DNA of 64,000 nt from positions 2,542,001-2,606,000 of the forward strand of contig JARGXX010000088.1 of the NCBI GenBank assembly GCA_030374765.1, in the 5' to 3' direction. This document shows positions 1-64,000 of this stretch, one piece after another (the stretch's first letter is position 1; every line of letters starts with the position of its first letter). This stretch comes from Agarophyton chilense. Its lineage: Eukaryota > Rhodophyta > Florideophyceae > Gracilariales > Gracilariaceae. The notes beneath the pieces were generated by a model, which did not search any database, was not told the origin of the DNA, and saw only the letters and a list, made by a program, of their open reading frames with translations. A program made the translations under genes and the position numbers.

Positions 1-69
1 CTCGGAGGGTTCAACCCTCATTCTATGAGTTGCATCTTCAAGTATCCCCTGATTGGGCGTTGCTCTACA
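1..69 (-). repeat. 3' LTR of element 1 (partial)
   Basis: Bases 1-69 repeat 10869-10937. The inner boundary is set by a purine-rich tract on the minus strand followed by TGTAGAG, the canonical TG start of the LTR. The rest of this LTR lies outside the window. Confidence 0.9.
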
Positions 70-70
70 T

Positions 71-83
71 CTCCCCCTCCTTA
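71..83 (-). other. Polypurine tract (3' PPT) of element 1
   Basis: On the minus strand TAAGGAGGGGGAG lies one base before the LTR start. This is the expected place and composition for the primer of plus-strand DNA synthesis. The same 13-mer occurs twice more inside pol (3612-3624 and 6771-6783). Confidence 0.85.
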
Positions 84-148
84 AGACGAGGAAGAACATT
101 CCGAGCCGCGGGTGTCTAACTTTCTGATCACTATACATACTTCCCCCA

Positions 149-2004
149 ATGGGGTCCTTCACCACTTCTGAGGATCGCCACAAAACCGGCACATCGGTAC
201 AACTTTCTTCTACTCCTCCGACTTTCGGCGATAAGCAACTTCTCGCAACAGCTGTCTCAACCAGCCTTCTTAAGGGAATGAACCCATACGTCATCAACCC
301 AATCTCGGGGCCGTCGGCCTCCGCGCCGGCGGACAACGAAGCTCCCCAGCAGGGTGGATATTTCTCCGGTTTTGATGCGGCTCCGTCGGGTACCGAACCT
401 TCCGCCTCGGCGAGCAACCGACATCCTCAGGAGGATTTGGACATTAACACGGTGGCGTGGAACTCCGCTCATGCGATGCTCTTGGTAGCAAACTCCAGAG
501 GTTGGATCTCAAACGAATCCTTTCGAAGGTAGAGTCCCCTTACCGATCCGGTGATGTATTCCCGCGCTCCGTGGTTCCATCCGACAGCGGTTCGCGACGA
601 TGAGCTCATCGACTCCTACGTGGAGGACGGCTTATTTCCGGGTGGCCTACCTATCGAAGTTGTACGTTCTCCCGATTGGAGGGCGCGGGTAGCCATAGAG
701 CCTCAGTATCTATACCGCGGTCGCGGGGAGTCCCTGGACAAGGCGCGTGCAGCGATGGCGGCTCTGGCCTACCAGCGATTGGAGAGGTCACGTTTTGACC
801 ATCTGGTTCCCCCGGAGTACGGGTTCGATGTCGCCTATTACCGCACGTACAGTAAGGTCTCCTACGGGGATAACCTGGCAGCCTTTCCCGAAGCCGAGTT
901 CCGCGGACCGGGTTTTCCTCTCCGAGAAGATATGCTCCAATGGAGTCGTCCCATCCTTCGGGCTGAATTCAGGTACCTTCAACGGCAGTTTACCAAGTAT
1001 GAGTTCGATCGACGCGTGCGCTTCGAGCGCCGCTCGCGCTCCCGTTTCGGGTTCCTTGTCCCGTATCCTCACGTGGAACTGGAGCGTATCCGTAACACGG
1101 CGAAGGTTGGGCGATTCGTGCCCCTTCCAGCTTGGTGGAGTAAGGTCGAGGTCCCCCGAGGGTGCTTTGGTGAACTGCCCCGTGCATCTACTATATCGGG
1201 TCTCGTTTGATGCACGACCCGAACTCGGGATACTGGGCCCTCGTTGCAGCCGAGTGGGCAGCCCGCGTAGCGGCGCACCTCCTCTGGGATGCTTATGACC
1301 ATTTCCGTATCTGGTATATTCCTCCGATGCTACGGACCATCATGCGTCAGATCGACCTTGTCCCAGCGTTGGGTTCGGTCAGCAACGTGCAGGACCTGTA
1401 TCCAGTCTTGGACGTGATCGACAACACCCAATGGGATCGACTTCCAGTGGGAAATCAGCCCGCAGGGGAAGGATCCGCTCGAGACAAGTCTCCTGGCCGG
1501 TACGATCCGGGCTCCGGTAACTGGGTCTATTACAATCCCTTCGAAGGGGTTCGCATCAGCGCGGCGCAAGCACGGGCGCTGATGGACCCGCCTCGACCGA
1601 TGCCGGTGGGACACCCGACGGGGTTCATTTATACCGACGATTACGAGTACGGGCCTCCAGTAGACCTGGACGATCCAGCGTTGGATAACGACACGCCAGC
1701 TCCTAGTGGAGTACTCCCTGTGGAGCCATCTGCACCCTTCCAACCAGTGGGAACGACCTCAGCTGCGGCGGCGAATGCATCCGGTGGCGGTTCATCTGCT
1801 CCCCCCGGGTGGGGTGTGAACACCCTTGCGCAGGCGCCGGTTGCCACTCCGCAAGCGGATAGTGTGCGACAAGGCCTCGTGAACGCGGGCATTCCGATTC
1901 CCCCGGGTATGACGGATGTGAACCAGATGTTGGCTTTCGCCTCGGCGTACCATCAGAGTCAGAATCCCAACGGTGGGGCGGGTCCCTCCTCGGGCTTTCC
2001 GTAG
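149..2004 (+). pseudogene. Antisense accessory ORF of element 1, about 618 codons, one stop and one frameshift
   Basis: This frame is opposite to gag-pol and fills the space between the chromodomain and the 3' LTR. Its ATG at 149 is 80 bases inside the LTR boundary. It is open to a TAG at 530-532 and continues in the same frame to 1210. A shift near 1160-1185 leads into the frame that ends at 2004. The predicted protein aligns collinearly with the equivalent frame of element 2 (40250-38382, minus). Shared blocks include GYFSGF, RAPWFH-TAV-D-EL, SRFGFLVPY, VPL--WW--VEV-RGC, EWA-R-AA--LW-AYD and NP[FW]E followed by [IV]SAA/SEA. The last part is Pro/Ala/Gly-rich. I recognise no domain, signal peptide or membrane span. 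Antisense extra ORFs are known in some plant Ty3 elements; a relation to those is untested. Confidence 0.75.
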
Positions 2005-2405
2005 TTCCGCCTTCGGGCAATTGTAGAGTCCATAGCTTGGCGACAATAGTAAACTTCTGATATTTGCATAACTTCTTTTCTTATTCCTTCCTAGGATCTT
2101 AACTTCTACTTCATCTTCTTCATTCCTTCTTAGGATCTTCTTCATCTTCGTCTTCATCTTCTTCCCTTCCTAGGGTCCAATCTTCTTCTTAATCTTGTTC
2201 TCCACTTCGTGGGTCTTCTTTTCCTTTTTCATCATAAACTGTCCCGATAACCGGTGCTGTGTTCCCCGGTTAACGGCGCTAGGCCGAGTGCCAGTAGACA
2301 TTCCCTCTCAATACGTGTTCCTCGGGATACTCTCCTCAATTCCTCTTCAGAGGTCCAACATCTTCCTCACTTCGAGGTCCCATCCACACCAGTTCCCGTG
2401 GTGGC

Positions 2406-2768
2406 TTACCCGACTTGGGCACGATCCAGATTTGGAGGCAAGGTTACCCGAGCGCGTCGGTGATAGGATAAAACCTTAGACCTCGGAAGGTGCTCAATGG
2501 GTTCCACTGTATCCTCATCAGGCGAGAAACCGTACCATCGGACTTGGTAGCGAACTTCTCCCTCGGGGGTGTAGATGTGACGCACGATGCGATCGATAAC
2601 GAATTCCTGCGGGTAAACTTTTCCCTGTTCGGGCTTCTCTTCAATCTTGGAACGCTCTAGTTCCCTTGAGGGTGTCAACGTAGGGTCTAGACACACCCCG
2701 GTGGGTTCTTTTCCGTGTTGCGAGCGGGTCTCAGCACTTCGTCCGAACGGCGCCGAGTGGCCTGTGGG
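2406..2768 (-). pseudogene. Chromodomain of element 1, separated from pol by in-frame stops
   Basis: The peptide contains EFVIDRIVRH, then RYQVRWYGF and EPIEHLPRSKV, the three-strand plus helix pattern of a chromodomain. Chromodomains in such elements bind histone marks and steer integration. It is in the same reading frame as pol (3222-7766), but the Pro/Ser/Arg-rich linker between them holds at least six in-frame stops, including TAG at 3222 and TAG at 2769-2771. Element 2 has the same domain at 37972-38166. Translation as part of the polyprotein is unlikely in this copy. Confidence 0.85.
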
Positions 2769-3221
2769 CTACGTTGTAACTTCCGTCTACGGAATCAAAA
2801 CGGCCCAGTTTTGGGTTCGCCTTAAAGCTGAGATCTTCCCGATAACAACGGTGTTCTTAGATTCCGTGACGGTTGAGAAACCGCGACGCGGTAGCGTCTC
2901 CGATCTCAGGAGGGTAAGACTTCAACGTCAACCCGAGCTACGGGGACGAAGGTTGCTCCCGTGCAACGCGCCGTGCGACGGAGGCGGTTTGCGCGACGGT
3001 TGGTCGTCAGAGCCTTTTGATTGGCTCGGTGCCATTCGACGTGTGCCACACAAATGCGCAGGCGCCCCGTGTCGGTTGACCGTTCTTTGTGCGGGAAAAT
3101 CTGCATATGCGGATGTGAGGTGGCGCTTTCGACACGCGCTAGCACTCTCCTGAGCTGTCCCCGACGGGTCTCACTCATTTCTTTCCCATTTCTGAGGGTT
3201 CCAGTGTCTCCATAGGAGTTC

Positions 3222-6200
3222 CTATTCCCATTCCATAACGGAGAGCCAAATTTGGTCAACCTCGTCGTCGAGATCTTCCCCGTGCGGGTCCGCTGACACA
3301 GCTCGTTCCCGAGAAAGCGGGGTTTGAGTGTGCGACACCTCATTGTCTCGTCCGCGGCGGCGGGTGATCGTCGGCTCTGTAGGCGTTCCCGGTGCGGAGT
3401 TCTCCACACGACTCTCTCTAGGCGGGGTTTCGTCATCTTTTCTGACGTCGTGCTCGGCTGGGTCGGCGGTGATGTCGCTACCCATACGCTGGGGTTGTGA
3501 CTTCTCTTTCGCCGGCTCGGTCGGGCTCGCCGTCTCACTATGAGAACTAGATTCCCTGTTAGGGCGACTGGCTGACGCCGAAACATCGTGCTGCGAAGGG
3601 ACTAAGTCCTCCTCCCCCTCCTTAGGCGGAGAGCCAGGAGGCTTGATTACCTCCGGTGGGGGAGTAACTCTGTAAGAGTTCGTTGACTGGGCCCTTGAGG
3701 GAGCGGGCCCAGGTTCGGGAGTATCCGAAGTTTCCGGTAGGTCTGTTAAACCACGTTCCGGGTGCGGAAGTATAACGGGGCGGGTGTTCGAATCTCCGCC
3801 TGACGGGTTAACTTCCGTTGAATCATCCCCTGTGGAGGGCGTTGGTGCCGACACCACTTCCACATTTGGGTTGGGCGCTCGTGTGATGCGGTCCCTGGGG
3901 ATCCGTTCGTGGCGGTTAGCGATATCCAATACCACCGTGTCCGGGTCTACAGAAACCACACGATAGGGTCCGTCCACAATTGGCGAAATCTTGTGCCTAC
4001 GTTCCTTTTCAGGATTGTAGTATTCCTTTCGAAGGAAGACGAAGTCGTCGGGCTCCACCTGAGGTAGAGGTTTGCGAACCCGATTGTAAAAGTCCTTCTT
4101 GTAGGCGCGTTGAGCTTTGTCCATTGCTTTCCGGGCTATCGGCACCATCTTCGTAAGCCACTCCCTCCAGGCTTCTCGGTACAATCCCGGTGACGGGTAC
4201 GTCGACAGCGTCGGTTGAGCCTCGATGGCGACCGGCGGCGGTGTCCTCGACAGTACCAGTTCGAATGGGGATAACGATGTAACCCGATGTACCTGGGTGT
4301 TGTATGCATACGTGATAGCGTCTGTGTACAAGTCCCAATTTTTGGGGTGATCCGCAACATACGATCTCAAAGCGTTGAGTATCGTGCGGTTAAACCTCTC
4401 CACCTGGCCATTCCCCTGAGGGTGATACGTAGTAACAAATAAATTCCTTACATCAAGGATTCGACATACATCCTGAAAGAACTTTGATGCGAGTTGCCCT
4501 CCGTTGTCGGATAACAACTGCACCGGCGGTCCATATACGAACACCCACTGGGTCACGAACGCTTGCGCGACGGTAGCGGCGGTGATCCGCTTCAGCGGCA
4601 CAGTTCTCGTTAGCTTAGAGAATCTGTCAGAAATGACAAGCAGATACCGATGACCTCGGGGCGTCCTGATAAACTTCCCTAGGATGTCTATGGCCACGAA
4701 TTCGAGTGGAGCCCGTGCCGGGAACAGCGTCAACTTCTTAGAGTGCTTCCGAAGTTTGACGTCATTCTTGGCGCAATTGGCGCAGGCCCGTCTGACGGCG
4801 TAACAATCGAATGTCATTGCCGGCCAGTAAAAGTCCCTTCTCAACGTGAGGTACAGTTTTCTTCCCCCGGGGTGGGCGCCAACCTTCACATAGTGAGTGA
4901 GGTGTAATACCCTCTGTTGTAGGGTGTGCGGCACCACTATCCTCGGGAGAGGTCCAACGGTCCTGATTAGGTAACCCTGATTGTCGTCCTCGAAAGGTAA
5001 CTGAAATCCTCCGTTGAGGCGAGCCCGAATCCGTGTACAGAATGGGTCGAGCTGTTGCTCGCGTATCATCTCCTCTGGAGAGATAGGTATAAAAGAGCCG
5101 GTCGGCGAATTCAGACTCTCGTTGACGAGTATATCGTCACAAACATCATCCGTCAGCGGTTGAGCTACTCCCTCGAGGTCCGATACCATAAAACACGGGA
5201 TGTCATCGTCCTCGTAGGGTTCCGTTTCCGCTGTGGTTCCCAAGCGGGATAGTGCATCAGCCTGAGTGTTCAGCTTCCCTTTCTTGTACAGGATCTCAAA
5301 GTCGAATTCCGACAGTCGGAGACGCCAGCGCATAAGGCGGCCCGAGGGTTCGGAGATCTCCAGGAGCCAACGCAAGCATGCGTGGTCCGTATGGACTTTG
5401 AAACGAGTACCCATCAGATAGGGGCGAAGTGTAGCTAAGGCCCACACAACGGCTAAACATTCTTTCTCGGAGACCGAGTAGTTCCTTTCATGGACATTCA
5501 GGGAACGTGACCAGTACCCAATAGGGTGACGTTCACCATCCTCAGAGAATTGGAACAGTGCACACCCTACTTGGTTTGCACTAGCATCGGTGTCCACTTC
5601 GTAAGGGAGCCCAGGATTGGGTAGAGCCAAGATTGGCGGTGATGTTACGGCATTCACCAGTGCCGTGAAGGCAGACGCTTCCGCGTCGCAAAAAGGTTCC
5701 AGTTCAACTGGTTGTCCCTTCGTCAGGAGCCTGTTGAGGGGGGTGGCAATATCCGCAAAGTTCGGGACGAATCGGCGATACACGTTACACAGACCTAAGA
5801 AGGATCGCAACTCCGTTTGAGTTTTCGGGTGTTTTGCTTCCTTCAAGGATTTCACTCGTACTTCATCGATTGAAAGCTGTCCGGGACGGATGATATGACC
5901 CAGATACTTAACCGAATCGGTGAAAAACTCGCACTTCTTGAGTTTCAAGGTGATTCCCGCGTCGCGGAGTATCTTCATTACGTCCCTGACGTGTTCGAAG
6001 TGGTCATCCAGGTTGTTGGAGAAGACAATAATGTCGTCTAAATACACTAGACACGTCCTCCACTTGAAGGGAGCCAACAGAATGTCTATCGCCCGTTGAA
6101 ACGTTGCGGGGGCATTTGTCAACCCAAAAGGCATCCTCCGAAATCGGAAAAGTCCTTGATGACACACGAAAGCCGTTTTGTCTCGATCTTCCTCCCTAAT

Positions 6201-7766
6201 AGGGACTTGCCAGTAGCCCGAATTGGCGTCGAGGTTAGAGAAAAGAGTAGCACTCCCAAGGGAGTCGATGTATTCGTCCATCCGAGGGATCGGGTACACA
6301 TCCTTAGTGGTTACCTCGTTCAGGCGTCTGTAATCGATGCAGAAACGCCACGATCCATCCGGTTTCGGAACTAACACCACTGGTGAGGCCCAAGCGGACT
6401 GGGCAGGTTCAATTACGCCCGCTTTAAGCATCTTCTCCACCTGAGATTTCTCCTCTTCCCGAGCTTTCGGTCCAGCCCTGTAAGGGTGTTGGGCAATAGG
6501 CCGAGTGTTCGGTAACAAGTCGATGCGGTGTTCTGTAATCCCAATAGTTCCAAGGGAACCATCCCACATGGGGCTAAATTCACGAAGCATGTGCCTCAGC
6601 TTCTCCCGATTAGATGCGGGTACATGGTTCAGATCCCATTTCTCCAATTCCTGAACAGGATCCGTCTGGTCTGCTCCTGTGATAGGGCCCGTAACCTCCT
6701 GAGGTTTAAAGTGTTCAGCGTGTGGAGCTACAGTCGTATGCTCACCGTCTTCCGCGATTTCGGCAGTGTCCTCCCCCTCCTTAGGGTCCGCCACACCAAG
6801 GACCTCTGCGATAGAGATATTTGTAGGTACGACTGCATGTGGGTGTGGAAGAACAGAACCCAGGATCTGGTGTTTGACCAAATGCTGCGTTGTCTTTCCA
6901 AAGTTGGCTACCAAAACCTTGAAAGGTTTATCCGGTTCCACGGAGACAACCCCATTCGCAAGGGCGAGTTGACGCCGCGTATACAGAGACGGGTTCGGTT
7001 GTACCACATGCACACCAATTTGCTTGGTAACAACTGTGACCCAAACCTGGGTTTCTGGCGGGATAGCCACTGACTTCGCAACCTTTACCCGTGTAGACAC
7101 CGGGTCCTTCTTCACAGATTTCTGTGCGACAGGGAGAGGAACGCGTGTTCGCGCTGCTCCCTGTAAGGGTTTACGAACGATTGGGATCGTAGACCCGTCT
7201 TCGAGTTCCACAGTTCTATTCCTAGGACGGATGGCTTCCACGAAGCGGTCGCAAAAGTCACAACCCAGTATGACTAGTGCTGCAAGTGACTTGCATACAA
7301 TAAACTCTAGCTGAACGAGATAGGAGCCTAACCTCACCATGAGGGAAATTGTACCCAGTGTCCGTAGCGGCTTGTTGTTCGCATCGGCGATATCCAAGCG
7401 TGGACCGGTACGAACTTGAACTCGGAGCAGCGGGGGTAACAATTCAACATGAATTAAGTTAGGAGCGGCTCCTGTATCCAGGACAGATATTTGACGAACC
7501 ATAAACTGGTTGGACAGGCCGAAGTCGGCGAATACTTTATAATTCCGCTTGGCCATTACCATAACTCGATCCGGAATACGGAGATTACGGGACCGTATCC
7601 ACGGGCGACGGAGGACACTAAAGTATCCCGAGTTAACGTCGGTGTCAGCCGTTCTCCTTGAAAGGATAGTCACAGCTGGGGAGCGAAGCTGGAGCGCCTC
7701 GGGCGTCTTCAACTCCGGCTTAGAAGACGCCCCTCCCGCAGGGGAGACTCCCAAGTTTAGTTTTTC
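3222..7766 (-). CDS. pol: Pol polyprotein of element 1 (PR-RT-RH-IN)
   Basis: A continuous frame of about 1,510 codons. The aspartic protease LDTGAAPN has its DTG at 7470-7478. The reverse transcriptase has YLDDIIVFS (YLDD at 6033-6044) and the FGLTNAPATFQ box. RNase H carries DTDAS and TDHACLRWLL. The integrase has a His/Cys zinc region ending CANC and core motifs AIDILG, SDNGGQ and GQVERFNR (D, D, E). The C-terminal tail is Pro/Ser/Thr-rich. There is no suitable ATG at the start. The frame overlaps the end of gag in the -1 phase at 7760-7766, so a Gag-Pol fusion by frameshifting is the likely route. The integrase tail runs into TAG at 3222. Confidence 0.93.
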   Translation of the reverse strand, partial: EKLNLGVSPAGGASSKPELKTPEALQLRSPAVTILSRRTADTDVNSGYFSVLRRPWIRSRNLRIPDRVMVMAKRNYKVFADFGLSNQFMVRQISVLDTGAAPNLIHVELLPPLLRVQVRTGPRLDIADANNKPLRTLGTISLMVRLGSYLVQLEFIVCKSLAALVILGCDFCDRFVEAIRPRNRTVELEDGSTIPIVRKPLQGAARTRVPLPVAQKSVKKDPVSTRVKVAKSVAIPPETQVWVTVVTKQIGVHVVQPNPSLYTRRQLALANGVVSVEPDKPFKVLVANFGKTTQHLVKHQILGSVLPHPHAVVPTNISIAEVLGVADPKEGEDTAEIAEDGEHTTVAPHAEHFKPQEVTGPITGADQTDPVQELEKWDLNHVPASNREKLRHMLREFSPMWDGSLGTIGITEHRIDLLPNTRPIAQHPYRAGPKAREEEKSQVEKMLKAGVIEPAQSAWASPVVLVPKPDGSWRFCIDYRRLNEVTTKDVYPIPRMDEYIDSLGSATLFSNLDANSGYWQVPIREEDRDKTAFVCHQGLFRFRRMPFGLTNAPATFQRAIDILLAPFKWRTCLVYLDDIIVFSNNLDDHFEHVRDVMKILRDAGITLKLKKCEFFTDSVKYLGHIIRPGQLSIDEVRVKSLKEAKHPKTQTELRSFLGLCNVYRRFVPNFADIATPLNRLLTKGQPVELEPFCDAEASAFTALVNAVTSPPILALPNPGLPYEVDTDASANQVGCALFQFSEDGERHPIGYWSRSLNVHERNYSVSEKECLAVVWALATLRPYLMGTRFKVHTDHACLRWLLEISEPSGRLMRWRLRLSEFDFEILYKKGKLNTQADALSRLGTTAETEPYEDDDIPCFMVSDLEGVAQPLTDDVCDDILVNESLNSPTGSFIPISPEEMIREQQLDPFCTRIRARLNGGFQLPFEDDNQGYLIRTVGPLPRIVVPHTLQQRVLHLTHYVKVGAHPGGRKLYLTLRRDFYWPAMTFDCYAVRRACANCAKNDVKLRKHSKKLTLFPARAPLEFVAIDILGKFIRTPRGHRYLLVISDRFSKLTRTVPLKRITAATVAQAFVTQWVFVYGPPVQLLSDNGGQLASKFFQDVCRILDVRNLFVTTYHPQGNGQVERFNRTILNALRSYVADHPKNWDLYTDAITYAYNTQVHRVTSLSPFELVLSRTPPPVAIEAQPTLSTYPSPGLYREAWREWLTKMVPIARKAMDKAQRAYKKDFYNRVRKPLPQVEPDDFVFLRKEYYNPEKERRHKISPIVDGPYRVVSVDPDTVVLDIANRHERIPRDRITRAPNPNVEVVSAPTPSTGDDSTEVNPSGGDSNTRPVILPHPERGLTDLPETSDTPEPGPAPSRAQSTNSYRVTPPPEVIKPPGSPPKEGEEDLVPSQHDVSASASRPNRESSSHSETASPTEPAKEKSQPQRMGSDITADPAEHDVRKDDETPPRESRVENSAPGTPTEPTITRRRGRDNEVSHTQTPLSRERAVSADPHGEDLDDEVDQIWLSVMEWE
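3612..3624 (-). other. Internal copy of the polypurine tract (candidate central PPT 1)
   Basis: The minus strand reads TAAGGAGGGGGAG, identical to the terminal tract at 71-83, and lies in the low-complexity C-terminal pol region. Element 2 has the same 13-mer at the equivalent place (37272-37284). Confidence 0.55.
6771..6783 (-). other. Internal copy of the polypurine tract (candidate central PPT 2)
   Basis: A second exact internal copy of TAAGGAGGGGGAG, between protease and reverse transcriptase. Element 2 has a decayed counterpart beginning TAAGGAGAGGGG at 34139 in the same protein context (KE-G motif). Confidence 0.5.
7757..7766 (-). promoter_or_regulatory. gag/pol junction with candidate -1 frameshift site
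   Basis: On the minus strand the gag frame reads AAA AAC TAA while pol is open in the -1 frame (GAA AAA CTA). The heptamer G AAA AAC (7766-7760) directly precedes the gag stop (7759-7757). Element 2 has the same heptamer and stop at 33159-33168. It resembles the A AAA AAC slippery class except for the first base. Confidence 0.6.
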
Positions 7767-9787
7767 GAAGCGGACTCCACCGAATTCGGTGCAGCTGCCT
7801 CGAAGGGGACCGGTTGTTCCCCGTTCGCGGGTACAAGTTCTGTATCCCTGTCAGCAAGGTGAGCTCGGAGTATCCTTTGTTACTCATAGGACCTACTCGG
7901 GACTAGAGCTTTTTCCTCAGGGGTCAGAGCCTCGTACTGAGCGATAATTCGGGAACCCTTCCGCAGGAGAAATGTGCAGTCTGGTGCTTTGTGACCACGG
8001 AGGTAACACAAATAGCAAATCAGCTCTGCCGGGTTCGGTTGTGGACGTGAATCCACGCGACGTGGTGCTGTATCTCTCCATCCGGGGCGAGGGAACCGAG
8101 CAGCGGTATTCGCAAAAGGTAGCGATGCGGCTGGCATCCTCCGTCCTTGGGTATAGAGCACAGGGTCTTCATACGTAGTCGGAGCGGATGTCGACGGCAA
8201 CTCAGACGTACCCATAGATTCGGGGTTACTTCCCATGAAGTGAATGTTATCATTGACCCCCACAGGGGCAGGGCCTTCTGCGAGTGACAAAGACGAGTTA
8301 CCTCCATCGGCGAGGAGTGCACGTGTCGGCCGACTCTTTCGGTTCTGCCGGGCACGGAGAGTATCCCCCTCAGCCTGGGCGTACTGAACCAGTTCCAAGT
8401 AGGTCAGCTTGCGCTTCTCTTCCCGATGTCGGGCAACCAATGCCCTTATCGAGGGGTCCAAACCATCCACAAACATGGTGCATCTCTCGTAGGCGGGGAA
8501 TACATTCCCGCATCGGTGAAACGCTTTATTCAAGCGAGTTGAATACACCGTTTCGGTTTCCATCGGCTTCTGCCGCGTATCCCTTAATGCAAGGATTGCT
8601 TCCTGAATCGCATTTCCAGTAGCGTATGACCTCAAGAGGTACTGCACCGCTTCGGGCCAGCACGTGACTCCCCCTTCCGAGGCTCGGGATGATCCACGGA
8701 CGGAGTTGAACTGGTCTTCAGCCATCCCCTTTAAGAAATAGGGTAATGCCAGATACGCTTGCGCTTCACTCATACCGAGGATGTCAGCCTCCTGGACGAA
8801 TCTCGCAAGGAAATCGAGCACCAGAATTGGGTCTGTTCCTGTGAACTCCCTCTTCTGTAGGGTGATGCTCAGCCTTTTGATGTAGTCCTTGACCTTACCC
8901 GTTCCGCGGGATGTTCGATCTCCCGAAGGGTTATCCAACAGGTAATAGCAGTACGATAGCAGCTTCCGATAGAGAGGAATCGTCGGCTTCAGCTCCCTTA
9001 ATCCAAGGTGTTTCCTACCCTTCTTCCGGGTACGGATTGTCCCTTGAGAGGTGTAAGTAGCCTTCGACCGAGTCGCCCGGGATGACCGGCGTCCATCTTC
9101 ACTATCCGAAGATTCGGAGGACGAACTCGATGACGAGCGATTGGGATCGGAATCCGATAAGTCCTCTTGGAGGTGAACCCTCTTCTTGGACTTGCGGCGG
9201 TCCCGTTTAGCGGAGCGGTGTTCTTCGTCTTCCGAAACGTCGGGTTTATCCTTCGAGGCTTCTGTGTCTCCGTCTATACGGATAATGGCCTCGAGGGTGT
9301 CCAGCCGAGCTCGGAAGCGTTCCGCTTGCACGCGGTGTTCCTCCACGAGGCTCCGGTACTCCTGGATAAAGACCCCTGGGGTACCAAAGCTTTCCAAAAG
9401 AGAGTTCACATCCCTCCTCAGGGTACGAATGTCATCGGCGACTCCCCGCACCTGGGCGTCCTCCACCTTGCGGCGGAGGGTAGTAACCTCCTGAAGGAGC
9501 TCGACGTGAGCCGCGTTGGCGATATCGATTCGAGTCTCCAGGCGCTGTAATTCAGGGTCGGCCCGACTTCGGGGTGCTGCTGAGGGGGTCTCCACCACTG
9601 GAGCTGGGCCCACAGCCACGACCTCTCGAGGACCTGAAACCACTGAGGGTGCTCTCCGAGTGTCCGGATCAATACCGGAATCGTTCCGGACTTCGGGAAT
9701 TGAGTTCCTCGACCTAGGCGGGGCCGGGGGCACTGAATCCGCTTGACGGTTCGATCCAGTCCTGGAACCACGGGTAGGCGGCGACAT
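7757..9787 (-). CDS. gag: Gag of element 1 (one nonsense codon near the end)
   Basis: The ATG at 9787 starts a protein with a Pro/Ser/Arg-rich N-terminus and a predicted coiled coil (LQRLETRIDIANAAHVELLQ region). An acidic Ser-rich stretch (SSSSSSSESSDSED) is followed by a capsid-like region with ILVLDFLARFV and CWPEAVQYLLRSYATGNAIQ. The C-terminal zinc knuckle CYLCYLRGHKAPDC fits C-x2-C-x4-H-x4-C. TAA at 7880-7882 interrupts the frame after the knuckle. Beyond it the frame stays open and similar to element 2 until AAA AAC TAA at 7757-7759, so the TAA at 7880 looks like a mutation. Gag forms the virus-like particle and packages RNA. Confidence 0.92.
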
Positions 9788-9995
9788 GCTGCAGACACGA
9801 CACCGACGATTCGGGGTAACGATGAAATTCGATCACGAGATTCCCGGAGAACGGATGACGTAACACAAAACAAAAATAAAAACCAATTCCACCCTTTCCA
9901 AAGGGGACCACTACAACAAATCTTCACGACGGTGCTTCCTCTTCCAAGAGATATTCCAACACGTGGATGACCAACCCAAAAGTCCGAGAACGGAT

Positions 9996-10012
9996 TCTAA
10001 GTCGGGAGACCA
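9996..10012 (-). other. Primer-binding site of element 1
   Basis: Two bases inside the 5' LTR the minus strand reads TGGTCTCCCGACTTAGAA. It starts with TGG as expected for pairing with a tRNA 3' CCA. The same 18 bases occur next to the 5' LTR of element 2 (30946-30963). I could not assign the tRNA. Confidence 0.75.
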
Positions 10013-10014
10013 CT

Positions 10015-10937
10015 TGTGGAGCAAAACCCGGCGACGGGAAGTGCTCTCAAGGTGTTCGAAGCCTTGCTCCCTGGGGGAGGCAGACTCAGAGACAGAGCCC
10101 TCCGTTCCACCCGTAGTGTGGGGTGTAACTCCCACGGGGGATTCCGGCAGTACCGACGGAGGTGAGGGGTAGAAACCGTTGGGTCGGGAATGGGTATGGG
10201 TATCCCAAAGAATGGGGGAAAATCCGGCGAAGAGGAAAAACAGGGCGAGGGTCGGGCACTGACAGGCACCGGACCCGAGAACCAGAAAAGGGGCGAAACA
10301 ACAAAAGAAACCCAATACAGGGGCGAAAACCTGTCCTCGAAAGGAAACAAAAAAAGCACGCAACAAGTAAGCAGAACCCCCACGGGGTATCGTGCACGCA
10401 GGTCGTCTGAGCGGTCCCAAGGGGGTGGTTGCACGGAACCCAAACGCGGGCACTCTCCAAGTGGAGTCGTGTCCCTACGCAGGCGTTGCTAACCAGAGCC
10501 CGTTCCGGGTTGTAAGGCCGAAACGATGGCGACGTAGAATCTCTAAAGGTATCGAAGACCAACCTTGGTTCCCCTTTACTCTGAGCTTCGGACGGTCAGA
10601 TCTCGTCTCCCTAAGTAGGGCCCACTAACTAAACTCTACTAATTACAGTAGTGCACACCTGCTCAGGGCCATACACGTGGAGATCCCACTGTCAGGGCCC
10701 AAAAATCCAACGTTCTAACAAATATCCGAAATTCGGTGCCAAAACTAAACCACGTGTATCACGGGGCCAATCCAACCATGGGCCATCCGAATCTTCTCTT
10801 CATAGGCGAACTCTAACCAGAAAACCGTGCCACCTCAGCACACCTTAGAGGGGATCATAGTCATAACCCTCGGAGGGTTCAAGCCCCATTCTATGAGTTG
10901 CATCTTCAAGTATCCCCTAACTGGGCGTTGCTCTACA
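10015..10937 (-). repeat. 5' LTR of element 1, 923 bp
   Basis: The right edge is fixed by the repeat shared with 1-69. The left edge is fixed by the CA end next to the primer-binding site. On the minus strand it runs TGTAGAG...CCACA. The base-composition change at 10940 marks the element's right end. The next five bases, ACTAC, would be the target duplication, but the left partner is outside the window. Confidence 0.88.
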
Positions 10938-12098
10938 ACTACCATCGTTTACCTGCACGGTATAGGCTAGTCGCCCCGCCGTTTGCCTCTGCGGGTGTTC
11001 ACGGTGCCCTGTTACCGTCGAGGTTTACTACGTCTACCTTCTAAGGTTGAGCGTGAACACGCTCCCTACGGTTTAGTGTCACTACACTCCAGAGACGAGA
11101 CAGTAGCAGACCCCAGAGGTGATCTAACGACAGCAAACCTGTCTGGCGTGTCACTATTTGTCACTATAGGAGAGCTCAACAGATGTACTATGTCTTTGTC
11201 CTCGTCACCCGTGTTTTTAAGCTTGTCTTCATTTTTTGAAACTTAATTAATAATAGGAGCACCATTCATCTCCAAGTTCGAATTGATGGCTTATTAAGCA
11301 GTTTTTTGAACCTTGACATGATCAACAGATTTCAAATTGCAAAGTTTGAGAGTGGACACTTTCTCGCGACCAAATATTTCGAGTTTTATGGTGACAAAAG
11401 TGTTTCTTCGATTATTTTTGACAAAGAATTTCACTTTTGTAACACTTACGCTGACCAGTTTCGTCTTCGATTGCGTTCCAAAGAAGTGTGTATAGTGGCT
11501 CTGATGTGGCTAGATGCGCGCGGTTTTTTACTCTGTTTCCCACTACACGTCGGGGATCCATAGATGATGACATATTTGATAAATTATGAAATAATAGATT
11601 CAAGATGATGTTGTTTACAGGTTTTTGACGATCGTTTGTGATCTTTGAGGTTGATTTGACAACCACTAGGCTGTAAAAGTGTCCGGCCAGACACCAGAGA
11701 AACGTGGACAGCTGTACTAGTAGTGAGCTCCCACAGTTGACGCCAGAGAAGAAGAGAGTGTTGACGACGTCTAGTCCCAAAAATTTAAGGAAATTGACAA
11801 AGTTTACAGAATTTATCGATGTTGTAATTTTGGCCTTATATGAGGCCAGTGGTTATACAGACACTAGTGTGCGCTTGTCATATTGCGTCACACTCGTAGG
11901 GTGTGGAACCGTGCTTCAGATGAGCAATGTATGATGAAGCTTTAGGCTAGTCTGTGGTTTCAATGAGCTCGACTTGCGATGAAACGTTTGTTGGGTATAC
12001 AGTAGTGCTCGTGGAACAATCAATTACCCGAATTGTGAAGTCGCCCACTCGAGCGTAACTGTTACTTCCAGAATGGCATGCCTTCCAACAAGAGGCAG
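10938..12098. other. Flank of element 1 with no recognisable gene
   Basis: AT-rich from about 11200. Short frames such as 11306-11563 have no similarity I can name and no supporting context. It could be an old repeat. Confidence 0.5.
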
Positions 12099-13082
12099 CT
12101 AGGATGTCGCGAGCCTTCGCAAGCCGACTAGAACAACGGCAGAAATGACCAATATTGAACCGAAAACTCTCAACATGGCTGGTCTCTCGTCGAGAAATAA
12201 CAAGCCTAGCGTGTATGCAAGAGGTACTTCAAGGTTCTTCATGATGATACCCTTTCCTGCCTTGCAAGACTGAAGTCCTTTATTGAGACAGCTTTGTGCG
12301 AAGAAAGCTGCAAAAGATCCTAGAGTGAGGATGCCAGTGCCTTTGTGGTTGGTAAGTATTTGGTGAAATGCCTCCTTTCCTCCAAGAACGGCTGTAACTG
12401 GTACTCCGATAACACCAAGTGCAAACACTGAAAGCATAAAATGGACCTGAGTTCCCATTCCTCTTACACATACGTAGCCGGCAGCAGCAAAGCATGCTGC
12501 TATGAGAAGCATCAGTGCACCTATAATATGTTGATCTCCAACTGAGCTTGGCGCTGCAATCAACCATATTCCGAGTATTCCAACAAGGGCCAGAGCCATG
12601 TCCCAGATGCTCGTTGTCTCGTTCAGAACAAATTTTAACAAGAGTATGGTTATTACAGGACTAAAAGCGAATATCGCAGTAGCTTCGCCTGCAGGCAAAT
12701 ACGATAAAGAATGAAAACAAAGAACCATTGCTATAGTTCCGAACACACCCCGGACGGCTAGCAAAAGTCGATACGAAGGTGGTAGACCCAGAGGTGAGAT
12801 ACGGATGACGCTTCCGAGAGCAATACTTGACAGCACCAAGTGCGTTATGGAACGCAACAGGACAGCAGCGGATGTTGGAAAGTCGAAGCGAGTTGTGCCT
12901 AGACGAATGGCAGTAGTCATCAAAGCAAACCCTAAGGCGGCTAATGCGATCCAAATCAAACCATTAACAGGAGGGCTAGATGCATCGTCTTGATCGAAGG
13001 CTTGGGTAGCCTTCTTCTTCGGTATAAGAGGGTCGCTTTCTGTAGATGCCCTCCAAATAGGTTGAGTGGTAGTTCCTTCCAT
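12099..13082 (-). CDS. EamA/DMT-family membrane transporter (copy 1)
   Basis: A 327-residue protein from ATG at 13082. A short polar N-terminus (residues 1-40, with ESDPLIPKKK) is followed by about ten hydrophobic segments, arranged as two EamA repeats of five spans each, the usual size for SLC35G-like members of the drug/metabolite transporter superfamily. The second repeat carries CVRGMG, HFMLSVFALG and LQSCKAGKGIIMKN, which is near-identical in the paralogue at 14567-15511. Members move metabolites such as nucleotide sugars or amino-acid derivatives across membranes; the substrate here cannot be told. The gene is intronless. The two copies lie in tandem on the same strand, so a local duplication is likely. 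Confidence 0.85.
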   Translation of the reverse strand: MEGTTTQPIWRASTESDPLIPKKKATQAFDQDDASSPPVNGLIWIALAALGFALMTTAIRLGTTRFDFPTSAAVLLRSITHLVLSSIALGSVIRISPLGLPPSYRLLLAVRGVFGTIAMVLCFHSLSYLPAGEATAIFAFSPVITILLLKFVLNETTSIWDMALALVGILGIWLIAAPSSVGDQHIIGALMLLIAACFAAAGYVCVRGMGTQVHFMLSVFALGVIGVPVTAVLGGKEAFHQILTNHKGTGILTLGSFAAFFAQSCLNKGLQSCKAGKGIIMKNLEVPLAYTLGLLFLDERPAMLRVFGSILVISAVVLVGLRRLATS

Positions 13083-13581
13083 AGTTCACAGAGGGAGAGA
13101 GCAGGAATAGATGTGAATTGGAGACCATCCGTTTGGCAATTGATGGTCTTTGTGGTATGAAACGGTTATCCAGGCCGAGACGTGAGAACTATGATGCCCA
13201 AGTGAGCTCGCTTCGCAGACAGGCCCCGACTGGTATCTGAAAGGAGACCTTTCCTACAGATAATACGTTTCTCAGTAGCTGGTTATAAGCAGAAAGCTAG
13301 ATGCCTTCAAGTCCTGCACGTGGTTAAGGGAAGGAGAATATGTACGTCCACGACCAGAACGAACTCTCTTCCCACCGTATCGGATATTCTGTGTGATAGT
13401 GATTGGATGAGTCAGGAGATCCGGTGTCAAGTACCTTGGTAAAGTGAGATGGTGCTCACCAGCAGTGGGTGCCTCTATTTTGGAGTAACCCATTCGTCAT
13501 CACGTGCTTGCATACACTCTCGGTTTCAAGTGAGCTTGGATAGGTCGTGAGTCTGTCAAGACACGTCAACAAGACCACAAT

Positions 13582-13759
13582 TCCCTCCCATCTCGAGATG
13601 CACCATGGAGGTGGAAAAAATGGAGCCAGCCGAGTGAATTAATGTTATCATGGGCGTTTCCTTTCGTTATTACCTCCCGTCTCGAGATGCACTATGGAGG
13701 TGAAAAAAAAGGAGTCAGCCGAGTGAACCAATGTTATCATGGGCGTTTCCTTTCATTCT
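13582..13759. repeat. Tandem duplication, 89-bp unit, two copies
   Basis: Two copies share CTCGAGATGCAC-ATGGAGGTG and the downstream AATGTTATCATGGGCGTTTC, with the CTCGAG anchors at 13592 and 13681. They lie upstream of EamA copy 1 (transcribed leftward from 13082). Confidence 0.85.
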
Positions 13760-13818
13760 TCGTGATCGCTGCTGGACTGAAATCATCACCGCCTGCTAAA
13801 ATATTCAAAGAGGAGCCT

Positions 13819-13887
13819 ACTCTCTCTCTCTCTCTCTCTCTTTCATTCTTTCATTCTTTCTCTCTTTCATTCTTTCTCTCTCTTTTG
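13819..13887. repeat. CT/CTTT microsatellite
   Basis: A run of CT dinucleotides changes into TTTCATTC and TTTCTCTC repeats. Confidence 0.9.
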
Positions 13888-14566
13888 TAAGGGTATGTTA
13901 GGCTCTATTAATACGCAGCAAAGATAAGTTTCTTTTTAAAGAAAAGATCTCTCACTAATATAGCCATCCCCCTATCAGGCCACTTGATGATACTTTCGGC
14001 AACACTCAACCCCTCCCGTTCGCGAAGAGAAGGAAAACACACCCTTCTTGACAGTGCCTGCTTTGGACACCGTAGCAAGTAGTGATCTACGTTTTTGACA
14101 ACATTTGGTCTGCATCTGCATATCAACGCTTTCCAGTCATGACAGATCCGAAGGGGTACAGACACGGCGTGTGTCCAACAAATAGTTGTTATAGCACAAC
14201 TTCAGCCTGACGTTGAATCACAACCTTCTCAAACTTTTCAGAAACCGCGGGATGTAACAAATGCGAACCACTTGATACTCGTCATGTTCTCTCATATCTC
14301 TTTTCTCTTGACCAACGCAATTTTCGACTGAAGTTTTTTGGTGCAGTGAAATGTGTGCCATCTCTCAACGAGAGCTCTGACGCTCCGTTGCAGTATGAGC
14401 GAGCATCAAGTGTTTGTGCACAGGGATGTAGAAAGCATTAGAGGAGAAGAGCTGTTTCTCAAAAAAAATTCTACAACCCCATATCCTTGTGTCTTGTGAT
14501 CGATAGGTCCAGTTGTCTATCCTCACTCAACGTTTACTGCGGGTTTAAAATTCGGGTGTCTGAACT

Positions 14567-15511
14567 TTAATTCGTCAACCGTCGCAAACCTACCGTAACC
14601 ACAGCAGAAACGACCATCATTGACCCGATGATTCTTTGCAAACTTGGTTCTTCATCTAAAATCCACATGCCCAACAGGTATGTTGAGGGCACTTGTACAT
14701 TCTTCATGATGATGCCCTCTCCAGCTTTGCATAACTGAAGCCCCTTGTTCAAGCAACAATGCGCGAAAAAGCCCCCTATAGACCCGAAAATTACAATAGC
14801 CACACCCGTGTGGTTGTGTGCAATTTGATGTAATGCTTCTCCACCACCATGGATGGCAGCGACAGGAACACCGACTGCTCCCATTGCGAACACGGAGAGC
14901 ATAAAATGTACATTGAAACCCATGCCACGTACGCATACATACGCCCCAGCAGAGAAACAGGCGGCTAGAAACACAAGCAGAGCTCCCACCACATCTTGAT
15001 TGCTGGGATTTGGACCTGCAATTAACGAAACCCCAAAGATCCCGACCAATGCACAGATTAAGTCCCATATGCTTGAGCTTTCTTTCAAAAATACCCACGA
15101 GAGCAGCATGGTCAGGACAGGGCTCAAGGCAGATATGGAAGTGACAACACCGGCTGGCAGAAATTTGATAGCCGAGTACAGCAACAGGAGTGAAATAGTT
15201 CCGCATAAGCCGCGAAGAAGCAACATTATACGATGAAAAGAGGTCAGATTAAAAGGGGAGACCTTATTTACACATACAAGTGAAATACTAGAGAGAAGCA
15301 ATTGGACAAAGCATCGCAGAAGCACCGCAGCACTGGTGGAGAAACCATATCGCGTTACAGCAAGACGTACGGCAGTTGTTGGAACAGCGACAATCATTGC
15401 GGAAAGCGTAATCCATGCCAAGCCATAAAATGCTGTTCGTGATTGCGCTTGGGATGGCTTTGTCGATTGAGAGATTGTCGCTTTGGAACTCAGCAGTGGA
15501 TGGCTTTCCAT
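14567..15511 (-). CDS. EamA/DMT-family membrane transporter (copy 2)
   Basis: A 314-residue protein from ATG at 15511 with ten predicted membrane spans in two EamA repeats. It aligns with the 12099-13082 product over nearly its whole length. The second half is strongest (CVRGMG, HFMLSVFAMG, GVPVAA, CLNKGLQLCKAGEGIIMKN, VGLRRL). The N-terminal tail differs, which suggests separate sorting or regulation after duplication. The substrate is unknown. It is intronless and on the same strand as copy 1, with 1.5 kb between them, so the genes probably have their own promoters. Confidence 0.85.
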   Translation of the reverse strand: MESHPLLSSKATISQSTKPSQAQSRTAFYGLAWITLSAMIVAVPTTAVRLAVTRYGFSTSAAVLLRCFVQLLLSSISLVCVNKVSPFNLTSFHRIMLLLRGLCGTISLLLLYSAIKFLPAGVVTSISALSPVLTMLLSWVFLKESSSIWDLICALVGIFGVSLIAGPNPSNQDVVGALLVFLAACFSAGAYVCVRGMGFNVHFMLSVFAMGAVGVPVAAIHGGGEALHQIAHNHTGVAIVIFGSIGGFFAHCCLNKGLQLCKAGEGIIMKNVQVPSTYLLGMWILDEEPSLQRIIGSMMVVSAVVTVGLRRLTN

Positions 15512-16376
15512 TGGGTTCAGGTATGGTAATAGTGTTAACTTCTCGTTGATTTAGACAACGAAAAATGGGGCAGGCAAAGACACGCTTCTTGAGCACCTTG
15601 CAGTAATCGGCATTTCGAAATGAAGCACTGGTTGTACTTCTTTGGTATTCAGTGGCTATAAATCACCATAGAGATCACCTGTGCAGCCGCACATAGTTTG
15701 ACAAGTATGGACTCGATTCACTAAAGATGTTTTTGGGGGTTTCTGAACAGTTGCGTTCCAGTCTTCGTCTCATCTTCGTCTTCGTGTTTTCCAAGGGAGT
15801 GAGAAGTGGACAATTGGTTGGCTCCTTCCCTCTCTCTCCCCCCCCCACTCTCTAGCCTAGCCCTAGCCTCTCCCTTCCCTCGTCGTACATTTAATTACTA
15901 GGCCCGAGCTACGATATGGTACAGTACAACACTCCAAATCCTCGTATGACATCAAAGAAACAAAAATATTTAGCGAAAGGATGCCGCTCGGTCTCCCAAA
16001 AGGTGAGAATATGAGAATTGCGAAGTAGAATCAACGGAAAGATGGTCCGAAGTAACAGCTGCACAGTTCTAGGTACAGTAAGCAATGATACTGAACGGCC
16101 AAAGGTTGCGATAAGATTGCGTGCTAGACAAAAGAAAACTGCGGAGCTTGTAGTTTTTCGATGTTCCTCAGCATACATATCTCGGCGACACATTCTACCG
16201 CCCCGCCACCGCCTGCAATGGAAAAAAACTAGACTAAGCTTTCCACAGCTGAATACATTTTGATTAGACAAGTATGGCGAGCGGAATCACCTCAGCATCT
16301 CCCAATCCAAAAATCCTACATGCACTCCACATGAAACTCAAACACAGAGGATATTGGTAGCATGCATTATACCCGG
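15512..16376. other. Intergenic region, no gene recognised
   Basis: Holds a C/T-rich run at about 15820-15860 (CTCTCTCCCCCCCCC). Frames on both strands at 15909-16271 overlap and have no similarity I can identify. Confidence 0.5.
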
Positions 16377-16694
16377 TCAAGCCCTGTCCTCCTGCAACAC
16401 GTTCTTCAAGACATTATCAATCCTCTGCAAAGTCTCCGAGGCCTTCGTCATGTCTTCACCAAGAATAGCACAAGCATCGGTGGCGTCAATGACAGCGATC
16501 GAAATCTCGCGACTCCGTCGTCGCAGTACCTGGGAAATCCCCGTCAGCGCTGGGGCCGTTCGTGATTGTGCGTGACGCACTACGAAGTGCAAGCCAATTG
16601 AAGGCTCATGCGTGAGACGAACAATGTACTGCGGAACTGTTCGCGACAGACGCGAAGAAAGGGTCGGCCTTCGAGTGGGGTTTGAGGGCTGCAT
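16377..16694 (-). CDS. BORCS8/MEF2BNB-like small protein
   Basis: A 105-residue protein from ATG at 16694. It has a basic 15-residue start, then YIVRLTHEPSIGLHFVVRHAQ, which resembles the LANEPS-ALY-L-EHV core of BORCS8. The second half is a helix with heptad character, again like that family (EISIAVIDATDACAILGEDM). The length is close to the roughly 120 residues usual for BORCS8. BORCS8 is a subunit of BORC, which recruits Arl8 and kinesin to lysosomes in animals. A role in organelle positioning here would be inference. It is divergent from the HEATR6-like gene with 305 bp between the starts. Similarity was judged by eye and is moderate. Confidence 0.5.
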   Translation of the reverse strand: MQPSNPTRRPTLSSRLSRTVPQYIVRLTHEPSIGLHFVVRHAQSRTAPALTGISQVLRRRSREISIAVIDATDACAILGEDMTKASETLQRIDNVLKNVLQEDRA

Positions 16695-16999
16695 TCTGGT
16701 GGATTGAGGAGCAGCGATTCAAACTTGTGACGACAGAAGGGAAAGACCGGGTGGACAAAGAAGAGTTCGAGGGTGAATCATTACTTTTTGGTCACTCAAA
16801 AAGCTAAAAAACAAGTCTTGATGCGGGAGTAGGACGGTCACTGGTCCCAGCAACCTGCCTTTGCAGCACGGCAACATTGGACGCTGCACTCTTTCGCCTG
16901 AGTCCTTCTGTCTGCCATTTCTGAGCATGTGGAGGACAGAGTGGAAGCACATGAAGCATGAGTGTCTGACCGAGTTCTGAAAATTGGGTGGATTCGAAG

Positions 17000-19666
17000 A
17001 TGACGCGACCACGAGTCCGCCGTCGGGGAAACCCACGTTCAAACGGGATGTTCTCATGTTCTCCTACTCATGATATACAAACAGCTTTCGCACTTCTCCA
17101 AGAAAGCTTACCGGACGCCTCCTGGACTAGTTCCGTAGCAAAATCGGAGCACCCTACTGCAGATCTGCTACGTCCTTTCTTTACCACGATATCCATAGAG
17201 AACGACCCGAATATTCTTCTTCGTATAGCTAACTTCTTGCATGCATTACCTCCTTCGCTGGAAACGCTGCCAATTGTTTGTCACATTGCTGAAAAAACAG
17301 CATCGTCATCTTATCTCAGAGATGGGAATGCTCTGTCTGTCTCCCTGTGTGCCACTTTGTTCTTGGGACAAACCATAGCACGCGATGAAGGCACTCGTGA
17401 TGCATTTTCGCGAGCGTTGCCAATCTTAATGCCTGTTCTTCAAACTTCCATCTTCAATCTGAAACAATCCGTGCTGCGCTTCGTATCCACAACAGATGAA
17501 ACGCCCGGAAAAACGGTACCAATTAAGATTTCTGTGCAGTCTATCCGCTCACTCGCTCTACGTGTTCTGATTTACCTGGCCGAAATGGTGTCGAGGCCAA
17601 TGGCCCAATATTGGATTCAGTTGCTGCCTTCATGCCCTGGAGTAGCAAACACTCACTCAACTCGCGAGAACCTTGCAACGATCCTTCTCTATGACTCACA
17701 AACAGAAGCGCGATCCCTGTCAGCGACAGCGATTATTTCGCTTATATCGTCCAGCAAAACTTTCATTCAAAACTCGTGTATCGCATCGAAGCAAACGTCG
17801 ACAGCTTTCACGCCATCTAGTGCTCGTATGCTCAACTGCTGTAGGGCTATGTTCTCCGTTTTATCAAGCTGTATACCAAAGGAATCTAATGGGGTAGTAG
17901 TTGCAAAGCTAGCGCGTCTCACAGCACAACTCTTTTCTGCGATGCCTACATCGGCAATGGTAGTACCATCTGTTCAGACGCTGTTGAAATCGCTACTGCA
18001 ACGAGCACTTGATCAACCCGAAACTGATCTCACGGCTCGAGTTGCCTGTGCCAGTGCTCTTGCTAATGCACTTTCATCCTCCGTAGCTCTTTTAGAACCA
18101 AACTTCTTGAGTTGGATTGCATCGCAAATTGTCGAATCGCTGCATCCAAATCAACCAGTCGCCGAGCTCTTAGTTGCTTTTCGTGCTGTGGTTTACGTAA
18201 GATGCGATCTTTTCTCATATGGGTGGTTCAAGATCAAGGCTCATCTTCAAAATATGAGCTCAACTTCAGAAGTTGCCTTGCATACAGTTCGAGTGTTTTC
18301 ATCTTTCCTTTCTTCTTGTCTACGGGCACAGCAACTCTCCGAAAAAGAAACCGGTCTATATCAATACATTCCGCTCTTGATTAATGTATATGATTCTCTT
18401 GTTAAGGACAGCCTCCAATCCAGTGACCGAGTCTTGCGAAACTCGGCAGTTAACGTAGTCCAACAGGTGTTCCAATTTCACTCAGCAGTCGCGTCTTCCG
18501 CAGTACATTGTAATCACGAGATGGAATTTAACGCTCTCGGAAAAGATGCCATCAGAAGATTAAAACAGTTCATCATTGCTAGAGATGAACAGGTACTCGC
18601 AGCTTGTATACGGACAATCGCTCACGCTCATCTTCTAGTGGACTCGAATTTTACAGAGGACACCTTGAGAATAATTGGTGATGTAATGCAGGGCTCTGCA
18701 AACAGCGGAAAGCAGGTAACAAAGTTCTGCATGTCTTCGATGACGCTGATTGCAGAAAAGTTGTCTGAGAAATTTGTGTTTCTTATCACCGAAGAAATTG
18801 TTCTTATCATAACAAAATGTGCATCAATTGCAGCGGAGATGATACGTAACATACCCGGCCTCAATGCGGCGTCTTGTATGAAATCATCATCTGAACGTGC
18901 GAGTGAAGAAGCTACCAAGACGGCAGCAGTTAATCTCATTACCAGCTACATATCTGTCCACATGAGTATATGTGAAAGGAAAGGCAATTCTAAAGAGTTT
19001 ATCGCAGACATGTCCTCTGAGGTTCAACTGCTTTGTCAATTGCTTCAGAACAGTGAGCAGACGCTGAATCTTCGTTGTTGCACTTGCAGGGCACTGGGAC
19101 GAGTTGTAAGCGCTCACTCAAGAAGTCTGAAACAATGCGGTGATGACATTCTCCGCAACATAATGGCCGCTATGAGCCCATTGAATGAGGTTCGTATGCA
19201 GATATGTTCAGCAAGCTCATTGATCGCGATCATGAAATCTTCTCACAAGGACATGTTCTGTGTTGCAATTGTGCAAAGTTGTATAAAGTGTTATATTGGG
19301 GTGATGCGTCAACTGCAAAGAAGTGGCGTTACGGCAAAGCTTCGAACTCAGCAGAACATATTGCTAGATTCGATTGGGGAACTCGTTGTCATAGTATTTG
19401 GCAAAGCGTTGGAGACGCTTGTCTGTGATGTAGAAAAGAACTGGAATATGCAATGGGAGCCGAATGTTCTGATTGCGATCGTATCTTCTTATCTATCTCT
19501 GCCGAAGTACGTTAAGTACGAAAGTAATTTTGACTTCGACAAGGTCATGGATTGCACTCCACAAGGTCAACGCGATGCTCTGAAAGTCATCCTTAACCTG
19601 ACAAGATCTCTAATGAGAACGGTAAAGCAAGATGTTGGCGATGGTGCAAGTTCCACCGGTACATGA
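17000..19666 (+). CDS. HEAT-repeat protein, HEATR6-like
   Basis: The first ATG in frame is at 17000 (MTRPRVRRRG), giving 888 residues. The protein is almost wholly alpha-helical with many alternating Leu/Ala-rich segments typical of HEAT or ARM repeats. The stretch of about residues 175-340 (RSLALRVLIYLAEMVSRP, then LLYDSQTEARSLSATAIISL and later LKSLLQRAL) follows the layout of the N-terminal domain (DUF4042) of HEATR6. Human HEATR6 is longer, so part of the C-terminus may be missing or divergent. HEATR6 has no settled molecular function; HEAT arrays act as protein-binding scaffolds. No splice interruption is evident. An importin-like or other HEAT family is the main alternative. Confidence 0.6.
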   Translation: MTRPRVRRRGNPRSNGMFSCSPTHDIQTAFALLQESLPDASWTSSVAKSEHPTADLLRPFFTTISIENDPNILLRIANFLHALPPSLETLPIVCHIAEKTASSSYLRDGNALSVSLCATLFLGQTIARDEGTRDAFSRALPILMPVLQTSIFNLKQSVLRFVSTTDETPGKTVPIKISVQSIRSLALRVLIYLAEMVSRPMAQYWIQLLPSCPGVANTHSTRENLATILLYDSQTEARSLSATAIISLISSSKTFIQNSCIASKQTSTAFTPSSARMLNCCRAMFSVLSSCIPKESNGVVVAKLARLTAQLFSAMPTSAMVVPSVQTLLKSLLQRALDQPETDLTARVACASALANALSSSVALLEPNFLSWIASQIVESLHPNQPVAELLVAFRAVVYVRCDLFSYGWFKIKAHLQNMSSTSEVALHTVRVFSSFLSSCLRAQQLSEKETGLYQYIPLLINVYDSLVKDSLQSSDRVLRNSAVNVVQQVFQFHSAVASSAVHCNHEMEFNALGKDAIRRLKQFIIARDEQVLAACIRTIAHAHLLVDSNFTEDTLRIIGDVMQGSANSGKQVTKFCMSSMTLIAEKLSEKFVFLITEEIVLIITKCASIAAEMIRNIPGLNAASCMKSSSERASEEATKTAAVNLITSYISVHMSICERKGNSKEFIADMSSEVQLLCQLLQNSEQTLNLRCCTCRALGRVVSAHSRSLKQCGDDILRNIMAAMSPLNEVRMQICSASSLIAIMKSSHKDMFCVAIVQSCIKCYIGVMRQLQRSGVTAKLRTQQNILLDSIGELVVIVFGKALETLVCDVEKNWNMQWEPNVLIAIVSSYLSLPKYVKYESNFDFDKVMDCTPQGQRDALKVILNLTRSLMRTVKQDVGDGASSTGT

Positions 19667-20271
19667 GAAGCTGTGTGTAATCTATACTGGCTTTCCGCCT
19701 TGGTGTTATTGCAAGTCGCTTGTGTCGTCTCCAAGCTCGCTCGACCGTGCAACGGGGTGGCACTGGTCTGAGACATTGCCCATCTCTCCCGAAGTCCTCA
19801 CATCTCGACCAATGATTTGCCGTAGACTGGAATTTTCTGCATGCAACCTATTTTTCACTGTACGGAGAAAAATCGAATTCTTTTCTTAAATGACCCGCAA
19901 CCGCAGCCTTTCTGTGGGCTTTCTTGGTATTTTTCAAAGTCCTCATTGGCGTTGACGGTTGATCAACCGTCGATCAATCTCTGTTAAGAACGGGCCTCAG
20001 TCACACGGGGCGCCCAACGAGCTTCTTTGCACTCTGTCTTGCCTGGTCTGCAACAATCGCATTCAACATGGAATAATATTCCACGAGCGTGCACGCCTAT
20101 GGAGGCGGCCATGCTCACTTTGCCTAATCAGAAACAACGCATCCCATTGCGCGCGCACCGCAATTGACCGATGCGACAGCTTCTCGGTTTCGCTCCGCTA
20201 GCAATTCCGCCACACATAGACGTGTCTTAGAATCATAGGGCATACAGTGTGGAAGGCGCTTACGGACGGCA
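19667..20271. other. Intergenic region between HEATR6-like and AIF-like genes
   Basis: About 600 bases holding the 3' end of one gene and the promoter side of the next. No further gene or repeat is seen. Confidence 0.6.
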
Positions 20272-22206
20272 ATGAGGGCTGCGAAGATGCTATATCTGTT
20301 TAGGCCACGAGTGAGATCAACAAGCTCAAGGTTTTCAATTCATGACTTCACTTCCTCCGCTTATGTAACTGTTCTAGGAGGATCTCTCTGTCTATTTGGA
20401 ACTTCCCTCATTGCGGCCGAGCATCTAAAGCAAGACGAACAAATGGAGCACCCCACTCGAAAGGAGTATGAATATCTCATTTGCGGGGGAGGTGTCGCAG
20501 CCCAAGAAGCGCTCAAGACCTTTTTGCAACAGAAACAAACGCAACATCTCCTCCTCGTCGCACCAGAATGGAGGAACCATCAAATGCCATTAAGTTCTAC
20601 ATTTTCCACTGTGAGAGACGAACCTACTCAGCAAGATAGTTTTCTGTCTGCGATTTTCAACAGGATACCATTTATCCACACCACATCGAAACAACCCGAG
20701 TTCCTCATAGGACCAAGCGTCAAATCGATAAATGCAACGAATCGTATTGCAACTCTTGACAACGGTGATGAGGTTTCGTTTAAACGGTGTCTGATTGCTG
20801 TTGGCAGCACCATGCCAGACATTCCCATTGGAAAAGTAATATCTCATGACGCGGAGCGCCTCGTTAGTGGGGCTCAAAGTGGTCATGATTGGGAGCGAAT
20901 CGATAGGGTGCTTCAATACACTGATTCCCAAGAGGAAAATCGTGCCCACATAACAGTTGTAGGCGGTGGATGGATGTCTCCGATAGTTGGTGCTTCCTTA
21001 ATAGAACAAGGCGCAGATGTCACATTTTCTTATTCGGAACCGTCTTTTCTAGCCCGTTATCTTCCGCGTTATGTATCACAAGATGTTCTAGCAAGACTAC
21101 AATGGCAAAGCGACGGAGGCGTAGATTCTTTGTCGTATTCAACGGTTAGATATGTTGTAGCCAGGAAAGCACTCAGAAACTCGATTGATGGTATCGAGGC
21201 GGAGGTCCATATCGGGACAGTTTTCGACTCATTCTCAATCGTAGACTTCCGCACAGATCATATAATATTTGCTCCGACGATGACATCAAAAATCCCGATC
21301 GAAACACCAAACTTGTCTCAGGGAGTGGGAGGGTTCACAGTCAACGCCGAGCTAGCAGTTGCTAGCGATGTTTATGTTGCCGGCTCTGCGGTTCAAGTGA
21401 ACAATGCCTCGGCAGGACACTCTCACATCATGAGATGGAGCTCAGACCATGCACGGTCAACCGGGCGTCACGCTGCCATGAATATGATGGGCGGGAGAGA
21501 GCCGTACGCTCTATCTCCGACAACTACTGTGGACCTGAGGTTAGTCAATCTTCAAGTGCATGTCCTTGGGAATGTTGATGGATCACTGGAATCCTTTGGC
21601 TACTTCCGACGAACAAAGAACAAGAGTGAAGACACTTGCGGAGGACATTTGGAAACTGGTGCTGTTGTGTACGTCACTCCCGCTCCTTTAACACATCGAG
21701 GGGCACCTCAAATGCTTCTTGTAACTGGTATTGTCATCTGGGAGGGTTCCTTATCGGAGAAGCTCGATGACGTAAAAGCAATAAAGACAGAGGCGATGAA
21801 GCTGCTAAATTCAGAACCTATGAACCGCCCAGAATTAGAGCACGCGATGGATGATTTTGCGACAAATCACCTTGGAATCGCTGGACCTGGTCATCTCAAT
21901 AACAAACAACCTAAGCAAAACAGTGATGGCAATCAAGGCTATCATGACACCCACGAGAAGGTAGAGGACGGCGGAGGGATGAAGAAAGTAGTGGACCCGC
22001 TTTCGAAGTTGCGCTCTCCAGGGTATAGGCCGTCCCCAAACATTATATGGAGGCGACACAAACCTGCAAGGACGGTAAGAATCAGAGAAGACGAAGTACT
22101 GTGGATGGGAAATGAACGTGTTGGTGGAGTATCACCAGAAACAAGAAAGGATCGAGTGTCGAAGGCGTACTCGGAGTTGTTGCGCAAAAGTGCTGGTCGT
22201 GCCTAA
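20272..22206 (+). CDS. AIF-like mitochondrial flavoprotein (apoptosis-inducing factor family)
   Basis: A 644-residue protein from ATG at 20272. A basic N-terminus and one hydrophobic segment (about residues 32-50) resemble the mitochondrial presequence and inner-membrane anchor of AIF. Next come the FAD dinucleotide motif LICGGGVAAQEA and the NAD motif VVGGGWMSPIVGASL. Then come GGFTVNAELAVASDVYVAG and an AIF-type C-terminal domain (LGNVDGSLESFG, LVTGIVIWEG). AIF helps import and assemble respiratory complexes and oxidises NADH. The FAD-binding GDA motif reads GSA here, so the conserved Asp is Ser. About 110 charged residues follow the AIF C-terminal domain, more than in the human protein. 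It is intronless. Confidence 0.8.
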   Translation: MRAAKMLYLFRPRVRSTSSRFSIHDFTSSAYVTVLGGSLCLFGTSLIAAEHLKQDEQMEHPTRKEYEYLICGGGVAAQEALKTFLQQKQTQHLLLVAPEWRNHQMPLSSTFSTVRDEPTQQDSFLSAIFNRIPFIHTTSKQPEFLIGPSVKSINATNRIATLDNGDEVSFKRCLIAVGSTMPDIPIGKVISHDAERLVSGAQSGHDWERIDRVLQYTDSQEENRAHITVVGGGWMSPIVGASLIEQGADVTFSYSEPSFLARYLPRYVSQDVLARLQWQSDGGVDSLSYSTVRYVVARKALRNSIDGIEAEVHIGTVFDSFSIVDFRTDHIIFAPTMTSKIPIETPNLSQGVGGFTVNAELAVASDVYVAGSAVQVNNASAGHSHIMRWSSDHARSTGRHAAMNMMGGREPYALSPTTTVDLRLVNLQVHVLGNVDGSLESFGYFRRTKNKSEDTCGGHLETGAVVYVTPAPLTHRGAPQMLLVTGIVIWEGSLSEKLDDVKAIKTEAMKLLNSEPMNRPELEHAMDDFATNHLGIAGPGHLNNKQPKQNSDGNQGYHDTHEKVEDGGGMKKVVDPLSKLRSPGYRPSPNIIWRRHKPARTVRIREDEVLWMGNERVGGVSPETRKDRVSKAYSELLRKSAGRA

Positions 22207-23914
22207 CTTCTGAATTCCTTCCTCTATCGATATCAGCATGATATTTACGAAGAGCGCGGGTGCAATCTTTAAAGACATCTCCATTTCGGTATAAATTCTC
22301 GTTCATCACGTCGCACGATCGTCAGAATCGGGCTCTAAGCTCAGTCCGGGGGTCAAGCCCTGGCCGGACCCCACGGCGGTTCCATCAACCCAGGAATTCC
22401 CTCAACGAGCGGAGCGCTGTTCCCGGCGGCTCCATAGGCACTAAAGAAGAACGAAGGTCTTGTAACATAACGAATCCCAGTAGAACGGACTCGTGCAGAC
22501 TACGATCGTATAGCTGTTTGAATTGGCGAGTGCCGAATCGACACGACATCGCCGGCGTCGCAAAAGTGACCAAGCAGAGGCCTAGGCTCAGACACTGGTC
22601 CCCACCACCATTGCACCAGGAGGCCGATTCTCCCTCTGCCAATGGCTATATAGTATTTTAGAATTTCGACCAATAAAAACAGTAGGCTTTAACATCGTTG
22701 CTCCTCTGCCCAATGGTTCCAGTCCAAGTCATCCCCATTGTCAGTCATTATCGTCAAGTTCAATCGTCTTCGAAGCGTGACCATGGACGTCGTCAGAGCG
22801 TGACCATCATTGATATCCGGTCGCCAGAGCGTTCTCCTGTCGCAAGTACCATGTCCATCGTCGATATCCGGTCGGCAAATCGTTCTCCTGTGGCACGGTC
22901 TCCCGTCGTATCCATCCGGTTGCCAGAACGTTCTCTCGTCGTACGTTCCCCTTTTAGTATAGCAACAGTATCAGCATTTTAACTATTCTTTGCATATCAA
23001 TTACTACGGTTTTAAACTAGAAATGAATGCAGTAAACCGTAAGTTTTTTTTCCCTTCTACTCCAGTCATTTTCAGAAACTCTAATGCTAACAAAAGCGCT
23101 TTCTCTTCTTATGCACTACAAAACCAAACCCTTTTGAACTTGAACACTAGTTTAAAGCCAATCTTAATGCAAAGGGTTCCAATATGCGCAGACACTTTTA
23201 CAAAAAAATCGAACAGTTTAGAAAATTGAAGCTGACAGAAAACAAAAAGCGTTTTAATGTAGTGCATCGACACGTATAATATATTTTAATAGCTCTAAAG
23301 CGTGAGAAAACTCCCATATCAATTGCCTACAGCTCGAAGCCAAGAGTTTATCTTTGTTCTGATCTCACAACAGCAGCTCTTATGTAAATGAGACCAATTC
23401 TGAATGTGTGTTACTGCACTTGTGGTAAAGAGTTCTATCTAGTTTTTTACGGAAATTGTATTAAGAAAGAACCATAGCAGAGAGATTCATTTTAATTTAA
23501 TCTCAAGGTAACATTCAAAAGGAATGCGACTGGATATTCAAGATTAATAGCCACTGTCTTCATTTCGATTAACAAAAGCGAAATTTATTGGAGATTCTTG
23601 ATCGAAAACGCTTTAAAAAATGAAGCCAGGTTTAAACGAGACGCCTGCATTTTATTTCGGAGGATGCTATGGGTGATTATGTCTTGATTAACTTCTGAGA
23701 TTCTTCAAGAAAGCATTTGACATATGTACTTTCCAGGGCACCTTTACGGTTACTATATCAAAAAAACTATACGTCGGATGTTTTGAAAAACAAACAACAG
23801 TTGGATGGGTAAATTTGTGGTTGTTACCTTATAGAAGCAGACACGAAACTAGCTGAAGATACGGGGTTTGCGCCGAAGACGTTTAGGAATTCTTGTATCA
23901 GTACTGAGCTCTCA
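22207..23914. other. Intergenic, becoming AT-rich from about 22980
   Basis: No gene is supported. A short degenerate tandem repeat lies at about 22760-22950. From 22980 rightward the composition turns AT-rich and continues so through the transposase relic. Confidence 0.5.
22765..22950. repeat. Degenerate tandem repeat, unit about 50 bp
   Basis: Three to four imperfect copies of a unit containing GATATCCGGTCGCCAGAGCG and TTCTCCTGTCG. In frame they would encode IDIRSPERSPVA-like repeats, but the surrounding frame is short. Confidence 0.65.
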
Positions 23915-24397
23915 GTGTTTTACAGATGGATGGCGATAAGGCATCGCACCTTGCAGAATATACTAACATCCGTTTTCTTTGAGAATGACAAAGTGAGTGA
24001 GACTATGGTATGTACGTATTCGTTGAGCTTTCTTCAAGATTATTTTCAACATCGCTATGAAGCAAATAGTCGACTCAAAAAGATTCATTCATTCTTAAAG
24101 AGAACCGAAATCAACATGGAAAACCTCAGGAAAATATCCGAACTCTTTGAAAACACCAGGCTTACCGATACATCTTTCATGGACAAAGAAATTGGGGCTA
24201 TCGGGACCATTTGATCTTTATCAAAGAAGTAGGCTCCTGTCACGACTTCGTAAAAGAAATCGTTTCATCTAAAAAGTAACGATTATTTTTGCCGTTCTCG
24301 CGCACCTGAAAGAAGACTTAGATTCTTTGATATTAATCTGGCTGCTTTATAGATTATTGGTTACTTCATAGAAGCCGCTGTTGGTAACAACGAAGAA

Positions 24398-25453
24398 ATG
24401 GTGGCACGAATAGTCGTAAAAGAAAATAGGAGTCTTGTTAAACCAAATTCTATCGCAGTTCTAAAAGATATTCCTAGCTCTGATCGAAAGCGTTTGAGTG
24501 GAGATGTTTCTAATTTTCTTAGGTTCATGTATTCAATCGTACGCTTCAAAGGATTTATGTATACCATGCACTACTTGCTGTACGTCCAGTTCCCTAAAAA
24601 GGGTTCGTGTCGCCTCATCAATTACCGTCTACGATGTTTGCGACACAGTAAGTACGCGAAATCTTGTCCTTCCAACCTGATGATACAATTAAACGATCTC
24701 AAATCGAACTGGAAAGTGTCACTTAACTGCACTCATTCATATGAAAGATTCAAGTTCCGTAAAGCAGATTTGCGAAACGGTTGTCAATCTCTGAAAGTCT
24801 TCATGAAGAAAAGATTACTGGAATGGCAGAAAGCAGATCTTCTGAAGACAGAAGAGTTCTGGAACTTATTTAATAGAAAATGCTTTCCTCGAGAAAACGA
24901 GTCTACAAAACTACAACGAATTTCAGATGGCGTACTATGGCTTCTTAAAGGTCTATTGTTTCATAAACCCACGGTTCCAGGCGTTCTACCAAAAGTACCC
25001 CCTCACGTTTCTTGCTGCAGTCGTATTTCTTCATTTCCAGACATTGTAGTTGCGCCTAAGAAACCAACTTTTGCACCGATTGATAGAACAATCTCAGTAC
25101 TTCCAACTTCATGGGCAAGCGGTTCTACTTCGCACAAACAAAACTCCTCGCAACCTACTTCGTATATCACTGGTTCACGGTTGATTTCACGAGGTGACGT
25201 CGGTGGCGTCAAAAATTTGGTAGGAAAAGACGTCACTGACGTACCAACCGCTTCAGGTTATTTTACTATAATTATGGAATCATCGGCTGATGGAAATATT
25301 CCTGCCATAGATACTGGTTCAAAACCCGATCTCAAGTTCAACTATATTGAGATGCAAACTATTAATTGCGCTCTATTTTACAAGGAGAAGAATGGAAAGT
25401 ACGAAGGAGATGTTAACCACGGAACCGATTCCAAACTGATTGAGAAATATTAG
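24398..25453 (+). CDS. Hypothetical protein, probable transposon part
   Basis: An open frame of 351 codons from ATG at 24398. It is Lys/Arg-rich with several Cys residues and no domain I recognise. It lies just upstream of, and in the same AT-rich block as, the decayed MULE-like transposase. It may be the element's second gene or the N-terminal half of the transposase. It has no close neighbour on the same strand that is a normal gene. Confidence that it is a functional host gene is low. Confidence 0.35.
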   Translation: MVARIVVKENRSLVKPNSIAVLKDIPSSDRKRLSGDVSNFLRFMYSIVRFKGFMYTMHYLLYVQFPKKGSCRLINYRLRCLRHSKYAKSCPSNLMIQLNDLKSNWKVSLNCTHSYERFKFRKADLRNGCQSLKVFMKKRLLEWQKADLLKTEEFWNLFNRKCFPRENESTKLQRISDGVLWLLKGLLFHKPTVPGVLPKVPPHVSCCSRISSFPDIVVAPKKPTFAPIDRTISVLPTSWASGSTSHKQNSSQPTSYITGSRLISRGDVGGVKNLVGKDVTDVPTASGYFTIIMESSADGNIPAIDTGSKPDLKFNYIEMQTINCALFYKEKNGKYEGDVNHGTDSKLIEKY

Positions 25454-25784
25454 TTTCTTGACGACGAATAAGAACTGTCTATCGATCTCATTCAACTTCC
25501 GATAGACTTGGAGTATGTGAATGGTAGAGGTACAGGTAGCAAGGTCAAGGAAAAGGTTTAGCTTCGAACACAAAGTTATGAGAGACATAAAATACCAGAC
25601 AAGTGTGAAGTTGATAATTTCTTTAAAGCAACTGTCATATCGTACTTTGGAAGCTTACCGCTTGACTCTCCTGGCCAGGACGTGATAAATGAAGTCAGCT
25701 TTATTGCATAGGCTATGTGATATAGCTTGAAGTGTAGAACGTCCATATTTCTTGGACAAAACAAACGTAGAAAGAAACCCTGGG

Positions 25785-27114
25785 ATGGCTGAAGATATGA
25801 GGGTTCTGAGGAAAAGTATGCTGAAGTGTAAAATGAAATCAGGAAAGCAGGCTTGTGGCTTTTCCCTAACAATCAAAACACTAACTCCCGAGAAGATTGG
25901 CGAGGGAAAGTCAGATGCCGGAGACTTCCAAGACACGAGACAAAATCACCCATCTTTGACAACCAGGGCCGGAATTCTCCATCTGCCTCTGAAGATGCGT
26001 AGGGAAGCCTTACACATGACAAGTAAACTACATTTTTCTCTCCCAGATAACGTAAGGTATTTTCAAGATAGATATGGAATCGTCATAAACCCAACATCTG
26101 TCCGAAAGATTTTGGGGTATGAACCCGGAATAAGTAACCCAAAAGACCTTGAATGTACGAAGCTGTTCAAGGAGTTTGTCATTTTACACGAAGAAAACGT
26201 CGAAAATAGGTACTACATTACTCACGACAGTGAAGGACCAATGGTATTGGTATGCTGGGCTTTGGCTGAGTGGATTGACGACCACAAATCGTTCGGAGTT
26301 GTCGCTGATCTTTCTATTGATTTTAAGGCAGTAGTAAATCGTTATGTATTTCCGCTGTTAACAATTAATGGGAGGTCAATTGTCGTGTTCGTCCTTATTT
26401 TCTTCACGGGGCTTGTCAGTGGTTATGCGGAATCTAAATTCGTAGATGTGCTAACGCAGTTTAAGTCCATGATTCCGAGACCACCGACCATTTTTACAAT
26501 GGACCAAAGTGCATATTGAATAGCAGCTACAGAGAAAGTATTTCAGAAGTAGTTTATTGTTTTTGATGATTGGAATGTGAATCAAAACTAAATCAAGAAT
26601 CTTACTACATCGTGTGCCCAACTTGAACGAAGCAGTTTGTGTGAGGACATGGCAATAGATCTCTTCAATATTCAGAGGTCTAAGTCCCTGGCCCTTTTCC
26701 TACAGCGGCGCCATGACTTCCAGGAAAGGTACTTGAAGCCCTTCACAAACAAATTAACTATGTGGTTTACTTATACTTATGTACACCGACCAGAAATGGT
26801 TGTTGAAAGTTTTCGAATCATTGCCGTTCCAAGACGATACCTCTTCCAAGGAACCAGATATTCTGAAGCTTTTAATTCCGGATTTCGCGTCTATGTGGTA
26901 TCTAAGAAAGTCCTGTTCTCTGACATCCGAGATCCTCGATGAATTTATTGGAGAAATACACCAGGTATCCAATGAAAAATTTTATAGAAATAAGTATAGA
27001 ACCATCGAAGAACTTTGCTGTTCGGCGGGCATTTGTCACGAATATGGAAAAGTTCACTGGCCTGAGCTGCTTTTTCAAGAAAGAAAAAGAACTGGGAAGC
27101 GAAAAGAAGACTAA
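25785..27114 (+). pseudogene. MULE-like DDE transposase, broken
   Basis: The frame from ATG 25785 to 26519 contains SVRKILGYEPG, then VVADLSIDFKAVVNRYVFPLLTI and FTMDQSAY. This is the D...D layout of the MULE transposase core, with acidic residues encoded at 26307 and 26502, about 65 residues apart. After the stop at 26517 similarity goes on in pieces: IAATEKVFQK, then DDWNVNQN, like the AI--VFP and WHVNQN boxes of MULE proteins. Stops and frame changes follow through 26942 and 27114. MULE transposases cut and paste Mutator-like DNA transposons. I could not find terminal inverted repeats by eye. A related hAT or Kolobok-like family is possible. Confidence 0.5.
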
Positions 27115-27382
27115 GTAAAGGAATCATGGTGACGAAACAAATGCTTGATTACTTTCCAACAGTTGTCGGCACTGGAGATAAGAATAAAGAGAGATTTCAC
27201 GAAACGGATAATGAAACTATGCACGCAATAATCACATACAAGAACCACTGGGGCAGCGAACGTCCTACAGAATATGCACTCGAAAAGGACTTAAAAGCAT
27301 CCTAATCGCCCTACGAGTCGAACTGTTCCAAGTCTCACACTATCATTCTGGTCTGCACCTGGATGTCAGGTAGTAGACCGCC
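27115..27382. other. Junction of transposase relic and Ty3 relic
   Basis: No gene seen. The Ty3 relic pol is truncated here. Confidence 0.4.
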
Positions 27383-29972
27383 TCAAAGAAGTTCTAAGTC
27401 ACCAGGGACAAGTTCCGCTTCCCCTATAATGTTCGGACCAGCACCTGTATTCCAAATAGTCAATGGACGATTCAACAGATTCCTGTAAGAGCCGACGTCG
27501 GCACAGACCTTATAATTTCTTTTGTACATTAGCGTGAGGTAACTTTCCGGTTTTGAAGTACAATTGTAAAGTCTCCAGAGAATGCTAAGCTCAGAGTCAA
27601 ACAATACCCGCTATCAAACAGACGTTTTGTTTTCGTTCGGGGGAAATTCGGGGGGCCTCAGGAAAATCTTGTGCATTTAACCACGGGAGCAGGGAGTCGA
27701 GCTTTCCCTGGTTGGGAATAAGGAATTGACTGGTGCCAAACCCCTAAGGGCTGCATCGCTAAGTTTTCCGGTTGCACCAGCTTACTCGCTTCAAGGATGC
27801 CTCCTTTTTACCGGGATTCATGGTCGCTGCTCTTCAGGCCTCTGAAAAACAGGCTAGTCCGCCCGGCGCATTAGTGTCCAAGAAATTCAACTTCTGGCTT
27901 TGCAATACATGGCTGCTGGTACACGGCTCCTTTCATATTCCGAGAGATATTCATAATTTGCTATGATACAACTCAGATCCTTTGCAGGAGGCGTAAGGTC
28001 TGTACTGAAATGGTGTCTCCCACAACATGAATACCATATGAAACCGTTACGAAGGGTGATCAACATAGATTGTGATTGGTAGTCTGTCTGAGTATTCACC
28101 CATCCGAGTTTCCGGTTATTAAATTCTCCCCGTGCTGGCCCCCTGTACCGACGGTAAATAGGGCGACGGCTCTCTATATCCATAAAGGCTTCTTCGTCTT
28201 GAGACCACGTCTGAAGTTGGTCCACTGTCGGTACGGATGAGTTCGGGTATTCCATTACATGAACCGCTTTCTCATGAAAAATAATCCCTCGGGGTGCCAA
28301 AGACGATTCTTGTGAGTCTACTGGAGATTCAAGGTGTTGCAGTTTTCTGAACTGACCGGCTCCTGAGGAGCTATTCTCCTAACCTGTAGAAGTATTAAAA
28401 GCCGTGGAGGGACAATAATTACCACGCGCTCTTTGCTGCGTCCCGCTCAGATTGAGAAACTGAACTAATTCCAAAAAGGAGACTCTTCCCTGCTTCTATC
28501 GATATCGAGCTACCAAAGGCTTGATACTCGGGCCCAACACGTCGATTTAAAAAGGACTCTTTTCCTCCTTCGAGTGGACATGTCCACGACGGACTGAAGC
28601 TTTCTTGAGTCTTGACCTATACTCGTATTCGCCCTCATCAGACTTTTGGGTCATGTCTTTTTGGTCCAGTATCAACTGACGCATCGCGTTTGAAGTTGCT
28701 TAACTGCGCTAGAAGTACTGCACCGCCTGTGTCCAGGAGGTAACGCCACCATCATCGGCTGTCAACGATCCGCGAACGGAACGATATAGATCCCACGCAA
28801 AACAGTTCAGAAATTTTTGTAGAGACACAACTGGTTGTAGTTGGCTCATCTCAAACGCTGTCCGATTCGGCAACGAACTGGGTCAGAAAATTGATAACGA
28901 GAATGGAGGTTTTTTCATCAAACGTCAAAACATTGAGGCGGATCTGTAATCGATTACTGTGGTCTTTACCTTCACGGATTCGCATTGTGAGCGCTCCTTG
29001 CTCTTCACCTTCAGATAATAGTACCTGTAATTCAGGACCTTCCCATACAGCTTTTTTGTGCACGGGAGCACCTTCATTCCTCTGTAAGGTGAGCTTTTCT
29101 TCCTCAGTAACGACGAAGACGTGTTATTCTCCGGAGATAGGGCCGTTCGTTGTTCGTGATAACTTTCGTCATGATCTGACGGAATTGAGTCGTCAGAATC
29201 ATCAGAATCGGAACTGTGAGCTTCTGTAGCTGACAATCAACAACTCGAAACACGTGCAGACTTTCTCTTCCTGAGTTGGGACTTCGACTTCTTCAAACTA
29301 TCTTCTTTCAAACGAGCTCCCTCCTCTTCCAGCTCAACTTGGTTAGAAGTGGTTCTTGTGTGAACTTCCGCCTCCGGGCGTTCTAAACGATGATTATCTC
29401 GAGTGAGGACTTCCTCCACGTCCACGGTTAAGGTGGGTAACGCCTCGCCTGGATTCCCGTACCTTTACAGTAAATGGTTTTAACTCTCACATAGGCCCCT
29501 CACTGATGCACAGTTTACTCACCATTGTCCTGACAAACAAGTGCCTGTTGCGCCCTGCATATCTCTATGACCTCAGCGATCAGAGCAGCAATCTGCGATT
29601 CCAAAGCGTCCATGGGACTGCGCGAATAACTTGACTCAGACTTGAGACAACTCAATTTTCTACGTAAATCACCCTGTTCTTGAGTTTCGACCACCTCAGG
29701 GTCACCTACGGGTTGTGTGGGTGGCGGTACTGCCACTGCGATAAAAGCCGGTACATCCGAGAGATCTCGTCCATCATGTACCGGGAATGAGCTTGACATC
29801 ACTTGAAAATACAGCCGCTATTCGGCTTGGCCAGATGATGCGAGCCTCGGTTTCGGAGGTGATCTCACAGGACCAGGGCGACCAGTACTCGACTGGCTTC
29901 GGGTATTTGGGATCCTAGACCAAACCTAAGCCCAGGTGCGAACCAAATGGTATCTTCGACTTCTCGACCACT
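27383..29972 (-). pseudogene. Decayed Ty3/gypsy gag and start of pol, minus strand (relic 3)
   Basis: Read right to left, pieces match Gag of elements 1 and 2 in order. They are an N-terminal region (29802-29515), a Lys/Arg-rich linker (29425-29237) and KKLYGKVLNYRYYYL (about 29060). Then come INFLTQFVAESD (about 28870), a damaged knuckle region with IIANYEYLSEYERSRVP (about 27930), and finally KRNYKVCADVG and NTGAGPN of the protease (27480-27560). Stops and shifts separate all of them. Pol beyond the protease is missing. At about 29953-29972 the sequence resembles the element 1 primer-binding site, so the relic's LTR begins at about 29973. Confidence 0.75.
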
Positions 29973-30055
29973 TGTTCAACCACGCCGCTTTCAAAAATTG
30001 ACGAAGGTTGTTCGATAACCAATTAGAAAGTTCGGTTCATCTTTTTTCTAGTATT
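29973..30055 (-). repeat. Fragment of relic 3 LTR, interrupted by element 2
   Basis: The start (TTGTTCAACCACGCCGC) resembles the inner end of the element 1 LTR next to the primer-binding site. The LTR should continue after 41174 on the far side of element 2. The boundary there is not clear. Confidence 0.4.
30051..30055. repeat. Target-site duplication of element 2, left (GTATT)
   Basis: GTATT here is repeated at 41174-41178, directly flanking the LTRs. Confidence 0.9.
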
Positions 30056-30942
30056 TGAAGGACAATGCCCTTCAAGGGGGTTTCTTCCCAGGACTTAGAG
30101 ATTTCGCTCGCTGGAGGACTAGCTTGGTCTAAGACAAGCTATACCGCTATTGCGTGCTGACGGCCGGTTAGGACCGGAAGTGCACACTGGTGGAACACGT
30201 GGACTGCACGGATGCCGACGCTCGAGTGCGAGGCGTGCCACACGTGGCCCGGATTCTACATAATGGTTAGTATTATTTAGAAATTTTTAGTATTTATTTA
30301 GCTACGCTATCGCTATTTAGTGTCTATTTTTCGGGCGCGCGCCCACTGTCAGGGGCCGCGCGCCACACTACTTGGAGCTTGAGCACTGCGCCCCAGTAAA
30401 TACCCTCTTGGGAGGTCCCAAGGACGGAGTCTTGGCTCTGAAATCTTCGCCTTCGGCGCGTCTTCACCGCATACTGCGTGAGCGCCCGTCGCACGTTAGG
30501 TCATCCACCCCTCGGTCGATCAGAGTGCTACCACCACCTTGGGTTCATATTTAATCGCCGACACTTGTCGTAGTCTCGCCCCTGTATAGGGTTTCGCCTC
30601 CGTTTTCCTCTTGTTCTCCTTTTTGGCTCTCGTGAGTGGCCGCCTCACTCGCCCCGCTCGCCCCCCTCATACGAATGTTTTCTCGCTCCTTTTCCGACAA
30701 TCGCCGTGATACCGCTCCGCTTAGGATTGGTCACACCCCGGACTGTGCCGTGCTCGCCTAAACACTCTAGGTATATCCCGCCGGATTGGCCTCGGTCTTA
30801 AACCCGACTTCGCCGTGCCTTTCCAGGGTGGCTCTGTTTCTGTGCTCCGCTGGGACGCGTCTCCTTCGTCTGAGGCTTGTCTTTCAAGAGAGATAGATCC
30901 CGAACATCTTCGTGGTGTCTCCGCTCCAAGCGTTGTCTTACA
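30056..30942 (+). repeat. 5' LTR of element 2, 887 bp
   Basis: Runs TGAAGG...TTACA. The first bases form an inverted repeat (TGAAGGaCA-A-TGCCCTTCA, one mismatch here, perfect in the right LTR). It contains a GC-palindromic stretch GGGCGCGCGCCC near 30334. Confidence 0.93.
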
Positions 30943-30945
30943 AAC

Positions 30946-30963
30946 TGGTCTCCCGACTTAGAA
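30946..30963 (+). other. Primer-binding site of element 2
   Basis: TGGTCTCCCGACTTAGAA three bases after the LTR, identical to the element 1 site. Confidence 0.8.
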
Positions 30964-31107
30964 GTTTGAGTCGGGCACACTCAGTTACGATTAATCGGAA
31001 AGAGGACTCACAAATTGAGGTTGATCTCAGTTGCCCTCTTTGAATAGGTTTCTTGGCCCCACTAGCCGATCGGGGTTGGATACTCACGTGTAACGGATTC
31101 TGATCTC

Positions 31108-33168
31108 ATGTCTTCCAAAGACCGTCCGAGGACGTGGAGTCAAACCGGTGCACCGGAATCATGGCAACCATCCCGTACTCCGGTCTGTTCACGGTCTCAT
31201 ACCGGTGGATCGACTGGCGTGCCAGGTGGAAGGGCCTCGAGACCTCCTGCCTCTGATTCGACACCCCCAGCAAGTGGAGCAGGACCGGCGTCTGCCACCG
31301 CCCAGATGCTCTCCCCTGCTAGCGATGTCACTCCCCATCCCAGCCTTGCAGCTGTGGAAGAGCAACTCCGCTCTATGCGAGAAGCTCAAGTCATCCTTGC
31401 AGAGAAGTTCGATTCCCTTCGCAAGAAGGTAAATGACATTGCTACGAAGGATTTTTCTGAGGACCTCCGTGTCCTCCGTGCGGATGTGAACTCGATTCTA
31501 GAGTCCCTTGGTGGACCCTCGGCCTTTGTCAAGGACGTCGCGGACAAGTTCTCGCGCGTCCAAAGCAGTCTCGAGACGTTGGAACAAACGCTAATGTCGG
31601 GGGATGATCCGGCCGAGCCGGTTGCAGTATCCCACAAGAAAAGAAATGAAGAGAACCACCAGGCTCGAAAAAAGCGAAGGAACACAGATCCCGAACCTTC
31701 GGATTCCTCATCCTCGGAGTCCGACTCTTCCAATTCATCGGTGGAAGTAGCTCGCCTTGAGCGTTCCTCACGTTCTAAGCGGTCAACAGCCACCCATGGT
31801 GTGATCAGCGCCCGCACGAAGGGAAGGAAGCACACAGGTTTGAAGGAGCTGAAACCGACCAATTAGCTCTTTAAGAAGCTCTTATCATACCGGTACTAAG
31901 GTTTGGAGGACTCCTCTTTGGATCGTACACCCCGTGGTACGGGAAGAGTGAAGGACTGCATTAAGCGAATGCAGCTCTCACTACGAAACAAGTTGTTTTT
32001 TGGAGAAGACCCAATATTGGTGTTGGATTTCTTGGCACGCTTTGTCGCGGAAACTGACATCCATGGAATGAACGAGGGACAGGCCTACATTGCCTTACCG
32101 TACTTCTTACGTGGGCTTGCAGAAGACCAGTATCACTCTGTCAGAGGTTCATCACGCGCCTCCGCAGGAGGGGCCACATGCTGGCCTGAAGCAGTTCAAT
32201 ACCTCCTGAGGTCGTATGCTACTAACTCCGCCATTCAGCAGGCTATACGCGCCCTGCGGGACACTCGCCAACGTCCAGCCGAGTCGGAAACCGATTATTC
32301 GTCGAGCCTGAACAAGGCCTTCCACCGCTGTGGCAATGTTTACCCCACTGAAAAGCGTTGCACCATGTTTGTCGATGGTTTCGACCCGGCGATGAGGACT
32401 CTTGTTACTCGACGTCGAGAAGATAGACCTAAAGCCACGTATTTGGAACTGGTGCAGTTCGCTTGCGCAGGAGGTGAAGCCCTGCGCGCACGCACTCCCG
32501 GCTCCAGGGTTAGGTCCGCAAAAGCGTTGATGTTACAACCGGGTACCCCGTCAGCTTCGATGTTCGACGAACAGGCCTCTCGAAGGGATTACGATAACGT
32601 GCTGCTAGCCCATAGCGACGTTCATTCCATCCCGACAACGGAGTTACCCTCAACGTTGGACGAGTCACAATACGTGATTGAGGATGACACGCTACTCTAA
32701 GCGGATAATGGTCGCGTACCTGCGCCACGCGTCCCACACGAGAGTGGTCATGTCCGCTTTTCGCGTCTTGGTTGGAGAGATACACGCCCCGCGGTGAAGT
32801 TCGCCGAGCCTCGCCACCCAACACCGGCTTCTGGCCTGATTTGTCATCTCTGCTACAAACCAGGCCATTCTTCTCCACAATGTGTGTTGTCTCTCCGAGA
32901 ATGGGCACAAGTCGTAGTCAATTACGAGGCCCTATCCTCGGAGGACAAAGCAGCTATCCCGATTGCATCGTATATCCGTGCTCGAACGGATGTTCCACGT
33001 CACTTGTCGCCTCCCCGAGCTCGGGTCGTACCTGCACCGGATTCCCGTGTCACCGACGTGGTCGGTCACCCCACCGCTTCTGCGGTACCTTCTGGACCTG
33101 ATGCCCAGGCGTTGCCCGCTCAACGTCCTGAGCAGCCGCCTCCGGCGGAGCAGGCCCAGAAAAACTAA
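31108..33168 (+). pseudogene. gag: Gag of element 2 with three nonsense codons
   Basis: From ATG 31108 a single frame runs to TAA 33166-33168 with no frameshift, but with TAG at 31864-31866, TAA at 31897-31899 and TAA at 32698-32700. The protein follows element 1 Gag: a Ser/Pro-rich start, a coiled-coil region, an acidic Ser tract (SSSSESDSSNSS), DPILVLDFLARFVAETD, CWPEAVQYLLRSYAT, and knuckle CHLCYKPGHSSPQC (C-x2-C-x4-H-x4-C). Because only point stops have accumulated, the ancestral gene is easy to trace. The end AAA AAC TAA is shared with element 1. Confidence 0.9.
33159..33168 (+). promoter_or_regulatory. gag/pol junction with candidate -1 frameshift site
   Basis: G AAA AAC at 33159-33165, followed by the gag stop TAA. 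Pol is open in the -1 frame as GAA AAA CTA. Matches the element 1 junction. Confidence 0.6.
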
Positions 33169-36100
33169 ATGTAGGAGTCTCCTCTCAAGGAGGGGCGCCC
33201 TCAGAGTCGAGGTCGACGGCGCCCGAAGCGTCCAAGCCTCGCTCCCCGGTCAAAATCCTTTCAAGGAAAGAAACCGTCAATGACGTGAATTCGGAACACT
33301 TTAGTGTTCTGCGTCTTCCGTGGAAACGTGTTTCCCACAACCGGTTCCCGGATAGAGTTCTGGTGATGGCCAAGAGAAACTACAAGGTTTATGCTGACCT
33401 TGGCCTTTCACCCCAGTTTATGGAGCGACACCTTACCGTCTTAGACACCGGTGCCGGTCCGAACTTTGTCGTGGAGGAAGTGTTACCGCCTGCTTTGCAG
33501 TATAGGATCCGCCGTGACCACATCCCGGAGGTCGCTGACGCGAACAACAAACCGTTGGATACGGTGGGATTCATAGAACTGGTAGTCCGCGTTGGCACTC
33601 GCGTGGTGAAATTCGACTTCGTCGTATGTCGGAAATTAGCCGCCCCAGCCATCTTGGGTTGCGACTTTTGCGACCGCTTCGTCGAAGCGATCTTCCCTCG
33701 CCAACGGCGTGTCGAGATGGAGGATGGATCGTCCACTCCGATCGTTCGTCGTCCGCTTAGGCGTGCCACGAAGACGCATGTCCCGCTACCGGCAGCACAG
33801 GAACCTGGACCGGATAACCGTGAATCTAATAAGCTCCGCGTCGCAGCGTCGTTGTGCGTCCCGCCTGAGTCCCAAATGATGGTGAAAGTAACATCCCGTC
33901 AACACGGACTCCGGGTCTTGCAACCATTGTCGTCACTGTATGACAGGCACAGCCTCGCAATTGCGAATGGAATCGTCCATGTGGAGCCAAACCAACCGTT
34001 TCACGTGCTGATAGCCAATCTAGGGACTGTACCCCAGTATCCGGTGAAGAACCAAGTGATAGGATCCGTCATGCCCCACCCCATCGCTATGGTGCCGACA
34101 AAGCTGACCGCAGCTGACGTTCTCGGACTCGTTCACTCTAAGGAGAGGGGCAGCTTGGAACCCGTTTCATCGCCAGTACCCGGGGTTCAACCTGTAAAAT
34201 CAGGGACGCAGTCCGTTTCAACGAGTGGTGACCGCCCCGATCCAGTCCATGAGCTCGAGGACCTGGATCTCAGCCACGTCCCGGATTCATACCGCCATCG
34301 ATTGCGAGAACTTTTAAGGGACTTCACCACTATGTGGGACGGCTCCCTTGGTGAGATTGTCACTACGGAACACCGGATTGATTTGCTACCGGACACCCGA
34401 CCCCTCTCTCAGCACCCATACCGTGCTGGACCCGCCGCACGCGCGGAGGAAAAAGCACAAGTGGATAAAATGCTTCGAGCAGGAGTCATTGTACCGGCTC
34501 AGTCGCCGTGGGCTTCTCCAGTAGTACTGTCTCCAAAGCAGGATGGTTCCGGGAGGTTTTGCGTCGACTACCGTCGGTTGAATGCCGTCACCGTCAAGGA
34601 CGTGTATCCAATCCCAATAATGGACGAGTACATTGACTCGCTGGGCGCCTCCACCGTTTTTACAACCCTGGACGCCAATTGGGGATACTGGAAAGTTCCG
34701 GTAAGGAAGCAAAACCAGGATAAAACCGCTTTCACGTGTCACTCCGGTCTCTACCCTTTCAAACGGATGCGTTTTGGTCTTACCAACGCCCCCGCCACTT
34801 TCCAGCGAACCATTGAAATCCAATTGGCCCGCTTCAAATTGCGTACCTGCCTGTTCTACCTGGATGACATAATCGTCTTCTCAGATAATCTGGACAAACA
34901 TCCCACTCATGTGAGGGATATCATGACCACGCTTCGAGATGCGGGTGTCACTCTTAAGTTGAAGAAATTTGACTTCTTCACAGACACCGTGAAGTATCTC
35001 GGCCATGTTATCCGTCCAGGACGTGTTACAATCCAAGAGACTCGTGTTAAGTCACTCAAAGAGGCTAAAGAACAGCGGACGCAACCGAGCTTCGTTCCTT
35101 TCTGGGACTCGCGAACGTCTACCGACGATTCGTCCTGCACTTTGTGGACAAGGCTGCACCTTTAAACACGCTTTTGCGGTAAGGCCACCCACCAAAACTG
35201 GACCCCTTAACCCCCGTCCAAACGGAATCTTTCAACTCTCTTAAGGATTCTGTCGTCTCCGCCCCGATCCTCTCGTTTCCCAAGCCTGGAAGGCCCTTCA
35301 CCGTAGATACGGACGCCAGCGACTACCAAGTAGGTTGTGGACTGTTTCAAACTGCACCCAATGGGGAAAGACGCCCCATATGATACTGGTCCCAACCGCT
35401 AAACGTCCACGAGAAGAATTACTCCATCTCGGAGAAGGAATGCCTTGAATTAGTGTGGGCATTACAAACGTTGCGCCCCTATCTCATAAGTAATCATTTC
35501 ACCGTTTTTACGGACCAGGCATCACTTCGATGGTTACTCTCCATCTCGGAGCCTTCAGGCCGCTTGATGCGTTTGCGTCTCCGTCTAGCGGAATTTGACT
35601 TTGAGGTGCAGTACCGAAATGAATCGTGCAACACCCAAGCCGATGCTCGCTCCTGCCTAGTCACTACTGGCGAAGCACTACCCGTCAAAGACGATGAAAT
35701 ACCCTGCTTTGCAATGAATGGCGACGACGCTACCATCCAGGACGAGGAACGAGAGACGGACTCTTCAGATTCCGGTTCCGAATTGGAAGACTTTCTTCTC
35801 TCGGAAGATCCCGAGAAACACTTACCAGGGAACTTCGTGCCTATTACTCCAGAAGAGATGATACGGGAGCAATTCGCTGACCTGTTCTGAGCGAAGGTCG
35901 GCGCTCAACTCAATGGAGGAGGTACTCTCTCTTTCAGGTGAATGACGCCGGATACCTTGTACAGACCGTCGGATGGCACCCACAAATCGTGGTACCACAT
36001 AACCTCCAGTCGAGAGTCTTGCTGTTGTCGCCCTACTCCAAACTGAGTGGCCACTTCGGGGGACGGAAACTTTACCTCACCCTACGCCGTAACTTCTGCT

Positions 36101-37271
36101 GGTCTGCCATGGCAGTGGACTGCTACGCAACGGTGCGGTTTTGTACCGATTGCGCTCGGAACCGTGTCAAACTCCGCCCCCATGCGACGAAGTTGAAGCT
36201 GTTTCCAGCTCGCGCTGCATTGGAGTTTGTGGCCATCGATATACTCGGTCCCTTCCTTACCACTAAGCGGAATTACAAGTTCTTACTCGTAATTACGGAT
36301 CTTTTCTCAAAGCTGGTCCGGAGCGTACCGTTACGGAAGATCTCCGCTATGAGCGTGGCTCAAGCCTTCGTCCTACACTGGTTCTTCGTCTACGGTCCAC
36401 CGGTCAACCTCCTCTCCGATAACGGGAGACAGTTCGCCTCTCGTTTCTTCGAGGATGTGTGTCGCATCTTGGACATTAAGAACCTGTTCACGACCACTTA
36501 CCACCCCCAAACTAATGGGCAGGCCGAACGGTTCAACCGGACATTACTTGCGACACTCCGTTCATACGTTGCAGACAACCCCAAAGATTGGGACTTGTTC
36601 ACTGATGCACTCACCTTTGCGTACAATACGCAGGTGCACAGGACAACTGGATTAACCTTAGAGCTGGTACTGTCCCGTACCCCACCGCCCGTGGCGCTGG
36701 AACCACAGCCCACGCTGGATACATTTCAGCCACCGACTGCTTTCCGCGAAGCGTGAAAAACTTGGCTCACGAAGCTCGTTCCCGCCGCACGGCGTTCAAT
36801 GGGCCGAGCCCAGGCCGCTTACAAGCGTGACTTTGATACCAAAGCCCCTCGCTCGCCGCCACGTCTCGCCCCCGACGGTTATGTATTCATCCGCAAGGAG
36901 TATTGGAACCCAGAGAAGGAGAAACGCCACAAGCTGTCACCCGTTGCCGACGGTCCCTTTCGGGTTATTTCGGTGGCTCCCGACACTGTCGTTGTTGACC
37001 TCACTGGTAATCACGAACGCATCTCCCGCGATCGCGTGGTATCGGCTCCTCCGCCGTTAACATCCCAACCTACTGGTGTGACTGCTCCCGTTGAAACGGA
37101 TTCCTCGACCCCCTTACCCCAGGTCTACCCGCGTCCCTACGCGTTACCACACCCATCTCGGGGTTTGTCTGACCTTCCGCTACCCGCGGCGCCTAACCCG
37201 CAAGGAATCGTGTCGCGCATTCGTCGCTCCTCCCCAGTCCACCCGACGGACACCAACTCCGGTGCATCGTC

Positions 37272-37284
37272 TAAGGAGGGGGAG
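37272..37284 (+). other. Internal polypurine tract of element 2 (candidate central PPT)
   Basis: TAAGGAGGGGGAG, identical to the element 1 terminal and internal tracts, in the C-terminal pol linker at the position matching 3612-3624 of element 1. Confidence 0.55.
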
Positions 37285-38381
37285 GCGCCCGACAGCCGTC
37301 GTAATCCGGTAGATACCGTCGCTGGAAACGCCTAACCGTCGCGCATTCTTCGCCCATCAGGGGTGCCTGATACCGACGTCCTGCACGACTCGAAGCAGTC
37401 GCTATCCAAGCCTCAGAACGCAGCTGCGGATAACGCCACCAACACTCTCCGAGGTGTCACCACACGTGCAATACGGAATGCAAATGTGCTCGACGCACTG
37501 CAGCCTGATACAGTACGAGTGGACGACGCACCGCCAAGTACCCCGCACAGAGAGGCGGATACATCCACGGCGCTGACGCCGGACAGCCAGCCATTGCAAC
37601 GCTCACGTGACTACACGGAATCTCCCCGTGGGACAGAGAGGTGCGACAATGCGCCACCGCCCCAGCGAATCTCACCGCCAAAGCGAGCTTCACCACGCCG
37701 ATTAGCGAAACGACCACCCGGGTTACCCGCTGGTGTGGGCCCTCCAACCGGAGTGGGAAGCGCCGACACAAGCCCGGTACTTGGGGAAAATGAACCGTTG
37801 AAGTCGGTTCGACATTCTAATCAGCCGAGGACTGCCTTGTGCGCTACAAGGTCCGACCGGAGCGAAGCCGCACAACGCGTGATCACTTCGGTACCCCCTG
37901 GCTCAGGATGGGTACCACCTGGAAATAGCGACACCGTCATACGGGATGCCCGGGAAGTGTACCAACAATAGTTCGTGATCGGGTGCATTTTGGAGCACTC
38001 CTACCACCCAAAGGGGTATATCCAATACTTGGTCCGTTGGTACGGGTACGGCCCCGAATGGGATTCAGACGAACCGATAGAGCACCTACCTCGGTCAAAG
38101 GTGGTACAGTATCATCGTCGTACTGTCACGACTTTGCCAGCTACCATAGACCGAGCCCAAGTGTGATAAGAAGACACCCGATGGGGATAAAGGAACAGAA
38201 GATCTGGATAAGGCCCCTTGGAAGAAGGAGAAGATGCACAGAAGACCTGGAGAAGAACACTCAGAAGAAGTGGAGGAGAAGAAAGAAAACAAATACGTCA
38301 TAGACGGAAGCAGTTTACTATTTTCGAAGTTGCTGCACACACTACCGCACAGCGGGATATACTAACCAAGCTCACAAGGGA

Positions 38382-40250
38382 TTAGTTGGAAGAACCCGGA
38401 TTGCCGTGCGCGCCAGCCCAATCGCTAGCGAAGTTACTCCCGGCGGTCAGGCGTGCCACGAGGGCGTCTCTCATCGTACCGATGTCGCCGCTCGCCGCTT
38501 GCGCGTTCAGTCCAACACCCCGAAGGAACTGGGAGATCACGACCGCCTCTGGGCGTATGGGAACCTTGATAACTTCCGGTTCTTCTGGCAACGCCGCCGC
38601 CACTGGATCGATGACCGCACCTGCGTGAGTCGCTCCCTGCGCCGGCTGCGCCGTAGTATCGGCACCATAGGGGTCTCCTACGTCTTCCATGACCTCGTCG
38701 CCACGGTATTCGCCCTCCTCCTCCGGGAGATCATCACCGCCATAGGCGTAGTAGAAGTCATCCGAGGTGACAAACCCCACGGGGAGCCCTTATGGTATGC
38801 CTTGCAGAGCCCTCTGGAGTGCCGACGCCTCCGCCTCGGAGATCTCTTGCTGCTCCCATGGGTTAAAGAAGATGAAATCTCCCGCCAACGGCGTGCGACG
38901 TCCCGGAGACCGATCAGCCCCACCGGCTTCTTGACCACGGCCGCTCTGCCGGACAGGCACGACAGCCCATTCGACACGCCCAACGATGTCGATGAGCTCC
39001 TGAGCTTCATCAGCGTTATTGACACCTCCAAGAGGGAGTTTAAGGTCCAGCTGCCGGATGTAACCACGCATACGCGGAGGAGGATACCACAGTCGATACT
39101 GGTCGTAGGCTTCCCACAAGATGTACGCCGCGGCGCGGACTGCCCATTCGGTTAGGACCACGGACCATAAGCTGGAGTGCGGATCCTCGATGAGGTACGA
39201 GCACAGATAAAAGACGACTGGAGGCAACTCCACGTAACATCCCCGGCACACCTCGACGGAGGACCACCACCCAGACAGGGGAACGTATCGCCCGAACTGA
39301 TAGAAGGGACTAATCTGGTTTATCTCCGTGTTCTGATAAGGGACAAGGAACCCAAAGCGGGATCTGCCCCGGCGCTCCTCGCGGATGAAGTTCTGTAACC
39401 ACCGATATCGGGACTCATGACGAAGGTGAGAGAACTCGGCACGAATGATCGGAAAGACCCAGCAGATCGCTTCTTGACGCGCTCGCGGTTGACCGCGCCA
39501 TGCGTAAGTTTCCAACGCCGCAAGGCGGTCACAATAGCCGATCTCACCCTGAGTCCGGTACATCCGTAGGTCGAAGCCGAATTCGTCGGAGATGGGGTAT
39601 TGAAAGTTCGCCCGGTTGATCCGTCAGTAGCCAATGCGGATGAATATACAATGCGCCTCTTCCGCCGACTCGCGCCTTCGCCGCAGAATCGCGTGAACGG
39701 GAACCGCCACACGGCGTCGCCATTCCCACGAAGTGGTGATCAAAGCCGGCAGCTCGCCCGGGAGACGGTCACTGCCATCAGCATACGCCGCCACGAGTTC
39801 TTCGTCGAAGACAGCTGTCGAATGGAACCACGGAGCTCTCCGGAGAATCGCCGCATGTTGACGCGGGTTTAACCCAATGAGTCCCTCGTAGCTGGGCCAG
39901 GTGTCCTCCGCAGGAGTGATGTGGCTTGAAGCTTCAACGGGACCCCGGGATCGGCTCGGCGCGGTTGACGAGGCACTCCCCCGCGGAAGGGGAGCCGAAT
40001 GGAAACCGGAGAAGTAACCCCGGCGGGGATTGTTACCACCGTTCATCAAAAGTACTTGTCGCCGAGGTATCGGGATGTGGTCGCAAGAAGTTGGCGTACG
40101 ATGCGGAAGAGCGCTCGAAGTTCGAGGAGTGGTTACCGCGTTGGTGCGTTTGTCGTTCGGTTGTGCAGCTCTGCCTTCGACAGTCGAGTGGTCGCTGGAC
40201 GCGTTACGCGGCTCGCTCTTATGCCGGTTGGACCGTTGCCTCCCCGCCAT
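38382..40250 (-). pseudogene. Antisense accessory ORF of element 2, 623 codons with two in-frame stops
   Basis: From ATG 40250, 36 bases inside the 3' LTR, one minus-strand frame runs to 38382 with no frameshift. It has stops at 39624-39626 and 38790-38792. Around both stops the alignment with the element 1 product continues without a gap, so they are point mutations. It has an Arg/Ser/Pro-rich start, then RGYFSGF, RAPWFHSTAV, SRFGFLVPY, SGWWSSVEVCRGC, EWAVRAAAYILWEAYDQYR, IFFNPWE, and a Pro/Ala-rich acidic end. I recognise no domain. It lies opposite to gag-pol and would need an antisense transcript, perhaps from the 3' LTR. Confidence 0.8.
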
Positions 40251-40271
40251 CTCGACGGCGTGTTCGTCACC

Positions 40272-40285
40272 TAAGGAAGGGTATA
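40272..40285 (+). other. Polypurine tract of element 2
   Basis: TAAGGAAGGGTATA directly precedes the TG of the 3' LTR. It resembles the element 1 tract but has lost part of the G run. Confidence 0.7.
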
Positions 40286-41173
40286 TGAAGGGCAATGCCC
40301 TTCAAGGAGGTTTCTTCCCAGGACTTAGAGATTTCGCTCGCTGGAGGACTAGCTTGGTCTATGACAAGCTATACCGCTATTGCGTGCTGACGGCCGGCTA
40401 GGACCGGAAGTGCACACTGGTGGAACACGTGGACTGCACGGATGCCGACACTCGAGTGCGAGGCGTGCCACACGTGGCCCGGATTCTACCTAATGGTTAG
40501 TACTATTTAGTAATTTTTAGTATTCATTTAGCTACGCTATCGCTATTTAGTGTCTATTTTTCGGGCGCGCGCCCACTGTCAGGGGCCGCGCGCCACACTA
40601 CTTAGGAGCTTGAGCACTGCGCCCCAGTAAATACCCTCTTGGGAGATCCCAAGGACGGAGTCTTGGCTCTGAAATCTTCGCCTTCGGCGCGTCTTCACCG
40701 CATACTGCGTGAGCGCCCGTCGCACGTTAGGTCATCCACCCCTCGGTCGATCAGAGTGCTACCACAACCGTGGGTTCATATTTAATCGCCGACACTTGTC
40801 GTAGTCTCGCCTCTGTATAGGGTTTCGCCTCCGTTTTCCTCTTGTTCTCCTTTTTGGCTCTCGTCAGTGGCCGCCTCACTCGCCCCGCTCGCCCCCCTCA
40901 TACGAGTGTTTCCTCGCTCTTTTTCCGACAATCGCCGTGATACCACTCCGCCTAGGATTGGTCTCACCCCGGACTGTGCCGTGCTCGCCTAAACACTCTA
41001 GGTATATCCCGCCGGATTGGCCTCGGTCTTACACCCGACTTCGCCGTGTCTTTCCAGAGCGGCTCTGTTTCTGTGCTCCGCTGGGACGCGTCTCCTCCGC
41101 CTGAGGCGTGTGTCTCAAGAGAGGAAGATCCCTAACATCTTCGTGGTGTCTCCGCTCCAAGCGTTGTCCTACA
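40286..41173 (+). repeat. 3' LTR of element 2, 888 bp
   Basis: Matches 30056-30942 along its length with scattered substitutions and a one-base indel. Starts with a perfect 19-base inverted repeat (TGAAGGGCA-A-TGCCCTTCA) and ends CCTACA. Confidence 0.93.
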
Positions 41174-41178
41174 GTATT
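41174..41178. repeat. Target-site duplication of element 2, right (GTATT)
   Basis: Repeats 30051-30055 exactly. Confidence 0.9.
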
Positions 41179-42899
41179 GATGTCGATTGAACGTTCCAGG
41201 AACGAAGTTTTCAGTGCAACTGACCAAACTGGTTATAAGTAGGGAAAATAATTGTAGTATCCACTCTTGCAGTAAGCGCAGACACCTGCAATAGAGTTCG
41301 GACTGCCGACTGGTCCTTGAAACAAAAGGGAAGGTTGTTAGAACTACAACACTCGTCGAGCGCGAAGTGAGTTGTAAGGACACTACTCGAAGGCGAGAGT
41401 TGTCAGTGCAGCTGTAGTCGTTGGCGGAACGTAGGGAAAAATACGGATTGATAAATGATTGTAAGCTGTCTCTCTATTATAATTCGTTTAATCTCCGGTT
41501 AAGGGATCGTAAGCGAGGAAGTGAAGAGTCATGATACCCATGTTATCTCCTCTACTTAAAAACCGTGCTCACTTTTTGTACAATATAAAATGCGTACTAA
41601 GGTGAGTGCCCAAATAACTTATAAATAATACCCAGTCGTCAGCCACTTAACTAGACAATTGTATGGGCATGGACCCCGATGGAATTTTAGATATAAAGCT
41701 TCGTAAAACCCAAAACGAGTATCGCCACTACATGTACTGTTGCCCATATGGCATTTCTCTAACAATGTTTGCAAAAACGTGCGCGCCGAGGCCCGCCACT
41801 CTAATCGTGTCACGTGTTCCACAGGTATGTACTGCCTTTACGCATTCTATGCCGGAGGCCGTTTCATATCATTCTATTGACCAAACCTCTTATACATGAG
41901 TTCTAACCGCGACTTCGAGATAAGTGAACCTATCGACTCTTTCCGCCTAGTAGAATATTTTACCCATAGATATTCTGAGGTCACCCTTCACCGGCGGTCG
42001 TCCGGTATAACCGAAACAGAATATCACCAGAAATTGTAGACGAAGGCACTTCGGTGCCATAATTTCTTTCCCGATCGGTGTCTGAAGTCCGTCTTTGTCG
42101 AAGAACTTCTCCCTGCAATCCGTTATAATGTGTGCAATCACCTCACAGAGCACCCCGCTATCGATTACGACACACTAACAAGGTACGGCGAATCATCCGG
42201 TGATACTTATCGCCCGTCGAAGCGACAATCAGTGCGGATCAACCCAGCTGATGGAACAGATCGGCATTCCACTTGGCGGTCGGTGCTGAACGTCGAAAGT
42301 CCCTTCGACGTAAACTATCCCGATACGAAAATTGACGGACACGTGTTCGCCTTTTCCTAACCCAGCTCGGTCCCGTTTATTGCAAGGACATCCACGGCCT
42401 CGATGACATCTCACAAGGTCGGTTCAATCTCCATGCGGTCACCGGCACCGGTATTCAGCCTACCCGCCAACCTGTACGGTTCGCTGGACAACTGATTCAT
42501 TTACTCTGTCGTATTTGCATTTCACTAGAACTAGACCACTACCTGATGATTTCTCTGGAAATCCTTTCGGGTTTGTTAACCAACCGTGAAACTATCTATA
42601 TACAACTTCTTGACTATGGTTACTACTGTCCTTGGAGTTCCCGCCTAAACGGCAACGAACACAACTCCGGTCAAGAAAGTATAGACTGCAAGATACCGGT
42701 GAATCCGAAAAGTGAATCGCAAGGCGTTCAGCCGGTTTGCCTGTCTTAAAAACACCAACCGGATTAAGAAAACGAACAAACGGTTCAAAGAGGTGCACGA
42801 TACTTCGGAAACAGATCGCCTCGCACAGCCGTATAGTGAGAATCGAAAACGCGACTCGTATGAGCCGAACCCAGTTTATGTGGTAACTAAATACCAATA
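41179..42899. other. Decayed sequence, probably remainder of relic 3 LTR plus unknown
   Basis: No gene or domain recognised on either strand. By position it should begin with the rest of the LTR interrupted at 30055. Short frames (for example 41663-41899, 42546-42749) have no similarity I can name. Confidence 0.4.
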
Positions 42900-44630
42900 A
42901 GATGACCTGATTGGGCTCCTAAAAAGCTCGAACTACAAAAACCCTCCTTTCGCTGGTTTTTTTCTACTGTCCTGTATCCTGTTACGGGGATCCTGGACAC
43001 GGGAAAAGAATCGAAACCCATCCACGAACGACATCTTTCATCGCAATGGAAGTCTAAACTAGTCTCCCTTTCTGTTTTTAACATTACTTCCGTATAGCTG
43101 AAGCGTATGGATACTATCAGAACTCTGCCATTGATGGTCGGACTCGGTGATTTCCGTGCTCATGTACAGTTTTTGGTAACCACAAATCTGGCTGCCAGCT
43201 CCATATTGGGCAGGTTCTTTAAAAACCGCTACGTTCTGGGAGTCCTTCCCCCGAAACAGACGGTCGTCTTGCGTCACTTCCGCCCTATTTCACTTTTGGC
43301 ATCGAATTTTGGCCCATCCGTACCAGTAGATCAACGAAAGGCACAACTGATTGTCTCTTACAACAATATCTCTAACAAGGTGCGAGTGGCCTGCCAAACT
43401 GCAGTTCCACCGATGTCGAAAGTTCACGTTCGGGTCACTACCAAGTCCTTCAACCTGTCTTTTATACAGTCCCATCATCGTACGAGACTGCAAGAGCTTA
43501 CATTTCTTGCCAACGGTGTCCTGGAGCTAAAATCGGAGGCCCCCTTTCACGTTCAAGGCGCTACTTTCTCCGACCGCTCAGTACGTCTGTACAAGCGCTC
43601 AGCTATCTGTGTAGCACTCCTTTACCCAGTTGCCCTAAATACAACCTAACTTAAATCACCGCAGTGAACTGAAGGTAAGGAGTGGGGGCCCAGTTCTCCG
43701 AATTCTCAATCAGTGAATGCTCCCAAGAAAACGAACTGAGACCAAGCCGATAAGGCCGATACGAAACACTTGACCACTGAAGTCCATGTATCCTCAGAGT
43801 ATAAACCCGACAAAAATAAGAATATCGTGGTGCTTCGATCGTTTCACGGCATGAGCCGTGGACACCTAGGCCGATTAGTTGCGGCTGGGAACCGAATCGA
43901 GCTCGACCTAAGCACTAAGCGTGTTTACCAGATTACATAGCGCCCGGGACACTCGTGACTCGAAAAGGAAAGAACTCTAGTGGGGAGAAGCAGCTCAAAA
44001 AACCGTGGGTGACAGAATGGACCAGCCCATTCAGATTCTCCCGGAATAAATACGGTATTCTACTCCTCTACATGACTACCGCAGCCTGAAAACCCCTGCC
44101 GCTAGGGATATCTACGCATTGCGCGCATGTATGAGTGCATCGACTCATTAGGTAATGCATATATTTTCACAAACCTCAATGAAAAAAAATGTTATTATCA
44201 AGTCGAGATGGCCGAAGCCGATAAGAATAAGGCAAGCTTTATGTCGCACATGGGTTTGTACCCGTACAAAAGAATTCCGTTCGGGCTAAAAAATGCCCCC
44301 TACGACATTCCAAGGAGCACTGGGCAGTATCATTTTACGGGTTAATTCGAACTATGCCCTTGTACATCTGGATAAAGTCATTATATACTACCGTATGGTT
44401 GAAGAGCAATTCGAGCATTTAGAAACTGTTCTGGATTTTTGGTGCAGTCTGCCGGTAATACATCCACTTTGATAAGTGCCAATTTTTCCAGAACGTGGAC
44501 TTCTTGGGCTTTTCTCTTAATTTCATCCACCCAAAATGCTGGAAGAATCCAGTAAGAAGTACATTGCAGTCCGCGAGGCAAAGCCTCCTACGATCCAAAA
44601 GGAGGCCCATTCGTTTTTGGGTCTTTGTTT
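42900..44630 (+). pseudogene. Decayed Ty3/gypsy pol, plus strand (relic 4), first part
   Basis: Pieces follow Pol of elements 1 and 2. They are SSNYKNPPFAGFF and GILDTGKESKP (protease, about 42930-43010), then GLGDFRAHVQFLVTTNLAASSILG (43140-43215) and VACQTAVPPMSKVHVRVTTKS with LANGVLELKSEAPFHV (43390-43560). The RT pieces are YECIDSLGNAYIFTNL and GLYPYKRIPFGLKNAP (44130-44300). The last is KEAHSFLGLC, cut at 44630 where a copia LTR begins. Many stops and shifts. Pol resumes at 55322. Confidence 0.8.
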
Positions 44631-44860
44631 TGAATGTCATTGATTTCGTGACAGATATGTATCCGACACTTGAGAACTGATATTACATTTCAAATGGTCA
44701 GACATTTATTTTTATTCAAACCGTATTGCGTGACAGTTGTCGTACTAGCATATAAACAGAACTGTGTGCTACTTGGAGTCATCTGACGATACTAGAAAGC
44801 CACAATGCCTCCCCAGTTGTCCCGGATACTACTTAGTACACGAATACTGCTCGATACCTA
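44631..44860 (+). repeat. Left LTR of copia relic
   Basis: TGAATGTC...TTTCGTGACAGA-ATGT...GACACTTGAGAACTG and the following 50 bases recur at 55180-55277. The end is placed just before GTTAGTGGGTCCAGC, a decayed version of the primer-binding site of the intact element. Confidence 0.75.
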
Positions 44861-47410
44861 GTTAGTGGGTCCAGCACCAATGTCTTCTTCAGGTACGCCC
44901 AGCCGTTCGCGTTTTTCTTGGGACCACAAAAACGTGCCCTGGACCGATGGAAATTGCAAGGGCAACAAAGAAGACTATGCGAAATCCGTGGCGCTGTGGA
45001 CCCCGTAAGATTGCCGTTTCACTCAAATGTACTATGCTTAAATATCAGTTTTACGGGAGAGCTAAAGATCTTTGTTTATCAATCACGGACGAAGTCGATT
45101 TGTCTGAAACTGGCGCAGAGTGCTCCGTAAAGGCAATTTATAAGCGCGATTCACTTTCGGTTGTTAGTGAAGTTTATCGAAACTTTATTGGACTGCTTGA
45201 AGTTAAGCGGGGTAACAAAGAGTCGTTCAGTAACCATGAGTCGGTCAAAAACTTTTTAATCCGTTTTGATGCACAATCATCAAATTTCAATTCGCAATCA
45301 GGGTCGGCCAAGTTGCCAGAACCACTCACAGCGTTTATGCTGTTGGCGAATTCTACGGTTGATAATGGACAGCACGTTTCTGTCCTTTAGGGGGCGCCGA
45401 GTGGCAGCACTCTCTCTGTAGACGCCACCACGACCGAGTACCTCGACTCCGTGAAGTACGAGAAGATTGCATCAGTTTTTCGGTATTCTGATGACATCCA
45501 TGCCTCATGCACGATCGGAACGCCGAAAGTGCAATCCTTAGCTGCGAGCGCTGCTCAGATTCCGCCTCGCCACACGCATCCCCCCCACAGCCGTGAAAAC
45601 CGGATTTCACCGACCTTAAAGTTTCCCTGCGACCTCTGCAGAAAATTCGGCCATTGGAAGCGAAATCAAAATGCTGAAGGATCGATGCCCTCGCACATAC
45701 GCTTCTTCGACGCACCTGTCTCGTCGACACGCGGCCAGAATCGTTCCGGCCAAAGCGGCAACTCAAATGAAGGCAAGAACAAAACTGTGTCTTCTAAGTC
45801 AGCCACCATCGTCTGTTCATATTCGAACTACTCCGTGAGACCCGTGCCAGAGAAGCTCGGGCCACTCGTTGACGACGGCGAGCCGTACTAGGCGATCGGT
45901 CAAGTTCAGTTGCAACTTCTCGCTTCGGAACTCGGGATTCCGAACAGTACCCAGTTGGACCCGATTCCACCTTCGTTGAAAGGCCACAATCGTTGGCAGT
46001 GCGGCATCAGCAACCACGCCAGCCCGACGAGAAGGATTATAGGCTCAGTTACCGTACATGCCACTTCTGACATCGGATCAGATTTTTCCATCACCCACCC
46101 AGTCGGAGAAGGCTCTTCGCAGTGGGCGATTGGCCGAAACGTGACCCGTCGGACTAATATTGTCCACCTTGGCAAAAATTCATTGTGCTTTGAATCGGGA
46201 GGAGCAGTTGCTTCGATCAGCATAATCGATGTCAACTTTCTTAGCTACATACCCGTCAAGCGGTTCAGGTCATCGGCCAAATATCTTGGCTCAACGCTTT
46301 TTTTTTTATCAGCTGTGACGCTCGAGAGGTGGCGATGGACAGAAATCAATGCCATTGAGGATAAATTACACCATCATGTTTGCGGCCGTGCGTGTTTTTC
46401 CGACTTTAAGCTTCTGCTTGAAATAAATGGACTATGGAACTTGGCAGTGTCGAAGTACGTTGCTGAGCTTGTGGACGGAAGCAATGTATGCAAGTTAACT
46501 GCCATTTCACCACCGAACCATAAAGTATCGATAAGTACACTTTCAAAGTCATTTAATGACGTAGTGTGCATTGATCATCTTTTTCTCGACGATTTATGCA
46601 TTTTGCATACCATGGATCTCGTCTCGAGATACTCAGCTGCTTTTGTTTTCGGATCAACAGCTCTGCTTGAAGCTGTAATTGGCTTTGAGGTCACATGGAT
46701 ACCTGATTTTGGGTATCCATCAGCTGTTCGCGGCTACAAAGCGTTTACTGTCGGCGAGTTCCGCGACTACTGTCAGTCGCTGGACATCCCGCTCCATCCC
46801 GCACCGCCACGTCGGTATGCTAAGAATGCCATTGAAAGTAAGCATACGATAATCAGGAGCGTATTTCTGCGGCTGAAGGCTGCAGCAGGTGATTTCTTCA
46901 ATACAACGTGTGTTACGTACAAGGCAGTACGCATTTCCAGTGACTTGTATGGCAATAAACAGTTTTCTACATTAAAAATGGCAAAAGAGTTCACCAAGCC
47001 CATTGCCGCGACTTCCCATGACACTGCAGTGCCTGCAGAAGTCATCGAGGCAAGAGAACAGTTCATAGCTAGAAGGAAGCTGAACATAATTCTCAAAACA
47101 AAGGCGATTACAGTGTCTCATTTCTCATCCGGAGACCTTGATGAAGTATACGTCAAGCTTGAGAAAGAGAAACGAGGTAAATGGTCAATGCCAAAGACAG
47201 TGACACCTGGAAATGAAGATGGCATGATCGTCACTGTACCGGGAAAGAACGAAAGGCTCATAACAGCCTCCTTTGAGGACACCCGAATGGCACTACCAGA
47301 TAATAGCTTTTAAAAGCTAATGCAAGATGGGTTAGATGCAATCAGTGAAGATGCCAGCTGTAGTATTCTGCACATTCGGAATGCCGATGGAAGATTTGTT
47401 TGTCTAAATA
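44861..47410 (+). pseudogene. Copia relic gag-protease-integrase
   Basis: Matches the intact element in order. The N-terminus has FSWDHKNVPW (about 44910). Gag has KYQFYGRAKDLCLSITD and KLPEPLTAFMLLANST (45030-45360), a damaged knuckle CDLCRKFGHWKRNQ (about 45630) and the protease LGPLVDDGEPY (45857-45890). The open stretch 45910-47313 carries SSQWAIGRNV, the integrase zinc region (HHHVCG), VCIDHLFLDD, and NAIESKHTIIRS. Several stops separate the parts. Its SSQW shows Trp where the intact element has TGA. Confidence 0.85.
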
Positions 47411-48045
47411 TGATGATACTCACTTATGAGTGCCACGGCTAGGATGAAGTTATGAAACGGCACCCCGCAGATGGTCCGTGAGGTGGTAGGTTACACGTAA
47501 GACATCGGCCTGCCACAGCGCATCCGATTGGACCCATTTTAGGGAAATACCGGATTGGCAACGGCGCATATACTGTAGTGAGTAGCCACGTGGCCACCAT
47601 TATCCTGTACTGCAGAGGCGTTAATCGGCTAACCGAGTTTATATCTAGATATTATTATGTGCGGCGCCCACCCCTGTGCACTGTACTTAAGTCACAGAAG
47701 GGAGCGCCGACTCCAAAGTAAAGGAGACAACAAACGGGTTCACAACTCACTTGTTCCTTGTTCAGGATTCCGTAACCGGAGACCCGGACAATTTACAACA
47801 AGTAGTTGCCGGTTCAATAGTACCAACCAACCTCATTGGCGAGTGGAGCCGTACAACCCGCATTGTAGCTCGCTAGTGTTGTGCTCTACCTCACCTTCCT
47901 TCCCCTTAGCCGCAAGCACCCATTCGGCAGTCCCGAACACTGTCGCAGGTGTCTGCTCTCTCCGCAAAGCGGATACTACAGCGGCACTGACAAAATGATG
48001 CCATAGAGCAATTTCACTAACATGTCGACATCTGAGAGCAATGTT
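47411..48045. other. Unassigned segment between relic part and inserted copia
   Basis: About 640 bases with no similarity I can identify. The equivalent stretch of the intact element is much shorter, so this may be a further insertion in the relic. Confidence 0.4.
48041..48045. repeat. Target-site duplication of the intact copia, left (ATGTT)
   Basis: ATGTT recurs at 53247-53251 directly after the right LTR. Confidence 0.85.
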
Positions 48046-48420
48046 TATGAAAATTGCATTGACTTGCCATTTTGAATGAACATCTTCGGCATTCAAATAC
48101 AAAACCCTTGTGCAACATTTACATGACCAAGTGCAAATATTCACGTGAAAACTCTTCTTTACATGACCAAGTACAAATATTCACGTGACAACTCTTCAAC
48201 ACTAAGTATGCAACGTCACTCCTGCTGAACAGCTCCACTATCTCTCTTTGCTTTCTTTGTCTACTTATACTGCTCTCCAGTTCGCAATCCTCAAGAAGAA
48301 GACAGCGGACTTCTCGATACCATATATTCTACTAAAGCTTCTTATTTGTTCTACCTGCACCGCTCGATCTCAACAGTTCCTGCCGATAGCTCCAACCGAT
48401 CTAAGTTCCCTCTCTTCTTA
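48046..48420 (+). repeat. 5' LTR of copia element, 375 bp, with a 40-bp internal duplication
   Basis: Matches 52913-53246 except for an extra tandem copy (48121-48160 and 48161-48200) of a unit that holds TCACGTGA. Begins TATGAAAA and ends TTCTTA. Confidence 0.9.
48121..48200. repeat. 40-bp tandem duplication in the 5' LTR
   Basis: Two copies of ACATGACCAAGT-CAAATA then TTCACGTGA. The right LTR has one copy. The palindrome CACGTG is a typical bHLH/bZIP site. Confidence 0.85.
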
Positions 48421-48434
48421 GTTATGGGCCCAGG
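48421..48434 (+). other. Copia primer-binding site (half-tRNA type), overlaps gag start
   Basis: GTTATGGGCCCAGG directly after the LTR is complementary to CCTGGGCCCATAAC. Eukaryotic initiator tRNA-Met has nearly this sequence in its anticodon stem-loop (CTGGGCCCATAAC). Drosophila copia uses such an internal tRNA half as primer. The ATG of gag is at 48424-48426, inside the site. Confidence 0.8.
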
Positions 48435-51400
48435 TAATAACCTACCCGCTCGTCCCAAGTTCTCGTGGGATATCAAGAGCGTTCCCTGGACAGATGGTCG
48501 CGGAGATCAAGAAGAATATGCGAAAGCAGTTAATTTGTGGAGTTCATTTCATGATCGTCTTCCGGACAGCAACTCTAATAAGATACCCAGCGAACTTCGT
48601 GGCATATGTCTTAAGTCGCAATTTTTTGGACGCGCTCGAGACCTCTGTACAGGCATCACTGATGATGTAATTGCGTCTGCTACTGGTGCGCAAAGTATTG
48701 TTGATGTCCTCCACCAGCGTGATGCTCTTACAGTTGTCATTGAAGTCTACCGTGACTTCAATGAGCTACTGTCTACACGCCGTGGAACAAATGAAACGCT
48801 TCGTGGCTTTGAGTCTCGTTTCGCCGCTCAAGTCGCAAAGTTCAACTCATTTGCTACCACCACCAAGCTACCTGAATCGCTTACAGCTCTCATGCTATTG
48901 TCAAATGCCTCTATTGAAAACTCCCAGCGTGTATCGGTACTGGCTGCCGCTGCTCCATCTACTGCAAACCTTACCAACCAGTCATCGAATGATGACTTCA
49001 TTCAGGCAATTTCCTACCAATCCGTCTCCTCAGTTATAAGACAATGTGACCGTCCCATAGTCACCAAAGGCAGCTCTTATGATCAAAATCCAATTGTGTC
49101 AAACTCTGCAAATGCCAATTACCGTTCCAAAAATCGCCGAGAACGCCGCAAGTTGACACCAAGTCAACTAGCAGATCTCAAGTCTCGTTCTCAGTGTCAC
49201 AAGTGTAAGCAGTATGGTCACTGGTCTTCTGATCACAACGCCGATGGTTCGCTCAAGGCGAATACTATATCAACTGAGGCACCTCAATCATCGAGCTCAT
49301 CAAGCTCCAACCACAATGACTCATCGCAGTCTGGTTACACGAAGGGGAAGACCATATCGTTCAACATGGCCCAACTATCTCCTCCTGAGCTCGAGGAGCC
49401 CTTATCTCCAGAAAATCTCGGCCCCTTGGTCGACGATGGCGCTCCCTACTCAGCCATAGAGTTAACTGAACTACAGCTTCTTAGCTCCCACCTGCTTCCC
49501 TGTTTCAATGGGCAGCTTGATGAGATACCTGATGCTCTATCTGGTCGTAGCTCATGGCAATACGGCTCTGGAGAACATGCTAGTGGCACCCGAAGCATTC
49601 TTGGCTCCGTGGTACTCAACCTGATCTCCGACAATGGCAACATAATACAGATACGCCATTTAGTTCTATCTGGCTCGTCGCAATGAGTTGTTGGTCGAAA
49701 CGTGACATGCTACAGTAACATCAACCATCTCGACTCCAACGCTTTACTGTTCTCCAGTCACAACGGATCCCGTGACTCGATTACTATGGTTGACTATGAT
49801 CTACACAGTTACATACCCTATCACACTTTTGCAGCCGCAACTCCTAATGCGAGTCCCATCGAAAGAAAAACAGCTATTTGTTCCCTTTCTGCTACTACGG
49901 TCGACACAAAACCGTGGCCTGAAGTCAAAAAAATCATTGACAAAGTTCATAAGCACGTCTGTGGACATTCATCATATTCAGACATCAAGACACTGCTGCA
50001 ACGCAACAAACTATGGAGTGATGAGGTAAACCGCTACCTATCACAACTAATTGTCAACTGTGTCGATTGCAAAGCTACCGCTCTGCCTAAATCAGCTCGA
50101 AAAGTTTCGCTCAGCTCTCTCAACCGTGAATTCAATGATGTAATATGCATTGATCATTTTTATCTTGACATGCTGATGGTATTCCATATAATGGACTCCT
50201 GGCCTCGCTACTCTGCAGGATTCGTAGTAGAAGATGCTACGCTCAGCTCAGCCATTTCCGGGTTTCAAGCCGCATGGATGTCACAGTTTTGGCCACCAAG
50301 TGCCGTTCACGGAGACAACGCTTTCAAGAAGACTGAGTTTCTTGACTATTTAAAAGCTCATGACATCGATTTTCGACCCGTTCCCCCTCTTCGGCACAGC
50401 AAGAATCCAATCGAATCCAAGCATGGCATCATTAGAAGTATATATCTACGACTGAAATCATCTCATATTGAATCCATCTCCCCCAAGACACTGGCGTATC
50501 AAGCGATACGTATATCCAACGACCTCTATGGGTCCGATACTCTTTCTGCGTTTGAGATGGCAAAAGGATTTACAAAGCCTATCGATGGCAAGTACCTACC
50601 CTCACCTGTATCTGAAGAGTTGCTACATGCGCAAGAGACGCTTGCAGCTAAACGTAAGCTTACTCTGATACTTCGTTCCAAGGCCCTTACTGAACCGAAG
50701 ATCAACACCGGCGATCTAGTTCAAGTCTATCTTAAGCGCAATCATGAGAAACGTGGAAAATGGTTATCTCCGCGCGCAGTTATATCCATAGATAACTCAG
50801 CTCGCACCGTTTCAGTTACTGGTTCCAATGGCAGAACAATGTCTGCTGCTATTGAAGACGTTCGTCCAGCAATTATTGACGACCCATTCGCTACCCAAGT
50901 TCAAGAAAGCATCGATTTGCTTGATGATAGCATCTCAGATATGCTGGATAGTTCCAATGTCAGCTCCCACAACGACTCCAACCATGCAGATACCAACGAG
51001 TCGAACAATGCACAAGACCACGAGTTCACTGCTGATGAATTGTCTACTGTCCTACCGTCCATCGGTGACGCAGTTGAAGTATTCTGGCCGCTCGATGATC
51101 AGTTTTACCCCGGTGTAGTCTCTGCAACTGATGAAAATGGATTACATCACATTCAAAATAATGATGGTGAATCCGAGGAGCTCGATATCTCAAAGGAAAC
51201 CTGGCGCTTCACCAAAGATGCGCTATCAGGTAACACCGCCGATATTGGACCGTCAGAGTTTGCCAGCTCTGAACCTCAAGCTCTTCAAGCTCTACTTGAT
51301 CATTTTGGCAACAAGTCCTTTCTAAGGCACCAAGCTCAAGGATTTCAGCAATTTCCGTTAGTTAATGCTTACTCCATGGAAGAATCAGCATTCTGCAAAA

Positions 51401-52890
51401 CCGTGAAGGCCGTCCCAATCTCAGAAGTTCCAACAAATGCCAATATTATATCAAGTCATGTTATCTACAAGATCAAGATCAACGATGATCGCACGCTTAA
51501 ACTCAAGGCCTGCATTGCTCCGCATGGAAATGAAGACAGCCAGAAGAATGACCTCAAGACGGACTGCTGTCAGTGTCCACCAACCGGCATTCGCATTCTT
51601 CTCTCAATTGCCTCTTTATTTGGATGGCGTTTAAGCAAGCTCGATGTCAAGAGCGCCTTCCTGCAAACTGGGGATGCTAAGAGGGATGTTTATGTTGTCC
51701 CTCCCCGCGAATGTTCGAAACGCTCCCATTACTGGCTTCTGCTCACTGCTGCCTATGGACTCGTCAACGCCAATGCTAAATGGCAAGTGCAATCCGATAA
51801 GCTCATGCTGGACATAGGACTATCCCAACTCGCCTATGTACCGCAGTTATTTTATAAGATGAACAACGGCAAACTAGTTCTAGTTGCCATCAAGATAGTT
51901 GACGACGTCCTCGCAACTGGCGAAACATCCGCCGTCGACCAAATTATTCAATTGTTCAACAAGAAGTTCAAACTTGGAACTGTCGCTCATGGTCCTCAGC
52001 TTCTACGCTTCTACGGCCTCAACATAGTTCAAAAGGAAGATTATTCAATTGAAATCAACGCTTCAGACAAGCTGTCCGCTCTTGAATCGTTTCCGATATC
52101 GCGTCTTCGTCGGAAACAATATGATGAACCGCTTAACAGTATAGAGCACTCTGCCTATACCTCGCTCAACAGTTCAATTGGATGGCTCGGGATTTCTGCA
52201 TCCCCCTCCTGTGCATTCTACGCCAGCTACCTTCAACAACGTCTACCGTCTCTCAAAGTATCTGATCTCGTCTGCCAAATCAACTCGGTTCGCACGCTCA
52301 AGAAACTTGGAACCTCTATTTCGTTTCCAAGGCCATCCGGTTACAATGAGTACTCACTTTCTGTACTCGTCTTTTCTGATGCTGGTCGCCCCAGCGACTA
52401 CGGACAACTCGGCTTTGTTGCTGGTGTTCTACTCGGTGACCTCAAGAAAAATGCAATCTTTCACACGTTATCCTGGACCTCACACAAGTCCAAGCGCCCC
52501 GTGAAATCAATCGGTTCTGCAGAGATACTTGCCGCGTCTGAAGCTATTGATGAAGGGAAGGTTTTATCCCAAGGACTCAGCCTATTGCTTGACACACATG
52601 TTGACCTACTGATTGCTGTCGACTCCATGGATCTATACACATCGCTGTCTACACAACGCAATTCGATCGACCGTTCTATTCGTGCTGATGTCAACTGCAT
52701 ACGCTTTGAGTTCGAGACACACTCAGTTAACAAAATACTATGGGTTCCTGGACAACAGAACCTAGCAGATCCAGCTACAAAAACCGATTCACCCCTATCA
52801 CAAACCCTGCAGCTTGCAATGCATTCAGGGACTATACCAGTTGACTTCCCAAGAGCGCTATTCCGAAGCTCTTGTCAATCCCTCGGGTAA
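48424..52890 (+). CDS. gag-pol: Copia Gag-Pol polyprotein, one in-frame TGA (49684-49686)
   Basis: A single 1,488-residue frame from ATG 48424. Gag is about residues 1-300, with a knuckle CHKCKQYGHWSSDH near residue 258 (C-x2-C-x4-H-x4-H, last Cys replaced by His). The protease motif LVDDGAPYSAI follows. TGA replaces a Trp codon at 421. The integrase has VHKHVCGH, CVDC, ICIDHFYLDM, HGDNAF and NPIESKHG. The RT has LDVKSAFLQTG and an IVDD active site (residues 1158-1161), where most copia elements have YVDD. RNase H has FSDAGRP, SAEILAASEA, AVDSMDL and NLADPATK. Only the TGA prevents full translation; readthrough or mutation are both possible. Confidence 0.93.
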
Positions 52891-52898
52891 GATTAACT

Positions 52899-52912
52899 CC
52901 AAGAGGAGTTAA
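52899..52912 (+). other. Polypurine-rich tract of copia element
   Basis: CCAAGAGGAGTTAA lies directly before the right LTR start TATGAAAA. Confidence 0.6.
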
Positions 52913-53246
52913 TATGAAAATGCATTGACTTGCCATTTTGAATGAACATCTTCGGCATTCAAATACAAAACCCTTGTGCAACATTTACATGACCAAGTAC
53001 AAATACTCACGTGACAACTCTTCAACACTAAGTATGCAACGTCACTCCTGCTGAACAGCTCCACTATCTCTCTTTGCTTTCTTTGTCTACTTATACTGCT
53101 CTCCATTTCGCAATCCTCAAGAAGAAGACAGCAGACTTCTCGATACCATATATTCTACTAAAGCTTCTTATTTGTTCTACCTGCACCGCTCGATCTCAAC
53201 AGTTCCTGCCGATAGCTCCAACCGATCTAAGTTCCCTCTCTTCTTA
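52913..53246 (+). repeat. 3' LTR of copia element, 334 bp
   Basis: Nearly identical to the 5' LTR apart from one missing 40-bp unit and a few substitutions. Ends TTCTTA. Confidence 0.92.
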
Positions 53247-53251
53247 ATGTT
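53247..53251. repeat. Target-site duplication of the intact copia, right (ATGTT)
   Basis: Same five bases as 48041-48045. Confidence 0.85.
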
Positions 53252-55150
53252 GATGAAAAGATCGACAACGGTGCTGACTTTGAAGCAGAAAACGATTACA
53301 GCAATGATGCGAATGTCGTAGATCGCTTAAAGATCTTCTGGCCACTTGATGATCAGTTCTACCCTTGAGTTATTCGCTGTGCTGAAGACGACGGATAAAA
53401 GAACGTCCATTATGACGACAGCGGTAAAAAAGTCCCAGACATGACCAAACAAGTCTAGAATTAGACCGACAGCCTGTCGCAAAGCCTCCCCGCAAGCTCA
53501 TGCAAGATCCAAAAAAGACGGGAAGTGCAAATCCAAGAGGCTACAGTGTTGCAGTAATTACTAGGACATTTTGCCAATAAACCGTTTTGGCAGCACCACT
53601 ACCAAGGTTTCGAGCAATATTCCATGGTGAATTCTTACAAGAAGGAAGAGGAGAGTTTTTTAAAAACGGCTAAGCCCGTGCTTCGTAGACTAGTGCCACC
53701 TGGTGCTAATATCATCAGCAGCCACATGCTTTATAAAATTAAACAAAACGAAGATGGGAGTTTGAAACTCAAAGCGCGCATAGCGCCTCGTGGAAATGAA
53801 TATGACCTCAAAGGTGTGTTGAACAAAGACTGTTCAACGTGCTCATCCACAAGATTGGGGATATCAGAAAGCATCCTGTCGCTGCACGGATGGACACTGC
53901 ATAAAGCAGATGTCACAGAAGCATTCCTGCAAACAGGAAAAGCCCAAAGAGACGTATCCGTATGTCAGCCAAAAGAAAGTAGGTGGAAAGCTGCGCATGT
54001 GTGGCTACTTTTGGCGGCAGCATGTGGTCTTTTGAACGCAAATTCCAAGTGGCAGAATGCCTCAGACAGTGTGATACGACAGATTGGTTTAATTCAATCT
54101 GCATATGTCCCACAGTTATTCAACAAAAAGCATAACAGAAAATTGGTGCTAATAGTAGCCGAGATAGTTGATGATCTGAAAGTTGCAGGCAAAGGCAACA
54201 AAGTAGAACACTTCCTTGCAGAGTTTCACGAAAAGTTTAAATTCGGAGTGATCAATACAGGTCTAGAAAAAGTTAAGTTCTTTGTTATCAATACGATACA
54301 GAACAATGAATTCACAGTGGAGACCAACGCAGACGACAAAATGGACGGAGTAACAGAGTATCTAATATCACGTTCGAGAAGAAAGAAGTAAATGATGCGC
54401 TCAACAAGATCGAGAAAAGTTCATATGTCTCCGTGAACAGCTTAGTAAGCTGGATAGTCACGGCGGCTTCCGCAATGTGTGATTTTTACAGTACCTATAC
54501 GTAAGAAAAAGCACCAGTCCTACGCGTATTGCCTTTGGTCGAACAGATCAATACTGTTCGTATGCTGAAGAAGCTAAGCACCACAATTTTCTATTCAAGG
54601 CCTACCGATCGCAAAAACAATGTTTTAAGTATTGTAGTATTCTTCGACACAACAAGGATTGATGAAGTTCGGCAGCTCGGCATAGTGAAGAAACTAATGA
54701 TTGGATCGATGGAGAAGGATGCCATTTATCACGTTGTATCGTGGAAGTCACAGATATCTAAACGACCTGTTAAGAGCGTACCCGTGACAGAGATTTTAGC
54801 AGCTGATGAAGGCAGTGCGGAAAAGAAAACGGCAAGAAGGGCATATTGAAAACTACTGGACGTTGAAATCAGCCTGAAGAAACTAGTCGATTCAAAAGAC
54901 TTGTTTACGTAAATGGCCACGCAAAGAAACTCCATTGGAAAATTCATTAGAGGAGATATTGGCAGCAAACTCGTTGAGTTCGAAAACGGATGCGCAGAAT
55001 CGATTTCATAGATACCGGGATCTTTCAACTTAGCAGATCTCCCTACGAAAAAAGATAGTTGTCTAACTGATGCTCTTCAGTTGAAAATATACACTGGTCG
55101 ACTGAAAATCGACTTTAATGATGTATCGGAAACCAAAAGCTCGAAAAAAA
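53252..55150 (+). pseudogene. Copia relic pol, second part (RT and RNase H)
   Basis: Continues the interrupted relic: KIFWPLDDQFYP (about 53330). The RT frame 53624-54391 has SSHMLYKIKQNEDGSLKLKARIAPRGNE, KADVTEAFLQTGKAQRDV and AEIVDDLKVAG. RNase H pieces (54529-54849) have VEQINTVRMLKKL, VSWKSQISKRPVKS and TEILAADE, then NLADLPTKK (about 55025). Stops and shifts occur throughout. The IVDD active site is the same as in the intact element. Confidence 0.85.
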
Positions 55151-55179
55151 AGATTGTTAAAAAGGAAGAGAGATGGATA

Positions 55180-55277
55180 TGAATGTCGCTGATGTCGTGA
55201 CAGACATGTCACTGACACTTGAGAACTGGTATTACATTGCAAACGGTCAGACATTTATTTGTATTCAAACTGTACAG
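55180..55277 (+). repeat. Truncated right LTR of copia relic
   Basis: Follows a purine-rich AAAAAGGAAGAGAGATGGATA tract and matches 44631-44730. The distal half is missing before Ty3 pol resumes at 55322. Confidence 0.75.
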
Positions 55278-55321
55278 TGAGTTCTAAACTGGGCAGACGC
55301 ATCCAAATGTCTTTTTTTTAA

Positions 55322-55490
55322 TTGAAAATCCGTCTAATGGAATACGACTTCGATATCATCACTTCCCAAGAATCAAACACCAAGCGACAGATGTCCTCCC
55401 ACGAATCCGTATGGAAGGGCACAACATGAACCCTTTGAACGACGAAGTCCACTGCTTCCCCGTGACAGAAAACGACAGCCGCAATACCAA
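55322..55490 (+). pseudogene. Ty3 relic 4, RNase H end
   Basis: LKIRLMEYDFDI matches the LRLSEFDFEI box near the end of RNase H, and a later NDEVHCF matches DDEIPCF. Compared with element 2, about 480 bases of pol between SFLGL and this point are missing, lost with part of the copia LTR. Confidence 0.55.
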
Positions 55491-56720
55491 AACGGTGACA
55501 ACTGTCACCATAAACGCACCCCAAGAAACACGCTCCATCAATCTGTAAGGTATTCATCGTGCCCCCTTACGAAACGAATATCACACCGATCACGGTTGTA
55601 GAGCTTATGTAAGCCCGAACTCACGATGTCTCCGGCAAAACTCTTCGGAAAAGCATCTAGGATAGCTCTTCTGAACATACTGTTCAGGATCAAAAAATAA
55701 ATGAAAAAAGAAATACGGTTGACATCGTAAGACTGCAACAATTGCAGTTGACCAGTAGTATTTGCTGGTCTCGATAGGAACAGAACGCCAGAAATACATC
55801 TTCGACAAGAAGCCAAAGTTGGCGTGGAAATGTTTGGATGGGCTCGGGAAACCTGGATGCCAAACTGTGGTTGAGAAAGACGAGTAAAGAACGAAGCGCT
55901 GTTTTACAACTTGAGCGGCAGATTCTGTTCCAAAACTCGAGCCATGCAGCTCATACTGCAGCCTTCACCGGTTCGCGTCGTTACGTTACCAAAACGGCTG
56001 CGATGGGCAATGGGAGTGCAGTGTTATTATTATTGTGGGGAGGAAGACAGCCGACGCGAAAAGCGAAATCTGTGTAAGCTACTCAGTTGGCTGCGAATGT
56101 CTTTCAAAGGCTACAGTATGAAGGTTTGAAGGGCATGAAGGTAAGCGTTGTACCTTTGTACCGTACACTGTTCTGACAGTTGATGATGGCTTCGGCTTGT
56201 TTTCCACTTCTTCAACTTACTTGCAAGCAAGATAGCTCAAGGTGCAGTGCGCGACGGATGATGCCAAACGGTTGATGATCGTGTTTGCGGGGAGAAGGAA
56301 AGAATCAGCTCGGACTGCAGATGCATGGCGCGAACGAGAAGTTATCTACAACATGATTGCAACAGTACAACAACGGTTTGACCGGTTGCAACGCCAGTGG
56401 AGGCGTGAAACAGAGCTCCTCGCATATGCAGCTTTATTTGATTGTGAGTTCCCTACCCTGCTGTTGAATGCGGGATTTCGAGGAGGAGCGACACGCATGG
56501 GTTTGTAGAGCGTTGGTTTGGGCACAGGACAAAGCTGTGGCGTCGACAAGTGGACAGAACTGCGATTGGCGGGCAAAAGGTACAGCGCTTGACGAATGGT
56601 GGCGGCCAGGTATCGGGTGTTTGATGACGGTGAGGGTGCGAAGAAAAGGTAAGCTGGTGTTCTACAGCTGGGCCTGAGGCGATGGGAAACGCACTTGCAC
56701 AGGCGCGTTTTGCTAGCTAG

Positions 56721-56760
56721 CTGCGGCTCTGCTGCGGCTCTGCTGCGGCTCTGCTGCGGC
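56721..56760. repeat. Tandem repeat CTGCGGCTCTG, 11 bp x 3.6
   Basis: Direct reading shows three full copies and a partial fourth. Confidence 0.95.
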
Positions 56761-56938
56761 ATTGGGTACCTCGGAAAAGGTGTAGTGAGTTGCATTGCTG
56801 AGCACATAGGGTGTTGTTGCAAAGGCACACACACAGCGCATGACGGGGAACGAGCAGTGTGATGTGGCGCGTACACGGCAGTGCAAGACGGGGGTGTATC
56901 GGTTTGGGGTCGGCGAGCAGCAGGGTGCGCAGGGTGCG

Positions 56939-57006
56939 CAAAAGGAGGTGACCAAAAGGAGGTGACCAAAAGGAGGTGACAAAAAGGAGGTGACCAAAAG
57001 GAGGTG
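56939..57006. repeat. Tandem repeat CAAAAGGAGGTGAC, 14 bp x about 5
   Basis: Five near-identical copies, one with a C to A change. Confidence 0.95.
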
Positions 57007-57595
57007 TGCGAAGTGGAGCGGGTGGAAGTTGTGCGGATGGGAGGCGAGGTTTGCGACGGCGGCGTCGGCGATGCTCATGGCGGGCGGCGGAGGTTGTAAT
57101 CCTAATCGATTGCCACCGTCCAGTGAACAGCAAACGACCACGTGTTCTGTTCGTTGTTCGAGCCAAGCAACGTGCTTAGCCTGTACCGTTCTGATGAAAT
57201 GGACACGGCTCGCCATCGAGAAACACGTTGCCAAAGATACCGACAGCCAAACACATCCGGGTTGCTCACTGACTCGAGCCCAAGACGTGGTGCATAACAT
57301 TGTTCGCCAAGCACAGTCGCACGAATGAGCCTAGCCATTTTTGACTCAGCCTCTCCGCAACGCTGTTGAGACTCACCAAAGCCACAACCCCCGTCTCTGT
57401 TTTCTTTCAATTAACGTGCTGACACGGCATCCGACAGACTAACGCCGGTTCTCCAATGCAACGTCACACATCGTCACGGACGTCCGAGAGGAAAATTGCA
57501 GTGTCGGTGTTTTGTTGCATTCAGCCTGTCCCGGATGCTTTCGTACAAATACCGGGCTCTCGCCCGGGTTCAGGCTCCCAAACTCTGCTCCTCAC

Positions 57596-57795
57596 AGGTT
57601 GTAAAATCGGGGGTCTTCGGTGGTCTTCCCTGCGGGCTGAAAAAGTCTGCAGGTTGTGAAAATGTCCCCCTGTGGCCTCCCCGTCCAGTCCTTTTGAGTC
57701 CAGCTTCGTAGTGTCCAGGTTGTAGAAACAAGGCCTTCATTGGTCTTCCCGGCGGTCTCAACAGCCGTCGGGTTGTAAAAATCCCCCTGGGTAAG
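57596..57795. repeat. Diverged tandem repeats starting AGGTTGTAAAA
   Basis: Four units of about 55-65 bp share GGTTGT(A/G)(A/G)AAA and, in part, GGTCTTCCC-GCGG. Confidence 0.65.
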
Positions 57796-57915
57796 TTGCT
57801 CTTTTCGTTTCACGCGAGCGTTTCGTCACGAAAAGCAAGCGTCCAATCTTATTTACTGACCAACACTTGTTTGTGTTCTCTGCGCGATGCGATGCTTCAT
57901 CAATTGGCGCTGGAA

Positions 57916-57975
57916 ATGTCGAGGAACAATGCATGTCGAGGAACAATGCATGTCGAGGAACAATGCATGTCGAGG
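57916..57975. repeat. Tandem repeat ATGTCGAGGAACAATGC, 17 bp x 3.5
   Basis: Three full copies and a partial fourth. Confidence 0.95.
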
Positions 57976-58495
57976 GTGGGGACTGAAGTGAAGTGATGAA
58001 CTGGTTGCTTAATGGTTTGACGTTGAAGAGCGGCGGAGATGTGTATGCTCAGGAGAAAAGTAAGCAGGGGAAAACTAATTGAAGTGGCGTTCTTCGACTG
58101 GGTAAAATGCAATTCCTTAGCTGAACAACTCTTTTGTCCTTAGCGAACACAATGTGTCCCTTTCTTCCCTACTTCACGCGTTCTGCGTTTGCAGGCTTGT
58201 GGTTCAGAACTCGAAGAACCTGCCTTCAGCGTCCGGGCCGCAAGTGAGAAATAGTGGCTCCGGCTACGAACAGAAGGGGATGCGTTTTGCAAAGTTGGGG
58301 CCGTGTAACCTGCAGCTGTACGTTTGTGCGCTCGCTCGGTGGGACAGTGAAGAAACATTCGAAACGTGGTGGTAAGAAGAAGACTGTGAGAGCGTGGAGG
58401 TTTAAGAGGTTCTCGCTCAGATGTTTGACTGGCAAGTCCATTCTAGCGAGGGAGGTCGTCCGCAGAAGTAGGCTGGCGGCGAAAGGTGTTGAACA

Positions 58496-58608
58496 GCGAC
58501 CGGAGCGCAGTGACCAAGCACAGCGACCGGAGCGCAGTGACCAAGCACAGCGACAGGAGCGCAGTGACTAAGCGCAGTGAACAAGCGCAGTGACCAAGCG
58601 CAGCGAAG
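58496..58608. repeat. Tandem repeat with GCGACCGGAGCGCAGTGACC, 27-bp unit
   Basis: Three copies of a 27-bp unit, followed by shorter GCAGTGA(C/A)CAAGC derivatives. Confidence 0.9.
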
Positions 58609-58962
58609 CAGCAAACGCGCCTCCCACAGTTCCCAAGGAGCAGAGAGAGAGAAGTGACAATGACGGCAGCTGAAAGAACGCTCACAAAAAGGGAAGCAAA
58701 CGCAGTTTCAAGAAAGCGCATACCAAGCACAAAGGCCACGAAACAAGCGGTGCAGGCGCCAGTGCTGGGGAGCGGAACGGCGACGAAAAGCGCAAGACTA
58801 GTGGCTTGCGATGCGGAATTGGCAGTGGACTCGGCTTTTCTCCTGGCTCTTCGCAGCGCAGTGGCGGCGACGCACCGGACCAGATACAGGCGCAAGATGT
58901 TGCTGAAACCACAGAAGATGGAACTGGTACAAAAAATGAGGGAGACTTGAAACAGTCACGTT

Positions 58963-59420
58963 GTGTACCGTGGAATCGACGGGCGCTGGAGCAAAGAGAA
59001 GAAGATTGAGGACATTCCTGGGCTTGAGGAGCATGTGGGGTGGAAGATGAATAACCTGTCAACTCGCAATGGCTCTACTGCGCGGTTCTCAATTCAGGAC
59101 AAGACTTGGCAACAAATCCGTCACAAGCACTTGCAATCCGTTTTGAATAAAGTACAACGCCACGAATGTGCTTGGCCGTTCGTGGAACCGGTGAATGCCG
59201 AAGAAACTGGGGCGATTGACTAGTACGAAGCGATCAAGAATCCAATGGATTTGTCAACAGTGCAGAAACAATGGGACAAAGGATGGTTCTCTATGTAGCG
59301 AAAGAGATTTGCAAAGCCGACTTCAAACGAATAATGAGCAGCTGTAAAACGTGCAGCAGGAAAGGCCATTATGTGACAGAGATGGCTGTGCAATGGGAAA
59401 AGTAGTTTCTGAGTAAAGTG
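58963..59420 (+). pseudogene. GCN5-type histone acetyltransferase fragment (bromodomain), pseudogene
   Basis: The frame from 58963 reads IPGLEEHVGWKM, then LQSVLNKVQRHECAWPFVEPV, a stop (TAG at 59221, Tyr expected), then YEAIKNPMDLSTVQK. After another stop and a frameshift it reads ADFKRIMSSCKTC (about 59309-59350) and MAVQWEK. This is the C-terminal linker and bromodomain of GCN5, which binds acetyl-lysine. The acetyltransferase domain itself is not seen upstream. With no introns and multiple lesions it is a dead partial copy, possibly processed. A functional parent gene should exist elsewhere. Confidence 0.8.
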
Positions 59421-59424
59421 TGAA

Positions 59425-59795
59425 ACGTTGAAATGTGTTCATTGTAGATGCTTTTTGTCGCGCTCGTGTTGTCATTCTTCTCCGAGCCACGCTCAACTCC
59501 ACAGAGGGTGGTGAAGAAACATTGTGGTGGTCCTTTTTGTTGTCATCGGATCTATTTACGCTGCTTTGGATTACATATTGGTACGAACATTGGAAAATCG
59601 TAAAGAAATGAGGGTATCAAGACTCGGGAACAGAAGTTACTACGGAAGGTCTTGGTTGGTACAAGCACGAGTAGAGAGAGCTCTCTGTACGTCAGGGCTC
59701 CTCGATACCGTGATGTTCGGCGGAATTGGATACCTTCGAGGCAACCTCCCCTTTAACCGAAAACATTGACAAGGAACATCTACGCGGCTCGGATG
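59425..59795. other. Intergenic, 3' side of the hydrolase gene
   Basis: No gene recognised. The plus-strand frame 59524-59769 has no similarity or context. Confidence 0.5.
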
Positions 59796-60945
59796 TCATT
59801 CAAACCCGGACTGTGTTGTCTCTCGGAGACGCAGGAAATAACTCCAGTAATTAATTGCATCCGGATGACCGTACCAAGCACCTCCAGAAGAAGGCGAATG
59901 CCAGATGCCTTTCAGACACACATTGTGCGCACCAGACAGAAACGCCGAGGACAGTGGTACAATACCTATTCAGCGAGAAGAACAGTAGAAAATGATTGCA
60001 GAGCAAACAGAACATGGGTCAGCAATTGTATGCTTGGCAGATGTTGCATTGTAAAGAAGACAACTCACCGTCACCTTGAGCTGCATCGCTCCCGATGGAC
60101 TTGTCAGTGATTCGATAGCTAACCCTAGGAAACCAGCCCGGCTCCCAAAAGCGCCAAGCGCCGCTACGCTGCTGAGGGACTGAGCAACCGTTGCCAACAA
60201 TGTTCACGTACTGCACATGGGCATGATAAGCGCCAGGATAGTTGTCATTGACAAACTGCATGTTCTTTTTTGTCACTCCTTCATCGCTTCGATGAGGAGT
60301 TCCAAGACATATGAGTTTGGACACAAAGCGGGCCCCATTCCACACAAGCGATGAGCCGGTAGGATACGGTGTATCTCCCAGATAAATGCGGGCAATCCAA
60401 CCACCGGCAGAGTGAGCGACCAATTGCACGTTCGACGCGCCAGACTGTTGCGTAGCCTGCTGCACCGTGCGGTGCAGCAGGTGCAGAACGGGGGTGATAG
60501 GACGGCCGCCAACAGTAGACACCCAGGTCGAAAGCGTGACCGGCACGACACTGACGCTGGCGGCGGGACCGAGAGCCTCTCGTAACAACTGTGCCATGGG
60601 CTGATATTGTTTGGCCGTCGCGCCGTAGCCGGGAATTATTATGACGGGGTTGAGCGGCTCAGGGCGCGCGTGGGGCGCTTGTTGGGATTGTTGGTCGAAG
60701 ACATCTACGTTGAGATACTTTGATGCGACGTTTTCGAGAAGAGTTTGAGGGGGGAGTGTGGCGCGTGGACGAGCTGTTACGGGTTGGGGGTAGGGTTGGT
60801 TGTGATGACGAGTGGTGGTGGTGGTGATGGCGTTGGCTTTGATTTGCGGCGGTTTGAGGGAGAAAGGATGCTTTGCTACGAAGCACGGTGGCGGAGGTGC
60901 GTGCGGATAAGGGTGGGCTTGATGGCGGCAGTTGCTCTGCGGCAT
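59796..60945 (-). CDS. PGAP1-like alpha/beta hydrolase, probably plastid-targeted, two exons
   Basis: Exon 1 is 60945-60069 and exon 2 is 59965-59796; the 103-bp intron 60068-59966 starts GTGAGT and ends AG. The join gives 348 residues. The first 70 or so are Pro/Thr/His-rich with no acidic residues, like a transit peptide. The hydrolase fold follows: VIIIPGYGA (oxyanion region), nucleophile motif AHSAGGW, ICLGTPH, then GDGIVPL (acid) and GIWHSP (His). The catalytic His and WYGHPDAI come only from exon 2, which supports the splice. Plant relatives are chloroplast lipase-like proteins of unknown substrate. ATG at 60945 is the first in frame. Confidence 0.85.
59966..60068 (-). other. Intron, 103 bp, of the hydrolase gene
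   Basis: Donor GTGAGT at 60068 and acceptor AG at 59967-59966 on the minus strand. Splicing restores GDGIVPL of the hydrolase family. This is the only intron I can support in the window. Confidence 0.85.
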
Positions 60946-61120
60946 TGCTTTGGCGAACTAAAGGAGAGAGTGGAGTAAGGCTTGGCGCAAGACACCTAAC
61001 GAGCGCACGACGCATCCATTCCCCGATGAAGAACGGATCTGCGCGTGTGATGCGTTGCCGAAAAAGTGGTGGCAGATATTTTGCATAACGAGACACAAAA
61101 AGGATGAAACGAATGAAGGG

Positions 61121-61471
61121 ATGCGGCGGCAAGCTCCAGCTACGATTGGCAAGCTCCAGCTACGATTGGCAAGCGGGGGTGTTTCTCGCGTGAGTCAATG
61201 CGAGAAGCTACGACGACGTTTCGAAGAGTGCCTCGAAGCGCTCTACCCAAGTGGCCGAGTGGGTGGGGTTGCGGCGTTGGTAGCGTACCGAATTCAACGA
61301 GCTCACTCACGCGTGGCACAATGCGTATTGGACGCGAGCGTAGGTGTCGAAGCCAGCCTACTGGACTGCATGGGTTGTGCTCTTTCGCGTCGCGGGCGTC
61401 AACGCGGGGACAGGCTCATCACACAGACATGCATGTCTGAAATACCAGCTGAAGGTTCAAGCTCCGAGTGA
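61121..61471 (+). CDS. Hypothetical small protein with a C-x9-C motif
   Basis: ATG 61121 opens 116 codons. The middle reads QCEKLRRRFEECLEALYP, a C-x9-C helix, and later CVLDASVGVEASLLDCMGC. Paired C-x9-C motifs mark mitochondrial intermembrane-space proteins, but the second pair here has different spacing, so this is only suggestive. A 20-bp tandem duplication (61132-61171) lies within its start. It is divergent from the hydrolase gene with 175 bp between starts. It could be chance. Confidence 0.3.
   Translation: MRRQAPATIGKLQLRLASGGVSRVSQCEKLRRRFEECLEALYPSGRVGGVAALVAYRIQRAHSRVAQCVLDASVGVEASLLDCMGCALSRRGRQRGDRLITQTCMSEIPAEGSSSE
61132..61171. repeat. 20-bp tandem duplication CAAGCTCCAGCTACGATTGG
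   Basis: Two exact copies back to back. Confidence 0.95.
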
Positions 61472-62262
61472 TTGAGCGGTCGGTAGCGCAGACACTTGAG
61501 AGCGTGAATCAGATATCAGAGAAGGTGCCCGCAGGCTCGTTCTTAACGTGCATGTGATACAGTACATCTGTGACAGCGATTGCAGAAGCATGCTTTCATT
61601 CCGCGTCGGTGAAATGGTGGAGAGGTGTATCAGGAAAAGGTTAGAAACGGGGTAAACCAAAATACCGCTGGCCTGGGGCTGGAAGAAATTGGTCGAGTCT
61701 AACAACCGGACGAGGGCGACATAGAAGCAATGACAGCGCTGTAGCTCGATCGAAGCGGACACGTTCCAGTTGCTGTGTAGCTTGGAAGGTCCAAGTAAAC
61801 TTTCACGATGTATGCATACAGATCGAAGATTTTATATCGAGTAGTAACTGGAAGTATACCACCAATCAGTGCCTCCGCAGCTTCTGCGGATTACTAATGA
61901 AAGCCGCACCTCCTTCGTGGAAATGCGCGGATCTCGGCTGTGTTGAAGGGGATCGAACTGAGACGTCTGTCTCAGGCGCAACTGCCGCACCTCACACAGT
62001 CGCCAAGATGCGCTACTAAACCATCTCCGCATCAGTCCAACGGCCAGATTCGCGTTTATGCGGCATCATAATTAAAGTTGACAAAATTGATCCACCCTCC
62101 CCCGCCCCCTACTGTAACTTACGAAGGGTAAGCAATCTACATCCCCCCGGTGCCTCCGCCCCGCCCACCTCACCTCGCTGGAGCTCGCTGGGGCTCTCCA
62201 TCGCTAACAAACGCTCAAACAAGTCCGCACCGCCCTCCCCCTCCAACTCAACCGCACCCAAC
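61472..62262. other. Intergenic region upstream of the acyl-CoA oxidase, with a tRNA-like locus
   Basis: No protein gene seen. The tRNA-like segment is listed separately. The 100 bases before 62263 are C-rich, which may be promoter or leader. Confidence 0.5.
61925..62030 (-). tRNA. tRNA-like locus with A and B boxes, irregular fold
   Basis: On the minus strand GCGGAGA is followed by TGGTTTAGTAG (62023-62013), a full match to the pol III A box. AGTTCGATCCC (61959-61949) lies close to the B box. CGACT...AGTTG could be an anticodon stem with a GTG-containing 14-base loop. The T-stem does not pair unless an intron sits in the T-loop, and the acceptor pairs in only five of seven positions (GCGGAGA with GATCCGC). 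It may be a tRNA with ectopic introns, a pseudo-tRNA or a SINE head. Confidence 0.3.
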
Positions 62263-64000
62263 ATGCGTTCCACTCAACCGCCACACCCCGATCTACCGGC
62301 CCCGCCGGCCACGCCGCCGTCCCCACAAGTTCTCAACACTCTTCTCTACCCCTACGAACGCCAGCTTCGCCAGCGCGTCTTCGATCTTCTTGAAGAGCCT
62401 CTCTTCCGCCGTCGCACCCAGCTCACGCTCCGCGAGCATCGCGACCTAACCACCGCGCGCATGAGGCGCGTCCAGCAGGCCGGTCTGCTCTCAAACACCA
62501 TCTCGCAGCAAAGTGCCGCCGGGTCGCGTCGCTACGACGCTGTCACTTCCGTCGTCTCCCTGTTGGACCACTCCATGGAGGTCAAATTCGGCGTTTGCTT
62601 CGGTCTCTTCGGCGCCGCAGTCCACCAACTGGGCACCAAGGCCCAGCGCGACTCATGGATCCCTCAGCTGGAAACCATGAAAGTGTTTGGCTGCTTCGCG
62701 CTCACAGAGCTCGGACACGGCAGCAACGTGCGTGGCATCGAGACCACAGCCACTTACCACGCCGATGCCCAGCAATTTGAGATTCACACTCCCCACGAAA
62801 CAGCCCAAAAGTACTGGATTGGCGGCGCTTCCGAAAGTGCTACCCATGCTGTCGTCTTCGCCAAGCTCGCCATCAAAGGCGTGCAATACGGCATTCACGT
62901 CTTCATTGTTTGCTTGCGCCGTCCGGACGGCAGTACCATGCCGGGTATTCGCATCGAGGATTGCGGGGAGAAGGCGGGACTTAACGGCGTCGACAACGGC
63001 CGAATATGGTTTACACACGTGCGCATTGCGCGTGAGCACATGCTTTCAGCCATGAGTCAAGTGGCGCCGGACGGCACTTATTCATCGACCATACCGTCGG
63101 CAAACGCGCGATTTGGTGTCATGTTGGGCGCATTGACGGGCGGTCGCGTCTCAATGTGCTTTCTTTCCGTCACCAACGCCATGCTAGGTTTGTCGATCGC
63201 CATTCGCTACTCGTTTGTCCGACGCGCGTTTGCGCCATCCCCAGACGCCGCAGAGGTTCCCTTGTTGTTCTACACGAGCCACAGACGGCAGTTGATGATT
63301 CCGCTCGCTACCTCGTACGTATACGCCTTGTGCGGAAGAGATTTGACCAACACATGGTACCGCGCAATAGACGACGGCGTGGTTTCCAAGCACGTGCACG
63401 TCACATCGGCCGGCTACAAGGCGCTCTTCACCTGGTTCATGCAGGAGGCGCTACAAGCAGCGCGAGAAGCTTGCGGCGGACAGGGCTACAAGTCCGACAA
63501 TTGGATAGCACCGCTCAAAGCCGATCGCGACGTCATGCTGACGTTTGAGGGCGCCAACAACGTGATGATGCAACAAGTCGGAAAGGCTCTTCTCACCGAG
63601 TTTGGCGTCGCTGCTCGAAACAGAGGGCGTTTTGACGACAGCTCCATCTTATCCGCGCTGAACAAGGCGCCCAGCACGTCCGGGTCGGCCGCCTCGCTTG
63701 ATGCCGCCTTCTTTCACGCTGCGTTCTGGCGGCTGGAAAAGAAACAAGTCGGTCTCCTGGGCAAACGATACGCGCAAGCGCTGCGGGAGAGAAACGCGTC
63801 CGCATTCCATGCATGGAACGATTGCTTAGCGCAGGCCGAAAGCGCCGCCCGAGCGCACATGTGCAGGGTGATTTTGGACGCTCATCGAATGCACGTGAAG
63901 AAGGCGCTTGCGATTGATAAAGCTACCGGAGATGCGGTGCGGCTGTGCGGGCAGCTTTGGGCTGTGGAGACTATGAGACGGAACTCTGACTTTTTGCGGT
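62263..64000 (+). CDS. Peroxisomal acyl-CoA oxidase, ACX3-like (3' end outside window)
   Basis: ATG 62263 opens a frame that is uninterrupted to the window end (579 codons). After a Pro-rich start it shows RQRVFDLLEEPLF, then ALTELGHGSNVRGIETTATY (acyl-CoA/FAD pocket), HTPHETAQKYWIGG, and GLNGVDNGRIWF. Later come GGRVSM, ACGGQGY and TFEGANNVMMQQVGKALL, which holds the catalytic-base Glu of the family. Acyl-CoA oxidases do the first step of peroxisomal beta-oxidation, passing electrons to oxygen to form peroxide. The layout is closest to plant ACX3. No PTS2 signal is obvious in the first 40 residues. No intron is seen in this part. Confidence 0.9.
   Translation, partial: MRSTQPPHPDLPAPPATPPSPQVLNTLLYPYERQLRQRVFDLLEEPLFRRRTQLTLREHRDLTTARMRRVQQAGLLSNTISQQSAAGSRRYDAVTSVVSLLDHSMEVKFGVCFGLFGAAVHQLGTKAQRDSWIPQLETMKVFGCFALTELGHGSNVRGIETTATYHADAQQFEIHTPHETAQKYWIGGASESATHAVVFAKLAIKGVQYGIHVFIVCLRRPDGSTMPGIRIEDCGEKAGLNGVDNGRIWFTHVRIAREHMLSAMSQVAPDGTYSSTIPSANARFGVMLGALTGGRVSMCFLSVTNAMLGLSIAIRYSFVRRAFAPSPDAAEVPLLFYTSHRRQLMIPLATSYVYALCGRDLTNTWYRAIDDGVVSKHVHVTSAGYKALFTWFMQEALQAAREACGGQGYKSDNWIAPLKADRDVMLTFEGANNVMMQQVGKALLTEFGVAARNRGRFDDSSILSALNKAPSTSGSAASLDAAFFHAAFWRLEKKQVGLLGKRYAQALRERNASAFHAWNDCLAQAESAARAHMCRVILDAHRMHVKKALAIDKATGDAVRLCGQLWAVETMRRNSDFLR

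Follow-up and report, generated by a model that had tools for sequence, protein, structure and literature searches.

Two Ty3 elements lie in the window, the whole stretch of 64,000 nucleotides analysed here (C88:2542001-2606000), which was taken from the genome of the red alga Agarophyton chilense (79.76 Mb, 135 contigs). Element 2 is on the plus strand and is bounded by a 5′ LTR (30056-30942, plus) that pairs with a 3′ LTR (40286-41173, plus); the pair is 96.1% identical over 893 aligned bp with 34 mismatches, and the element is flanked on both sides by the 5-bp repeat GTATT, a target duplication. Its primer-binding site (30946-30960, plus), labelled from its place behind the LTR, matches that of element 1 exactly, and a polypurine tract was assigned at 40273-40285 (plus), its label and bounds being taken from place and composition. 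The gag region (31066-33168, plus) consists of three open pieces with a Retrotrans_gag match and a weak zinc knuckle match under the cut-off. The pol region (33132-37971, plus) consists of several open pieces, in which reverse transcriptase (RT) and integrase were recognized by Pfam and the RNase H piece was assigned by similarity to element 1.

Element 1 is on the minus strand, and the window start cuts its 3′ LTR at the inner end, leaving only 1-69 (minus; inner edge at about base 69) in the window and the remainder outside it. Its pol (3222-7850, minus) has 1542 open codons with Pfam matches, numbered within pol, to RVT_1 (494-654), RNase H (746-849) and integrase (973-1144), and its gag (7880-9832, minus; 650 open codons) was identified by similarity to element 2 gag, having no Pfam gag match of its own. 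The primer-binding site (9998-10012, minus) is identical to that of element 2. The 5′ LTR was placed at 10015-10937 (minus), the TG start giving its outer edge and the primer-binding site its inner end; the stretch matching the 3′ LTR is 10168-10943, with 97.55% identity between the two LTRs over 776 bp. RT, RNase H and integrase follow in that order in pol, showing that both elements are Ty3/gypsy; element 2 has paired LTRs, a primer-binding site and the 5-bp duplication, and element 1 an LTR pair and a primer-binding site. The initial annotation had called both elements chromoviruses. A chromovirus would have a chromodomain at the integrase C-terminus; no Chromo match (E up to 1) was found in element 1 pol or in four element 2 pol pieces, and domain content does not support the label for either.

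The window also holds a Copia element (48051-53246) with LTR-like repeats at 48051-48420 and 52917-53246, two long frames and an RVT_2 match in 49687-52890, as well as what looks by eye like a second Copia fragment (53558-54391). Two neighbouring uninterrupted transporter-like genes are present at 12099-13085 and 14567-15550 (minus), the first being EamA according to Pfam and the second paralog-like by eye. Two open frames at 24353-26519 have no Pfam match and are possibly a degraded DNA transposon, MULE-like by eye. Long uninterrupted host frames of 898 and 655 codons were also seen, together with one of 660 codons that is open to the window end. Elsewhere in the genome, the phycobilisome linker family gave 13 matches: contig C39 holds seven, among them a three-linker frame, and six other contigs hold one each. 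Such matches suggest a red alga or a glaucophyte, and the long uninterrupted host frames favour the former. The three-linker frame occurs twice on C39 (39186-40895 and 224870-226579, about 185.7 kb apart), a pattern suggestive of a plastid genome whose assembly contains more than one unit.

In both elements, a frame on the strand opposite to gag-pol lies in the interval between pol and the 3′ LTR, at 149-2004 (plus) in element 1 and at 40250-38382 (minus) in element 2, as the initial annotation had reported. The length of about 620 codons given there was borne out. The frames are not continuous, as the lesions mentioned there imply, each consisting of two or three open pieces. The element 2 frame spans 622 codons from the ATG (40250-40248) to the terminal stop (38384-38382) and is broken by in-frame stops at 39626-39624 and 38792-38790; the element 1 frame begins with the ATG at 149 and is interrupted by an in-frame stop at 530 as well as a single frameshift near 1174-1210. 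Given LTR divergences over the aligned lengths of 3.3-3.9% (element 2) and 2.4% (element 1), and with 3.6% of random substitutions creating a stop, neutral decay since insertion predicts about one stop per copy. Because the number of lesions is close to this prediction, the window copies were presumably intact or nearly so at insertion, and we infer that their lesions are consistent with post-insertion decay. The collinearity of the two proteins noted earlier also held: between copies of family 1 (that of element 1) and family 2 (that of element 2) that have long open frames, identity amounts to 38-39% across 504-555 aligned positions, or to 43% across 434. When the stretch holding the frame was simulated 2000 times with a Markov-1 model, the longest of the six frames averaged 172 codons and reached a maximum of 387. 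The region had been said to have no long sense frame; this does not apply to family 2, in which a sense frame of 283 codons (38304-39155, plus) recurs in copies. No protein constraint was seen in the phase of this frame (sense shift 0).

The antisense gene is present in hundreds of copies in the genome. The back-translated motif RAPWFHP gave 341 exact genome matches and none in the reversed control. The core of the family 2 frame gave 140 scored matches from 1642 first-look candidates (81-91% identity, self excepted) and a piece of the family 1 frame gave 150 from 1431 candidates (92-96%, self excepted), numbers that are lower bounds since the genome search scores the best candidates only. The primer-binding site of element 1 with the five following bases occurs 654 times within one mismatch (control, 0). 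An unbroken frame of at least 570 codons was found in 8/20 (family 1) and 5/30 (family 2) of the top-scoring copies, and dozens more such frames with no stop occur among the 150 family 1 matches listed; among the 70 copies fetched from families 1 and 2, the frame is unbroken in 23 and measures 570-667 codons. The start codon is kept in 19/20 family 1 and 46/50 family 2 copies. The aORF-3R class is defined by a long antisense ORF between pol and the 3′ LTR that the family conserves. Such an ORF was found in the two window elements, for which the LTRs were mapped; the other families described below were placed by homology of the antisense frame.

Codon variants among the RAPWFHP matches listed led to five further loci, four of which contain long homologous stretches. 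L078 (family 3) has 588 open codons and is 49% identical to family 2; L080 and L081 (family 4) have two open pieces each, 45-47% identical to family 1 in the main matches; and L079 (family 5) has pieces of 455 and 120 codons with about 39% identity. The remaining locus, L077, contains only a degraded homologous stretch. In their main tblastn matches the three further families are 37-49% identical to family 1 or 2, and the family representatives are 29-51% identical pairwise when a 3-position overlap is left out. In families 3 and 5 too, a Met stands at about the position of the predicted start. These results show that homologous antisense frames occur in at least five families.

A tree of 28 antisense proteins separated families 1, 4 and 5 from families 2 and 3 with high support, in an analysis whose bootstrap had not settled, with long branches for families 3 and 5 and a midpoint root only. 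Families 1 and 2 appeared in it as star-like bursts. Co-inheritance of the RT and the antisense gene was compared in four families. The RT has four informative sites, split 1:2:1, and the antisense protein splits 17:2:2 and 18:6:0 for families 1 and 4 against 2 and 3; no conflict between the two trees was seen in these four families with few RT sites. The piece fetched for family 5 (L083) contained no RT. The RT of L082, a locus assigned to family 3, matches family 1 better (81%) than family 2 (72%). The antisense protein of family 3 has the opposite preference, resembling family 2 more than family 1; module exchange between families is a possible explanation of this pattern, in which L082 and L078 are only assumed to belong to the same element.

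The antisense frame evolves as a protein-coding gene. For the core, comparison of 8 unbroken family 1 copies with 15 of family 2 (120 pairs) gave a pN of 0.40, a pS of 0.70 and a dN/dS of at most about 0.27, a bound because dS between the families is saturated. This demonstrates constraint on the core; the N- and C-terminal parts are too diverged for a between-family ratio. For the N-terminal part, the median-based dN/dS among family 1 copies is 1.22. In nine between-family comparisons, made with one natural copy per family and with family 4 in two pieces, pN/pS was 0.42-0.66 and all bootstrap intervals lay below 0.75. The antisense frame showed 44% residue agreement and no stops between families 1 and 2; in the other five frames 21-39% of residues agreed, and stop columns numbered 10-28 per 352-353 codons. 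A dN/dS near 1, or equal constraint at synonymous sites and in all frames, had been named beforehand as the outcomes that would speak against selection on a protein; neither was found between families. Constraint on the nucleotide sequence rather than on the protein is ruled out by the frame comparisons, and a chance open frame by the simulations together with the homology across families. The antisense protein evolves faster than pol, since the pN of the pol pieces is just 0.22-0.29 compared with 0.40 for the antisense core.

The variants within families, each counted as one change from the commonest codon, showed a similar tendency. In the 70 copies, the ratio of nonsynonymous to synonymous variants was 1131:439 for singletons and 436:254 for variants shared by two or more copies (Fisher p = 1.9e-5); taken by family, the contrast was found in family 2 (p = 2.4e-5) and was not significant in family 1 (p = 0.079). 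The within-family ratios were 0.83 and 1.03 for single-copy variants and 0.46 and 0.62 for variants in four or more copies. This pattern fits selection during replication and near-neutrality after insertion. Similarly low ratios were obtained for sense shift 2 (0.32 and 0.68 for shared variants; pN/pS 0.62), because the third positions of that frame coincide with those of the antisense frame, and sense shift 2 averages about 28 stop columns per 352 codons. Codon usage failed to single out the antisense frame. The initial annotation had spoken of past purifying selection on the protein; selection is supported, but "past" is too weak a description in view of the unbroken frames in 8/20 and 5/30 of the top copies.

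The composition of the predicted protein was determined for three natural proteins, one each from families 1, 2 and 3. The N-terminal part (111-138 residues) is 31-38% Ser, Pro and Thr. The core, cut at 360 residues, is 13-14% Trp, Tyr and Phe with balanced charge, and many of its positions are identical in the three families. The C-terminal part is acidic, with acidic:basic ratios of 12:1, 23:5 and 22:6 in families 1, 2 and 3, respectively. The highest 19-residue mean hydropathy was 1.03-1.39, and the usual threshold for a transmembrane segment over such a length is 1.6; a membrane helix is thus not likely to be present.

Searches of Pfam, PHROGs, NCBIfam, PDB sequences (with single proteins and a profile) and phage records gave nothing above noise for the antisense protein, nor did Pfam for the window antisense pieces. 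Pfam searches with nine members of alignment A2 likewise gave none above noise, the best E being 0.25, to another family than Transposase_28 (PF04195). These searches named no known family, and the decision of the initial annotation to leave homology to the Grande type open was sound, as the lack of a Pfam match above noise means none to TRP28/PF04195. Scans with two short peptide patterns, which reach only relatives retaining the motifs, found 48 stretches in IMG/VR viral contigs and 110 in GTDB contigs, and no relative was confirmed among them. The profile of the antisense protein showed no similarity to gag or pol of element 1, and an origin from either was rejected on this ground. As judged from sequence comparison, the antisense protein is a new family, named by none of the libraries searched.

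Other antisense ORFs were seen downstream of further Ty3 RNase H matches, namely in L074 (384-1814, minus; 477 codons) and in L073 (342-1754, minus; two open pieces), whose position in the same slot was judged by distance from RNase H only. The two have a common short C-terminal stretch (37% over 60 residues; E 2e-7 in a single comparison), and L074 is unrelated to the first antisense family by BLASTP and profile. L074 gave 33 genome matches, 21 of them at 23-47% identity and mostly to its C-terminal part; the place of L073 is absent from them. With its Cys-His-Asp order, the C-terminal part of L074 and L073 may resemble a papain-like cysteine protease, an identity for which Pfam and NCBIfam gave no confirmation. 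L071, L072 and L075 contain no full relative of either antisense family. In L072, a single stretch of 36 residues matches the LTR-proximal start of the family 2 frame (61%); L071 and L075 have other antisense frames, up to 205 codons long in the former and 227 in the latter. It is conceivable, and we propose it only tentatively, that the antisense slot between pol and the 3′ LTR of Ty3 elements in this red alga has repeatedly been filled by unrelated proteins, the Trp/Tyr-rich family described here and a possible Cys-His-Asp protease family. If so, the slot would serve generally as a niche for regulators, expressed from the LTR while sense transcription is silent, and would have evolved independently in algae, plants and fungi.

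Further Ty3 groups were also observed. RNase H matches with identical scores occur on contigs C40, C42-C45, C47, C49, C51, C54, C55, C59 and C126, and RNase H matches exactly 6523 bp apart on one strand, four on C49 and three on C44, show a 6.5-kb Ty3 unit arranged head to tail. A third Ty3 family (L071; C4, C28, C86, C88 and others) has many RNase H matches of identical score and frames of 1587 or 1626 codons, and looks very young; the piece fetched for L071 contained no relative of the antisense gene.

The antisense start codon is located inside the element, 35 bases from the inner edge of the 3′ LTR in element 2 and 79 bases in element 1. Because these distances are so short, the 3′ LTR likely carries an antisense promoter. 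The antisense mRNA would begin inside the 3′ LTR and run toward pol, tail-to-tail with it. A search of the 450 bases preceding the ATG gave no conserved TATA-like box shared by the two families: in family 1, such boxes lie at -17/-19 in 10-11 of 19 copies, too near the ATG, and in family 2 they occur in single copies among 31. The protein would be a soluble accessory factor that regulates the element; its targets might be LTR transcription, the ratio between sense and antisense RNA, or nuclear handling of the element RNA. The regulatory role is our best guess, made by analogy with the nuclear Grande protein and with the antisense regulators of HTLV that are driven from the 3′ LTR. Taken together, we consider it reasonably probable that these are Ty3/gypsy elements with an antisense gene for an accessory protein between pol and the 3′ LTR, promoted by the LTR and probably encoding a soluble regulatory factor.

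Several other explanations were weighed against this one. The length of the core (about 360 residues), its richness in Trp, Tyr and Phe and its many identical positions resemble a globular domain more than a short regulator, and would agree with a structural or enzymatic aid to the particle or to integration (env-like, capsid-accessory or targeting) translated from the antisense RNA. Such a helper is nevertheless unlikely, given that the hydropathy maxima of 1.03-1.39 do not point to the membrane helix of an env-like protein, that the profile is dissimilar to gag and pol of element 1, and that an antisense mRNA would be an unusual source for a structural protein. The same dissimilarity to gag and pol would also be explained if the gene were the remnant of another mobile element's protein or of a host gene that an ancestor acquired a single time, in antisense orientation, and that has retained its former function, for example DNA binding. 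The unrelated protein in seemingly the same slot of other Ty3 families is what would be expected if the slot tolerates captures; yet Pfam gave no transposase or host family match above noise, and no cellular copy outside the elements was seen among the best-scoring genome candidates, and we regard such a capture as quite improbable.

That the selected product is the antisense RNA itself, acting through double-stranded RNA or small RNAs, with the open frame incidental, has some precedent in the discussion of antisense transcription of retroelements with possible RNA-level effects (PMC7264820). Selection at the RNA level would however not be expected to leave a protein-type pattern of substitutions and long unbroken frames, making this explanation very doubtful. 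The 283-codon sense frame of family 2 shows that long frames do arise here, and an accident in GC-rich DNA could in principle have produced the antisense frame as well; with a maximum of only 387 codons in the simulations and with homology in five families, the probability of such an accident is close to negligible.

Antisense additional ORFs are known in Grande, RIRE2, Retand and PvRetro13 of plants and in Boty of fungi, and the role of antisense accessory genes in LTR retrotransposons is called unknown in the plant literature (PMC11963269, PMC7264820). As far as these descriptions go, the algal gene resembles the aORF-3R of Grande, RIRE2 and Retand in being a long antisense ORF between pol and the 3′ LTR of a Ty3/gypsy element, in many copies and of unknown function, but its host is a red alga and not a plant. 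The Grande antisense protein is reported to be nuclear, and the aORF-3R of the Retand lineage is described as mostly having a TRP28 domain (PF04195) (PMC11963269, PMC7264820). Unlike Retand and Grande, the algal protein has no Pfam match above noise and hence no TRP28. In the algal elements 35-79 bases separate the ATG from the LTR; for the Grande gene, use of a promoter in the region upstream of the gene has been reported (PMC7264820). Like the algal gene, the antisense gene brtn of the Boty-like elements of Botrytis cinerea, described as of the pol-3′ LTR class, is found outside plants (PMC7264820, PMC8365987). Bdelloid rotifer LTR elements, which carry ORF3 of the env, DEDDy, GDSL, CC and TM types, are similar in having acquired an accessory ORF; in what was seen of that source their ORF3 is not described as antisense (PMC5408684), and the algal protein has no Pfam match to those types.

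In retroviruses, hbz of HTLV-1 and aph of HTLV-2/3/4 are described as antisense genes under negative-sense 3′ LTR promoters (PMC10186651). The algal gene would be like them an antisense protein gene with an LTR promoter, the latter suggested here by gene position. HBZ is a 31-kDa bZIP protein, whereas the algal protein is expected to be roughly 68 kDa (622 residues at 110 Da) and has no bZIP match in Pfam. No relation to the Grande or the HTLV HBZ/APH proteins is claimed, and the proposed likeness is one of role only. In the titles and the beginnings of abstracts of the open-access papers searched, no report of antisense ORFs in red-algal LTR elements was found, which is weak evidence of absence. 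Most descriptions of antisense extra genes in Ty3-type elements come from plants and fungi, and a young, high-copy family with many unbroken frames in a red alga provides a separate lineage whose natural variation spans at least five families and hundreds of copies, which would allow antisense transcription from the LTR and the location of the protein to be tested directly. In comparison with Grande, Retand and Boty, the architecture is a known one, and the protein family is new.
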